The notes under the pieces: generated by a model
Told to the model about the DNA's origin: nothing
Database searches by the model: none
Seen by the model: only the letters and a program-made list of their open reading frames with translations
Shown here: in pieces, positions 1-64,000 of the stretch
Numbering within the stretch: the stretch's first letter is position 1
Layout: each line of letters opens with the position of its first letter
From: Arctopsyche grandis
Lineage: Eukaryota; Arthropoda; Insecta; Trichoptera; Hydropsychidae
DNA: 64,000 nt
Direction: 5' to 3'
Assembly (NCBI RefSeq): GCF_051622035.1
Contig: NC_135365.1
Span: 6,913,501 to 6,977,500 of the forward strand
Made by a program: the position numbers and the translations under genes

Positions 1-9
1 TATTACACG

Positions 10-271
10 CTTTTATTAACTTCACTCTGTTAGTTCAGTGTCATTCCTGCCCGTCAAAAAATTGTGGTCTGATTGCTAACTACATACTTCCACTTTTTAG
101 ATCGCTTTGATATTTTACCAACATAAGACATTGAAGTAAGCTTATTTCTCCAACATTAAGCTAGAGGGGTTTAATCGTTAACAAACCATTAAAAATTACG
201 TCGGAATCTTGTGCTAGATCGATGCGATGACAGCTAGCTATTCAACCGCGACTTTTTACCGCCCCTTCACA
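10..271 (+). repeat. Left copy of an inverted pair flanking a Rim exon
   Basis: Inverted relative to 5959-6221: shared blocks include TTCACTCTGTTAGTTCA, GCCCGTCAAAAAATTGTG and ACATTGAAGTAAGCT. Similarity is roughly 75-80% by eye. Either two independent insertions of one repeat or long inverted ends of a 6.2-kb unit enclosing the exon at 2796. Confidence 0.75.
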
Positions 272-369
272 ACTCAATTTAACAGTGGTAAAAGTTACTT
301 TTTTCACTCTCATTTATTTTCATGTACGCACAGATGAAAATGTATGTACTTACAAATATTACAAGAATT

Positions 370-560
370 TAAGTCGTGAAGGGACACGTGGTACAGATCA
401 ATTAGATTCGCATAGTACTTTAGAGTTAAGAGCACATTTATTTCATATGCAGCATACCAACATGAACATACACTCGGCCCAAGTGTGCTAACTTAATCAT
501 ATATAATTTAATCAAATTCCGAGTTTGGAAACTAAATCCTACATTCATATAAACAGCAGC
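370..560 (+). repeat. Single copy of the 8520-9080 repeat family
   Basis: Contains GCAGCATACCAACATGAACA, ACACTCGGCCCAAGTGTGC and AACTAAATCCTACATT, the same order as in the tandem units at 8520-9080. Confidence 0.65.
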
Positions 561-597
561 ATATACTAGTGGTTCAGATTCAAATGACTAACTGTGT

Positions 598-935
598 ATA
601 TTTTTATTTTTTATTTACATATTAGCCACAATGACATTACAGAATAATCTAACGCGTCATTGTGACCAGACATATAAGCATAATAAGCAAATAATATATA
701 AGAAAATAAGCGAGACATGTATGTATGTTATAAATAATAAATTTTTGAAACCATTTTCAAATAATGATGCCATAGCGGGTAGGATGGTTTTTGCCAATTT
801 GATGGAGGAACAATGCTTCAAAAATAAAATTAGTTAAATGGGAAACTCTAATGGGAAACGATCGACTTGGAGTCACAAATATCCAAGTCTGACCAGCAGC
901 ATTTTAGATTATACTTGGAATAAATTATTTTCAAT
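598..935 (-). mobile_element. tRNA-type SINE, copy 1
   Basis: Reverse-oriented member of the family defined by a tRNA-like head and the body phrase CGATCGACTTGGAGTCACAA. It meets copy 2 almost head to head. The head is degraded here. Confidence 0.7.
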
Positions 936-1440
936 CGATATCTGCTGGCTAATCCGTATATCCAGCAAAATAGACTAATGGTTAGCATATAATTCTTTCG
1001 AACATAGTGGTCATGGGTTCGATTCCCACTGATTGCTGCTGGCCAGACCTTGGTTTGTGACTACGGGTTGATCGTTTCCTATCAGAGTTTGTCAATTTAT
1101 CTGATTTTCATTAAAACGGTTCCAACAAATTGACAACCTTTACCCAATTCTCGAAATTTTCGATTTTTCAGTATCTTGAATTGTGCTGATTTGTATAAAA
1201 ATGCTGCAAATTTGTCCATAAATGTCTCGCGAATTTCGAGTTTTTCAGGGTCTCGAAATTTAACGGTTTATATAAAAAAAAAAGCTCCGAAAATGTAAGT
1301 TTATCAAAAATTATCAATAGATGTTTCTATGATACTTTATTAAAATTATTCTAAAAAAATTATATATTGATGTTTGTGATTGGCCAGGAAGGTGCATTGG
1401 GGCTTGTCTGTTAGGTCTCCCTGGTATATATGTATATACA
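936..1440 (+). mobile_element. tRNA-type SINE, copy 2
   Basis: Plus-oriented: tRNA-like head with B-box GGTTCGATTCCCACT near 1017, body GCTGGCCAGACCTTGGTTTG, then a tail ending near GGTCTCCCTGGTATATATG. Degenerate; not a functional tRNA. Confidence 0.72.
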
Positions 1441-2795
1441 TATGTATGTAAAAATAAAATATATATAAAGCTGCGTCCAAATTAAAATGTAACGCGCACG
1501 CAGGTAAACATTACAAATGCCCTGTATGTCCATGTTCGTCCGTGCACGCCTTACGTGTCCGTGTTTGTCTATGCGCGACGCAACAGCTTCTGAAATAAGT
1601 ATGTATGTAGATATTGTATAGTGTTTTATTTTCGTTCGTTCGTTAAAATTTAAAAGCTTATTACTTTTGATGAGATCTGGCTCGTGACGAGTTAATCTTC
1701 AGAGCATTGTTTAACAAAGAACGACGTAGCTTTTGTTCGTTAGCGCGAACGCATATTATTATTATGATTTAACTTGAGTTGAGTTTGACTTACGAGGGAT
1801 TTCTGTATAATCCCCATGAAAATCTCTGCATAACAAAGCGAAATTTTAAAACGTCCCCTTGTATATTGGAAGAGTTTCAAAATTAGACCTGAAAAAAACC
1901 TTAATTCCAGATACCATTCGCTTTGATTATCTATTCATAGATGAACACCGTTAATTATACATTACTTAAATGAAACAAAAACTAAATTAAAATAGTTGAA
2001 CTAATTTCATATCATAGTATGTATATACATACCTTTGGCTATGTTCGGTATTAATTTAAGAATTTTATTATGGCTCGTTTTAATTCTGTTAATTTTTTAA
2101 TGGATCTCTCGTATTTCGTACCCCGTGAACGGGTTTGTTTTCATCCCATTGATTCGCCCCGTTCAAAAGTGATATCATTACATTTCATATTTAATTAAGT
2201 TTTACATATTTTCGGACTGATTATATCTTTGACTTTCATTTTATATTTAATTCATATTTTTATGTCGTCTCTCTGCAGGGATATTTTAATTAAAGGTTGC
2301 CCCAAAATATTATACCTTCCTTTTTCTATGGACGGACTTTGACAGGGCTACATTAATGCCTCAAATTTTAAATAAAATCAAGATGGAGACTATGTAATTA
2401 AATTTTATACATTTTAGCGGGTCGTTTCATATTATATATTCACAAAGAATTTCATTTATAAGTTAGACGCATTGTCTGACGGTTGGTTGGCAGACTGCGC
2501 ATGCGCAGTGTAGGTCTGATTGTCTATACGAACAATCATGGATGTTATAAAATAAGGGCTAAGATGGTTATTTAGTCACACTGATGATTGTTCGTACATA
2601 CATCACAAAGAAATGATGATGAGATTTTTTTAATAGTTCAAATTCAATGCGTGCACCTGGATATTAGTATATTATGTTTTGATATATTTCTATAAAATTT
2701 TGAGTTCATAGTCTCTAAAGGCATTGAAAAATTGGATTTGTATTAATCTACTATGAATTTCATTTGATAATTTATATATTCTTTATTTTTCACAG

Positions 2796-3022
2796 ACCGG
2801 ATATAACTGCTCTGGTGACCCGAGGAGCACTTCCGGCCGGTCGAACTGGTCCACCACCCGGCTCAGGAGATCCAGTATGTCCTGGCTCACCTCCACTGCC
2901 AACTCGTCAACAATCTGTGGATGGTGAAGCCATCAGGATAGTCATCCACGACGTGGATGGAGCTGGAGCTGCCAAACGCAGAGTTCTACTTCGCAGAGAT
3001 CCAGCAGATAAAGCACACAGAA
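2796..3022 (+). CDS. Rim: Rim exon: Pro/Gly linker and start of PDZ
   Basis: Acceptor CACAG then ACCGG; donor GTATGC. It encodes [16 protein letters not shown], a proline-rich stretch, then [10 protein letters not shown], the first PDZ strand region. It begins at the third base of a codon and ends with one base of the next, which pairs with the following exon. It is GC-richer than its surroundings. Exons before it are outside the window. Confidence 0.88.
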
Positions 3023-6000
3023 GTATGCACAAAAGATTTTCTATTTATGATTTTTAGAATATCATATGAATTGAATAATCGATCAATTTAAATTGTGTTA
3101 AATTGGTAGCCCGACTTAAGTGCGAGAGACAAAAAGGCCTGACATAACCTTCAAAACCGTGGGAGACAAACCCGTCCCGGCAAAAAGTTGTTACGGGGAC
3201 AAGTAGGAGATGGTGTAGAATATTATAGTCACAGATTTTGTCAAATGATTATATTCTTTAATTAGCAGTAAATATAAACAAGACTAATATACAAGTTTGT
3301 ATTACAAGTTACTAGTCTCGATGTCCTACCACAAGTTACTAGTAAGGCAGTTTAATCACAAGTGAGGTTCAATAGATCTAACATGAGCATTTATACACAA
3401 AAGAATGATAAACTTCAACCAATCACAGAATTTTGGTAAATAACAAAGTGATTAAGATACAGAGCAACATCCGTGTGAAGACAGTTTTAATATTTGATTT
3501 ATGTATCCTTTGAGAGTATCGAGACATTTTTGAGTAGAAACACAATTTATCATAGAGATAAATAGAGATAATATTTTAGGGTTTACACGTATCGTGGGAC
3601 AAAATGCAGCTATAGCAATAAAGATTATTAAAAGTAATACTTTGTATTTCAACAGGTCATTAACTATGTCGTCTTATATAACAATCGTGTTAGAAACTCG
3701 CATAAATTATAATAGATAAAAGTTAAGTAGATAGGGTTGAACAGAATAGTTGATTGTACAGGATGGAAGCAATAGAGATATTGAAAGTCTCATAATTAAT
3801 GAGGGATAGCTTTAAGAGATTACATAATAAATAGTTAAAAATGAAACAGATGTTCAAACTTAAGGTTAAAGGGTATTATACATAAGTATATACATAGGTT
3901 GTAAGATCCTACCACATAACAAAGTGGTCAATGACAAAACCGCGCCAGAATATTTGAAAAAAATAAGATATTGTTGCGTAGGTGTAGGTGGAGGATCCAA
4001 GTAAAAAGTCAAAGTCGTTTCACAGCATTTATTGGTGATTAAGGAGATACACGTGCTGGCAGTGATCCGTCCAGAATGTCTTGATATTGTCTAAGTACCT
4101 CCTTATAAAGGACAGGTCGCTCAGGGCATCTTCCTCGACACGTTTGTTATAGTCACGTACGAGGTATCTGGTCTCACGGTCTCGCGCAGTCAGTTCTGAG
4201 AATCCTAGTGGTAAGTGACTGGGTGCCGTTACCGACCGCTAAGTCTATCCATTGTTTAACCGACTTGCACTTAGTCCGTAGATAATCCTCAAAAACCAAT
4301 TATAACGGTGGCAGGAACGCGACGTCTCACGCTCGTCCAGATTTTGGAAAATAGCTATGCCTAATCCGAGGGTTTGGTGCATCCGCTCTAAAATCGCCAG
4401 ATTAACAGAACGGCAGCTTTAAACGTAATTCTCGTTTTCTCGAATGATAGATTGCACATCTGATGACGAGTAACTTTTCGATGTGCACAGATGCAATTAT
4501 TAAAATTGAGTTGGATCTTTCTGGCGAGTTTAATAAGGCAAGATTCGGAACTTATCGAATCTTGCCTTATTAAACTCGCCTGAAAGATCCAACTCAATTT
4601 TAATAATTACCATTTTAATAATTGCATCTGTGCACATCGAAAGGTTACCCGTCATCTGATGTGCAATCTATCATTCGAGAAGATGAGAATTGCATTTAAA
4701 GCAGCCGTCCGTTAATCTTTCGTTCAATTTGTCTGGCGATTTTAGAGCGGATGCACGGCATCCCTAATCCGAGGGTCTCTTTTGTTGCACTCGAAACCAC
4801 TTAAGCCGCCTGATAATGCCGATTGCGGCGTATGTTACAATATCAAAGTCGAAATCGAAGTAGAAGTCGAAATCGAAATAGTCGGTTTTGTCTTTCGCAG
4901 TTTTGATGCCTCGAAGTTATGTCGGGGCGGTTACACCGGGGCGCTTTTGTACCGAGCGCTTTTGACTGGATACCAGTAAGCTAGACTTTATACGATGTAA
5001 CTTTTCTAATAGATCCAGTGCTGAAAAGTCGAAATTTTCATTGTTCACCCCGACCCAATACAAATATACATACATACATTCTATAAATAGGGGCTGAAAC
5101 CACTCGGGGGAGGGTTTATAGTCTCCGCGAGGTTTTATGGAGTAGGTCGGTTATCTATGGGGTTGGAGAGGTGAAGACCTGTTGCTGGAATTTTCGCACC
5201 TCCATAATGACATTGTGAGGGCGTGGGAGTACCTTGGGAGGGTTATAATCAGGTAGCCGAGCGAATTGCTCGCATGCCTTCCCACGGACCACCACTTGAG
5301 AAGCTCGAGGGTGAGCAACCCACCCTTTCGCAATCCAAGCACGGCCATCTCCGTTTCTATGTATGTATATTTGAAGTATCGTGGAGTTTTCTGCTTGGGT
5401 TCATTTATACGTTAGTCAAAAAAATTGCTTTTCTTCATGGTTTCGAGTATTCTTATGACTGCTAGAATGATTTGGGTTTACTTTTTTTACTAAATTTCAA
5501 TTGCTTTCATGAATAAGGGAGTTGTCTTTTGTGTGGTCCGTTTTTTATTCGCAACATTCTATGTATTTCTACTTGAACTTCTACTTCTACTGTACGATAT
5601 AAGTCATGATTTATTTATAAATTGCTTCCTAGGGTTAACGAGATCGAATGAATTGTAAGTTTTGGGTTTATTTTTATAAAATAAAGGCCTACAAACAAAG
5701 CTATTATCTTCCCCATTATCTGTTTTAGATATCGTTACCTACGATATTAGTACATATGATGGTTGGACAATTACTTTAACAAGACCTTTTGTTGCTAATA
5801 ATCGAAGTGAAACATAAAAGAGGTTTGTAAAAATAATGCCGTTTTGAGATCATACTGTCAAAAAAAATAGATTGACGCAAAATATTTACTTAAAGCCTGT
5901 AATATAAAGTATATATAATATAGTGTGGATAGAATAGCTTTTATAACAGAACAACTATTTATACTGTAAGTTGCAAAGGGGCGGTAGAAGGAGCGGCATT

Positions 6001-9000
6001 AATAGCTTTCATCGCTCTGATCTGAATTATTTTTAATGATAATCGTTAATGATTAAACTCCTCTAGCTTTATGTCAAAGACATTAGCTTACTTCAATGTT
6101 AGCTAACCCCCGTATGTCAGTAAAATATCAAACCGAACTAAAGAGTGGAAGTGGTTAACAATCAGATCACAATTTTTTGACGGGCAGAAATGACATTGAA
6201 CTAACAGAGTGAAGCTAATAAAATAACTGCCTACTTATTTTCATAAAATGTGAACAATTTTCTTCTCTTTAAATTTTTAAATCGCATTTGAGTCAAACTT
6301 CGACAAAAAGCTTTCCATATCAACTATCAAGATTTTATTGAATAGCCCTGTGCAACGAAAAATGACCAGAGTGGAGCTTATAAATCTTTACTAAGTTTGA
6401 CTCATTGAGTTGAATATGAGAATGATTTTTATTTGTTCGCTCCCGTTTATATGATAGTATACTAGTGAATAGCCCGATGAAATATCATCGCATGGGTATA
6501 AAATTATTATATACTCGTATAAAACTAAAAAAAAATCCGGAACCGAAACCGTTATTTTCGTAGACTCTCATAGATAGTTTTCAATTCTTTATTTGTAATA
6601 ATTTTCAATTCTTAAAGTTAACGTTAACAAAATGTTAATAAAAGTTAACAAAATGTAATATTTTCCGATTATACACAAACGGTCATTGACCTCGTAACGT
6701 TGAATATTATTATTACACATAACAAATTACGTGCATATACATATGATGTGTATTTACAACACGTATTCTGGGCGAAGATATGGCGTGCGGCGCGGGGTCG
6801 TGAGAACATTTCGTTTGGATCGGAGGGTTCGATTCCCGGCACCCGTGGTTAATGAAATCAAGTTTTTTCTTGAATATCGTCAAAATATAAATAATTTAAA
6901 TTTAGATAAAAATAAATATATAAAAAAATGGTTCAAAACCTCGCTAAATGAAATTATTAAAATTACGTATTTTTATATGGCGAGAAGGAATATTTCAATT
7001 AATGTTTAAAAAAAAAAGGCGAAATGAAGAATTGGATTTGGCGTGATGTAAATGACCATTAGCTCAATTTAGACCTATATTCAGGCTATTTGGGGTGATC
7101 GGTTCGAGTCGCGACAAAGTCGTCTCGTCGAAAAATGAATTTATCGATTTTTATCGATTCATTCATTATGTTCGGCGAGAGTTAGGACACTCACACACAC
7201 ATGCACACATACACACACACCCACACACACACAGATTACCGTCTTTATATATATATGATTATATTAGTTTTTAAGAAAAGCAAAATTTTTCTGCTGTTTT
7301 TTGGTTTTTTAGTCAAAATCTAGTATCGTTGTGTTCAAAGTGATTATTGAAATCAATAGTCAAATATATTTTCTATTGATTTAATTTTTTATTGCTTTGA
7401 AATACTATTGCTATTTCTTTCTCAATCTATTTTATGTAAAAAAATACTAATTCGAATGTTAAATGATTTTAAATTGAGTGAAAAAAATGCAGTTGTTGAA
7501 ACCCGTGCACGTAAAAATATATAGGTAGTGCAAGTGAGATGACTACATACGTTTTGAGATGATTTTTTGTTGCTTTATGTAATTAAGGAGAACAAAAGGA
7601 GAGCACCCCCCCCCCTTTAAACATTCTAATTATGAAGTAACAGTTCTCAGAAATATATATTTATGTACATATATGTAGCTTAGACAAATATACAAGCTCC
7701 ACGAACTCTCGAGCTTAAAACCCACGCAGTAAGTAGTGAATTCGCATTATTTTTTAACTGAGCGTTTGTAAATAATAAAGGGACGTTTAATTGAATCAAA
7801 GGATTGATAGAATTGTTCGTTTCAGTCGAAATCTGTAATTAAGGGCGCTTTTCAATGGGGACTTAATTGGGTTTAAGCGTAAGCTTCAAGCCGTAACGTC
7901 TACTGCGAACAATTAACGGAGTGCTTTAGACTTTAATTAAAATCAATAACGAGATCGTTTCCCCCCCTGAGAAAATATAACCGTTTGTTATATTGCTTAT
8001 TGCTCGTCATAATCATTTTTATGGTGCAAGCTAGCAAAAGCACCAGAGGTTGCTAATTTTATGGTACAAATGCTTTTATTGCGCTAAAGCTCCACAGTTT
8101 AAGAATATCGTCGCAAAGTTGTGAAAATTAATTGACTTAAATAGCCGTACTTGATCTTGAGTCATATCTCTTCACTTCAGACTGTTTTGTCAGATTCTAT
8201 CTACATATTTAATGTACAATACTTATTCAATGTCATTCGCCTGCTTGAGGTAGGGTTATAAGACGCTTCTATTTGAACGAGATTGTCCCAAATTATACAT
8301 ACATAGATGTAAATGTAAAACGGTTACAATTGTTGGCCAGTGTATAGTTGATGGCTGCTTAAACTAATACGATATACTCGCGTGAATTTATGGCATATAT
8401 ATGTAGATGTTAATACATATGTATATTACAGCTAATGCTACAGTTGTTGGCCAGTGTATAGTTAACGGCTTCTTGAACTAATACACTTAAGTGAATCTAT
8501 AGCAAAAATATAAAACAAATAAGTAGAAATGGATCATTTGGTTGCGGCGCATTATGCAACATACCAACATAGCACACACTCGACCCACCTATGCTAATTT
8601 AATCATTCATACGTGCATTATATGATTACTAAATCCTATATAGTACATTACATATATGTAAATTTGTGAAGATACTCGTGATAGATATCAATAAGACCTG
8701 GGCCATGTTTATTTCTCGATTTGCCAAAACGAACTGTTGTTTGTTTGCGGTGCTCTTCAACATACCAACATTAGCACACACTCCACCCAAGCATGCCAAC
8801 TTAATCACTTATACGTGCATTATTTTTAATTCGATAACTAAATCCTATATAATACATATGTATGTTATATTCAATTCGTGAAGAAACATGTGGTTCATGC
8901 CAATGAGACTCGCTTTTAGCGCTTTAAACCATTGTTATTTCTCGATGCGCCGAAACGAACTGTCGTTTAATTGCGGCGCAATGCAGCATACCAACTTAAG

Positions 9001-12000
9001 CACACACTCGACCCAAGTATGCCAACTTAATCATTGATACGTGCAATATTCTATGTTTGATAACTAAACCCTGCGTAATGACAAAAGACAAATAATGGGG
9101 TATCGGGAAATAATAATGAAGTGATTGAAAATAGTGAAAGAGTTATTGAAAATGGTGAAAAAATTATAATAATGTCAAATGTCAAAGTTGAGTTGCAGTG
9201 ATAGCTGCAATTCGACAACCGAATATGTGATGACCGATTCTGTGTGTTGCAGTGAAAACTGCATTATTTTGTTTCGTGTCTCCATGGCTTGAACTCTCTC
9301 CTACAGCTCCCGAGGATGGCTTCGCTGTAGCTTTTCTTCCTTCTCTGGTGACTTTGTTCCACGGCCCATCTTGGATCCCACTTCTGACGACCAGTGTTGC
9401 GTAGGGGTGGGTGGAGGATCCAAGTAAAAGGCCTTAGTCGTTTCACAGCATTTATCGATGATTAAGGAGATACACGCACTGGCAGTACTCAGTCCAGAAT
9501 GACATGATATCGCCTACGTACCGCCTTATAAGGGGTAGATCTCTCAGGACGTCTAATCTTTTTACCTATTGTATAGTCACGTATTCAGATATCTCTTCCC
9601 ACGGTATGGGTCAGTTCTGCGAAGGGATTAATAACGGTCATTGTTTAGCCTATATGCACTTAGAGTCTAGATATAATCGCTATCGCCTCTAAGTGCAAGC
9701 ACTTAGTTAATCCGTTAACAGATAATCCTTGAACGGTCACACAGTCTCTGGGATTCTATTCGCTTAATCGGCGGTGTACGTAACAATACTTTTCCTCGAA
9801 GTGAATTTTTTTTAAATGCTTTTTATTATTACAAAATTATGTTCACAATATATCTTATATCTATTTTAATAGCTACTGATCTACTGGTCATTTTCTATTT
9901 TACAATTTATTTTAATTTGGTTAGTAATCATAGTAGTATATTATTCTAATGCTAATTTACAGCATAATAGGAAAAATAGCTCAAAAACCTATTAACCTCG
10001 AAGTGAATAAATGTTATTTGATAGTTTAAAATAAAATTAGAAATGGGGAGTTGGAGGCAGGAAAAATATTTTTGACACAGGCGGCCGAGCTCCTCGAGGC
10101 GGGCCTGATGGGCATTCAAGCATTTTATAACCACGTATATTTGCCAGTACTGATCTAAGCCCTATGTACTAACCTTGAGATTATCCGCTATTGAATCTTT
10201 TTTTTTAATATACTTTTCTTTATCTTTGATCCACAGCTCGAGGATTCGGAATGCGTGTTGTGGGAGGAAAGGTCGGTCCCGACGGACGTTTGTTTGCGTA
10301 CATAGTTTGGACGGTTCCCGGAGGACCTGCCGAAAAGGGAGGCTTGCAACAGGGCGATAAGGTAAGCAAATACCCAATAAAGGTAAGGTTTCGCTTCATC
10401 GGGGTCATTACGTTCGATTTATTGCGACCGATCGGACCGCCGTTTAGATGCCTCTCGATAAATTGAAAATTCCCACCTCACCCCGTCAGAGGCGAAATTC
10501 AATATTGTGTCGCACGAGAATGGACACATCTCCCTCATTGTGGGGGAAATTGGAAGTCTGCAATTTCATAACATATAATATAGAGGACGTTCTATTTACC
10601 AAGGCCCACTTCCACTCCACGTGAAAGTTGCGCACGCCACGTTTGTGTACTGACCACCGCTTTTGCGCAGTTTTTTCGAGGAGTGGGAGTGGGCCTTCGT
10701 AAGCGCACAGATCTCTGCAAACATAGGGTAAATCGGACTCATTTGGGAAAGTGAAACGATACAACGCTACTGAATACGATCTTTACTATCACTGTCATTT
10801 ATTTATTTTACATATATACCAGGATGGCCTTACAGGTAAACCCCGATGTGCCTTCCAGGCTAATTACAAACAATGCAGCATTTTTATTACAAGTCGTTGA
10901 ATTACGAGACACTGACAAACTCGCAAATTAACGAGACAACTATGAATTGTACATAAATTTTATTGTACATTAATCATACTCAAATAGTGGTGACATAGTA
11001 GGTAGGAAGGATTTTTAGCCAATTTTAAACGGGAACCGTTTCAACAATGAAATCAGAGAAAATTGGCAAACTCTGATAGGAAACGATTGACCTGGAGTCA
11101 AAAATATCCAAGTCTGACCAGCAACGCTACAGATGTACTTAGAAAAATTCTTTTCAATCGAGGTCAGCTCATGAGATCGAACCCGGCACCTCTCAGTGTT
11201 AAGCAGAAGCTTAACGACTGAGCTATGCTGCTGGCTGAATATGAATTGTCCCATTTTATAATTATAAGTGGCCTTATACATATATGTATGTTACAGTCAA
11301 AGTGTGTTTTAATATATTCCAATTGGCGTTTTAGTTCATTCATATTCGAATATAATTCAACTAGTAAATTATATTTCTACAAGCGCAAATACACTTTCAA
11401 CAATGTGTGACAGTTGTTTTAATTTTGAAACCTCTGATTTAATTACGAATGCTCCAGAATTAAATAATGAGTTAATATTTACTAGGTATTATGTAGTACC
11501 ATATTATGACAATTCTAAGAATGTGTTTTAAACAAAAATTTCCAACTGAATTTACTAGTCGATTGACTTTTTCAAGAAAATCATCTTACCAAATACCAAC
11601 TTGTAATTAAACTGTATTTTCAGCTGTAATATATTTTGAGCAGTTGAAATGTAATTCGCCATATGAATCAACTTGCCTGGGCTGGACGGAATATATTCCA
11701 ACTGGTCAAAATATAATACAACTGGAAATACACTTCAACTGTAATGGTAGTTGGTACCAGGCTAGATATAATTAATTCCAACTAGTCAAAATATATTACA
11801 ATTGGAAGATACACTTCAACTGTAAGATACGTATATATAAAATAAGTGTATAGTATAATTCTGTACTTATTGTAAATGCTATCCACAGGAAAAATCTCTT
11901 TCGACGTACACGTTTATTATATTCTGATTCGTTCAAGTGGTAAATTTCAAATGGAAAATGGCAACATTCATATGCATAGCCTCGTACATATTTTCTTTTG

Positions 12001-15000
12001 AGATTGTTTTCAATTAAAGCCGACCGGGTACACTTATACATGTACGAAACTGTACTTTCGTACGTTCCACTTCATTTTGCATTGTTCCGCGTCGAATCGT
12101 GAATTCATTGAAATTCACCAAGCATAGAAACAAAACGTCGATGGAGAACTTGGAGCGCAATTAAGAAAAGAAAACAGGAACCGAGTTCATTATTGGGTTC
12201 GAATCGAAGAAATTCAATTTCGACAGAGTTTCGACTCGGTTCGAACTTCTCGGTTCGAGGGAAAAAAACCACACACGGGCTCACTTTTGTCATAGCTTTT
12301 ACATACATATATAAGTATCATATCTGTACCTATGTTTGACATGTATACTTATTTAGGTATTAGAATGGGGAGGTGTCCCATTGACTGATCGCAGCTTCGA
12401 GGAGGTGTGCTCGGTGATGGACCGCGCTGGAGATATGGTAGAGCTTCTGGTCGAACATGCCACCGATTTGAGAATGTGCGATTTACTTGAGGAGCCACGC
12501 AGACTTGATCAACCTCAGCCACCATCAGGATTGGCAATAGGTAATAATTTCATTTTTAATAAGTCGAATCCTCGTTCCTTCACTTTTAAATCAATAAAAA
12601 AAAATCCAATTTCCATGGCTTAAAATCTTTCCGAAAGGACCTCGCTCAGGACTTCAATTATAAATGCTTTTATGGGGATGGTTGGAATGAAACTGTTTAA
12701 TATGATGGATGGGGAGGAAGTAAAGTGGTATCCACCGACATATCCGAACCAGTGCCAACTCATAGGATGGCAACACAGGTTCAACCATGTCGTAGGATCT
12801 CCCTCCCCACAATTTGTTCTTTGATTTTGAACTTCTTAATTTTGTATTAATATATTCGGTCTGCTGTAGGAAGACTATTAGGAAAAACGTGCATGCTGTC
12901 TCTTACACCGCCTCTCGACCAATAGCATTTCGTGCAGAAAGTAGAACATTGTACGCGCGAATTAGGTTCGGTGATTACTAGTCAAATGTGAACCAGTCAC
13001 AGGACAACCGGTCGCTCTAGATCGGTCACACGTGATCACCCGTCACACTAAAACTGGTCACGAGAAAACTGGTCATACCCTAAAACTGGTCACACCCGAA
13101 AATTGGTCACAAAAAAACTGGTCACACCCAAAAATAAAAAAATTGGTCGAATTTTTGACCAGTTTTAGTGTTGCGGGTGATCACGTGTGACCGATCTAGA
13201 GCAACCGGTTGACCTGTGACTGGTTCACATATGACTAGTAGTCCGTTTACCGCGAATTGCTATTGGTCGAGATGGGGTGTAAAGGACAGCATGTGGGTTT
13301 TACATAAGTGTCTTCCTACAGCAGATGGATTATAACAGGGTCATACTAAAACAATATACGTACATATGTATGTACAGGATGACCTCGAGGAGCATTGTCA
13401 ATTCTAAAAAAGCAAAATAAAATTAATTTAAAAAAAAAACACAATTTAGCTAATGTAACATATTTGAGGGGATATGCCATATGTATGAATTTGATTTTTT
13501 TCTTCATTATATTACCCGTGGTTCACAATTCCTTAACCCATTCTAAAATGATTGGTCGGCTGGGGACAGTTCCATGCTGGCTGACATTGAAATGAAGAAA
13601 AAATGTTTATTTCGAGCCAGGCCACACCGGGTGACTTAAGGACAACTCTGTGAGTGACTTTGTTAACCAAGTGTGGTGGCTTGTGGTCACTCTTGGTCAC
13701 CCAATTCAGGCAACCTGAGGTGACAAAGAATCCGCTTGTAAGCAGGGTATGTGTGTTGACCATATCCCGGCCTATGAAAACACGGTCGTGTTTGTAAGAG
13801 GATCGTTTTATTTATGTTCAGTTTATACAAGAGTTATTTTATGTACGAAGGAGCTGGTTGCTCAACTTCGAAGAAGTGGGCTAGCTGAACTCCAGAGGTT
13901 CACTCTGGCGTCTGGAGCTGGTGTGTCGGTTTATATACGATACGCAATACGCGGCCGTATGCAAAATGTCGTCAGCATTGCAGCTGCGTCTCGGGGTTCC
14001 CGTCTGCTCGCGTTTGTGAGGTGACATCAGCGTCTGGACGTCGTTTGTTTTGCAGCTGCGCCATGACATTAGCGTCTGGAATGCGGGTAATACAGATACA
14101 ATGTATTCCTAAACGCTCAATATAAATATGACGATGCAGACACACATGCTAATAGTTACATATTTTACCATAAAGTTTTCAATACGTGACAATACAGTTA
14201 TACGTGTTGTTTTTGTTTGTTCACTATATTGTCACATTGTTTTTTCACTATAGAGTCACCTAAGGTCGTTGGCAACTGACCGATTTTGGTACCCTTACAA
14301 CGCTATACATTTTGAGGAATCAGACCCAGTGCAAGCAACCGTTTTCAACAGCGGGGTGACTTTAAGACCTGGGAAACCGATGAGTTTCCTGGTGTGGCAT
14401 GCTCCATGCAACTTCATACATTTGAGTTGCACGCGCAATAAAATCACCCACAGAGTTGCCCGCAAGTCACCCGGTGTGGCCGGGCTCACTCCCGCTATCA
14501 CTGAGTCACCGTTTGTAACAATATATGCGTCGTATATAAACATGCTGCGTTCAACCGACCGATTCATTGCTACTGAATACAAAATGGTGATCCATTAGAA
14601 AGTGAATGGCCTTACCCTCTTCAACTCTCCCTTCCAGGAGTACTAACCCATAAAAAATTAACATGCTCCTCGTGTACGTTTTATGTTTTATTTATTTATT
14701 TGAATAATATAACTAAATAATACTAATAATTGTCTATTTATTTGTAGAAGCGCCCGAAACGGACAAGACTCCTTCGTCTCCGACGCGTCGAAAATTACCA
14801 AAAACTCCGGTATAATAAACCAAAAAAATGTTACTTTTAATGTTTCTTCTTCTCAATTTGATTCACATTATTGGACGAAAATCACCTTTTTAAATACTAT
14901 ATATATATTTATTACATTGACAAAATTGAAAATATGTATTAAATTATCGCCATTCCTACCATATTCTGATTATTTGGCTTGTATTTTTTTGCTTTTTATA

Positions 15001-15003
15001 TCA

Positions 15004-15099
<96 letters not shown>

Positions 15100-18000
15100 C
15101 ACATATTGTTAAGACTGCATGACCATCAGACAAACATAAGTGTACACAAAACTATCTATTTATTTATTTTCTTTCGTTTAGAAGTCATTTAAAAGCTAAA
15201 CACACCATAATAAATTTGATATATTTGTCTACACAAAAGTATTTATATCATCTATTTTTTAATAATTGAAATTTGCAATAAACATAAAGGAAAGCATTCG
15301 TATAGTCAAATTTAAAACTATTATTATATTATAATTTTAAATTCAAATTTAATTTCAAATTTAATCTATTATTTATATTATACAAAAATTATACAGTCCA
15401 AAAAGCTTCACTTACTTACAATTTTATTCATGTAATATATGTACAAAGCTATATAATAATCTATCAAGTATTTATATGTAACATAAAATTTACTTAATCT
15501 ATGGAAAAATTTTCTATTGACTTTTGTACATAAATATAAATATTATTATACGACTAAACATCACCGATACATTCTATATTATTCCACCATTTTGGATAGC
15601 ATGCGACTCGGTCTGTATTGAAAACTTTAATTATTGTGGGAAATATAAAAAAATGATATAAATGTACAAAAGACTTACTAAACTTAGGACGTATAAAATA
15701 CACACATTACCGATATATCCAATTTTGTATTGCATACTTAAAATTTTACCTTTGAGATGATAAAATAAAAACCATTTAGTTTTCTTCCTAGCGTACGGTA
15801 TTATTATTATATGAATATAATATTTTATTATGCATGCAAGGATACATATTATATTACACTCGAAAGTGAGTTATTTTGTATACTCGAAGTGTCATAATGT
15901 TTCAGTCGTTGTGACACAATTAAAATGTTTGGATCAATTTGGTATGCGAGACGTAGAATGTTCGATAGCACGATCTTTACAGTAGTGCCAACTCATGCAG
16001 CGTTGAGTACCAAATGCAACTGGCAATAGTGTATAGTTTATCACTACTATGATGGTAATGTTATTGAACATTCGATGGGTGAAGCATTTGCTTACACATC
16101 GCTATTTTGATTTTAGAATTTATGTATCGGTTGAAGCATTATGTCAGATCTAGTATTTGCGTGTGAATTTGCGGTACTCTTTTATTAAAACGGATGCAAA
16201 ACTGATCTGACTTTATTTATCGACCTTTGTGCAATGCTACTTTTGAAATATATGATACATTTATTCTAACTAATTATTAGTATGACAACAAATAAATTCT
16301 AGCTTTAAATCATTGACTATCATTTTAATGTTCTTACATTCTCTTGGAACAGCTTACATTTGTTTTTACATACAGTATTACTGTTAGTTTACTGCATTTG
16401 GTGATTTTATAATCAATATCTGGCGTTTTGTGCAAAAAAAAAACGTATATAAAAAAAATCCAATTTGTACTACAAGATGGGAGCTTATGTGTTAACCGTG
16501 TCCCAACCTATAGAAACTCGGTTAACTTTTTAAGAGAATCTTTAAACGTTGATAATTGTATGTACGGCAAAGGAAGTACATAGTTGATAGACTTCGAAGG
16601 AGTGGCCTGGCTGAACTCTAGGGGCTCCACTAACGCGCTGACTTATGTATATTCTGGTCGGCTATGCAATGGTGTGTGTGATGTCATCAAGCTTCTAAGC
16701 GTTCAGAGTTGTTGAATGTGTAACTGTACGATGAGATCATGCTATCGGGCTTTCCTACGGGCTCGAGATCGTTTATGTGGAGCGAATCGAATCTGTGCCC
16801 TTGTGTGAGCGAAGTTTTTCGGCCAAAGCTGGCTCTGCATGCCCGTACAGGAATGCAATGATGTATCGTGTAATTAGTGTTTTATAGGAAAGTGGATGAA
16901 ATCGATGACTTGGATTCGGGATCATACAGTTGTACTACATTCCTACAGTACCGACATCAATTAACACGTTCAACCCGGCGTGTACCACCGGTGGCCACGC
17001 AGATTGTGCTATAGCAGATTATAATTTTACGGTTCCACTTCATTGAGCACCCCAACACTAAAATTCCTATAAAATTCTAAAGATTTAGGGACAACTCATT
17101 ATATAAAGTGATTTAATGCCGTCATGCGTAATTGGGTGTCGATACGCGTGACAGTGCCGCCACATGGGCAAATGTATGAAACCATGCGCCGGGCTGAATG
17201 TGTTAAGCCAGAGTACGAATGCATCCGTTTAATGAATGGGTACTGAATTTTTAAATATATGTGTTTAGGATTACTTATAATATATAAATTAGTTCATAGC
17301 AAATTTAAAAGTAGAATATTCTTGTAATTTTTACTAATACATATTAATAATATTATATCATAGATAGTAAAAGGGGACTAGATGACGCTTTACACCATTT
17401 GTCTTATAGTTATTTCCTCTTTGTACTCACAATGTTTTCATTATTCTTTTATAATATATATATGTACATGTGTCGACTGCCTTAGGATACACAAATAGGA
17501 CAGTATTGATTGCCGTTCGAATAGAATCGAATAGAACCGTTTCAAAATATGTGTTTTCTGTAGACTTTAACTTCATCTTTGTATCACTTCGTCTCGAAAA
17601 CCCTGCATTTTCACACTGAAACTATAATATGAAGCACATATTCCATATCAAATATGCACATTAACTGGAAAACTTCCACTGTCTAGTCACAATTTTTTTA
17701 TATTCGCATCCATTCCACTCACGTTCACCGTCTTAACGTTAAGTATCGAAATTTAAGGTACCGAATCGTCCAGATTGTTCCCAAACTGTATTTAAAACAT
17801 TTTATATGAACCTTTAGATTGATTATTGATCACTCAGTCGGTGGTTCAAAATGGAGAGAAATAAATATCGACATATTCACTTAGTATATGATTATGTAAA
17901 GTTGAGGTACCTTGATGGTTACATTTTCACTATCAATCACTAACTATTGACTGTTTTCACGAGAGCAGGGTTCATTCAATGTATAAAAACTTGTATATTC

Positions 18001-21000
18001 TTAGCATCTTTAAATTTACTATATAATATACATATATATTATATAATATAGTGTCAGTTGGGACAAAATTAATCTCGTCCCTCTTTCTCAAGTGTTTTAC
18101 AATAAGTTTTGACTGTTAACGTTTAATTAAATCAACATAAAAATAATAGTAAATGGTAAATATTACATAATATGAATGAGTCAGTTGATTCGATAAGCGT
18201 TTCTTTCTGTTTTTTGATTATTTTAGTTTATATAATTTTTTCTTGCAAATAGGGTGGATTTTCTACATTTCGTAAATGTGTAAGTTTTGAAATGATGTTT
18301 GTGTTTTGGCTTATAAATGTAAAACGTCTTCCTTAAACAATAATTGTAAATAAATAGAATACTTTATTTAAAACACTTGAAAGAAATTTAATTTTAATGT
18401 TAAAATTAAATTATTTTGCATTTATATTATTATATTTTCAAAAGTAGTTCGAATTATATTGCTGTTATATATGTAATATATCATATAAGGATGAGTCTAA
18501 GACAGAATTTCTTGAACTGTTTTAAACAGAATAGTAAATAGTTTTTTTTTTATTTAAATCAGTGTAGTTTTTGGGGAGTTTCCTTTTAACAATTCTGTCA
18601 AATTAAGTTTAAGAAGTGCTGTTCTTAATAGGAATATTTCCAAAAGTAAAAATAGGTTTACATTTAATATATACATACATATATAGAATAATATACAAAT
18701 CATACAATAAGATATGAAATATTTTCAATTCAAATATGTATATAAATTATCCAAATGTTACTGTTAATTAGTATTACTATTATAATTATTCAATTCTATC
18801 CAAAGAAACTATATATACATACATAATATAATATATAAATATATATGTAACGTTAACCAAGCGGATGACTGCACTATCATTTGAAAAGTCATTTACCGAT
18901 TGTTATGCATAGTTTTAAGTGTAAAAATTTAAAATTACAATTTCATATTATAAATGGGATAAATACAATTCAGATGAAATCTTTTTATTTTCTTTTTCTT
19001 TCTTTCTTTCTTTCTTTACTTGTTGTTATACATATTGAACTCGAAAAACGAAGAAGGACATTTTAACGCAAAAACGAACGAGGAGAAAAAATCATAATAA
19101 CGATGGATGAAAATGGTGAGAAATTTAAAATTATTTAAATAAGGCACGATGCATTTATTGCATATACTATATATGAAAAATTTTAATTTAGTTCATGACA
19201 AAATGATATAATCACATTGCCCTGCATTTGTCCCAACTGGCACGTCAAAACTGTTTTTTTCTTTCTTTTTTTTCAGTTTGATGTCAAATGTGCAGTGTAC
19301 GTATAATTTCTAAATATTATTGCCTTCATTAATAAATTAAATTACCTTTTATATAAACAATAATATAGTTAGTTTATCAATGTAGACACATCAACCAAAA
19401 AACTATACACCAATTTCAAACCCTGATAAAATATTATCATAACTGCTGGAACTACTTCAAACATCCTTGATTAGAATCTGTAGATTTTGAGAGACTTAAT
19501 TTGGATAAGCTGGATTCCAAGAATTATCAAACAACAAGAAACAAAAGTATTTTCAATTTTACTTATATCATCTAACTATTTTTTACCATTTTCTATTTGG
19601 TTGTGGCTATTTTCAGGTACTATATCTGCGAATTATTGACTATTTGTAGGTACTATATCTGCAAATTATTGGCTATTTGCAGGTACTATATCTGCGACAA
19701 GCGCAAAGCCTTCTGTGCATACGCGTGAACTGTCACTGTCAGCGTGTTTACTGTTAAAACTTTGTTTTAAACCTCTTAAAATTCAGTTCGAACTGATAAA
19801 GCGACGTAGAGTAAAAAATATAATCCAAATTAGTTAATATTATTAATTTTTAGAAAATTATTATCATATACAACGTATAATACCTACATACAAGAACAAG
19901 CCGCGAACTAGCTAAATGATATAAATCTATTATAATAACGTGCGAAATCTATTTGCGTCATGTATGTATAATGAACGATTGATTAAACAAGTCTAGCATA
20001 CATTAAATGTAAGAGATTATAATCGAATTATATGTAAGTTCACACGCATGCGCAGAAGGCTTTGCACCTGTCGCAGATATAGTACCTGCAAATAGCCAAT
20101 AATTTGCAGATATAGTACCTGCAAATAGCCACAACCTTTCTATTTTCCAATTAATGCTCTCTAGAAGCAGCAATCTATAAAATAAACTGTGCAATATGTA
20201 ACAAAAACCGAAAACACTTATATTTCAATAAATTTCTTTCTATTTAAACATACGTTCACTGCACATAGGTCGACTGCTAAAATTTTTTTGCTCGTGTGCT
20301 TGCAGTAGACTGACCCGACATTCTGGTCTGCCTTAGAAATTTATTGGCACGTTGCACGCTCTAGAATATGACAATTCAAAATTACATTTATATATATATA
20401 ATTAATATTTATTATAATTTACATACTAATATGTATTGACAACTGTCCGATCGATAAATTTATACTAATGAAATATCAACCCTTCGTATATTTTCCCTTA
20501 CAAAAATTTATTTCATCCTATATATTTCATATTCATTGGCAACACCCTAATTGAACTAAAAATAAAATTGATAAGCGAAGCGTGCATGCGTGACTATTTG
20601 CAAGTCTGTATATTGTGTTCCTCTGTACGTAATGAATAATAATATACATAAATATATAAAATAATATACACTAATAATGACGAACAAAGCGAATTTCAAA
20701 TTGACGGCATTGCTTAGATGAAACTTTAGCCGATTTTGCTCTTCCGGTCTACAGATGATGTCCAAGGAAAACTGTGCGATTTATTGCACTGGAATTCATG
20801 CATCTTGCACAATTTTCTCTTTTCATCAAAGACCTTAAATAGACAGAGGCAAATCTCTTGCAAGAATTCATCAAAACAATGTTTGTAATCTGATATTTGA
20901 TTTTGTGTGGTGACTGTTAGTGTTGTATTGTATTTATACATATAAGTTCGGTTTGATAGTATCTCTGCAGATGAAAATAATTCAGCAATTTATCAGAGCA

Positions 21001-21304
21001 AATTTTTTCCTGTTGATATCATTCATATGCAACTTTATACAATTCAAAACCGTCTACGACTTAGTAACGAGAAATTTTTTTTTATTTTTATTTATAACGG
21101 TTTGCTCTGATGAACATCTATCTACCGAAAACAAATATTATTTATTTAAACTATGCATTATATATAATAATATTCAAGAAAATTATTTATCTATATACCT
21201 CATTGCAAGCAAAATGAATGAACATCTTGAACCTGCATAAATGCATATGTGTAAAATGTTGTAAACGTTTTTCTTGTGACCCACTTGTGTTTTTGTTTTT
21301 ATTT

Positions 21305-21337
<33 letters not shown>

Positions 21338-24300
21338 GAATAATTATAAATAACAATTAATATAATACAACTATTATATTTTCATTTTAAATATTTTCTA
21401 AGTGAATTCAAAAAGTTGTATCAAAATATTTACACATCTAATGATATTCTTTTAATTAAACATTTATGAATTTTAAAATGAAAACGTAATTATTGTTTAT
21501 ATACTTTTCACAATAGAAATATGGCATTATTTTACTATCAAAATATGTTATTTAATATTTATTGATGAACGACCAACGTCGATTTTATTTCCAGGCATGT
21601 TAAATTGAAGCGCTTGAGCTTTAATGATTAATTTAGAAAAATAATATATAATTATTAGCTTTGTATGATACATAGATTGCTTTTACTAGCACAAATTTAA
21701 ATTAACCAAATTAAATTACTAATGATTTTAATCAGAATCTCATATGTCTGGATGCGAAGTATGAGATTTTACATTAAAATAACTTCCAACTATTGGTTTA
21801 AATCTTTTGTACTGAAACTACTGAAAACATTGCACATAATATTATTTTCAAAACTGTATTATGATTTTTAGTACTTATATATTGTATATGTGTGTGTTGT
21901 GCAAATTTAAATTAAACTTTTCTGAATTTACTCTCGACTGATTTAACTGTATGCACTTCTTGGCGTTTTATTACGATATAATTATTGTCTTGTAATTTTT
22001 TTTAGAAAAATAGATAACTTTAAGCGACATCAAGAGTGCACCCTAAAACCATTAAGATGAGCCTAAAGTGTATAAAGGATGTATGTTTTGCATATCTATA
22101 TATATGTATGTTTGTATGTTTCAAATTAACTCTGTATTTGTATTTTGTATGAAAAAATATCACATATTGAAATTTATTATCTCTGATTTGATATGCTTTA
22201 TGAATAATGATTTTGGTTTGATTTTATGAGCATGTTCAATAATGAAAAATCCATACAGACGCTCAGGTACTAAGCATTCAACGGATACACGATTTATTTT
22301 GTCATTTTTAATATGAATAATGATTTCAAATTATCTTTAGAGTACGTTTAAATACTCTTATAATGCTTTTTGAACACAATCATTTGATTTCATGTCAGAA
22401 TTGTTAATAATTAAATCAATTTTCCTATAGGAACAAATCGCTCGTGCCAAACAAGTGTCGGGACGAACTCAACTACAAGTTTGGTATCATGGAGAGCGTA
22501 GGGAACTAGTCGTTGCTTTGATGGCTGCCGATGAAATTGCTCCAAGAGATGATACCATAGGCTATGGAGGTCTTCCCGAAGCATATGCAAAACTCCGTCT
22601 GCTCCCTATACAGTCAGTTCTTCAGCATCAAATATAATGTACAAAACAATATCGCTATTGTATTATATTGGACTATTTTCATAGGGATGATAGTGGAATT
22701 ATGCAGACGGTGGTGGCTCCAGCCTCCCAAAGTCCAATATGGAATGCAACGTTAACGTTCAGTGGTGTTTCCGGAGCTGAACTCGCCGGTAGGAGTCTCC
22801 AAGTAACGCTTTGGGATCTGTGTCCACAATCTGAGCCTGTTTTCATGGGGGAGTGCACAGTATGTAAAAAATTCCTTTAAATTTACAAAAAAAGCTTGGA
22901 AACGAACCAAAATCCTGAAACTTGTGAATAAACAAAAAGAAAAGCGCTTGCATTGTACCTATATAAACGCCATTTACTGATCATTACAAATTAGCCTAAC
23001 CTCAACCTAAAGATTGAATAAATTTTATTTTGAAATCACCAACTTATTACAACATAGATATGATGTTGTTTTAATAACTCGCGATCCAGCTGACCTACTT
23101 AACAGACTAACACAGCTGGATAGGGAAAGTAGGAAAATGGGATTAAAAATTAACGTAGATAAGACCAAACTAATGTTCAATACAGAGAGATGTAATAAGA
23201 ATAGAGGGGCATAAATAAATTTGCAAAAAAAGCTTGGAAACGAACCAAAATCCTGAAACTTGTGAATAAACAAAAATAAGAGCGCTTGAGGTATACCTAT
23301 ATAAACGCCATTTACTGATCATTACAAATTAGCCTAACCTCAACCTAAAGATTGAATAAATTTGATTTTGAAATAACCAACTTATTAAAACATAGATATG
23401 ATATAGTTTTAATAGCTCGCGATCCAGCTGACCTACTTAACAGACTAAAACAGCTGGATAGGGAAACTAGGAAAATGGGATTAAAAATTAGCGTAGATAA
23501 GACCAAACTAATGTTAAATACAGAGAGATGTAATAAGAATAGAGGGGCCCCATAGATATAGAATAACCATAGATACGCCCTCACGCTCTATGCCGGTAAT
23601 ATAAACAAACAGAGAAGTTTTTATCGGACATACGTCGAGCACCAATCGTCAAATACGACTGATGCTAAAATTATTTAGATCTGTCCGTGGACAGAATATC
23701 ACTTGACAACAAAAGAACACCTAAAGCTACTTCTATTAATATTACATGTCAGTGGTTCAATAGTTATCGCATGCCTGATGGCAACTCATTAGATGATAAA
23801 CCAGTAGAAGTAGTAAATGAGTATTAATATTTAGGGCAAATAATTGACGTGTCTGGTAGTAAAGATGAAGAGATAAAGAGATGTATGAAATTAGGATTGA
23901 GTGCATTTGGACGAATGAATGTTGTTTTTAAATCAAAAATGCCACTTTGCCTGAAGAAAAATATCTTCGATCAATGCGTTTTGCCAGTGATGACGTATGG
24001 ATGTGAAACTTGGACACTGAACGCCAAGATGCTACACAAAGTCGAATGCACTAAAAGAAGTATGGAACGCTGTATGCTCGACATAACGAGGAAAGACAGG
24101 AAGCGGAACACGTGGGTGAGAAGTACGAAAAGGGTAGTGGACATAGTGGAGCGAGTAAAGAGATTGAAATTGCAATGGGTGGGCGACTTGGCTAGAATAA
24201 TGGACAAAAGAAGTGTTTGAATGGTACCCGAGAGAATGCAAAGGGGTAAAATGAAGAAGCCTTCATCCAGCAGTGATGGCTGTAAATGATGATGATGATG

Positions 24301-27300
24301 ATGATGATGAGATATGCATAGGCATATTCAGCTAGTACCTGTTACTTCTAAAAACCTCTTCTAGATTTATTATATATTAAGTAATAAAAATGATTTCTCG
24401 TTTCTGTGAACTAATTTTATAATGAATTGTGTTCAGGTTGATTTGGAAAAGGCTTTTTTGGATGATCGGGCAGTTTGGTACAGATTAGAAGATCCAAAAG
24501 GCTTGAGAGGTGCTACAGCAAGCGGAAAGTCTCCCGCTTTGTCTCCGAGAGGTTCCCTAAGTGGCCCTACATCAGGACCTCGACGTGGAGATTTTGCCGG
24601 GCAACGATCTGTATCTGGTGAGCTTCAATTATAACAATACAAACCCAAGCTTATAATTTTTCCGAATGAATTCAACCAGCAAACAAACACAATATCCATT
24701 TTCAGATGAAGTCGACTCTATCGGAGAATGCACTTCACTGTTACATCCTGATCATGCATGGACCGCTGGATCCAGGAGAGGATCTTCCCAGTCTGAAACG
24801 CTCGAAGTTGAGGTATATCAACTTGGAAAAGACTTTTCTAGATCATTGCCCGGTTCTAGGAGATCTTCTTTTCAACAACAGCAAGAAAAAGGTATCTCAA
24901 TTGTGCCTTCTGTACTGTTAATAATTGTAATATCGAACGATTTAAATTACTTGATTGATTTCAGAAGCAATGGGGAGTGGTGAACTGGAGATACCTCCAC
25001 CAATCTATCGTCCGGAGAGACGACGATCATCTATTGCTCGTCCTCGTGATCCTGATGAAATTTTGCGCAACCTAAAGCAGGTTCGAGGAGAGTTGGGTCG
25101 CACAATGAGCGTATCAGTTAAACAATCACGCCGTGAGTTTCCTATTACTTTTTTACCATTAAAAACATAATAATAATATATTCTCAATAGATTGCATACT
25201 ATCTCACTTGATACTTTAATTTCTATTTTACATTGAATTTTATTGGAACACGTTTTACTTTTTCTTTTTTAAAGGATTCTATCGTTCCTTAGAAGTGTGT
25301 ATTTAGTATTTCACTAACCCCCAGTAAATTGCACTCACTTGTGTGTTTAGTTTTTTATATACTATTATTAATGTGTTGATTATATTATTTTTAATTCAAT
25401 GTTGTAATAGTTTGAAAAAATTCAATCGACAGGTTTTTTCGTATTTTATTTATTATAAAACATTAATTTCAGAATTAATGATTCCTATTTCGATGAAATT
25501 TGAGGGAAACAACTTTTAGCCTTAACTAAATCGATACAGGACAGCTCAATCAAAAAAACTCTCTGATTTCCATTAAAAAATTCAGTGCTTTAATTATAGC
25601 CGAAATTTATTTCGAGTATTTCTGTCGTTGTTGTCAAGATTGCAATGACCTCTTCATTTATCTATAACTAGCTCTTTTGTCCAAAAATATTAGTAATCAT
25701 TGTCATGACTTTATTAATTAGATATTGAGATTAAATATTCATTTATAATAGCTTTTTGAGACAGTATAGTTATAATTAATTATAAGTATAATTTTTGAGA
25801 CAGTTCCAATATACTTCCTTAAGAGGGCTGGACACCAGCGCCTTGTCCATACAAACGTATTACACTTTTCCCTTCCTCAATTATGGCACTAGAGAAATTA
25901 TTTTTTAATATACTATGGATATCCATCATTGGGATGCATCTATCGTTTTATTTTTTTGATTTGTAATTTTTTATAGGAGCTAAGAGCCGCCAAATATCTA
26001 TAAAATCGCCTCTTTTTTACACCCACGAAAAGAGTCCAGCGTGCTTATTTAACAGTCGATTTAAAAAAAAATACGCGCGCAGGTGCATAGAAAATATCTT
26101 TCTCATAACCATGATGAAATTTTTTTAAAAATTAGTCTAGTTTCGGAGGAGAAAATCGGAGAATACGAAACCTCGATTTTGTCGATTTAAAATTCGTATT
26201 ATCTAGTCGAAGCGTAACTGTCGCATTCACTCAATATATATATTGATATATATTGTCGCATTCACTTAATATATATATCGAAGAAAGGAACGGCAACAAA
26301 ATTAAGGTTTCGGGTGTACAGCCCTCTTAAGAACTCTAGAAATATTTATTCTTAATATAATATTTAAAGACAAATTACAGTGCTGTCGTTCAACTGCAGC
26401 TATTTTGATGAAAGACACATTATGATAATATATAATTACAAATCATCAATTTAAAAGCATATAATACACACAAAAACACTTAGGAATGTATTACAATTAC
26501 TTTAAAAATGTTTATTTATTTTTTACATTTTATGAATGTTGAAATATTTAAACGACAAGAAGTCACCGTTTGATTTTTGAAATACTATGTTAATAAAGAA
26601 GATCAGACAAAAAAATAGTAAAAGATACGACTCGTTCAAACATAAAACAGATGACTTTTTGAAATTAGTAATTTTTCTATATATATATTATATTTATTAT
26701 ATAATATTGGCACAATTTTTAAGTCTCACAAATTTTCATAAATAGAAACAATCTTAATTTTATGCACACACATATATGAGTATTTATCTTTGTTTTTCTT
26801 TTGAATCTTTCCTCTCTTAGCAGCGGATCTCTAGCCCATCGGTAAGATCATATAACAAAATATTTGAACAAATCACTCTAGCCTCTTGTGGTTGATGTCT
26901 TTTTCATTGTCTCTCACGTTTTACGTTATGTGCATCCTTTCTGTTCCCATTTTCGCCTCTTTTGACTCAAATTTTTGTATCCTTTGACTCCCCTCCCAGT
27001 CCTGATTGCATCATGGCCATGTTTATTCGAGCAATCATCTGTGTTTGATTCGTCACTTTTCAGAATGCACACATTTTACATGTTACCTTCAATCATGCGG
27101 AACAGATAATTGTGTGCACTCATATGTATGATCATTTTGTACTCATATCTAAAGATTTGCGACTGCCTCTAGCTTGAATTTACATCAAAAATATTACTAT
27201 CGACATATGTACATCATATCAGTGAAAGATTAAACTGTTACAAACTGACTGTTCAATTTGGCCAATTTCATTATTTTTGTTACAACACACTCAATATGCT

Positions 27301-29168
27301 TATATGGTGTTCATCTATCTGTTTGATTTCACTTGATTGTATTAAATGGCCATAAAATTTATACAATATATGAATATTTTAAATATGTATGAACGTAAGA
27401 ATGTTCTTTAAAATTCAGAATTCAAATGTATGTTTGAAATAATGAAAAGGAATACATGGGTGAGAGGCATGACGAAGATAACGAAAGTGCTTGAATGTAA
27501 TTTTATATTAAAAAAATATAATTTAAAAATAAACAATTAAATCACCATGGAAATAATACATGAAATATAAACTAACTTTAATAAAGAAATTTGTGTATCG
27601 AAAGCTCATATTATATATTTCAATGATATATTTGTTGAACAGGTTCTAGTAGAGTTAAGGGTGAGGTAGGAATAAATGTCGAAGACGAGAGTTCACCAGA
27701 ATTGGGTCCAGGACAGATTGCCCCACGAGGAAGAATGCCTATAAGTCGTGCACAGATCCGACTTGCTCTTCAGATGTCCAAAGGACAACTTGAAGTAGAA
27801 GTATGTCACGTTTCACATTTCAAACTTGTACGCATAGATATAGAATACATAGATACGCCCTGACGCTCTAAGCCGATCACCCTGTTGGTGCATGCACACA
27901 CAAAAGAAAGTACAGTGTATGCACACTCTCTCTGAGTAGCTAGTTAGCTTGTCGGAAGGTCGATTGACATTTTTCGAAAATGCCAACGTATTCAGTGAAA
28001 TTGTGCTACAATTACTCAATAAAACATAAAAAGGCGGATTGCATCACATAGCATAAGTAAGAATTAATATTCAGAATTAGTCTTCAATTATAGTATTTTA
28101 ACATATAATGAAATATCGTCGCGATGTATGTAGTGCAGTGATGGAACAGCGGTCGAAAACCTCTGCCACAGATGTATATCTTGTTGGCACTGAAGGAAAT
28201 TCAGAAATCGACATTAAGTTAAAAACTACAAACAATGAACTAAATATTAAAGTGTCAGCTTTAAAATTTATCCTTGTGGAAGTTACTAATATTTAAATAT
28301 TGTAATAGTTAATGATGGTTTTAGTATAGTGGCATACATTTGTAGTTTAATATAGTGTGTATAGCTAAATATTTTTTTCTTAATATGGTTTATTAGTTTA
28401 GTTTACTGTCACGCGGAGTGTCCAATAAAATAAAGTTATAAATAAAATAAAACTTCGATGCATGTACATATGTACATAAACTGGTTGCTGACCACTGCCG
28501 GTCGCTGCGTCGACCTTTTTTTTCACCACTTCCCCGCTAGTTAAACCCCCCGCACCCCTCAGTTAGTGGCGACAAGATCTCCAACAAAATTTGTATGTAA
28601 AGGCATATCTAGGTTATTCTACATCTATGCTTATACCATAATGTGCATGAAATACAGTCAAATTGACTTTTTTATGATTGATGCAGGTTTTAGGTGGCAA
28701 AAACATCACAAATGACGACACCGACGTACTTCCAGATTCGTATGTGAAATGCTATCTACGGGACGGGGAACGATGGCTTTTGAAAAAGAAGACCAAAGTT
28801 GTCCGTCATAGTATCGAGCCACAGTACAATCAAGTTCTCAAATATCAGGTATGAATTGCAGACTGTGTTTAATACACATATGAATGTAAGAAAGCTAAGT
28901 ATTTTCTATTTAACATAGTCATTCATAGGTGTTACTATGTTTTAACCATTGAAATTAAGTATTTTTGATTTAATAATAGGCTTCCGAAGTGCTTGGAAGA
29001 TCTCTCATTGTAATGATATGGCAACGATCTGGTGCTTTGGAACACAACATAGCTTTGGGGGGCTGTGAGCTATCATTAGAAAGGTTGCCAACAAAACCTC
29101 CGACTCCAGCATGGTATCCTCTGTTTCCTGTCCAACAACGAGCTACTGATTCCAGTGACTCTCCTTGA
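2796..29168 (+). CDS. Rim: Rim (regulating synaptic membrane exocytosis protein), 3' part, 12 exons
   Basis: Presynaptic active-zone scaffold that in other animals links Rab3 on synaptic vesicles, Munc13 and calcium channels. Exons seen: 2796-3022, 10237-10361, 12357-12540, 14748-14809, 22431-22612, 22685-22859, 24437-24617, 24706-24891, 24965-25132, 27643-27800, 28687-28848, 28980-29168. All have AG/GT boundaries and the phases chain without conflict, giving about 666 aa ending in TGA. Domains in order: proline-rich linker, PDZ (exons 1-3 of this list), linker, C2A (exons 5-7), Ser/Arg-rich linker, C2B (exons 10-12). C2A and C2B lack obvious full calcium-binding aspartate sets, as known for RIM C2 domains. 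The 5' half (zinc-finger/Rab-binding part) lies before the window. Extra alternative exons in the long introns cannot be excluded. Family assignment rests on the PDZ-C2A-C2B order and recognisable C2 sequence. Confidence 0.93.
3023..3970. other. Rim intron, no recognised feature
   Basis: AT-rich. Contains short imperfect phrases such as ACAAGTTACTAGT repeated at about 3304 and 3331, but no element ends or coding sequence could be supported. Confidence 0.5.
3973..4315 (-). mobile_element. Solo-LTR-like repeat, family A, copy 1
   Basis: Minus-strand reading gives TTTATAAGGAGG (TATA), AATAAATGC (polyA signal) and ends CCTACGCAACA. Matches 9394-9745 and 61134-61495. Start is probably TGCCACCGTTATAATTGG. 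Target duplication not certain. Confidence 0.65.
4377..4756. mobile_element. Foldback MITE, about 380 bp
   Basis: Ends GTGCATCCGCTCTAAAATCG and CGATTTTAGAGCGGATGCAC are inverted, and arms continue to a centre at about 4555 (GAATCTTGCCTTATTAAACT). Nearly the whole element is a hairpin. A 14-bp direct repeat CCTAATCCGAGGGT lies just outside each end (4360-4373, 4763-4776). Interior related to 29372-29732. Confidence 0.85.
4840..4885 (+). repeat. Degenerate hexamer repeat
   Basis: Runs of GTCGAAATCGAAGTAGAA-type hexamers giving an artefactual EVEVEIEV reading. Not coding. Confidence 0.6.
4985..5955. other. Rim intron, no recognised feature
   Basis: A GC-richer patch at 5100-5350 (GGGGTTGGAGAGG and following) may be repeat-derived; its open frames overlap on both strands and match nothing known to me. 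The rest is AT-rich. Confidence 0.45.
5959..6221 (-). repeat. Right copy of the inverted pair
   Basis: Reverse-complement partner of 10-271. The outer end GCTTCACTCTGTTAG matches the left copy. The inner end has ACCGCCCCTT, present in both. Confidence 0.75.
6770..6850 (+). mobile_element. tRNA-like SINE head / tRNA pseudogene
   Basis: GGCGTGCGGCGCGGGG followed by GGGTTCGATTCCCGGC (B-box). Arms do not fold into a convincing complete tRNA, so it is taken as a SINE head or pseudogene in a Rim intron. Confidence 0.45.
7030..7240 (+). mobile_element. SINE with B-box-like GGTTCGAGTC and (CA)n tail
   Basis: AATGACCATTAGCTCAATTT looks like an A-box region, GGTTCGAGTC at about 7101 a B box, and the element ends in a CA-rich microsatellite (7188-7232). 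It differs from the main SINE family. Confidence 0.45.
7188..7232 (+). repeat. (CA)n microsatellite
   Basis: Interrupted CACACA run at the end of a SINE. Confidence 0.9.
7260..8315. other. Rim intron, no recognised feature
   Basis: AT-rich, with a C9 run near 7607. No coding or element signature seen. Confidence 0.5.
8320..8515 (+). repeat. Two diverged copies of a GTTGGCCAGTGTATAGTT repeat
   Basis: GTTGGCCAGTGTATAGTT occurs at about 8332 and 8446, each followed by GGCT and CTAATAC. A short tandem duplication of about 115 bp. Confidence 0.65.
8520..9080 (+). repeat. Tandem array, about three units of 180-240 bp
   Basis: Units contain CATACCAACATAGCACACAC, ACTTAATCA, ATACGTGCATTAT and AACTAAATCCTAT, separated by TTATTTCTCGAT and CGAACTG. 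A lone copy is at 370-560. Probably part of an unidentified transposon with internal repeats. Confidence 0.65.
9250..9393 (-). mobile_element. Retrotransposon leader fragment next to LTR copy 2
   Basis: Directly after the LTR end on the minus strand comes CTGGTCGTCAGAAGTGGGAT, a primer-binding/leader-like sequence, then an open stretch reading [20 protein letters not shown]. Truncated remnant, not a gene. Confidence 0.5.
9394..9745 (-). mobile_element. LTR family A, copy 2
   Basis: Same TATA/AATAAA layout and CGCAACA end as copies 1 and 3. Unlike those it is followed on the minus strand by leader-like sequence (9250-9393), so this copy keeps a piece of the retrotransposon interior. Confidence 0.68.
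10237..10361 (+). CDS. Rim: Rim exon: PDZ core
   Basis: Encodes [20 protein letters not shown] and then the segment ending GGLQQGDK. The GFGM motif is the PDZ carboxylate-binding loop (G-F/L-G-phi type). Splice sites are CCACAG and GTAAGC. Confidence 0.93.
10600..10700. repeat. Stem-loop AAGGCCCACTTCCACTCC
   Basis: AAGGCCCACTTCCACTCC at about 10601 and its inverse GGAGTGGGAGTGGGCCTT at about 10680 enclose about 60 bp. Could be a small foldback element or structured RNA; no further support. Confidence 0.5.
10795..11235 (-). mobile_element. tRNA-type SINE, copy 3 (near full length)
   Basis: On the minus strand: head with A-box-like TAGCTCAGTCG and B-box GGTTCGATCTC, body with GGTCAGACTTGGATATTTTT, and a distal part ending in the CCTGGTATATATGTAAAATA tail. 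It is the best copy for defining family boundaries. Confidence 0.78.
11280..11830 (+). repeat. Interspersed repeat, copy 1 (matches 59885-60330)
   Basis: Shares ATTCATATTCGAATA, AAGCGCAAATACACTTTCAA and AATGTGTTTTAAACAAAAAT-type phrases with 59885-60330. The distal part has several ATTCCAACTGGTCAAAATAT units (inverted and direct). Confidence 0.65.
12357..12540 (+). CDS. Rim: Rim exon: end of PDZ
   Basis: Encodes [18 protein letters not shown] and then [20 protein letters not shown], the last PDZ helix and strand, followed by a Pro/Gln linker. Acceptor TTTAG, donor GTAATA; it ends one base into a codon. Confidence 0.92.
12860..13325. mobile_element. Foldback element with internal short tandem array
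   Basis: Ends TCTGCTGTAGGAAGAC and GTCTTCCTACAGCAGA are inverted. Arms of about 170 bp include CTCGACCAATAGCA and CGGTCACACGTGATCACCCG. The centre holds about six degenerate AAAACTGGTCACACCC units. Lies in a Rim intron. Confidence 0.85.
13545..14575. mobile_element. Inverted-repeat element enclosing an LTR fragment
   Basis: GGCCACACCGGGTGACTT and CAACTCTGTGAGTGA at 13621-13662 recur inverted at about 14435-14485, and the outer TGATTGGTCGG near 13549 recurs inverted near 14560. The middle (13745-14200) resembles an LTR on the minus strand (GTGTTGACC...CCGGCCTA). Confidence 0.65.
13745..14100 (-). mobile_element. LTR fragment related to the 33967 solo LTR
   Basis: GTGTTGACCATATCCCGGCC plus nearby GAAAACACGGTCGTG is the reverse complement of the 3' portion of the LTR at 33967-34706. 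Contains minus-strand AATAAA and TATATAAACC signals. Confidence 0.55.
14748..14809 (+). CDS. Rim: Rim small exon: Ser/Thr/Pro linker
   Basis: A 62-nt exon reading [20 protein letters not shown]. Acceptor TTGTAG, donor GTATAA. Phases on both sides fit the neighbouring exons, which is the main support for this short exon. It lies just upstream of a long AT microsatellite. Confidence 0.78.
15005..15097. repeat. (AT)n microsatellite
   Basis: About 46 uninterrupted AT dinucleotides. The YIYIYI frame across it is an artefact. Confidence 0.98.
15098..16440. other. Rim intron, AT-rich, nothing recognised
   Basis: Mostly A/T with short open frames only. No inverted ends or conserved protein found. 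Confidence 0.5.
16487..16860 (-). mobile_element. Second LTR-like fragment of the same type
   Basis: GTGTTAACCGTGTCCCAACC then CTATAGAAACTCGGTTAAC matches the layout of 13745, followed by CTTCGAAGGAGTGGC-type sequence also in common. Degenerate. Confidence 0.5.
16965..17202. mobile_element. piggyBac-like MITE, 238 bp, TTAA flanks
   Basis: TTAA at 16961-16964 and 17203-17206. Ends CACGTTCAACCCGGCG and CGCCGGGCTGAATGTG are inverted (15 of 16 by eye allowing R/Y changes). TTAA duplication is diagnostic of piggyBac-type insertion. Confidence 0.85.
17207..19600. other. Rim intron, AT-rich
   Basis: No coding exon or element boundary supported, apart from simple repeats. One region near 18000-18060 has ATATAATATA palindromes of low complexity. 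Confidence 0.5.
18990..19020 (+). repeat. (CTTT)n microsatellite
   Basis: Six or so TTTC repeats, ending TTTACTTG. Confidence 0.85.
19605..20134. mobile_element. Foldback element with tandem units in both ends
   Basis: GGTTGTGGCTATTT at the left and AAATAGCCACAACC at the right are inverted. The left end has three, the right two, copies of a roughly 37-bp unit GCAGGTACTATATCTGCAAA-TTATTGGCTATTT, and inside these is AAGCCTTCTGTGCA and its inverse. No coding sequence. Confidence 0.82.
20140..22430. other. Rim intron, AT-rich
   Basis: Contains a 106-codon open frame at 20920-21240, judged fortuitous because of its AT-driven composition. No other signal. Confidence 0.5.
21305..21340 (+). repeat. 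(ATT)n microsatellite
   Basis: About seven ATT repeats followed by an AT run in a Rim intron. Confidence 0.85.
22431..22612 (+). CDS. Rim: Rim exon: start of C2A
   Basis: Encodes [20 protein letters not shown] and [17 protein letters not shown], the first C2 strands, ending LRLLPI. Acceptor CCTATAG, donor GTCAGT; it ends two bases into a codon completed by the next exon. Confidence 0.9.
22685..22859 (+). CDS. Rim: Rim exon: C2A middle
   Basis: Encodes [20 protein letters not shown] and [20 protein letters not shown]. The SP-W-N-TL element is the C2 strand-4 signature. The following intron begins with a LINE-derived tandem duplication only about 24 bp after the donor. Confidence 0.92.
22884..23555 (+). 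mobile_element. LINE fragment, two tandem 337-bp units
   Basis: Two near-identical units (22884-23220 and 23221-23555), each encoding [18 protein letters not shown]-type sequence then [18 protein letters not shown], the palm region around the YADD box of an RTE-like reverse transcriptase (the YADD itself reads RYD). The first unit starts about 24 bp from the Rim C2A splice donor. Confidence 0.8.
23556..23750 (+). mobile_element. P-like repeat fragment inside the LINE
   Basis: Begins CATAGATATAGAATAACCAT, matching the terminal repeat of the element at 27833-28629, and continues with CAGAGAAGTTTTTATCGGAC, shared with 55563-55725. Confidence 0.6.
23751..24312 (+). mobile_element. RTE-like LINE 3' end with (GAT)n tail
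   Basis: Open stretch 23849-24220 encodes [20 protein letters not shown] and [20 protein letters not shown], the C-terminal part of RTE/BovB-type reverse transcriptases, and the element ends in a (GAT)n/(TGA)n run at 24286-24312, a usual RTE tail. Upstream stop codons show it is dead. Confidence 0.82.
24437..24617 (+). CDS. Rim: Rim exon: end of C2A and linker
   Basis: Encodes [20 protein letters not shown], the last C2A strand, followed by a Ser/Pro/Arg-rich linker. Acceptor GTTCAG, donor GTGAGC. Confidence 0.9.
24706..24891 (+). CDS. Rim: Rim exon: inter-C2 linker
   Basis: Encodes [20 protein letters not shown], then a Ser/Arg-rich region ending SSFQQQQEK. Phase fits both neighbours. A stretch near 24813-24850 resembles the start of the previous exon in another reading frame (see findings). 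Confidence 0.85.
24965..25132 (+). CDS. Rim: Rim exon: basic inter-C2 linker
   Basis: Encodes a basic linker with [20 protein letters not shown] and [17 protein letters not shown]. Acceptor TTTCAG, donor GTGAGT. Its split Arg codon is completed by the exon at 27643. Confidence 0.87.
25823..26326. mobile_element. TTAA-flanked MITE, 504 bp
   Basis: TTAA at 25819-25822 and 26327-26330. Ends GAGGGCTGGACACC and GGGTGTACAGCCCTC are inverted. Interior AT-rich, with a duplicated CGCATTCACTYAATATATAT. Probably piggyBac-like. Located in the Rim intron before C2B. Confidence 0.8.
27444..27500 (+). mobile_element. Tiny LINE remnant
   Basis: Reads [17 protein letters not shown], matching the [18 protein letters not shown] segment of the LINE at 24100. 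A fragment too short for the ORF threshold, in a Rim intron. Confidence 0.6.
27643..27800 (+). CDS. Rim: Rim exon: start of C2B
   Basis: Encodes [20 protein letters not shown], a linker, then [16 protein letters not shown], the first C2B strands. Acceptor AACAG, donor GTATGT. The P-like element begins 32 bp downstream of the exon. Confidence 0.92.
27833..28629 (+). mobile_element. P-element-like transposon remnant, 797 bp
   Basis: Terminal inverted repeats CATAGATATAGAAT and ATTCTACATCTATG; flanks CTTGTACG and CTTATACC agree at 6 of 8, a plausible 8-bp target duplication. ATG at 27980 opens [20 protein letters not shown], resembling a decayed THAP (C2CH) start with the first Cys changed to Ser. 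A further 62-codon frame at 28108-28296 is unrecognised. It occupies the Rim intron between C2B exons. Confidence 0.6.
28687..28848 (+). CDS. Rim: Rim exon: C2B middle
   Basis: Encodes [39 protein letters not shown] and [13 protein letters not shown]. The D-SYVK-YL and K-KTK-V segments are the C2 strand 2-4 signature. Splice sites GCAG and GTATGA. Confidence 0.95.
28980..29168 (+). CDS. Rim: Rim terminal exon: end of C2B, stop codon
   Basis: Encodes [20 protein letters not shown] and the end of C2B, finishing [18 protein letters not shown] then TGA. The 3' UTR follows. An AATAAA lies near 29304, inside the first bases of palindrome arm A, so the Rim 3' end borders the duplicated region. Confidence 0.95.
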   Translation, partial: ASEVLGRSLIVMIWQRSGALEHNIALGGCELSLERLPTKPPTPAWYPLFPVQQRATDSSDSP

Positions 29169-29371
29169 CATGTTCAAAGACTTGTAGAAAAGTTATACAC
29201 TGCGTTTATTTCAGATTCTTCTCTTAAAAATTTTAAAATACAAATATATATTATATCAATATAAGATGGTGTTTATATGTTAACAAAATTTGAAAAAAAA
29301 ATGAAATAAAATATGTTGAACTGCACTATGTAATTAGCGAGTATGTATGTATATGTGAAATATTTGGGTTT

Positions 29372-29732
29372 GGTGCAAACGATCGCAAAACGCCAGACAG
29401 ACTGAACCACAGATTAACTGGATGGCTGCTTTAAATGCAATTCTCGACTTCACGAATGATAGATTGCACATCAGATGACGAGTAACCTTTCGATGTGCAC
29501 AGATGCAAGTATTAAAATGGTAATTATTAAAATTGAGTTGGATCTTTCTGGCGAGTTTAGTAAGGCAAAATTCGGAACTAAAGTATCAGAAGCACAGAAC
29601 GTATACAGGGTAGGTATGTTGGGACTTCGGGTAGATTTCGCTTAGTTTAAGTGCGAGCAGTGCGCACGCATAAGGTACACGTGTCGTTAATCTATGGTTC
29701 AGTCTGTCTGGCGCTTGTCGATCGTTTGCACC
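29372..29732. mobile_element. Long-TIR MITE, 361 bp (left arm)
   Basis: Inverted ends GGTGCAAACGATCG...CGATCGTTTGCACC with conserved CGCCAGACAGACTGAACCA inside each TIR (one end GCAAAACG, the other GACAAGCG). The interior shares GATAGATTGCACATCAGATG with the foldback element at 4377-4756, so both belong to one family. Confidence 0.8.
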
Positions 29733-31389
29733 GCATCGGAAATATTTATTTGAATAAAATATTAATTGATACTTAGTATCTCGTATGAAATAAATGTAAA
29801 CATTATCCAAAAAAACACCCATTTTGTGCCAATTTTGTGGATCTGTTTTGTGTTTTGTGCTGTATAAATTGCCTTTGATTATTGTTAGATATCAGAAATA
29901 TATATATTTCTATTAATATATTATACTATACATACATAATTCATAGTTGAAATATTATTACTATGCCTAAAAACGATATTGTGTATATAAGACGTATACA
30001 AAATGCTTTAAAACGATCTCCTTGATGACTCTTATTATTTTTTTAACTATATTTTAAAATAAAAAGGCACATATCTGCTTGATTACAATATCTTACATAT
30101 GATATGAATTATTTTTTTATAAATGTGAGAGCATAAAATTTATAACATGGGGTAAATTGGATATATCAATGTTGAAACGCTTAAAAATATGAATCACTAA
30201 GTCTTTTTAATGTTTTTACTGTGAAAACTATCTACAAAGCTGTACAAACTAAATTATTCTTATTTCACAATACTTTAAAATCACAAATGACAATATTTAA
30301 CACAGGTGTATTTACATATGTATGTGTTAATTATGGATTCAATTTTCATTAAATTACACTTAACAACTGTAAAAATTTAATCTGCCTTAAAATTTTCATA
30401 TCACCAATTTAAGCAACACAAAATAAAATTTATAGTACACATGTTAAATTTATCCATTGTGTATTATAAATGTAAAATATATAATTGACATATAATATAA
30501 TATTGAATCTCAGTAACGCATATTAAAGCACTGTTTGGCATATCCTTTTTATTCTTATCAAAACATGTTTCTATCAAACCAAATCTAGTTTTTAAAATTA
30601 GTAAGATTTTGACAGCAGAAAAATTAACTTGCTAATATCAAACTTCGTATAGGAATTCAATTTTACTATGTATTTTTCAATTATTGACTAAACTTACATC
30701 GTAACTTTGAATATATTTATTATACAAAATTTATCCTATTATGACGACGATGTATGTATATTTTATATATTATTCTTATCATTGCTTTTTTGTATTTTTA
30801 TATATTTTATGAAATGTTATAATTGAATTGTTTTTAAAACTGTATTCACTTACAGTCATGCCAATATGAAAACATTTCAAATTTATCACGAATGAAGACG
30901 AATTATTAAAAGTGTTTTATTTGGAAATGTCATAGTGTATTTATTAAATATTATAATATATATATATATATATATAGTGTATTCAATTTATTTGGATTAA
31001 CAATATTTAATTATTAAAATTATATGGTTAAGGAAAACTACGACAAATGTTCTATTAAAGGCCTAAAAGTTTTGTAACTGCGACAATCTTCTATATTTAT
31101 GTAAAGAAAATATATTATATTTTACTCTTTAATCTTCTGACTGTATTACATTTCTTAAACATGTACCTTATTATAAAAATATATTTATATCATTCAATGT
31201 GATGTTAAAATACATGTTATTCGGTATAATAAACCATAATAAAATATATTAAAACACCATACGATTTTTCATTTGATAACATTCAATTAATTAATAAATA
31301 TATACATGTATGTATGTAAACATATTACTTAAAAATAGTAAGCATACCTTTTTATTGATAATAAAAAAAGAAATATTCATGGTCTGGGT

Positions 31390-31595
31390 CACTGCAAGGA
31401 AAGTGACTTGACGGAAAGTCTAAATATGGAAAACATTAAAACCGATTTATCAACTCGTCGTTAGCGTAGCTCTTATATTATAATGTAACCCTGACACATG
31501 GTAAATATCTTTCAAATCTCTTACCACGGCCTACGCTAACGAAGAGTCGACAAATCGGTTTTAATTTTTTCCATCTTTCGACTTTCCTTGCAGTG
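31390..31595. mobile_element. MITE, 206 bp, TIR CACTGCAAGGAAAGT (left arm)
   Basis: Terminal inverted repeats of about 75 bp, starting CACTGCAAGGAAAGT and ending ACTTTCCTTGCAGTG, with AACCGATTTRTC...GCTAACG conserved within them. The twin copy is at about 36180-36385. Superfamily not assigned. Confidence 0.8.
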
Positions 31596-31643
31596 ACGGC
31601 CACCGAAATATTCAATATGGACGTAAACATCCATCCACAAAGA

Positions 31644-31760
31644 TTTCATTATATTACATAATCATGCAATCATTTCATTATATTACATAATTATGTAATC
31701 ATTGACCTGTTTACTCAAAAGATTGCTTCGACGGAGTAAACAGGTCGAGCTCCTGAAGCT
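31644..31760. repeat. Tandem pair plus small stem-loop in palindrome arm
   Basis: Two copies of a 29-bp unit (ATTTCATTATATTACATAAT type) followed by GACCTGTTTACTC and its inverse GAGTAAACAGGTC around a short loop. The same is inverted in the other arm near 36010-36130. Confidence 0.6.
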
Positions 31761-32520
31761 CACTCGAATCTGGGGACGATGCGCTGGTTTATATACTCGT
31801 TGATTGTGCAACGCGTAGCTTGGTCGGTGAGATCATGTTCTGGAAGATTCCTACGGAGTCAAGATCTTCCTTTGTGTGCTATGTTTGGTGCCAGTGGCGC
31901 GCGCTGAAATTCTCTCTCTTTTTGTCGTACAGCCTTACTTAATGTGCACGAACGAGATACAAGAGGAACAACCTGTTCAAAAAGAGAGACAAAAAGAGAG
32001 ATTTTCAGCGCACGCCACTGCTTGGTGCGTAGTTAGTGGTGAGATCATCAGCTCCGGGGGGGGGGGGGAGTTCCCGTGTACTCGTGATTGCGAGTTTATA
32101 GTGTTTAGCCCTAGTTCGAACAAAGATATTTCAGCCAAGGTTGATGTTACGTGTTCGAACAGGACGCGATGATGTTGTCGACTTCGGGGTAACGGGGGTG
32201 TTGAAATAATAGAGCGTGCTTGGAGCGTGTGTTGTTTATTGGGTTGTCGTACTCCGAGTGGGGCGCTTCAGTCAGACGCGCCGAACCGCGCGCATCCCGG
32301 TGCTGCCAACTTGCATAAAAGCTGGTGTGGCAACCCCCAAGACCGCTGGCTCGGCAATCCTCCACAATGTAATTTGTACAGAACCCTCCAAGTACGTACG
32401 TAGCCATTCGGCTACAGTATATGCAATGGCGAAACTAAATCCCCAGCGCCCCCACTTATACCTGAATACGGTTTTTTTTGCGCGAGTTTTGTCCCTTTGG
32501 ATACGCTTGACAGTTATTGG
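31730..32520 (-). mobile_element. LTR-like retroelement debris (both arms)
   Basis: On the minus strand this stretch has a TATATAAACC box, AATAAACAAC signal and GC-rich 5'-leader-like sequence, similar in layout to the LTR fragments at 13745 and 16487. Ends are unclear. The twin lies at about 35265-36060. A G11 run near 32056 (C10 in the twin) marks it. Confidence 0.4.
31892..32020. mobile_element. hAT MITE, 129 bp (left arm of palindrome 1)
   Basis: CAGTGGCGCGCGCTGAAA at one end and the inverted TTTTCAGCGCACGCCACTG at the other, with TTTTTGTC/GACAAAAAGAGAG inside the arms. Flanks TTTGGTGC and CTTGGTGC are a 7/8 target duplication. Confidence 0.85.
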
Positions 32521-32579
32521 TGTGCTACAGTGGAGGGAACGGCTACCAGAAACAAAGAGAGGAGTTACAATTAGAGGTT

Positions 32580-32745
32580 GTGATCGAGAAATCTCGAGAA
32601 ATTTTGATTCTCGTTTCTCGAGAATATTTTATTGTAAAATTCCGAGATTCTCATTTCTCGAGAATATTTTATTATGAAAATTCGAGATTCTCGTATCTCG
32701 AGAAATTGTTTATTAGAATCTCGAAAATATCGAGAATATTCTTAA
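32580..32745. repeat. TCTCGAGA self-complementary minisatellite
   Basis: Repeated units of about 44 bp built around GATTCTCGTTTCTCGAGAAT. Each unit is itself nearly palindromic. Copies occur in both arms (also about 35035-35200) and in the spacer (about 33430-33535). Confidence 0.75.
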
Positions 32746-33234
32746 TTTATCACTACATGTTTTTACTCAATAAACTGACTGATTTGTATAGTTGTTAACT
32801 CGTAAATAATTTTGTAAAGTATTGTAATATGTATAGATGGTCAGTATTTTTTATCATTTGTCCGGTAAGTTATTATTCGGTCATCGTATACACATGTTAC
32901 AACGAAATCGCACCATTTTTAAGTTACATATATGTATGTGCATGTATGTAGGTACTAGTCACTAGTGCGAAAGTATTCGGTTATGATATCACTAAAACGC
33001 TAGTGAAAATATATTTTCACTGACAATATGACCCCACTTAACATACATAAAACAAAGATTTTTGATTTATTATTTATTTATTCGAGTATTTTTTCCTTAG
33101 ATATTAATCAATTTATAGTCAGTATTTTAATATGCATAGATGGTCAGTATTTTTATTATTTGTCCGGTCACAAAAACACGGGCAAAGCCGGGTAGCAACA
33201 CTGGAAATTTTATAAAATTCTTTTTTACATATTG

Positions 33235-33803
33235 CATATTACTTGAGTAAAAACAATAATTCGGTGAATTGTTACAAACATACCACACCCCAAAACATCG
33301 GAATTTTGACCAATTTGACCAATACCAAACCCTTAAAAATAATCATTATATATGTAGGTACTTTGAAGGACCAAGGAGAAATAAAAAGCAACCATTTACA
33401 TAAAAGAAAACATTTATTTAATATATATGATATAATCTCGAGATTCGAGAATCTTATTTTCTCGAAATATTTGAATCTCGAGAATTCAAGATTTTCTTTT
33501 TTTGTTTCTCGAGATTCTCGAGAATTCTCGAGAAAGTATAATTTTTTTTTAATATAGTTAATTGATTTTTTTAGCATATAAACTTGACAACATACAAAAA
33601 TCAAAAGGACACAAACACTACATATGTATGTATGTTATATCAGGGGTTTACAACTTTATTAAAGACATGACGAAAGAGAGATATAGAGATACAATAGAAC
33701 ATTGAATAGAAAAAAAAGTAAGATTATATAAAAAAAATATTATAAAAGAAGGCATGAAAAGAAAATAAAAATATACAAAAGTAATTTAAAATCGTAAAAA
33801 TAA
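33235..33803. repeat. Palindrome 1 spacer
   Basis: 569 bp present once between the arms. It is AT-rich and holds more of the TCTCGAGA self-complementary repeat (about 33430-33535). Both sides are flanked by the inverted phrase CACGGGCAAAGCCGGGTAGC (33176-33195 and its complement near 33842-33861), a motif common in insect repeats. Confidence 0.85.
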
Positions 33804-33966
33804 CAATATGTAAAAAAGAATTTTATAAAATTTCCAGTGTTGCTACCCGGCTTTGCCCGTGTTTTTGTGACCGGACAAATAATAAAAATACTGACCATCT
33901 ATGCATATTAAAATACTGACTATAAATTGATTAATATCTAAGGAAAAAATACTCGAATAAATAAAT

Positions 33967-34706
33967 TGTAGGAATCTCGTCGTCGTCATCGTCATCGAAA
34001 CCTTCGAGAATATTCCGCAACAACAAAATACATCGAGCGGAACAGCGCCAAGCATTCCAGAAAATACTACGCCTCGACAAAAGTGCATTCCTCTTGTACG
34101 CATCAACAACTAAATGCTCGCACGCATCAATAACCACTTCCATCAAGCGTTCCAGAAAATTCTACGCCTCGACAAAAGTGCATTCCTTTCTTACGCATCA
34201 ACAAACCACCACCATCGGTCAGGCGATTCCAGAAACACTATAAAAGGAGGTACAACCCAAACAACGCGAGTCGACCCACAGCAGCAAGCGTCGACATACA
34301 GCTCCTGACCAGCCACCACTACACTACGCGGACTTGGAAGATCAACCAGCCGGACGAGCCAGCAACACACTGCCGTATCCAGAGACCTTCCGAACATAGC
34401 CGAACAACGAGCCAGCAACACACTGCCGCATCCAGAGACCTTCTGAACATAGCTGAATGCCGAGCCAGCGACACTCTACCATATCCAGAGACCGCTGAAC
34501 GACATACTTTTGCCCACAAATACCATACCTTTGTACAACCATAGGCAAACAATAAAACTTTATAAAACTAGCACAACAGTGTTTCGTTAGGCCGGGATAC
34601 GGTCAACACACATGTACCCCACCTACATTGGTACTACCCCGACGTGATCTACGCAACCTTCTGATCATTCAACAGCACGGTCAACACACACCTACCCCGC
34701 CTACAA
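33967..34706 (+). mobile_element. Solo LTR, 740 bp, TSD AAAT
   Basis: Begins TGTAGG and ends CCTACA (short inverted ends), with AAAT at 33963-33966 and 34707-34710. The left palindrome arm has the empty site with a single AAAT. It contains a TATA-like ACTATAAAAGG near 34238, an AATAAA near 34551 and direct sub-repeats (CGAGCCAGCAACACACTGCC and variants near 34356-34490). TG...CA ends and a 4-bp duplication fit a Ty3/gypsy-type LTR; no internal coding region is present. Confidence 0.9.
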
Positions 34707-35755
34707 AATAATAAATCAAAAATCTTTGTTTTATGTATGTTAAGTGGGGTCATATTGTCAGTGAAAATATATTTTCACTAGCGTTTTAGTGATATCATAA
34801 CCGAATACTTTCGCACTAGTGACTAGTACCTACATGCACATACATATATGTAACTTAAAAATGGTGCGATTTCGTTGTAACATGTGTATATGATGACCGA
34901 ATAATAACTTACCGGACAAATGATAAAAAATACTGACCATCTATACATATTACAATACTTTACAAAATTATTTACGAGTTAACAACTATACAAATCAGTC
35001 AGTTTATTGAGTAAAAACATGTAGTGATAAATTAAGAATATTCTCGATATTTTCGAGATTCTAATAAACAATTTCTCGAGATACGAGAATCTCGAATTTT
35101 CATAATAAAATATTCTCGAGAAATGAGAATCTCGAAATTTTACAATAAAATATTCTCGAGAAACGAGAATCAAAATTTCTCGAGATTTCTCGATCACAAC
35201 CTCTAATTGTAACTCCTCTCTTTGTTTCTGGTAGCCGTTCCCTCCACTGTAGCACACCAATAACTGTCAAGCGTATCCAAAGGGACAAAACTCGCGCAAA
35301 AAAAACCGTATTCAGGTATAAGTGGGGGCGCTGGGGATTTAGTTTCGCCATTGCATATACTGTAGCCGAATGGCTACGTACGTACTTGGAGGGTTCTGTA
35401 CAAATTACATTGTGGAGGATTGCCGAGCCAGCGGTCTTGGGGGTTGCCACACCAGCTTTTATGCAAGTTGGCAGCACCGGGATGCGCGCGGTTCGGCGCG
35501 TCTGACTGAAGCGCCCCACTCGGAGTACGACAACCCAATAAACAACACACGCTCCAAGCACGCTCTATTATTTCAACACCCCCGTTACCCCGAACTCGAC
35601 AACATCATCGCGTCCTGTTCGAACACGTAACATCAACCTTGGCTGAAATATCTTTGTTCGAACTAGGGCTAAACACTATAAACTCGCAATCACGAGTACA
35701 CGGGAACTCCCCCCCCCCCCGGAGCTGATGATCTCACCACTAACTACGCACCAAG

Positions 35756-35884
35756 CAGTGGCGTGCGCTGAAAATCTCTCTTTTTGTCTCTCTTTTTGAA
35801 CAGGTTGTTCCTCTTGTATCTCGTTCGTGCACATTAAGTAAGGCTGTACGACAAAAAGAGAGAGAATTTCAGCGCGCGCCACTG
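35756..35884. mobile_element. hAT MITE, 129 bp (right arm of palindrome 1)
   Basis: Inverted twin of the element at 31892-32020. It was inserted before the arms duplicated, because both arms carry it at the same place. Confidence 0.85.
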
Positions 35885-38021
35885 GCACCAAACATAGCAC
35901 ACAAAGGAAGATCTTGACTCCGTAGGAATCTTCCAGAACATGATCTCACCGACCAAGCTACGCGTTGCACAATCAACGAGTATATAAACCAGCGCATCGT
36001 CCCCAGATTCGAGTGAGCTTCAGGAGCTCGACCTGTTTACTCCGTCGAAGCAATCTTTTGAGTAAACAGGTCAATGATTACATAATTATGTAATATAATG
36101 AAATGATTGCATGATTATGTAATATAATGAAATCTTTGTGGATGGATGTTTACGTCCATATTGAATATTTCGGTGGCCGTCACTGCAAGGAAAGTCGAAA
36201 GATGGAAAAAATTAAAACCGATTTGTCGACTCTTCGTTAGCGTAGGCCGTGGTAAGAGATTTGAAAGATATTTACCATGTGTCAGGGTTACATTATAATA
36301 TAAGAGCTACGCTAACGACGAGTTGATAAATCGGTTTTAATGTTTTCCATATTTAGACTTTCCGTCAAGTCACTTTCCTTGCAGTGACCCAGACCATGAA
36401 TATTTCTTTTTTTATTATCAATAAAAAGGTATGCTTACTATTTTTAAGTAATATGTTTACATACATACATGTATATATTTATTAATTAATTGAATGTTAT
36501 CAAATGAAAAATCGTATGGTGTTTTAATATATTTTATTATGGTTTATTATACCGAATAACATGTATTTTAACATCACATTGAATGATATAAATATATTTT
36601 TATAATAAGGTACATGTTTAAGAAATGTAATACAGTCAGAAGATTAAAGAGTAAAATATAATATATTTTCTTTACATAAATATAGAAGATTGTCGCAGTT
36701 ACAAAACTTTTAGGCCTTTAATAGAACATTTGTCGTAGTTTTCCTTAACCATATAATTTTAATAATTAAATATTGTTAATCCAAATAAATTGAATACACT
36801 ATATATATATTATAATATTTAATAAATATACTATGACATTTCCAAATAAAACACTTTTAATAATTCGTCTTCATTCGTGATAAATTTGAAATGTTTTCAT
36901 ATTGGCATGACTGTAAGTGAATACAGTTTTAAAAATAATTCAATTATAACATTTCATAAAATATATAAAAATACAAAAAAGCAATGATAAGAATAATATA
37001 TAAAATATACATACATCGTCGTCATAATAGGATAAATTTTGTATAATAAATATATTCAAAGTTACGATGTAAGTTTAGTCAATAATTGAAAAATACATAG
37101 TAAAATTGGATTCCTATACGAAGTTTGATATTAGCAAGTTAATTTTTCTGCTGTCAAAATCTTACTAATTTTAAAAACTAGATTTGGTTTGATAGAAACA
37201 TGTTTTGATAAGAATAAAAAGGATATGCCAAACAGTGCTTTAATATGCGTTACTGAGATTCAATATTATATTATATGTCAAATATATATCTTACATTTAT
37301 AATACACAATGAATAAATGTAACATGTGTACTATAAATTTTATTTTGTGTTGTTTAAAATCATTGGTGATATGAAAATTTTAAGGCAGATTAAATTTTTA
37401 CAGTTAAGTGTATCTGAATGAAAATTGAATCCATAATTAACACATACATATGTAAATACACCTGTGTTAAATATTGTCATTTGTGATTTTAAAGTATTGT
37501 GAAATAAGAATAATTTAGTTTGTACAGCTTTGTAGATAGTTTTCACAGTAAAAACATTAAAAAGACTTAGTGATTCATATTTTTAAGCGTTTCAACATTG
37601 ATATATCCAATTTACCCCATGTTGTAAATTTTATGCTCTCACATTTATAAAAAAATAATTCATATCATATGTAAGATATTGTAATCAAGCAGATATGTGT
37701 CTTTTTATTTTAAAATATAGTTAAAAAAATAATAAGAGTCATCAAGGAGATCGTTTTAAAGCATTTTGTATACGTCTTATATACACAATATCGTTTTTAG
37801 GCATAGTAATAATATTTCAACTATGAATTATGTATGTATAGTATAATATATTAATAGAAATATATATATTTCTGATATCTAACAATAATCAAAGGCAATT
37901 TATACAGCACAAAACACAAAATTGGCACAAAATGGGTGTTTTTTTGGATAATGTTTACATTTATTTCATACGAGATACTAAGTATCAATTAATATTTTAT
38001 TCAAATAAATATTTCCGATGC

Positions 38022-38382
38022 GGTGCAAACGATCGACAAGCGCCAGACAGACTGAACCATAGATTAACGACACGTGTACCTTATGCGTGCGCACTGCTCG
38101 CACTTAAACTAAGCGAAATCTACCCGAAGTCCCAACATACCTACCCTGTATATGTTCTGTGCTTCTGATACTTTAGTTCCGAATTTTGCCTTACTAAAAT
38201 CGCCAGAAAGATCCAACTCAATTTTAATAATTACCATTTTAATAATTGCATCTGTGCACATCGAAAGGTTACTCGTCATCTGATGTGCAATCTATCATTC
38301 GTGAAGTCGAGAATTGCATTTAAAGCAGCCATCCAGTTAATCTGTGGTTCAGTCTGTCTGGCGTTTTTCGATCGTTTGCACC
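38022..38382. mobile_element. Long-TIR MITE, 361 bp (right arm)
   Basis: Inverted twin of 29372-29732 at the outer end of palindrome 1. Small sequence differences show the arms are not identical copies. Confidence 0.8.
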
Positions 38383-38464
38383 AAACCCAAATATTTCACA
38401 TATACATACATACTCGCTAATTACATAGTGCAGTTCAACATATTTTATTTCATTTTTTTTTCAA

Positions 38465-38477
38465 TTTTTAATTTTGC
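38465..38477. other. Junction between the two palindromes
   Basis: 13 bp, mostly A/T, separate the end of A' (sequence next to the Rim 3' UTR) from the start of B' (SNX14 intron 8). An ATTTTG shared with the Rim side near 29286 could shorten the gap to about one base. No insertion element or N run marks the joint. Confidence 0.85.
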
Positions 38478-39809
38478 CGTTTTATTAGAGTCGGTTTGTG
38501 GGAAGCTTAGACATATTTTTATAAATCTTAACTTATCTAGGTGTAATTTCATCGACTACCACCCTAGCATGTAATCAGCAATCAGCTAGTTGCTTGACTC
38601 ATGTCTTTTAAACTGATTTTTGAGCTCTAACAACACGTCTGTCTCAATTTGAATGTCATTTCTTGTAATATCCAAGTATGAGAGTTAGTTACAGAATTGA
38701 AAAGCTTGCGTTACGGCACAATAGTACACAAACAAGCAGTGTGTATGACAAATCAAAGACTTTGACGGTTAAATCTGGTGCACTAACAGTGAATTTATAT
38801 GTGAAACAAGTTTGTATGAGCCATATAGTATAGAACACTTTGATTGATACTTGTAAGCGTTACTATTTGAAATGCCAGTAGGGCGCACGAGCTGATAAAC
38901 AAGGCAGGTAGTCTCGATTCGAAACAAATTAGTGCATTTACATCCATATTACATATTGAAGATTATTCTATAGTACATTTTTGCCAATCAGTCTATACTT
39001 ACGAATTCGGCGGTGGCTTTTTAGGTTCGGCGACCACGTTTGGCATGACTAAGTTATAAAACTAAAATGCAAATAATGATATGTTAATTTAAATGATCAT
39101 TACATTAATGTCACGTAAGAGGTTTATCAATTTAGTACCTCTTGACTGTCGAAGAATTTGGGCGCCCACTCTCGATCCAAAAGCGTGAACACATAGTCGT
39201 ACGACTCGTAGATAACTTTACTAGTTTGCAACTTGGCTATATTCATTGGACCGTAATTCAATATAATACTAAATTGTTCTATATACTCTATGTCGAACGG
39301 AATAAACGACATACTCTTATGAGAAAAATAGTTATTATATAATTCACTAGCACATTTAAATAAGGCTTCTTTTTCCGTTTCGTTCATCTCCGGTTGAAGC
39401 ATCCTCTTGTTGAATTCATCTAAAATAATTGAATAAACACTTGATAAGCATCAAAAATTAAATTCATATTGAAATACAACACAATTTTCATACCGATATC
39501 CAAACAAAATTGTAAAAGATGAATTTTTCCTTCGGATTTCATGAATTGCATAAAAGCATACAGATATTCAGGAGTTTTCAACATGTCCGAAACTTCTAAA
39601 TTTAATAGTCTCATTTGTTTATAATTATTTTTTTTAATAAAATTTTGTAAAAATTCCACCTGAAATATAAACAAAACAAAAAAATACACTTTAATATTTC
39701 AAAATGCACGTAAATGGGATTATTTCGTGTTGATTTTTACATGATGATTTGGAAGATCAGGCAATTTAGACATTTTCCTGTCACCCGTTGCTAAAATTAC
39801 TAATGTATT

Positions 39810-40453
39810 TGTTCCGACCAAGTCTTCATGGTCAGCTTTTGTGGCGTTACGACCAAAGGAGCCGTTTTGGAGGGAGATCGGCGCCGAGCGCGCGTCCCCG
39901 CCTCGGTCGAGTGAACATCTCTGTTCGCTACCGAGTTGGTTCCCACCACCGAGTCCCGATCAGCTCAGCCTTGATCGGCAGACGATACTGGAAGTACAGC
40001 TTCAGTATACGTCCGGTGAGAAGTGAGGAATTCCTGGTCTCTCTTCGTCGAAGTCAGATCACGTAGCCACGTGGTTGAGTGAGGTTACCATAACCTCTTG
40101 AACACGTGCGCGCTAATTTCAAGTCGGACTCCCCCCCCCCCTTTTCTGTCCCCCCTGCTTGATCTCTGTATATACATATATATATAAAATACAGTCACCA
40201 TACAAACAGAATTATAACCTGTTTTCATTACTATTCAATTTCCCGCCTTTGTCCCGTATCACCCTCACTTACGCACACTGTACGAGAGAGAGAGAGATAT
40301 ACATCGAGCCGAGCCGACAGCAGCAGAGACCAGACCGCAGACGACGACCTGTGGATCCCTTGGAGGAAACCAGCCCCGCCCACGCTTACCACGAGCTTCT
40401 ACGAAATCGACTTCCGGGGTGCTCGCGAGTTGAACATCCCTGGAGTCTGTACA
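39810..40453 (+). mobile_element. Solo LTR, 644 bp, TSD GTATT
   Basis: Starts TGTTCCGACC, ends CTGTACA, flanked by GTATT at 39805-39809 and 40454-40458. The intact SNX14 exon 5 at 48003-48156 is the empty site. It has a TATA-like run near 40175-40190. The 5-bp duplication and TG...CA ends fit an LTR retrotransposon. It disrupts exon 5 of the inverted SNX14 copy. Confidence 0.9.
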
Positions 40454-40769
40454 GTATTGATGATACTAGGATCGGCCAATATGTCAGTTAGCGATAGTAA
40501 AACCCACCCGGAAAATATGTCTTGAATCAGTATTTTGAATAATCTGTAAATAGATAGCACATTTTAATTAACAAATAATAATATTTTGACCATTAGATAA
40601 ACATGTGTCATTAGATAAACTCTTTCCGGATAAAAAGTCAGTTTATCATACCGTCAACAAAATCGGCATTGGTTTCAAGGCTAACCATTTGATTTATTGA
40701 AATGTAATGATTCATTTTAATATATTTATACGCTATCAAATTTTAATTTCGTTGAAAAATTTAAAAGAT

Positions 40770-41105
40770 TTGGAAAAACAGTCATCGCAAATGGCACCAA
40801 AATCTGTCTATATGGAGTTGAGACGTGGACATTGAAAGCAGCAGATAGAAGAAGAATTGACGCTTTCGAGATGTGCTGTTGGAGGCGGATGTGTCCATTC
40901 TAGAAGACATACAATCAAGGGCAGGCTTTCTACGATCTGCCTGAGACGCATTCTCCAGTTCTTCAATCACATAGCACGAAGAAGAGAGTGTGAAAAAGTA
41001 GGTTGTGGTCGGTGGTGTGGAGGAAAGATGAGGAAGAGGCAGATCTCCAGAGAAGAGGAGACCTTGCCACAGTCCATCATCAACGAAGGTGCACCTCGTG
41101 ACTGA
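40770..41105 (+). mobile_element. RTE-like LINE 3' fragment
   Basis: One frame reads ICLYGVETWTLKAADRRRID and the next LRRILQFFNHIARRRECEKV, both typical of the C-terminus of RTE reverse transcriptases. Frameshifted; only in the left arm of palindrome 2. Confidence 0.72.
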
Positions 41106-41599
41106 TCAGGACCCACCTCTCCCACGAGTTCGAAACAGCTAGTCGATCTTCGATAAGATTCCTGAACTGGGACAAATCCACCTAAATGCTATAAATTTAA
41201 GTTAAAAACCAATACTAATGGACATTCATTTTATATACGATGAAAAAACCAGGTCGAGAGTGCAAGCAGACGAGATAAATTTTTTTAGATAAGGTGAGTA
41301 GAGGTATGGCTGAAAATGTAAAGAAACTTTTACTTGCTTCATTAAGATACCTTAAATATGATAGATAAGGCAAATTTTAAAGACGAGTCAAGATTTTCAA
41401 AAGCAAATTTTGTCAACTGTCTCTAAAGATAATAGTCAGGTGGATAAGACTAGCGCTTGGAAGAGTCAACCGCTAATATTTGGCAAAAAATTGAAGGACG
41501 TGGTACAATCGGAAGGAATATACCAATCGGTGGAACACAAAATGGTTATGAGCATTTGAAACCTGACGCAAATTAGATTCCGAGATAAGTAGAGTCGGT

Positions 41600-42010
41600 T
41601 ATGTAGAGCCTGATTTCATATACAGCCAGTATTAGTATACTATGCTTTAGAGCAGAGTGTTCACGGGTTCAAGTCCCACTAGATTTGGCCAGACCTTGGT
41701 TTGTGACTCCAGATCGATCGTTTCTTATCAAAGTTTGCCAATGTTTCTGATTTTCATTGAAACGGTTCCTTTAAAAATTGACATCTCCTTTCCTATCTCT
41801 CTTGCTAATCTCAAGCTATTCAGCGTCTTGAAGTTCGCCAATTTGAATATAAAATGCTGCAAAATTTTCTCAATAGATGTCACTGTTGATTTTGTATGCA
41901 TTCGCATGCATAAAATGCTTATGTATATTAATTGCCTGTGTTGTATCTGTATAAGTGCACTCGTCGCATTGGAGCGATCTGTAAAGGCGAGTTTCATGTT
42001 CTATTAACGA
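41600..42010 (+). mobile_element. SINE, copy 4 (left arm of palindrome 2)
   Basis: Plus-oriented: B-box GGTTCAAGTCCCACT, then GGCCAGACCTTGGTTTGTGA and a long body to CGATCTGTAAAGGCGAG. The right arm keeps only the distal part at about 47595-47810. Confidence 0.75.
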
Positions 42011-43331
42011 TTTCGCCTGGAAAGAGTTAGCCAACGATCACTCATAGATGCTTATAAGTAGCCCTAAATAACTAACTTGCTGTTCATGTGTTTCTTCGGA
42101 AGTAAAAATGGCATTATCGCTTCCGTAATAAACTTTAAGTACTGAAGTTCTTGCTTTCTACTAGTAAGTGCCGGATGTAAATTATACTTCAATGGTCCCA
42201 AAAGAGCTGCTTTCTCTAAACTATCTATTCCTTTCATTTCCATAAGCTTTTTCGCCTCATTGCACAAAGTGTAGTGACGCAGTGCACACGGTATAAGCTT
42301 ATTCGTAATAAGTTGTCCAATATTCACCTAAACAAAACAATATTTAAAAATATATTTAAATCTAAAATATTATGTAAAAAAATTGAAACAGTTGAAATAT
42401 ACCTTCAAAACTCGATTAAATAATGAACTGGAAGCATATCGCAAAAGGAAGCGGATTTCAACAAGTAAGATTTCTTCTTTCGTCAATTTGCAATACCACG
42501 GGATAATAAATTTTCTAATGATAATGTTATAAAACTGGAAATTTTCAAACACACAAGATTATAAAAAGATAATGACAACAGCGTATTGAATGGTGTAAAT
42601 TTATAATTACATTTTCTATAGACTGGTCGAGTTGTTTATGAACATGAAGGTTGATCCACGGTTCTTGACAGTTGTTGCCCAAATGCCGTAAACAATTTTC
42701 ATTTTCGCAAATGTTACACACCTTTAAAAACACACAATAGTTACTATCAGTCACCAGGGCATGATATACATACATATATTATATATGAACAGACAAATTA
42801 CTCACCTTTACAGCGTATTGACTGTTAATTGTGGCCTCTTTAGATCGCCTGAATGTAACGATTGGTTTTAATAGAAATTGTATTATGCTAAATTTGAACT
42901 TTAAAATCGAATAGAATAATACAAATCCGAGGATGTAACTAATTACGAAACAAACGGCACCTGTAACGCTGAAAAAATAAAATCGATTTATTTGGCAGAG
43001 TATAAGTGTATGTGAAGTCATCGGACTTGATAAGAAATTGACCTGATTTTCAATATGTTGAAAAACTTTCATTTGCGTTTTAATTTTGCAATATAAATAA
43101 TTAGTAAAAATTACTTACGACGGGTCGTGTAAATGGATATATGTAGTTAGTTTTAACTGGTTTAAAATTTATTGTAAATATCTAACCTGAAAGTTAAGGT
43201 AGCGACTATGAAGAGTAGCGAAAAATAAATTGCACATTTAATTTTACTATACTTTCTTAAGTTAGATAGAATAATGGGTTGAAAATTGTTTTCAAGCATT
43301 CTCGAAATGTGTTATCTTGGAATAATGCAAC

Positions 43332-44873
43332 CAGTGGTGGACTGGGACTGAAATCAGTGCATGCCAGGAGTCAAAGGGGGCCCCCACCCAGGGTTAAAAA
43401 AATTTGTCCCCCCCCCCCCATATAACAAAATTTTCTTCTTTCCATCACGCTAAAAATCAAGGGCAAAAAATAAATAAAATTTTCAAAAATGGGAATATAC
43501 AAATTTAGGTACAAGAAAAATGGCAAAAGCAAAATAGATCCATAAATTACATTGTATATTTCGTTTTAATCCTTGTCATATAATGCATCATAAAAGAATG
43601 CGGCATAAATTCGGCTTGGCTTGGGGGGGCAGGCAAAGATTGGTCAAATTGAATTTTTTTTCAAAAAATCTTTTTTATATCGGAATAAAAATGGAAAATA
43701 TAAAATATGAAAAAATTAAGCTTATTTTTGAAAAAATAATTATAAAAAAATATTATGTAAAAAGCCAAAAAAGCGCCGCAGACGAAAATTTTTTTCCAAA
43801 AATCTTCACATGGTTAACAAAAATCGACCATCAAAATGTATCACTATATCAAAAAATATACGAACATTCGGAAAAATAAACGATACACATCTGTTTTTGA
43901 GACAAAATAAAGTAAAGGGGACCTTTCTAACGATTCGCTCCATGGGATGAACAATTTCTAAGAATGTTACTAATGGCATACCACTTAAAAACCAAAATAT
44001 ACTTGCTTCAAAATAATAAAATCTTTTTTTTTCAAAGCACATAGCAGCGATTATTTTATTAGTTACCCAAAAGTAACATATGTACATAAGAAATAAACGC
44101 AGCATTCATAGATCCATAGTATCTCATTAATCATTAAATCCATAATATTTTCTAAATTCACACTATTCCTTAATTTAGGGGGGCGAGTGCCCCCCCAAAT
44201 TACGTCCCTGAAAACAAAAAATGCATAATATTTTCAATTAATGTTAATCGAAAATCAGGATTTTGGGGAGGGGGCCCCTATCCTATGTTTCTATATACAT
44301 GGATTTGTCTAGATTAGGAATAGATTTAATATTCGGAAACTGTTTAAAATTGTGTATTTAAATCTTACTATATCGTCGAAGTATAATCAAATGTTATTTT
44401 GAAAGTATGTATGAAGTAAATTTAAATCGCTGGTTGATGATGAATCGTCCTATCAAAATTGTTTTAAGCAATTCAGTTTATATTATTCAGGGAAATTTGT
44501 TTATTCCCATTTTTATTTCAGTAGGTAGTTGTTACATAGGTATTGGTATATGCATAATATTGAGGTTGGAAATGGGCCCGGTAAAAGGGCCCACGCAAAT
44601 GTTGAAACTTACATTTCGAGCCTAATAAAAAAAGTTAACCGATCCTTGGGCTGTTAAAGCAGGCATTAGTTGTTTGTGTATATCGTAAGAAATTTGTTTT
44701 GTTGAAATACCCAAACTCTAGGTCCCAAAGTGCAATATCCTATAAATTTTTACACACGTGAAAATAGTTAAATTAAAAAGTTATTTAATTTTACTGAGGG
44801 CCCATATTTTCTAACGGATAGTGGGACCCACATGCCATCGGGCATGTACGCTTGTATGGCCAGTCCGCCACTG
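43332..44873. mobile_element. Non-autonomous hAT element, 1542 bp, TSD AATGCAAC
   Basis: Ends CAGTGGTGGACTGG and CCAGTCCGCCACTG are inverted. An 8-bp duplication AATGCAAC flanks it (43324-43331, 44874-44881), and the right palindrome arm near 46275 has a single copy, the empty site. The inside is AT-rich with C and G homopolymer runs and only short open frames; no transposase recognised. Confidence 0.92.
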
Positions 44874-45394
44874 AATGCAACCATTTGTTCGATTGAATAG
44901 CAACTGACAGCTGTCACCCGTTGGCCATGTTTACGTACTTTTTTTGCGATTTTCTCTTGGCCGTAACACGCGTTATTCATTACATGACCTTAATTTCAGA
45001 GGTTTATTTTACGGTAAACGGAGTATTATAAACGGATGTTCCGTAATCGAGATTTTAGTGACTTGCGCGAGATCGATTCTTGCGGAATAATCAGCGAACC
45101 GTATTTTGCTGGTAAGTCTATTTTTGTCAATATTTATATAAAACGGCGAGTATCTATGGTTCAGTATACAAGTGGTTAGTATTAATAATAAAAGGTCAGT
45201 ATTTAAACACAAATGGACGGTTTTAATGGTAAGTTTTTTTTTTTTTTTTTTGAAGAATGGCCAATATTACTTTTTGATCTCAATAGACAATTTCATCCAA
45301 CAGGTACTGTTATTTGCTGTGGCGAATGTACATATGTCAGATTTTTATTATACTGTCCATTTGTTATCTATACTGAAATTTAATAATATAATAC

Positions 45395-45549
45395 TGTTGC
45401 GTGGACGTGAAGAGGGGGCTTCCAGAATCGGAGAGAAAGACGCAGGAGGGATTGTAGAAGGTGTTTATTTGTGTGCTCTCGTCGGCGCTCCAGGTCGGAA
45501 TGGTTTCCAAGCTGAGAGCGCCCCATATTTATACCCGTTGGGCGCAACA
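45395..45549 (-). mobile_element. Short LTR-like element, 155 bp
   Basis: Ends TGTTGCG and CGCAACA are inverted. On the minus strand it has TATAAATA followed by AATAAACA, the order expected in an LTR. Possible 3-4 bp target duplication (TAC). It lies in the palindrome 2 spacer. Confidence 0.65.
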
Positions 45550-45564
45550 TACATACATACATAC

Positions 45565-45790
45565 CAGTGGCGGCTCGTCCATATGGGCTGCGGGACTGCA
45601 GTCCCCCCCAGTACAGTACAAATGCATGCTATTTTTGCCGTTTACACAAGCTGCCGGCTGCAGACCTCCCAGTATAGTACATATGCATGCTATTTTTGTT
45701 TTCATTCGATCACCGGTTTGGTTAACGAGCTACTACAGCCTGATTTATCTCTGCAGCCCCACCACTATGAATTTTCACCAGCCGCTACTG
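45565..45790. mobile_element. hAT MITE, 226 bp, TSD ATACATAC
   Basis: Ends CAGTGGCGGCTCGTCC and CAGCCGCTACTG (inverted, imperfect) with ATACATAC at 45557-45564 and 45791-45798. It contains a diverged internal duplication (ATGCATGCTATTTTTG twice). Non-coding. It sits in the palindrome 2 spacer. Confidence 0.85.
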
Positions 45791-46530
45791 ATACATACAC
45801 ATGTAAACTATTGGTCGATGAGTGTAAGTTGATGAGTTAAAATGAATTGTCTATTGAGACCAAAAAGTAATATTGGCCATTCTTCAAAAAAATAAAAAAC
45901 TTACCATTAAAACCGTCCATTTGTGTTTAAATACTGACCTTTTATTATTAATAGTAACCACTTGTATACTGAACGATAGATACTCGCCGTTATATATAAA
46001 TATTGACTATTTAATATAAATATTGACAAAAATAGACTTATCAGTAAAATACGGTTCGCTGATTATTCCGCAAGAATCGATCTCGCGCAAGTCACTAAAA
46101 TCTCAATTACGGAACATCCGTTTATAATAGTCCGTTTAACGTAAAATAAACCTCTGAAATTAAGGTCATGTAATGAATAACGCGTGTTACGGCCAAGAGA
46201 AAATCGCAAAAAAAGTACGTAAACATGGCCAACGGGTGACAGCTGTCAGTTGCTATTCAATTGAACAAATGGTTGCATTATTCCAAGATAACACATTTCA
46301 AGAATGCTTGAAAACAATTTTCAACCCATTATTCTATCTAACTTAAGAAAGTATAGTAAAATTAAATGTGCAATTTATTTTTCGCTACTCTTCATAGTCG
46401 CTACCTTAACTTTCAGGTTAGATATTTACAATAAATTTTAAACAAGTTAAAACTAACTACATATATCCATTTACACGACCCGTCGTAAGTAATTTTTACT
46501 AATTATTTATATTGCAAAATTAAAACGCAA

Positions 46531-46797
46531 ATGAAAGTTTTTCAACATATTGAAAATCAGGTCAATTTCTTATCAAGTCCGATGACTTCACATACACTTA
46601 TACTCTGCCAAATAAATCGATTTTATTTTTTCAGCGTTACAGGTGCCGTTTGTTTCGTAATTAGTTACATCCTCGGATTTGTATTATTCTATTCGATTTT
46701 AAAGTTCAAATTTAGCATAATACAATTTCTATTAAAACCAATCGTTACATTCAGGCGATCTAAAGAGGCCACAATTAACAGTCAATACGCTGTAAAG
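46531..46797 (+). CDS. SNX14: SNX14 exon 1: N-terminus with membrane segment
   Basis: Encodes MKVFQHIENQ through a hydrophobic run FYFFSVTGAVCFVISYILGF to NSQYAVK; donor GTGAGT. One open frame spans a possible GTCAAT...TTTTTCAG mini-intron, but removing it would break the frame, so it is treated as exon. The inverted copy has the identical 97-codon open frame at 42779-43072. Confidence 0.8.
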
Positions 46798-49700
46798 GTG
46801 AGTAATTTGTCTGTTCATATATAATATATGTATGTATATCATGCCCTGGTGACTGATAGTAACTATTGTGTGTTTTTAAAGGTGTGTAACATTTGCGAAA
46901 ATGAAAATTGTTTACGGCATTTGGGCAACAACTGTCAAGAACCGTGGATCAACCTTCATGTTCATAAACAACTCGACCAGTCTATAGAAAATGTAATTAT
47001 AAATTTACACCATTCAATACGCTGTTGCCATTATCTTGTAATAATCTTATGTGTTTAAAAACTTCCAGTTTTATAACATTATCATTAGAAAATTTATTAT
47101 CCCGTGGTATTGCAAATTGACGAAAGAAGAAACCTTACTTGTTGAAATCCGCTTCCTTTTGCGATATGCTTCCAGTTCATTATTTAATCGAGTTTTGAAG
47201 GTATCTTTCAACTGTTTCAATTTTTTTACATAATATTTTAGATTTAAATATATTTTTAAATATTGTTTTGTTTAGGTGAATATTGGACAACTTATTACGA
47301 ATAAGCTCATACCGTGTGCACTGCGTCACTACACTTTGTGCAATGAGGCAAAAAAGCTTATGGAAATGAAAGGAATAGATAGTTTAGAGAAAGCAGCTCT
47401 TTTGGGACCATTGAAGTATAATTTACATCCGGCTCTTACTAGTAGAAAGCAAGAACTTCAGTACTTAAAGTTTATTACGGAAGCGATAATGCCATTTTTA
47501 CTTCCGAAGAAACACATGAACAGCAAGTTAGTTATTTAGGGCTACTTATAAGCATCTATGAGTGATCGTTGGCTGACTCTTTCCAGGCGAAATCGTTAAT
47601 AGAACATGAAACTCGCCTTTACAGATCGCTCCAATGCGACGAGTGCACTTATACAGATACAATACAGGCAATTAATATACATAAGCATTTTATGCATGCG
47701 AATGCATACAAAAATCAACAGTGACATCTATTGAGAAAATTTTGCAGCATTTTATATTCAAATTGGCGAACTTCAAGACGCTGAATAGCTTGAGATTAGC
47801 AAGAGATTGATAGCGTATAAATATATTAAAATGAATTATTACATTTCAATAAATCAAATGGTTAGCCTTGAAACCAATGCCGATTTTGTTGACGGTATAA
47901 TAAACTGACTTTTTATCCGGAAAGAGTTTATCTAATGACACATGTTTATCTAATGGTCAAAATATTATTATTTGATAATTAAAATGTGCTATCTATTTAC
48001 AGATTATTCAAAATACTGATTCAAGACATATTTTCCGGGTGGGTTTTACTATCGCTAACTGACATATTGGCCGATCCTAGTATCATCAATACATTAGTAA
48101 TTTTAGCAACGGGTGACAGGAAAATGTCCAAATTGCCTGATCTTCCAAATCATCATGTAAAAATCAACACGAAATAATCCCATTTACATGCATTTTGAAA
48201 TATTAAAGTGTATTTTTTTGTTTTGTTTATATTTCAGGTGGAATTTTTACAAAATTTTATTAAAAAAAATAATTATAAACAAATGAGACTATTAAATTTA
48301 GAAGTTTCGGACATGTTGAAAACTCCTGAATATCTGTATGCTTTTATGCAATTCATGAAATCCGAAGGAAAAATTCATCTTTTACAATTTTGTTTGGATA
48401 TCGGTATGAAAATTGTGTTGTATTTCAATATGAATTTAATTTTTGATGCTTATCAAGTGTTTATTCAATTATTTTAGATGAATTCAACAAGAGGATGCTT
48501 CAACCGGAGATGAACGAAACGGAAAAAGAAGCCTTATTTAAATGTGCTAGTGAATTATATAATAACTATTTTTCTCATAAGAGTATGTCGTTTATTCCGT
48601 TCGACATAGAGTATATAGAACAATTTAGTATTATATTGAATTACGGTCCAATGAATATAGCCAAGTTGCAAACTAGTAAAGTTATCTACGAGTCGTACGA
48701 CTATGTGTTCACGCTTTTGGATCGAGAGTGGGCGCCCAAATTCTTCGACAGTCAAGAGGTACTAAATTGATAAACCTCTTACGTGACATTAATGTAATGA
48801 TCATTTAAATTAACATATCATTATTTGCATTTTAGTTTTATAACTTAGTCATGCCAAACGTGGTCGCCGAACCTAAAAAGCCACCGCCGAATTCGTAAGT
48901 ATAGACTGATTGGCAAAAATGTACTATAGAATAATCCTCACTATGTAATATGTATGTAAATGCACTATTTTGTTTCGAATCGAGACTACCTGCCTTATTT
49001 ATCAGCTCGTGCGCCCTACTGGCATTTCAAATAGTAACGCTTACAAATATCAATCAAAGTGCTCTATACTATATGGCTCATACAAACTTGTTTCACATAT
49101 AAATTCACTGTTAGTGCACCAGATTTATCCGTCATACACACTGCTTGTTTGTGTACTATTGTGCCGCAACGCAAGCTTTTCAATTCTGTAACTAACTCTC
49201 ATACTTGGATATTACAAGAAATGACATTCAAATTGAGACGGACATCTTATTAGAGCTCAAAAATCAGTTTAAAAGACATGAGTCAAGCGACTTGCTGATT
49301 GCTGATTACATGCTAGGGTGGTAGTCGATGAAATTACACCTAGATAAGTTAAGATTTTTAAAAATATGTCTAAGCTTCCCACAAACCGACGCTAATAAAA
49401 CGCATCGTAAAAAACACACTCGCTTAACATTTTATATGGCTTGTGGGAGGCTTAATTCTACATATATAATGTGTATTCGATATTATACCACATTAAACAT
49501 ATTTATAAGTGTGTGCGTGTGTGTGTGTTCCATTTTAAGGACGTTGCTTCCGAACAAATCAGAAGTCAACAAAAGGATTGAAAACAATCCATCGCTGATT
49601 GTGAAACCACTGTCGAAGCTGAAGGACGCCTTTAAGTCTCAAGCTATCGACGGTCAGTTTCTGGATTTGAGCGATATGTCGAGTAAAACTGGCAGCGAGG

Positions 49701-52700
49701 GAGATCTAAGCGACGGTGCAGATATGGAGATGCAGTATTCGGACATCCTTGCAAATTATACGAGGCTCAAAAACAAAGACATGAGCACGTGGAAGGTCTC
49801 AATTGAGGACGTCGTCGAAAAGAAGGTTAAATCTTAATTCAAATAAGCTAATTTTATCCGTAGAAACTGAACTGATAACTGTAAATCAAACTGCAGGCTA
49901 CAAATAAAACTGGGTCTTTGGACTGGTTCCTTATCATCGTGAACAAAGTAGACCCTCACGGTATGGGCGATGATAGTCAGTGGATCGTGGAAAGAACTGA
50001 TAATGACATTTACGTTCTGAAGGAGAAACTAGTAGAGTTTCACGGAGAAGCAACGCTAGGAGACTATAATATACCTTCGAAGAGGTGAAACTTTATACTA
50101 TGTGCTTGAAAACTAATGCAAGCGACGTACTGATAAAATTTGTGTTGCTTTCAGGTTCAAAACACCGGCTGATATTCGCAAGAAAAAATATGAAAAGTTC
50201 GTGCAGCACATTATGCTTATACCTTTGCTCCGTTGCAGCAATTTATTGCACATGTTTTTGACGGCCGATGCCGATTTTACATTCCTCGCTGAACAGGCCA
50301 AGTCGGACTCGTCGAATTTTCCCGACATCAGCAGCCTGTATCAGACTGTGACGCACAAACTGCGAAAAGAGAGAGGGCAGCATTTGGATACTTTTTTGCA
50401 AGCGTTTTTAGTGTCCACTGACGTCATATACTATCAGTCTTTGTAAGTTCGAAAGGTTTCGGTGATAATATTTTGAGGTTAAGTTTACATATGAGGATGA
50501 TGCAGTATTGCTTATGTACGGTGTGTTATTGTAGGAATGAAGAAAAGAAAGGAAAAGAAGGAGAGTGTGATGAAGAAGCCACCGATGTCGTGAACGATGT
50601 CACGTTTGCGTCTCCGGAAACTAGTGCGTTTGAAAAACGCTTGTCGAGAAGCGTTTTTGAGAATAATTTTAATGTTTTAGATTCAGAAAGTAATTTCCCG
50701 TCGCTCTGCACTAAAGATGGTGATGACACAAATTGGAATTTCACCTCGTGCGCACTCTTTATACGTAAGTGAATCGTTTTTGTGGATTATGTATGTTTGA
50801 AATTTGTTTATTTATTTACATATTAGCCACAGTGACATTATAGAATACTCTAACGCGTCACTGTGCCCAGATATATTAGCATAATGCAAATACTATATAT
50901 AAGAAAATTAGCGAGACATGTATGTGGTAAAGATTCCTGACAGATGACGCTGTTCAGGACCACGGTTGGGATGTGGCGGTTAAGATGAAGATCAAACACG
51001 TGCGTTTTCAGTCATGTTGTTTATTAAGACGATACGTGTGGAGGTTTAGCGACCAACCGCGCGGAGCGCAGGTCCAACTGCGACTAACCGTTATATCTCT
51101 GCCCCTTTTCATCCCCTTCTCACAATCAATCGTAACATACTCTTTCTCAGCCTTTCGTTCAATTCAAACCCTACATATATGCTATAGATCAGGGGTCCCC
51201 AACCTTTTTGGAAAATGGGCCGGTTCAGAATTTCAAAATGTATGGAGGGCCGAATGAAAATAAATCTTATTGGAATCCAATTTGAACAAATTTGCACATG
51301 TGGAACTGACCAATTTTCAGAGTGTGCACGTGCAAAAGATCAACTATGACGTTCCTTTCAGAATCCCATTTGGGATTCTCTCAAAAGACGTTTAATTTTA
51401 ACCAGGGCTTTTTTTTGAAGACAAAAAGGGGCCGTAACTCACTTCTTGTCAAGTTTTTTGTTGGAAAAGATGATATTCAAATTATGTTATATAGAATATT
51501 CGTTTGAAACATAAATAATGCTGAGAAAAAATGTTGCCAAAACGCCGTTCCACCGCGTTGCATGGGAAAAAACCCTGGTTTTCACTACCTGGAACCCTGA
51601 AAGCAATATTTTTAACCGAAATCGTCAAGGCAATATTTCGAAACTATTTTTTCTCATTAAAATATCACTAGTAGGCCAAAAGGACCGAGGGCCGTAGATT
51701 GGGGACACCTGCTATAAATAATACATTTTTGAAATCATATTCAAACAGTGGTGACGTAGTGGGTAGGATGGTTTTTGCCAATTTAATGGATGAACCGCTT
51801 CAACAATGTAATCAGATAAATTGGCAAACTCTGGTCGGAAATTATCGACTTGGAGTCACAAAGACTTAAATCACCAGCAGCAGTAATGATTATACTTAGA
51901 ATAAATTCTTCTGAATCGCGGTCAGCTCACGGGATCGAACCCGGCGACCTATCGGTGCTTAGTATCAACACAACCACTGAGCCATGCTGCTGGCTAAATG
52001 GCGAGAAGCAGTTAGCAGAAGCAGGCCCGGGGCGTTACAAATTTCTGGAGATCCCTATACAAATATACTAGGCTGGGTTCCAAACGTACCCCCATTCCAC
52101 ATAACATATTTTCCAATTAAAACAGATATTTTTTGTATTGTATTATATATCGTGAATAAAATATGATAAAGCTCTTCTTTTTGAAATTTGAATTTGAAAT
52201 ATGAAAACCACGAGAATGTGGAAGCTATAGTATCCGATTTATGATAAGAACACTCAAAGGCACGGGACGCATAGATGGACCCCAGCTATAATGGGTGTGT
52301 TTTTATGTTATTGTTAATTCGTACGATCTTGTTATTTCGACAAGATTCTCTTACATTTCTTCAAATATGGGAATCACCGCTATCGATCACTAATCAATAC
52401 AAGGATAAAATATCACCGAAAACACTACAGGAGGAATTTTCAGAACTTAAAACTATCTAAAAAAAAAATTTGCGGCATACTTGTGTTTTCACCTTTAGAC
52501 TGATTTAAATCAACGATTTTCAACCGCCGTTCGCAGACTAAAAGTTTTATGTCGGTTGCTGAATGAAGACTAAAACTTATGCTTAATGCACTTTCGGAAA
52601 TGCGTACGTGCTCGCATACACGCTCCTATTGACGTTTATTATCGTCTGTGATATCTTGAGAAAACAATAAAAGTAATACGTTATTTGCACATCAAGTTCA

Positions 52701-53590
52701 AGGCGAGGAACTGAAATTCCTGCTATAAATAAGTTCTGGCCAATGAGTGTAAATATGGAGCATCTTGGAAATGTGATGCATTCAGTAAAATAACGAACGC
52801 TTTTTCTTCAGAAAGTGATTTAACTTGTTGAATTGGTATAGAAAAACTATAAAATGATCAAAAATGTTTGGGCTAAAGAAGCGTGGAGCCCCACTACTAA
52901 ACAAGTGCCAAAAATTTAAATATTTGTCGGCTGCAATGGTTGAACGAATGTTTCTATTGTACAAAATAGTCATCCAAGACAGTCAGTTTCTCATCTTATG
53001 TTTACGACTTCAGTTTCAGAGATATTTCAGACTCATCAGTGCATCATCAGCTTCGTAGATGCTCTTTTCCAAAATGGCGAGACGCATATCAATGACTACT
53101 TCAATGATTTCCTCAACGCTATTCTTTGTAAAGTTTTGTCACCTTCGCGATTAGGCTATCTAATCAAACTTGGACAAGGTACTTTAACATTTTACGATTG
53201 TACTACTACTTTAATATTGAATATATCACTTGAATCATCATCTATTGCAGATTTAATATTCGAAGATATACTTCCGTCAACGTTGAAATTAGGCCGTTCG
53301 AGAAAAGTCGACATCGCTAGATCTCAACTGCAGAACGCTTTTCCATTTTTCGTCACCGCATTAATGGGTCCAAACTTTTTAAAAGGTGCCGATACTTTGT
53401 TTGAGTTTCTTCAAAACCCTCAGTTAAATAAACAGGTATAGTATTGTTTTTACCTTTTTTTTTTCAATTAAATATTCTATTATATATCAACGTGTATTCA
53501 TTTCAGTTTGTCTACAATATGTTCGACGTTGTTCTTCTGGAAGTGTTTCCCGAATTAGAAAATAGCTTTGCATCAACATCCAATTCATAA
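46531..53590 (+). CDS. SNX14: Sorting nexin-14-like protein, complete, 15 exons
   Basis: Endosome/ER-associated sorting nexin of the PXA-RGS-PX-nexin C class. Exons: 46531-46797, 46882-46992, 47069-47200, 47276-47526, 48003-48156, 48238-48403, 48478-48758, 48836-48894, 49540-49825, 49897-50084, 50155-50442, 50535-50764, 53014-53178, 53251-53435, 53507-53590. Total 2847 nt, divisible by three, 948 aa plus TAA, close to the about 946 aa known for vertebrate SNX14. Order: hydrophobic segment about residues 35-65, PXA about 110-305, RGS about 306-475, acidic linker, PX about 570-660, nexin C-terminal domain about 805-940. The start is the first ATG of a frame open through exon 1; a further upstream exon is possible. 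The first eight exons lie inside palindrome 2 and have an inverted twin. Homology to SNX14 rather than SNX13/25 rests on the N-terminal Cys cluster (CNICENENC) and overall length. Confidence 0.9.
46882..48156 (+). CDS. SNX14: SNX14 exons 2-5: Cys cluster and PXA domain
   Basis: Exons 46882-46992, 47069-47200, 47276-47526, 48003-48156. They encode CNICENENCLRHLG, then FYNIIIRKFIIPWYCKLTKE (typical PXA F..PWY), the VNIGQLITNKLIPCALRHYT segment and IFSGWVLLSLTDILADPSII. Introns are short (about 70-480 bp). In the inverted copy exon 5 is interrupted by a solo LTR. Confidence 0.9.
47595..47810 (-). mobile_element. Truncated SINE in right arm of palindrome 2
   Basis: Holds only the 3' body matching 41795-42005. 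It stops at TCTCTTGC and continues directly into arm sequence (GATAGCGTATAAATAT), so this arm lost the head region or the other gained it. Confidence 0.7.
48238..48894 (+). CDS. SNX14: SNX14 exons 6-8: RGS domain
   Basis: Exons 48238-48403, 48478-48758, 48836-48894. They encode VEFLQNFIKKNNYKQMRLLN, FMKSEGKIHLLQFCLDIDEF and VIYESYDYVFTLLDREWAPK, matching the helical RGS fold of the SNX13/14/25 group. Exon 8 is the last exon with a duplicate in the inverted arm. Confidence 0.88.
49540..50764 (+). CDS. SNX14: SNX14 exons 9-12: linker and PX domain
   Basis: Exons 49540-49825, 49897-50084, 50155-50442, 50535-50764. An acidic Ser-rich linker (SDMSSKTGSEGDLSDGADME) is followed by the PX region: IIVNKVDPHGMGDDSQWIVE, YVLKEKLVEFHGEATLGDYN and FKTPADIRKKKYEKFVQHIM. 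The phosphoinositide-binding arginines of canonical PX domains are not obvious, as reported for SNX14-type PX domains. This part is single-copy in the window. Confidence 0.88.
50926..51181 (-). mobile_element. LTR-like fragment inside the SINE
   Basis: About 256 bp with possible ends TGTAGGG...ACCACA on the minus strand and AATAAACAAC as a candidate polyadenylation signal. The target duplication is unclear. Confidence 0.35.
51190..51711. mobile_element. hAT MITE, 522 bp, TSD CTATAGAT/CTATAAAT
   Basis: Ends CAGGGGTCCCCAACC and GATTGGGGACACCTG are inverted; 8-bp flanks match at 7 of 8. Internal GGGCCG phrases near both ends are typical of this hAT group. Only short non-coding frames. Confidence 0.85.
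53014..53590 (+). CDS. SNX14: SNX14 exons 13-15: nexin C-terminal domain
   Basis: Exons 53014-53178, 53251-53435, 53507-53590. Encodes SEIFQTHQCIISFVDALFQN, GADTLFEFLQNPQLNKQ and VFVYNMFDVVLLEVFPELEN, ending at TAA. The exon 12 to exon 13 split codon (C plus TT, Leu) fits, so no exon is required in the 2.2-kb transposon-rich intron 12, although an in-frame one could be hidden there. Confidence 0.88.
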
Positions 53591-55130
53591 ACGATTGATT
53601 AAATTGGATCTCCGACTTTGTATTCGTACTTTTTAAATATAAATTTTATTCTTAATGAGAACTACTTAAAAAAAAATGAAAGTATTTTTGAATTAGTCTG
53701 ATCTCGTTAACTATTTTGGATGTATCTATAAATTAAATGAATAATCTACATTACATTCGCAGAATCTACGTGTTTGACTTTATATGAATTAATGTTCTTC
53801 GTGTATGATATTATTACATTTCAGGCAAATGTATGTAATAGTGTGTTCTTGGATCATAAATAAGTAAAAAAAATAATCGTCTGATACACACGTGTCTACT
53901 TAGCAATACTTTATCTACATTATAATAATAATTGTGATAAGTAACTTTCATCAAAATATATGTACTTGTATAAATAAATTTGTAAATATGTGTTTACTAA
54001 TGAAATTTGTAAATATGTGTTTACATGTCCCCTTTTCTTTCTATTTTTTTTTTTTTTTTTTGTAAATAAGTAAACGTAGAAAAGGAATTATTAACACATT
54101 TTTATTAAAGAGTACTGAAGTACCTGTCTACTATCTCTTTCTGTGATAAATCTATCGTAATGTGGAATAAATTTCATACCTTCAACAAAATTTATATTTG
54201 TTTTATTACGTTCTGTATGTAATGGTACGAAATTTAGACTTTTTTCCGACTGTATATTGTATTATAATATTGTCAAATACATAAATATTATAAATATAAC
54301 GTTGGAGAAGCGATGTTCTTTTATTTATCATATAAAGATATTATTGTGAAAATTATGAATGTTACTTTGTGAATGAAATAAGAATAAATGTTACGTACAA
54401 TTAATTGTACACACTTTCACGAAAATAACTCTGTGTTTTATAATTGAGCTGATAGTGTTTTTTTTCTATGTGTAATTGGAAAGAGAATGGAAAGAACAAG
54501 AACTCGCTCTTGCCTTTTGTTTACACAATTACTGTTAAGTACAGTTTAGCAAATTTTATAGTACAATGCGATTTATCACCAAGTATAAAAAATAATTAGT
54601 AAATAAAAGAAAGTTATTCAGCAATAAAATCAATGAAAACATTGATTATAAAATAAATGCATAATATTTGTTACGTATTTGTTGCGTAGATAACTTGTTT
54701 TATCTGCTTTTAAGTGCCAAATTCCGTCCTCTTATATTGGACTCTTACATAGTGCATTTTATTTATTTTTTGTACAAATGTTTTTTATTTAATTTTTGTT
54801 TATATGTAATATGGGTTTTTTGTGTATTGTTCATAAAACAAAATAAATGTTATTTTTTTTAACAACGTGCTTTTTAATTTTTAATTGCCAAATGTTTATC
54901 CTTTTTGGTTTTTAGAACCAATATTTTTGTGAAATTTTAAAGCTTTTATTTTATTTTATTTTACATAGACAATTAATTTATTACATAAATGGTTATATTT
55001 CGAGAGGCTGAAGAACACGAAATTAACAATTAATTAATTAATTAATTAATTAATCCATAGAGACATCACCATAGAGACTTGAACATAAATTTTTACATAT
55101 TGTACATAAATCAAATTCAGATATGTGACA
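53591..55130. other. SNX14 3' UTR and intergenic DNA
   Basis: AT-rich; several AATAAA-like signals after the SNX14 stop (for example near 53990). No coding sequence recognised. A poly-T run is at about 54045-54061. Confidence 0.5.
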
Positions 55131-55132
55131 GA

Positions 55133-55335
55133 GGGAAAGGATAATTTTTGCCAATTTGATGGAGGAACCGTTTCAACAATGAAATTAGATAAATTTGTAA
55201 ACTCCGATAAGAAACGATCGACTTGGAGTCACAAATATCCAAGTCTGACCAGCAGTATTAAATATTAGCACGTAACGAACCCAGTAACCTCTCGGTGCTA
55301 AACATAAACGCAACCACCGAGCCATACTGCCGACT
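55133..55335 (-). mobile_element. SINE, copy 6
   Basis: Minus-oriented: body GATCGACTTGGAGTCACAAA and head TATGGCTCGGTGGTTGCG with a B-box-like GGGTTCGTTACG, then a poly-T run on the plus strand. Confidence 0.75.
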
Positions 55336-55562
55336 ATTTTTTTTTTTTAATTAAGTGCTTATTATATATGTACATGTATGTATATAATAAGCCCTTACGA
55401 ATAAATAATTGTTGTCGATATTACGCGGCACGTCTCTATAAATACGCTACAACGCACAGAATACAATCGGATCAATTTACTTATAAAAATGTATCCCATG
55501 TTGTTTATTTTGTGTTTTTTAATGCATTGTGCAATTTTTAACGATGCTTGCTCATCTTGCGA

Positions 55563-55725
55563 GTAATACAAACAAACAGAGAAGTTTTTATCGGACATAT
55601 GTACGTCGAGCACCAAACATCAAATACGACTGATGCTAAAATTATTTAGGATTGTCCGTGGACAATCATCACTTGACAACAATATGACGCCTAACGCCAC
55701 TTCTATTAATATAATATAACATTTC
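55563..55725 (+). repeat. Repeat shared with 23598-23750
   Basis: CAAACAAACAGAGAAGTTTT, ACGTCGAGCACCAA and CAAATACGACTGATGCTAAA also occur near 23600. Probably a fragment of the same P-like family. Confidence 0.65.
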
Positions 55726-55729
55726 TCTG

Positions 55730-56399
55730 AACAGGCTGCCTCAAATCCACACCTATGGCCAAATTTCTACATATTAATGTACTGTCTTCAGTAATGTACT
55801 GAGGATCATGATCACGAATACGTTTCGTCCTCTATAATTATTTTAAGAAAATACTGCAAACTTCCCACTTCCTTCCGGATTATATTTGTATGTATATAAA
55901 TTTATATATTTATTATATAATACATAAATTTGAAATTTATTATATAATACATAAATTTAAAATTATTATAAATTAAACAATGGTGACACATAGAAGGTAG
56001 GTAGCCAATTATTCAACTGTAAAATCAATATACTCTATATAAATCAGTATATTCATGAACATTCAATATAAAGTATTAGATTTGATTCAATTGCATATAA
56101 TTTTGTTAACGCCAGTCAGATTTTTTGAGTTCGCAAATTTTTTCCCCATCTGGCCCGTATAAAGAAGACCGACTTATAATATTTCATGGTATTCTAATTT
56201 AGACCGTAAATGGTTTTTGAAAAGAATACCAACCTAGGATCAAAGGAATCTTTTTTGAAGTGTTTTTGAAAAAGTTCCATTTTTTTTCACCCATCTGAGC
56301 AACGCTGGGCAATTCCGCTGTGTATTGTAAAATTCCAATTAACTACTGAAATTCGTTTTAAAAATCATAACACTGATTGCTCTATTCTAATATGTATCA
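55730..56399. other. Intergenic, nothing recognised
   Basis: AT-rich, with a TTATTATATAATACATAAAT duplication near 55910-55960. Confidence 0.5.
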
Positions 56400-56689
56400 T
56401 TTCGTAAATGAAATACGCATGAGTTTGAAATGAAACAAAAGAAATTTGAAAATGGCGGGCGAGTGGTGTTAGCGATTCCCGCTAGAGGCGCTGCCACAGC
56501 CCAGGCGGGGAGGGGCGGGTGGGGGAGATCTCTCGTGAGTGCGATTAGTGCGGGAGCCGCGATGGATGCGAGCGGTCGTGTGTGCGCGTTTTCAAACCGG
56601 TTGTGTGTTATTCGTTCGCCTTCCATGTCTCTATACCGATCAACACATGTGACAGTAATCGACGTGAGTGACAGTGCGAGTGCGTGAGG
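56400..56689 (+). promoter_or_regulatory. GC-rich promoter / 5' UTR island
   Basis: GC-rich, CpG-containing stretch immediately upstream of the ATG at 56690, in contrast to the AT-rich intergenic DNA before 56400. It is the likely promoter and 5' UTR of the third gene. No TATA box was seen near it, as expected of a broad insect promoter. The exact transcription start cannot be given. Confidence 0.45.
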
Positions 56690-57183
56690 ATGCGCGACAG
56701 GCCGGCAGGGGTGGCGGACGAGGAGGGGGAGAGCAAACGGGAGCGGGAGCGGGAGCGGGAGGAGAAGGGCTTCAAGACCTGGCCGGAGCGGCGCGGCTGC
56801 ATCGACATGAGCTCGTCGAGCGGCACCATGCCTCTGAACCGGGCTCTGGACTGCATCTCGCTCGCGTACAACCCCATCACCAAGCAGCTGCACTTCGTCA
56901 GCCCCCGGAGTGCGCCTCCGCCCCCGCCGCCGCCGCTGCCGCTGCCGCTGCCGCCCCCCGCCGCCCCTGCCAAAGACGCGGACGACGAGGGGGACGAAGA
57001 CGAGAGCGGTTCTCCGGAGTCTCCCGGCAGTCTCGGCCACAGACGGGTGCCCACCGGGAGCTCCTTCTCCAGCACGGTGTCCAGCCTGTCGGAGGCCTCT
57101 TCGGACGCCCGGGACTCCGCCCCCCAAGCCTCGCCCCCGCAGGCCAAGCCCAAGAAGAAGGGCCTCTCCGGATTCTTCGCCAG
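56690..57183 (+). CDS. First coding exon of an unrecognised gene
   Basis: GC-rich island with ATG at 56690 and a clean donor CAG/GTAAAC at 57183, giving 164 codons plus two bases. The protein starts MRDRPAGVADEEGESKRERE, has a conserved-looking core GCIDMSSSSGTMPLNRALDC and ISLAYNPITKQLHFVSP, then polyproline, an acidic run, a Ser-rich stretch and a basic end KPKKKGLSGFFAR. Low-complexity flanks around one compact segment suggest the N-terminus of a signalling or cytoskeletal regulator, but I do not recognise the family. No second exon was found before the window end, so the intron exceeds 6.8 kb. Codon and base composition differ sharply from the AT-rich surroundings. A second ATG at 56809 is a possible alternative start. 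Confidence 0.72.
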
Positions 57184-57813
57184 GTAAACAACGCAACTGT
57201 TGCGCGCCAAACGTCAAAAAACGTAAACAATATTAAACCCCGCCCCCTCGACATCCCTCGACCAATCACCGTCGACTATTTATTCGGATTAATTAATTCA
57301 AAAAGTTTATTATTGCTTTGAAAAATTGCGCGAAAACTCACACCTGTCATTCGTTTGTTTTTGACACTCGTCGCCATATGGTTATGTAAACAATGCCGAT
57401 TCCGCGCGTTTTGTCTTCGTTTCACGTGTTCTATTTTATTTTATTATGACGTTTATTCGTTCAACAGAGGCGGGAAATTGATTGAAATCGATTAATCGAA
57501 TAATGCGCTCGCACTGTCTGTCAGTTGCAGTCAATGTATTGTAGTATTATGCAGGCAATGTGTGTGTGGTTTTGTACCGTGTGAATTCTGACGATCAAAA
57601 CACTGCAGGATTGAGTACGATCGTTTGTTTAACATGCAATGTTGTTTTCAGCGTTTTCCAACCGTGACGACTTATTCTTCAGTTTGTGTTTGAAATTATA
57701 ATTGCCTTTTTCTTATTGTAATTTTATTCGCTTTTTGAGTTTTTTTGTTGTTGTAAAGAATCTCACATTTGAAATTAACGTACATAATTTGATTTTTACA
57801 TGCTTTTCATTGT
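57184..57813. other. Start of intron 1 of the third gene
   Basis: GC content falls quickly after the donor. No exon recognised. Confidence 0.5.
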
Positions 57814-58311
57814 TACCTACAGGCCCGGCCCGAGGGTATATGGCGCCCCTAGGCAGATTGGTTTATGGCGCCCCTAGGCAGAACGCCCCCTCCCCTTTAA
57901 ATTAAAAAAAAAGTTCTTAAAATTTTTTAATCTAAAGTTTTTATTCAAAATAGGCACGTTTTATGTTAAATAAATGTAATAAATTCGGTAATGAAGATAT
58001 TGATTTATATTTGACAATGAATTGAAGAATTTTATAGTGACATTTCTATGTCACATGTCTATCGGCTTTGTCGCCTCCCCCAAGTATATTAAATATTAAA
58101 TTTCTTCTTTCGAATACGATTGGTTGACCCTTTGAGTGATGACGTATTTTCTGTTGAAATCCCGCCACGCTGAAAATTTCGCCAACATTTCCAACTAGAA
58201 TTATGTATGTAGAAATCCAATAAAAAACAGGTATAAAAATTGTAGCTAACCCAAACGACCCCTAGATAACTACCGCCGAGGATTTCGAGTTTTGTAAAGG
58301 TGTGTTTAGAC

Positions 58312-59208
58312 CAGTGGTGCTCAGGCGAAATTTTACCGTGGCCGCACAGGTGATAATAGTGGTCCCATGGAAATGTCTGGTGGCCGCACCAAATTTAATC
58401 AAATAAATTAAATTTACAAAAAAAGTGGATCAATTTATTCATAAAATAAAAGAAATTTTAACATTTTGGTATCTATTTATTTAATAATAATGCAAATAGA
58501 AATTGCTCAATACTCCTTTCTTCCAATACAAGCCGCATTGCTGCTTCTAAGTTTGCGTCTGTCAGCTGGTTTCTAAATTTGTTTTTAATAAAGTGCATTA
58601 CACTGAAAAATAGACAATATTAATAAAGCAATTGTTGTCAAATCTGTATATTGGTTTGTTTCATTGTCAACGTATATTTCCGAGCAAAATTTTTGAACCG
58701 AAATATTATTAAAATGGTTATCAAGTACTTGATCATGACTAATTTCTAATAATGCATATTTTACGTTAGGCCAGTTAATTAATCTCAATACTGAAAATGA
58801 TTTTAATCTATTTTGTAGTACTATGAAATTTTCATTTGTCATAATATAAGGGGAAGATACAAAAGAAACAGTTTTAAAAATATTCAATTCGTCGAACCTT
58901 TTATCAAGTTCCAGATTCCGAGACTTAAGACACTCTATTATTTTAAATTTTAATTTTGAAGTTATTTCTGTCATCTTATCTATGAAATCACTAACATGAA
59001 AAATTGACATTTTTAACTTCTGTCACAAGGCTTTTCGCTATAATTTTAGTTTGTCATTGATGATCATGGTTTCTATAATATTATTGTTAAGTTTATTTTT
59101 TGTAGTTTTTAAAATATATATATTTTTTTTTAAATATTAGTATTATTTACTATTAAGTCGCTGGTGGCCGCAGTAAAATCCACTAGTGGCCGCATTTGAG
59201 AACCACTG
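58312..59208 (-). mobile_element. Nested hAT element, 897 bp, TSD GTTTAGAC
   Basis: Ends CAGTGGTGCTCA and TGAGAACCACTG are inverted, with perfect GTTTAGAC at 58304-58311 and 59209-59216. On the minus strand 59010-58585 is a 141-codon frame (INWPNVKYALLEISHDQV, TTIALLILSIF) resembling the C-terminal part of a ZBED/GTF2I-type hAT transposase. Truncated, so not autonomous. Confidence 0.9.
58585..59010 (-). pseudogene. hAT transposase C-terminal remnant, 141 codons
   Basis: Open on the minus strand from 59010 down to 58585. The LLILSIF segment is at the place of the conserved hAT dimerisation block, but the downstream GSTY-type part is altered (QCNALY then stop). The DDE catalytic region and BED finger are missing. 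Confidence 0.6.
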
Positions 59209-59884
59209 GTTTAGACTCTATAATATATCTTGCAACAATATAAAATAAATTAAAAAGTCTATTAATGAATGTATTTTTTCCAAAATCAGTTCCATCTTTT
59301 TCGTTGTTGTTAAAATGTAATACTTACAGTCTATGTATGTAAATGCCAAGCCACAATCTAAAATAGTCGGCAGTCAGGAATTGCCATCGAGAAATTCTGC
59401 TTTGATTATAAATTCAGAAATTTCGGTGTAAACCAGTCTTCATAAACATTGACACGGATTACACGACCCATGTTCAATGCTACCTAAAAAAAGGCTTAGC
59501 GGGTAGTGTTCTTGTTTATTTTTTACATTCTCAAAAAAGAACGCCTATCGGCGTATTTCAAGCTCATGGACTAAAACGCCGACAGTTTGCTCTTTTTTGT
59601 ACCGACGAAAGTTTGCTGTTTTATTCGTGAGTTGTTGATATTTCACAGTCAACTTCCTGCGTTCCTCGTAAAATATAATATTTTACAATCAGTATTGTTA
59701 CTTCGAGTAAAAAAAATAAGTTGAATATAGAATTGTTAATTTTTTAAGTGCAAATAAAGCCAAACTATTTTTTTTTTCAATTTAATAATCGAAAAAAAAA
59801 TGGGGGCGCCTCGTAGCGCCCCTTGTCTATGGCGCCCTAGGCATGTGCCTAGTCTTCTGCACCTTTCAACCGGCCCTATCTACA

Positions 59885-60330
59885 TATAGATATATGTTAC
59901 AGTCGAAGTGTATTTTCAGTTGTAATACATTCCAACTGGTGTATTCATATTCGAATACAATTCGACTAGTAAATTGTGTCTCTAAAGGCGCAAATACACT
60001 TTCAATAATGTGCGCCAGTTGTAATATAACAGCCGAATTCTGACAGCTCTGATGCTTTTACGAATGCTTTAGAATTCAACGATGCGTTAACATTTCCTAG
60101 GTATTACGAATAAAGGTAATAAAGTACCGTATTACGATAACTCTAAGAATGTGTTCAAAACAAAAATGTGACTTTCCAAATCAATCTACTAGCGGAGTGA
60201 CGTTTTCACGAAAATCTAACCCATCCATCTTGCTTATATGTAGTTTAACTTTATTTTCATTTGTAATATATTCTGTCCGGTTAGAATGTAATACGCCATA
60301 TGAATCAACTTACATACATGGTAGTGGTTT
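59885..60330 (+). repeat. Interspersed repeat, copy 2
   Basis: Partner of 11280-11830 immediately after a hAT element in the third gene's intron. No transposase recognised. Confidence 0.65.
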
Positions 60331-60334
60331 CACG

Positions 60335-61130
60335 CTGCTTCCATTAATTTGTTTTTTTTTTTTATTAAATTCACGTCACTAATAAACACACGACGAACTG
60401 TTGTTTAACATATTAAATTATCCTTTCGAATATAATAAAAAGAAAACCTTATAGATGTTTATGAAAGGGCACGTGGCTCACTTGAAGCCATTCCGAGTAT
60501 GAGAGCGGCCTCACTACATCGCACAGTGTATGTTATCGTTTGCCTAGAATGCCCAGACATTCACAATTTTAATATTATCCGGAAAACTATTAAAAATATT
60601 ATTGTTTTCTATTGCTAAATATCTATTCTTTGCTTGCCCTAATGGGCAACAAGATCTGATGGTTTCGTAAAACCCTGTGATTTTCCGGGGTTCAAAAATT
60701 TTAGCTTCTCTTTGATTCTCAGATTGTGAGTCTCTGACCTTGATGATTTTATGAAATGCTTCCCAATAAATAAATATCTTCACTTAGTCAAGGTGTTGAA
60801 CCCTAATAATCCGAAGACAGAGGCACTAGGGAACGGATATGAATAAAATACGAATGTCTTTGAATTTGAATGAATTTTCTTAGGACTCGTTTCAATATCA
60901 GGAATTAACGATCTTGATAGGGTTGCTATATAATAGAGCCAGACTCAGGCACACTGAGAACTAATAATATACAATATAACAAGACGAATGGCAGCGAGCC
61001 CTAGATCTGTCGAATTGCGGATCACGAATCCAAGGATTTTTGTTGCCCTATCACTGATAAAAACAGTAGAAGTAGTCGATAGTTAGTACGGCGAGCGTTA
61101 TCTCAGACACACAGAGTGACAGAATAGCGA
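60335..61130. other. Intron of the third gene, nothing recognised
   Basis: Unassigned sequence with moderate GC near 60470-60540 (CACGTGGCTCACTTGAAGCC). No frame or element end supported. Confidence 0.45.
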
Positions 61131-61133
61131 TAT

Positions 61134-61495
61134 TGTTGCGTAGGGGTGGGTGGAGGATCCAAATAAAAGGCCAAAGTCGCTTCACAGCATTTATTGTTTG
61201 ATTAAGGAGATCCACGCACTGACAGTGCTCCGTCCAGAATGCCTTGGTATGGCCTAAGTACCTGCTTATAAAGGGCAGGTCGCCCAGTGCATTTTCCTTG
61301 ACACGTTTGTTTACCTATTGTTATAGTCATTTACCGGATATGCAGTCCCACGGTCTCGCGCTGTCAGTTTTGAGAACTCTAGCGGGAGGTGGCTGGGTGC
61401 CGTTACCGACCGCTAAGTCCATTCGGGGGTCTCCATTGTTAGCCGACAGCACTTAAATAATCCTTGAAAACCAATTATAACGGCGGCTCCTTTTA
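61134..61495 (-). mobile_element. LTR family A, copy 3
   Basis: Matches copies 1 and 2 across most of its length, including GGATCCAAATAAAAGG, CAGCATTTATTG, CTTATAAAGGGCAGG and CCAATTATAACGGCGG. It lies in the intron of the third gene. Confidence 0.68.
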
Positions 61496-61499
61496 GCAT

Positions 61500-63455
61500 A
61501 TGCTACAATATTATATATATGATACATATGTATGTATGTACGCGCATATAATTTTTCATATTATTTTTAATCATCACAACTCGGCAACTTTTCAACTGAC
61601 GTCGCTCTACAACTATCATAATTATCATATTACATATATTCGAAAGCGATCGGACGTTTGAGAAGCTACCGAGAATTCGAAAGTAAAATTTTACACGCCG
61701 TCTCTATACAATTCCAGCAACAACTACTACTGGCATTTATTTATTTATTATAAATTTATGATTACGATGAAAAATCAATATATGAAAAAAATGGCATTCA
61801 TATGACGCTTATCGTTACCACAGTACATACAATATGAATCATTAAATATGCGGTCGTTGATTCTTATCAGGTCCGAAATGAACATTGAACTGTATTAATA
61901 TACTGTGTTGCGAAAACTTGTTGTTATTGAAAACTGTGTTGTTTTGAGATTTTAGAGCGGACATAATCCGTTTTCATTTTTTCGGTTAATCGATGGACAG
62001 TGTGGCTAAGAATGAAATAAAAAATAAATAAAATACGAGGTTGCCTCATTCTTTTGTTGTTGTATGTAGGCGTGAGAAATTGGAATGAGCTTGGTTTTTT
62101 TCCAGGTCTTCGTATTCGTTGCAAATTTGTGCTAATTTATAGCAAATGTTTAGCTTTATTATAATCAGTACCGAGTCGTAAACGTGTACGTAATTTGCGT
62201 TCGTGACTTTTCTGCGAATGCTGATGTCATTAATATTGATTTTCTTCGAATCGAAAAGACATAATGTAATAGTCATGCAAAATTGTATGCATATGCAAAT
62301 ACATATATGATTAAATGCTATTTTATATTAATTGTGTGTTTTTATAATTTAGTCCCACGGGTTGGGGAGTATTGGATGATGTGCATGCATGGATTCTCAC
62401 GCATGTCAGCTGTCGTCAATCTGTCGGTGATTTTTTTTTTTTTTTTTTACTGTATGGGATTATATTTCTTTTGTGGTTTTGCTTTGAATTTCTGATTTAA
62501 TATGTGTATAAAATTTTGGGTTAATTTTTGTAAATTACATACATATATAATGGAAGAATTTTATTGATTTAGTTTAAAAATATGTTAAAATGTTGAATAT
62601 TTTTATTGTTAAATATTGTATATACAAGTACCTGGCGTTGCCCAGGTAAATTAAAGTTAAAAAACCTTTTAAAAATATCGCCCCAACAGTCAACACCTTT
62701 CAAAACTTGTCTACGGTCTAAAAAAGGTTACCATGATATGGTATATGTATGTACTAAGTTTAATGGTTCTAAGTTGTAGATTATAAACTGTGGATTTGCA
62801 TGGCGAAAAACAATTTTAAAATAAAAAAAAAACTGTAAATTTAAGTATACAGTGTCGGTCATGCGATAGTTCTGTTCGACTGCTTTTATATGTTTTTATT
62901 AAATCTAATTATAATGATGATGCATTTTAAATTATTCAATAGATATGTATAGGCTATTTATTTGTTTTTCTATTAAAAATGCATACACTGTATGCCATTT
63001 CGTATTCATCTTTTTGATACATTACCTGTCACCGCTAACGTCCTACTTATGAAAATATCTGCGAAGTTTTGAAAACTTTTCAGCAAACTTTGCACAAAAC
63101 TTTGTAGACGACTTCCGTTGTTAAATAACTTTTGATACTTAACACGATGTCATACAACAGAAGTAGATTCCGTATAATTATGTAGAAGTCCATTTAATCC
63201 GGGCGGCCAAAATAAACTAGTGTCAAGATGTCCCAATAAACCGAAATCTTCGATAATTATACATATATTGCAGAAGTGGCCCAATTAAATCGAATTATTC
63301 TAAATTTACTTAAAACTCTTTGACGATTCAATGCTTCTATATCCGTTTAAGTATCACGTGTGTTGTGCCTGTTGATATTTCAAAGGGTGGTTTCAGAAAG
63401 TAATTGGTACGTGAATTGATATACGGTTATTTTTACTTATTTATTTTTTATTTTA
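61500..63455. other. Intron of the third gene, repeat-like traces
   Basis: Contains CTGGCGTTGCCCAGGTAAAT at about 62632, a phrase resembling the CCCGGC-TTGCCCG repeat motif seen at 33176, 33842 and 63883. Otherwise AT-rich with no coding signal. Confidence 0.45.
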
Positions 63456-63459
63456 TAGA

Positions 63460-63830
63460 ACATCAACACTCGCCTTAACAGATCGCTCCAAAGCGACGAG
63501 TGCACTTATACAGATATGTACAATACTATCAATGCTTAAGCATTTTATACAATGCGAATTAATACAAACATCCACAGTGACATCTATGGAGAAATTTTTG
63601 CAGCATTTTATAATCAAATATCGAACCTCAAGACGCTGAAGAGAGCTAGTAAATGAGATGCCAATCTTACAGGAACCGTTTCAGAAATAAATGGCAAACT
63701 CTGATAAGAAACGACCGACCTGGAGTCACAAACTAAGGTCTAGCCAGCAGCGGGACTCGAACCCGTGACCACTCTGCTCGATAGCATAATATGCTAAACA
63801 CTAGTCCCCGCCGCTAGTTATATGTTATAT
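63460..63830 (-). mobile_element. SINE, copy 7
   Basis: Minus-oriented full member: distal part like copy 4 (CTTAACAGATCGCTCCAAAG), body and head with GGTTCGAGTCCCGCT on the minus strand at about 63755. Confidence 0.75.
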
Positions 63831-64000
63831 TTTAACAATACCCACAAACAACCCTTTCGTTTTTATATATATTACTAGCTAAGCCCGGCATGCGTTGCAA
63901 TGCCAGAATAAGGCATGCAATTCCCGTTCCCGTTTCAAATGATGGTCAGAACTCAACTCGTATCTCTTCAAAGCCGTCATAAAACAACTGGTAACGTGGT

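Follow-up and report, generated by a model that had tools for sequence, protein, structure and literature searches.

The window, a 64,000-nucleotide stretch of chromosome from the caddisfly Arctopsyche grandis, carries the end of Rim on its left and SNX14 on its right, as a preliminary description had proposed. The joined last exons of Rim match the RIM1 chain 2q3x (E 3.3e-15), the PX region of SNX14 matches the SNX14 chain 4bgj (E 1.3e-7), and the Pfam domains agree, with PXA, RGS and PX present in SNX14. From the Rim 3′ flank into SNX14, two giant palindromes adjoin each other, with their arms in the order A A′ B′ B:

28980–29168, plus strand: last coding exon of Rim from open frames, end of the C2B domain, stop codon at 29166–29168
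29290–33234, plus strand: A, palindrome 1 left arm, made up of the 3′ flank of Rim and intergenic sequence, with AATAAA at 29305
33804–38464, minus strand: A′, inverted arm of palindrome 1 by self-alignment, with a solo LTR inside
38465–38477, no strand: J2, joint of the Rim end and the SNX14 end (A′/B′), ∼13 bases of filler
38478–45292, minus strand: B′, inverted arm of palindrome 2 by self-alignment, with SNX14 coding exons 1–9
45845–49402, plus strand: B, right arm of palindrome 2 by self-alignment
46304–53593, plus strand: full SNX14 gene from stop-free exons, coding exons 1–9 (46304–48894) inside B, structure read outside 50766–52944

Self-BLAST of the window confirms two imperfect giant inverted repeats placed back to back, with 29290–33234 inverted at 33804–38464 and 38478–45292 inverted at 45845–49402; strict alignment shifts the end points first proposed by no more than a few bases. 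Palindrome 1 is made up of an outer alignment (29285–33075 against 38469–34706, 21 mismatches in 3,760 aligned bases) and an inner one (33072–33234 against 33966–33804, 163 of 163 identical), for a total of 21 differences in 3,923 aligned bases. Palindrome 2 consists of four aligned blocks between 38478–45292 and 49402–45845, with 48 mismatches in 3,557 aligned bases. The unmirrored centres measure 569 and 552 bases, in keeping with the short spacers and arms a few percent different that had been described. After the window was shuffled once at random, minus-strand matches did not exceed 42 bases.

The block does not lie exactly between two single-copy genes, as had also been suggested, because both arms of palindrome 2 hold SNX14 coding exons 1–9; the 5′ half of SNX14 is duplicated within it. 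The left edge of A is 121 bases beyond the Rim stop codon. The middle block A′B′ repeats its own flanks A and B in inverted and circularly permuted form, and the copied segment of ∼7.5 kb, which runs from directly after Rim to the ninth coding exon of SNX14, sits inside its own original. The two SNX14 5′ halves thus stand head to head, the right one in the full gene and the left one truncated.

The two copies each of A and B lie in a single 20 kb block. A probe from SNX14 exons 1–5 (46290–47540) has two matches in the 476 Mb assembly, both at this locus, and a probe from A (30450–32560) has two full-length places, again both here, among the 40 of 1,604 candidates that were scored; within that scope the probes found no further full copy of either. 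A transposon with giant inverted ends was rejected on this ground, as probes from the single-copy parts of A and B gave no full copies elsewhere among the candidates scored.

The preliminary description treated the two hairpins as separate things. The order A A′ B′ B favours a single event as the best reading of both palindromes. Their most likely origin is either a closed (circular) copy captured in reverse or serial template switching. We favour, with a probability of about 0.5, one local rearrangement in which a closed, permuted copy was captured in reverse at its own locus and replaced the interior. The ancestral order would have been Rim-A-[interior]-B-SNX14. An extra copy of the segment would have closed on itself, its SNX14 end of B joining its Rim end of A to make J2 with ∼13 bases of filler, and would then have opened inside the interior. 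Captured in reverse, with loss of the chromosomal interior there, it would yield A-A′-B′-B, in which one interior remains, split into halves at the two ends of the inverted block. We infer a DNA circle as the closed copy and a double-strand break as its site of capture. In support of this reading, the outer ends of A and B adjoin at J2 within A A′ B′ B, and SNX14 exons 1–9 are present in B′. If it is correct, neighbouring giant palindromes are not necessarily independent, since a single reverse capture makes twins, and such capture would be revealed by the arm order A A′ B′ B, so that paired palindromes in long-read assemblies could be tested simply from their sequence.

The centre of palindrome 1 bears on the polarity of the event. 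It contains the following elements:

32572–33234, plus strand: 5′ part of transposon E, a dispersed element, cut at 33234, breakpoint J1 (33234|33235), from loci L020–L026 against the window
33235–33433, no strand: N segment, 199 bases, matched by itself alone among 40 scored candidates
33434–33803, minus strand: 3′ part of transposon E, which runs on into the inverted arm, from the alignment of L022
33967–34705, no strand: solo LTR-like insertion TGTAGG...CCTACA in A′, target-site duplication AAAT

Positions 1338–1872 of the transposon E locus L022 align to 33966–33434 as one piece. Transposon E is therefore whole where A is cut: it is unbroken across 33803/33804 in the inverted copy but ends at 33234 in A. 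Because it is continuous into A′ and cut in A, spacer 1 belongs to the inverted block, in favour of reverse capture of a closed copy. Transposon E also ends ∼30–70 bases before its usual 3′ end, where it meets the N segment, which indicates a second break that the best model does not explain.

The same assignment changed the standing of a double-ended fold-back, in which both ends of one double-strand break fold back, copy ∼4 kb each and join at J2. Fold-back inverted duplications with a disomic spacer have been described (PMC3907307), and can be induced by double-strand breaks in yeast (PMC10622511). The inverted duplication of each palindrome around an unduplicated spacer (here 569 and 552 bases) resembles the mark of this process, for which spacers of 766–70,466 bases are given in 21 sequenced junctions (PMC3907307), and in yeast, short insertions formed by fold-back and sealed by end joining are reported (PMC11724301). 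Here, however, two spacers lie back to back and interstitially. The loops should moreover continue from the non-inverted arm, whereas transposon E places spacer 1 on the inverted one. This explanation, initially favoured, was downgraded on that evidence; it survives solely if two transposon E copies lay inverted to each other, and we now regard it as hardly probable.

Palindrome 2 contains further insertions and a second, less informative centre:

39810–40453, no strand: solo LTR-like insertion TGTTCC...TGTACA with target-site duplication GTATT, interrupting exon 6 of the left SNX14 copy
40402–43299, minus strand: truncated SNX14 copy, equal to the public Arctopsyche grandis protein P0001 (304 of 304 residues)
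40740–41797, no strand: 1,058 bases without counterpart in the right arm
43332–44873, no strand: hAT-like element CAGTGG...CCACTG, 8-base target-site duplication AATGCAAC
45293–45394, no strand: U segment, 102 bases, matched by itself alone among 40 scored candidates
45395–45824, no strand: F segment, a piece of a low-copy repeat in which a hAT-type MITE (∼45562–45790) is nested, from repeat comparison

The sequence at 40740–41797 was probably deleted on the right arm, as a dispersed repeat crosses its edge. Breakpoint J3 is located somewhere within 45292–45845. The F segment has one other copy, L012, which shares both of its ends, so the F segment may be a whole element and not one cut by the rearrangement, and this centre may have either polarity, with a spacer that continues from the inverted or from the non-inverted copy. 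A reading of the F segment as an LTR cut at 45824 was withdrawn, as its sole other copy ends at the same base.

The two spacers share no long sequence (the best is 59 bases at 64%). This bears on a tandem duplication with junction J2 whose middle was later inverted and whose palindrome centres then underwent deletions. Such a history yields the same order and draws on the known instability of palindrome centres (PMC10766186). A plain inversion would place the same sequence in both spacers, and since they differ that version was rejected or downgraded; the version with extra deletions is doubtful. Serial template switching in repair (MMBIR/FoSTeS-like) is a possible, if tentative, alternative. 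Synthesis would run forward through A to 33234, pass to the other strand ∼0.57 kb ahead, return to the Rim 3′ end, jump to SNX14 intron 9, go back through B and ∼0.5 kb further, and then run forward again. This path gives the same order and single-copy interior, needs no circle and suits the filler at J2, but three template switches are required, including a long jump between points that happen to coincide with both ends of a single segment.

For the closed copy captured in reverse, the ingredients are already known; the arrangement is unusual. Circle-mediated (eccDNA) duplication is recognized by permuted order (Takahashi and Innan 2020, PMC7188851), and we find both a circularly permuted duplicate (A A′ B′ B) and a joint of two donor ends inside the copy (J2, 38465–38477). 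In the scheme drawn there, however, the copy is placed at another location, and the cases in that paper made no new coding-gene copies, whereas the present copy is reversed within its own donor and includes nine coding exons. An inverted triplication by ODIRA likewise has an inverted middle block flanked by two palindromic joints (PMC10766186). It was rejected on copy number and order: ODIRA gives three copies with the middle one inverted, whereas A and B are present twice and the middle is permuted. The short 3′ end of transposon E, the ambiguous polarity at the second centre and the unequal divergence of the palindromes count against the closed-copy model.

This inequality (21/3,923 versus 48/3,557, P 0.0002) means that a single event needs gene conversion, constraint or mosaic alleles. 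Mismatches in palindrome 1 number 18 in the outer half and 3 in the inner half (P 0.0014), a pattern for which causes besides conversion are possible. In palindrome 2, exons differ at 5 of 1,430 bases and non-coding sequence at 43 of 2,127 (P 9e-6). A reading in which exons are protected is weakened because the contrast with introns 1–8 is small (P 0.018, or P 0.26 without intron 3) and because the stretch from SNX14 exon 1 through intron 8, taken together, has diverged less than the sequence flanking it (P 2e-6).

Lower divergence in exons is also what alleles would show, and the arm divergence is within the size possible for alleles; 3.8% of BUSCOs are duplicated in an earlier assembly of the species (PMC12576367). 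An assembly artefact, whether from chimeric reads or from a reversed join of two haplotypes, is nonetheless unlikely judging from the sequence. Three insertions with target-site duplications (AAAT, GTATT and AATGCAAC) distinguish the arms and lie on both sides of the symmetry, which shows an evolved locus. A haplotype join makes neither J2, with its filler, nor a cut transposon E, the window contains no letter N, and the probes gave no other full copy among the candidates scored.

TIM is a Z marker in moths. In this assembly TIM is on contig C3 and not on C11, and its position does not settle sex linkage. As in sex-chromosome palindromes with arm-to-arm conversion (PMC8981503, PMC3723533), the inverted arms bear genes and the inner half of palindrome 1 is nearly free of differences, although the arms here are less alike overall than those described there.

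The locus documents how a truncated gene copy arose. Interrupted in exon 6 by the solo LTR, the inverted SNX14 copy encodes membrane segments and nearly the whole PXA domain before an LTR-derived end of ∼17 residues; the public 304-residue annotation with this LTR tail could be taken for SNX14 itself. Across exons 1–9 the arms differ at 4 of 280 silent sites and 1 of 1,148 replacement sites (P 0.006). For a left copy free of constraint, the probability of seeing no more than one replacement would be 0.04 from coding changes alone and 0.015 with introns 1–8 as yardstick; lower Poisson values (0.0025, 0.0001) ignore rate error and are not relied on. It is tempting to speculate that this is a working locus, whose shared centre would be a divergent promoter for the SNX14 halves, whose left copy would be selected as a membrane-anchored, PXA-only, LTR-ended protein, and whose palindrome read-through would form dsRNA against SNX14; a single rearrangement would then have created a hairpin-RNA locus. 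We hold this improbable. Its selection part leans on the 1 replacement versus 4 silent differences in exons 1–9. Drosophila hairpin-RNA loci likewise have inverted repeats that match a gene elsewhere (PMC10292708), whereas the arms here are ∼3.6 kb and contain introns. The locus is an insect case suited to testing arm-to-arm conversion and hairpin RNA, and its longest perfect duplex runs reach 1,091 and 748 bases.

Self-comparison of the window bears out the preliminary description of two giant back-to-back inverted repeats: a pair of large inverted repeats lies end to end. In one shuffle of the window, minus-strand matches did not exceed 42 bases. Palindrome 1 comprises arm A on the Rim side and its inverted copy A′, which differ at 21 of 3,923 aligned bases; palindrome 2 comprises arm B on the SNX14 side and its inverted copy B′, with 48 mismatches in 3,557 aligned bases.

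Components of the two palindromes, with positions in the window; spacers 1 and 2 are their unmirrored centres.
29290-33234 and 33804-38464: palindrome 1, inverted pair (self-comparison)
33235-33433: segment N, 199 bases, spacer 1; matches only itself among the best 40 candidates scored
33434-33803: piece of transposon E, a dispersed transposon, 370 bases, spacer 1
33967-34705: solo LTR-like insertion, right arm of palindrome 1; target-site duplication AAAT
38478-45292 and 45845-49402: palindrome 2, inverted pair (self-comparison)
39810-40453: solo LTR-like insertion, left arm of palindrome 2; target-site duplication GTATT
40740-41797: 1,058 bases present in B′, missing from B
43332-44873: hAT-like element, left arm of palindrome 2; target-site duplication AATGCAAC
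Spacer 2: segment U (102 bases, matches only itself among the best 40 candidates scored), repeat piece F (430 bases) and 20 further bases

The length difference at 40740-41797 is probably a deletion in the right arm, because a dispersed repeat spans the edge of that stretch. The solo LTR of palindrome 1 contains a 53-base minisatellite (2.6 copies, 34354-34493).

The left flanking gene is Rim, identified by a PDB match of its last exons, once joined, to RIM1 (2q3x, E 3.3e-15). Its stop codon (29166-29168) is followed by 121 bases before arm A, which contains an AATAAA at 29305. The right gene is SNX14, with PXA, RGS and PX domains (Pfam; PX matches 4bgj, E 1.3e-7). The palindromes had been placed exactly between these genes. 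They are not, since SNX14 coding exons 1–9 (46304-48894) lie within the right arm of palindrome 2, with an inverted second set in the left arm and the outer end in intron 9. All placeable exons of the right SNX14 copy read without stops. Between Rim exons, a retroelement-like stretch holds two 338-base units in tandem that are 95% similar (22878-23548), and a perfect TA array of 46.5 copies occupies 15005-15097.

The order of blocks is A A′ B′ B. Read in reverse, the middle block is B-A, a circular permutation of A-B, and at the A′/B′ joint J2 (38465-38477) the SNX14 end of B meets the Rim end of A across ∼13 bases of filler. Permuted order is described as the mark of circle-mediated duplication in PMC7188851. 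From sequence, the arrangement fits a single event for both palindromes, in which a closed A-B copy would open in its interior and then be captured in reverse; serial template switching would yield the same arrangement and also fits. Plain tandem duplication followed by inversion is opposed by the centres, as comparison of spacers 1 and 2 found no long sequence common to both.

Fold-back rearrangements with unduplicated spacers are described in PMC3907307 and PMC10622511, and short fold-back insertions in PMC11724301; ODIRA and hairpin RNAs are treated in PMC10766186 and PMC10292708, respectively. Transposon E counts against a fold-back origin. At locus L022, the equivalent of 33234 is directly followed by 33803-33434 in reverse complement; a single alignment spans 33966-33434, from the inverted arm into spacer 1. 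Spacer 1 is thus part of the inverted block, because E crosses the border between it and the inverted arm unbroken but is cut at 33234 in arm A. E also lacks its last ∼30–70 bases at the border with N, marking a second break. Piece F, which contains a nested MITE, occurs in one further copy (L012, 88%) that is bounded at the same two points, so F is silent on the position of the break at the second centre.

An assembly artefact, through chimeric fold-back reads or the joining of two haplotypes, is unlikely. The window contains no base given as N. Chimeric fold-back reads should leave near-identical arms, but three insertions, each flanked by a target-site duplication, set the actual arms apart; haplotype joining creates neither J2 nor the cut in E. 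An earlier public assembly, GCA_029955255.1 (485.66 Mb, 676 contigs and 3.8% duplicated BUSCOs; PMC12576367), is not the same size as the assembly searched here and has another number of contigs (here 475.7 Mb, 189 contigs; the window is C11:6913501-6977500). In the assembly searched, a probe of SNX14 exons 1–5 (46290-47540) matched two places (2 of 2 candidates scored), and a probe of A (30450-32560) matched two at full length, the rest being repeat fragments (best 40 of 1,604 candidates scored). All four places lie within the window, and no empty-site contig appeared among the probe matches scored. Near its outer end, A carries a dispersed MITE (29342-29762) that makes up most of the arm's first 416 bases, with 38 other places among the best 40 candidates scored and half copies at 4377-4756. 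Separately, small contigs C84 (28072-28770) and C122 (16238-16936) each carry an intact 241-residue triose-phosphate isomerase frame, besides a long one on C3, and may be bacterial, as contaminant or symbiont.

Divergence between arms is uneven. Palindrome 1 has 18 mismatches in its outer half versus 3 in its inner half (P 0.0014), and a 1,245-base stretch without mismatches, though with gaps, as seen in 0.8% of random placements. In palindrome 2, coding exons hold 5 mismatches in 1,430 bases versus 43 in 2,127 non-coding bases, and the most divergent parts are SNX14 intron 9 (17/525) and the 5′ flank. Gene conversion, constraint on a left copy functional until the LTR insertion in exon 6, and capture of another allele could each contribute. 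Intron 3 has 6 mismatches in 76 bases; these 6, out of the 48 in palindrome 2, cluster in 35 bases (42541-42575).

In a literature search on SNX14/snazarus and caddisfly/Trichoptera, none of the 15 papers listed out of 996 had both SNX14 and caddisfly terms. Passages of papers listed by further searches do not mention the locus, which does not prove its absence from print. No full-length A. grandis SNX14 protein was found by name among 38 matches to the joined full-length query (best 7,996 candidates scored, some rows without an organism name), and a C-terminal search gave a single match, to a beetle protein, with none from A. grandis. The truncated left copy has a public counterpart: one of 40 proteins retrieved with joined SNX14 exons (P0001, sorting nexin-14-like, Arctopsyche grandis) agrees with the spliced translation of the left copy at every residue (304 of 304). 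It retains profile positions 2–176 of 181 of the PXA domain and ends in an LTR-derived tail of ∼17 residues. This LTR-truncated copy is the only protein named as A. grandis among the SNX14 matches listed.
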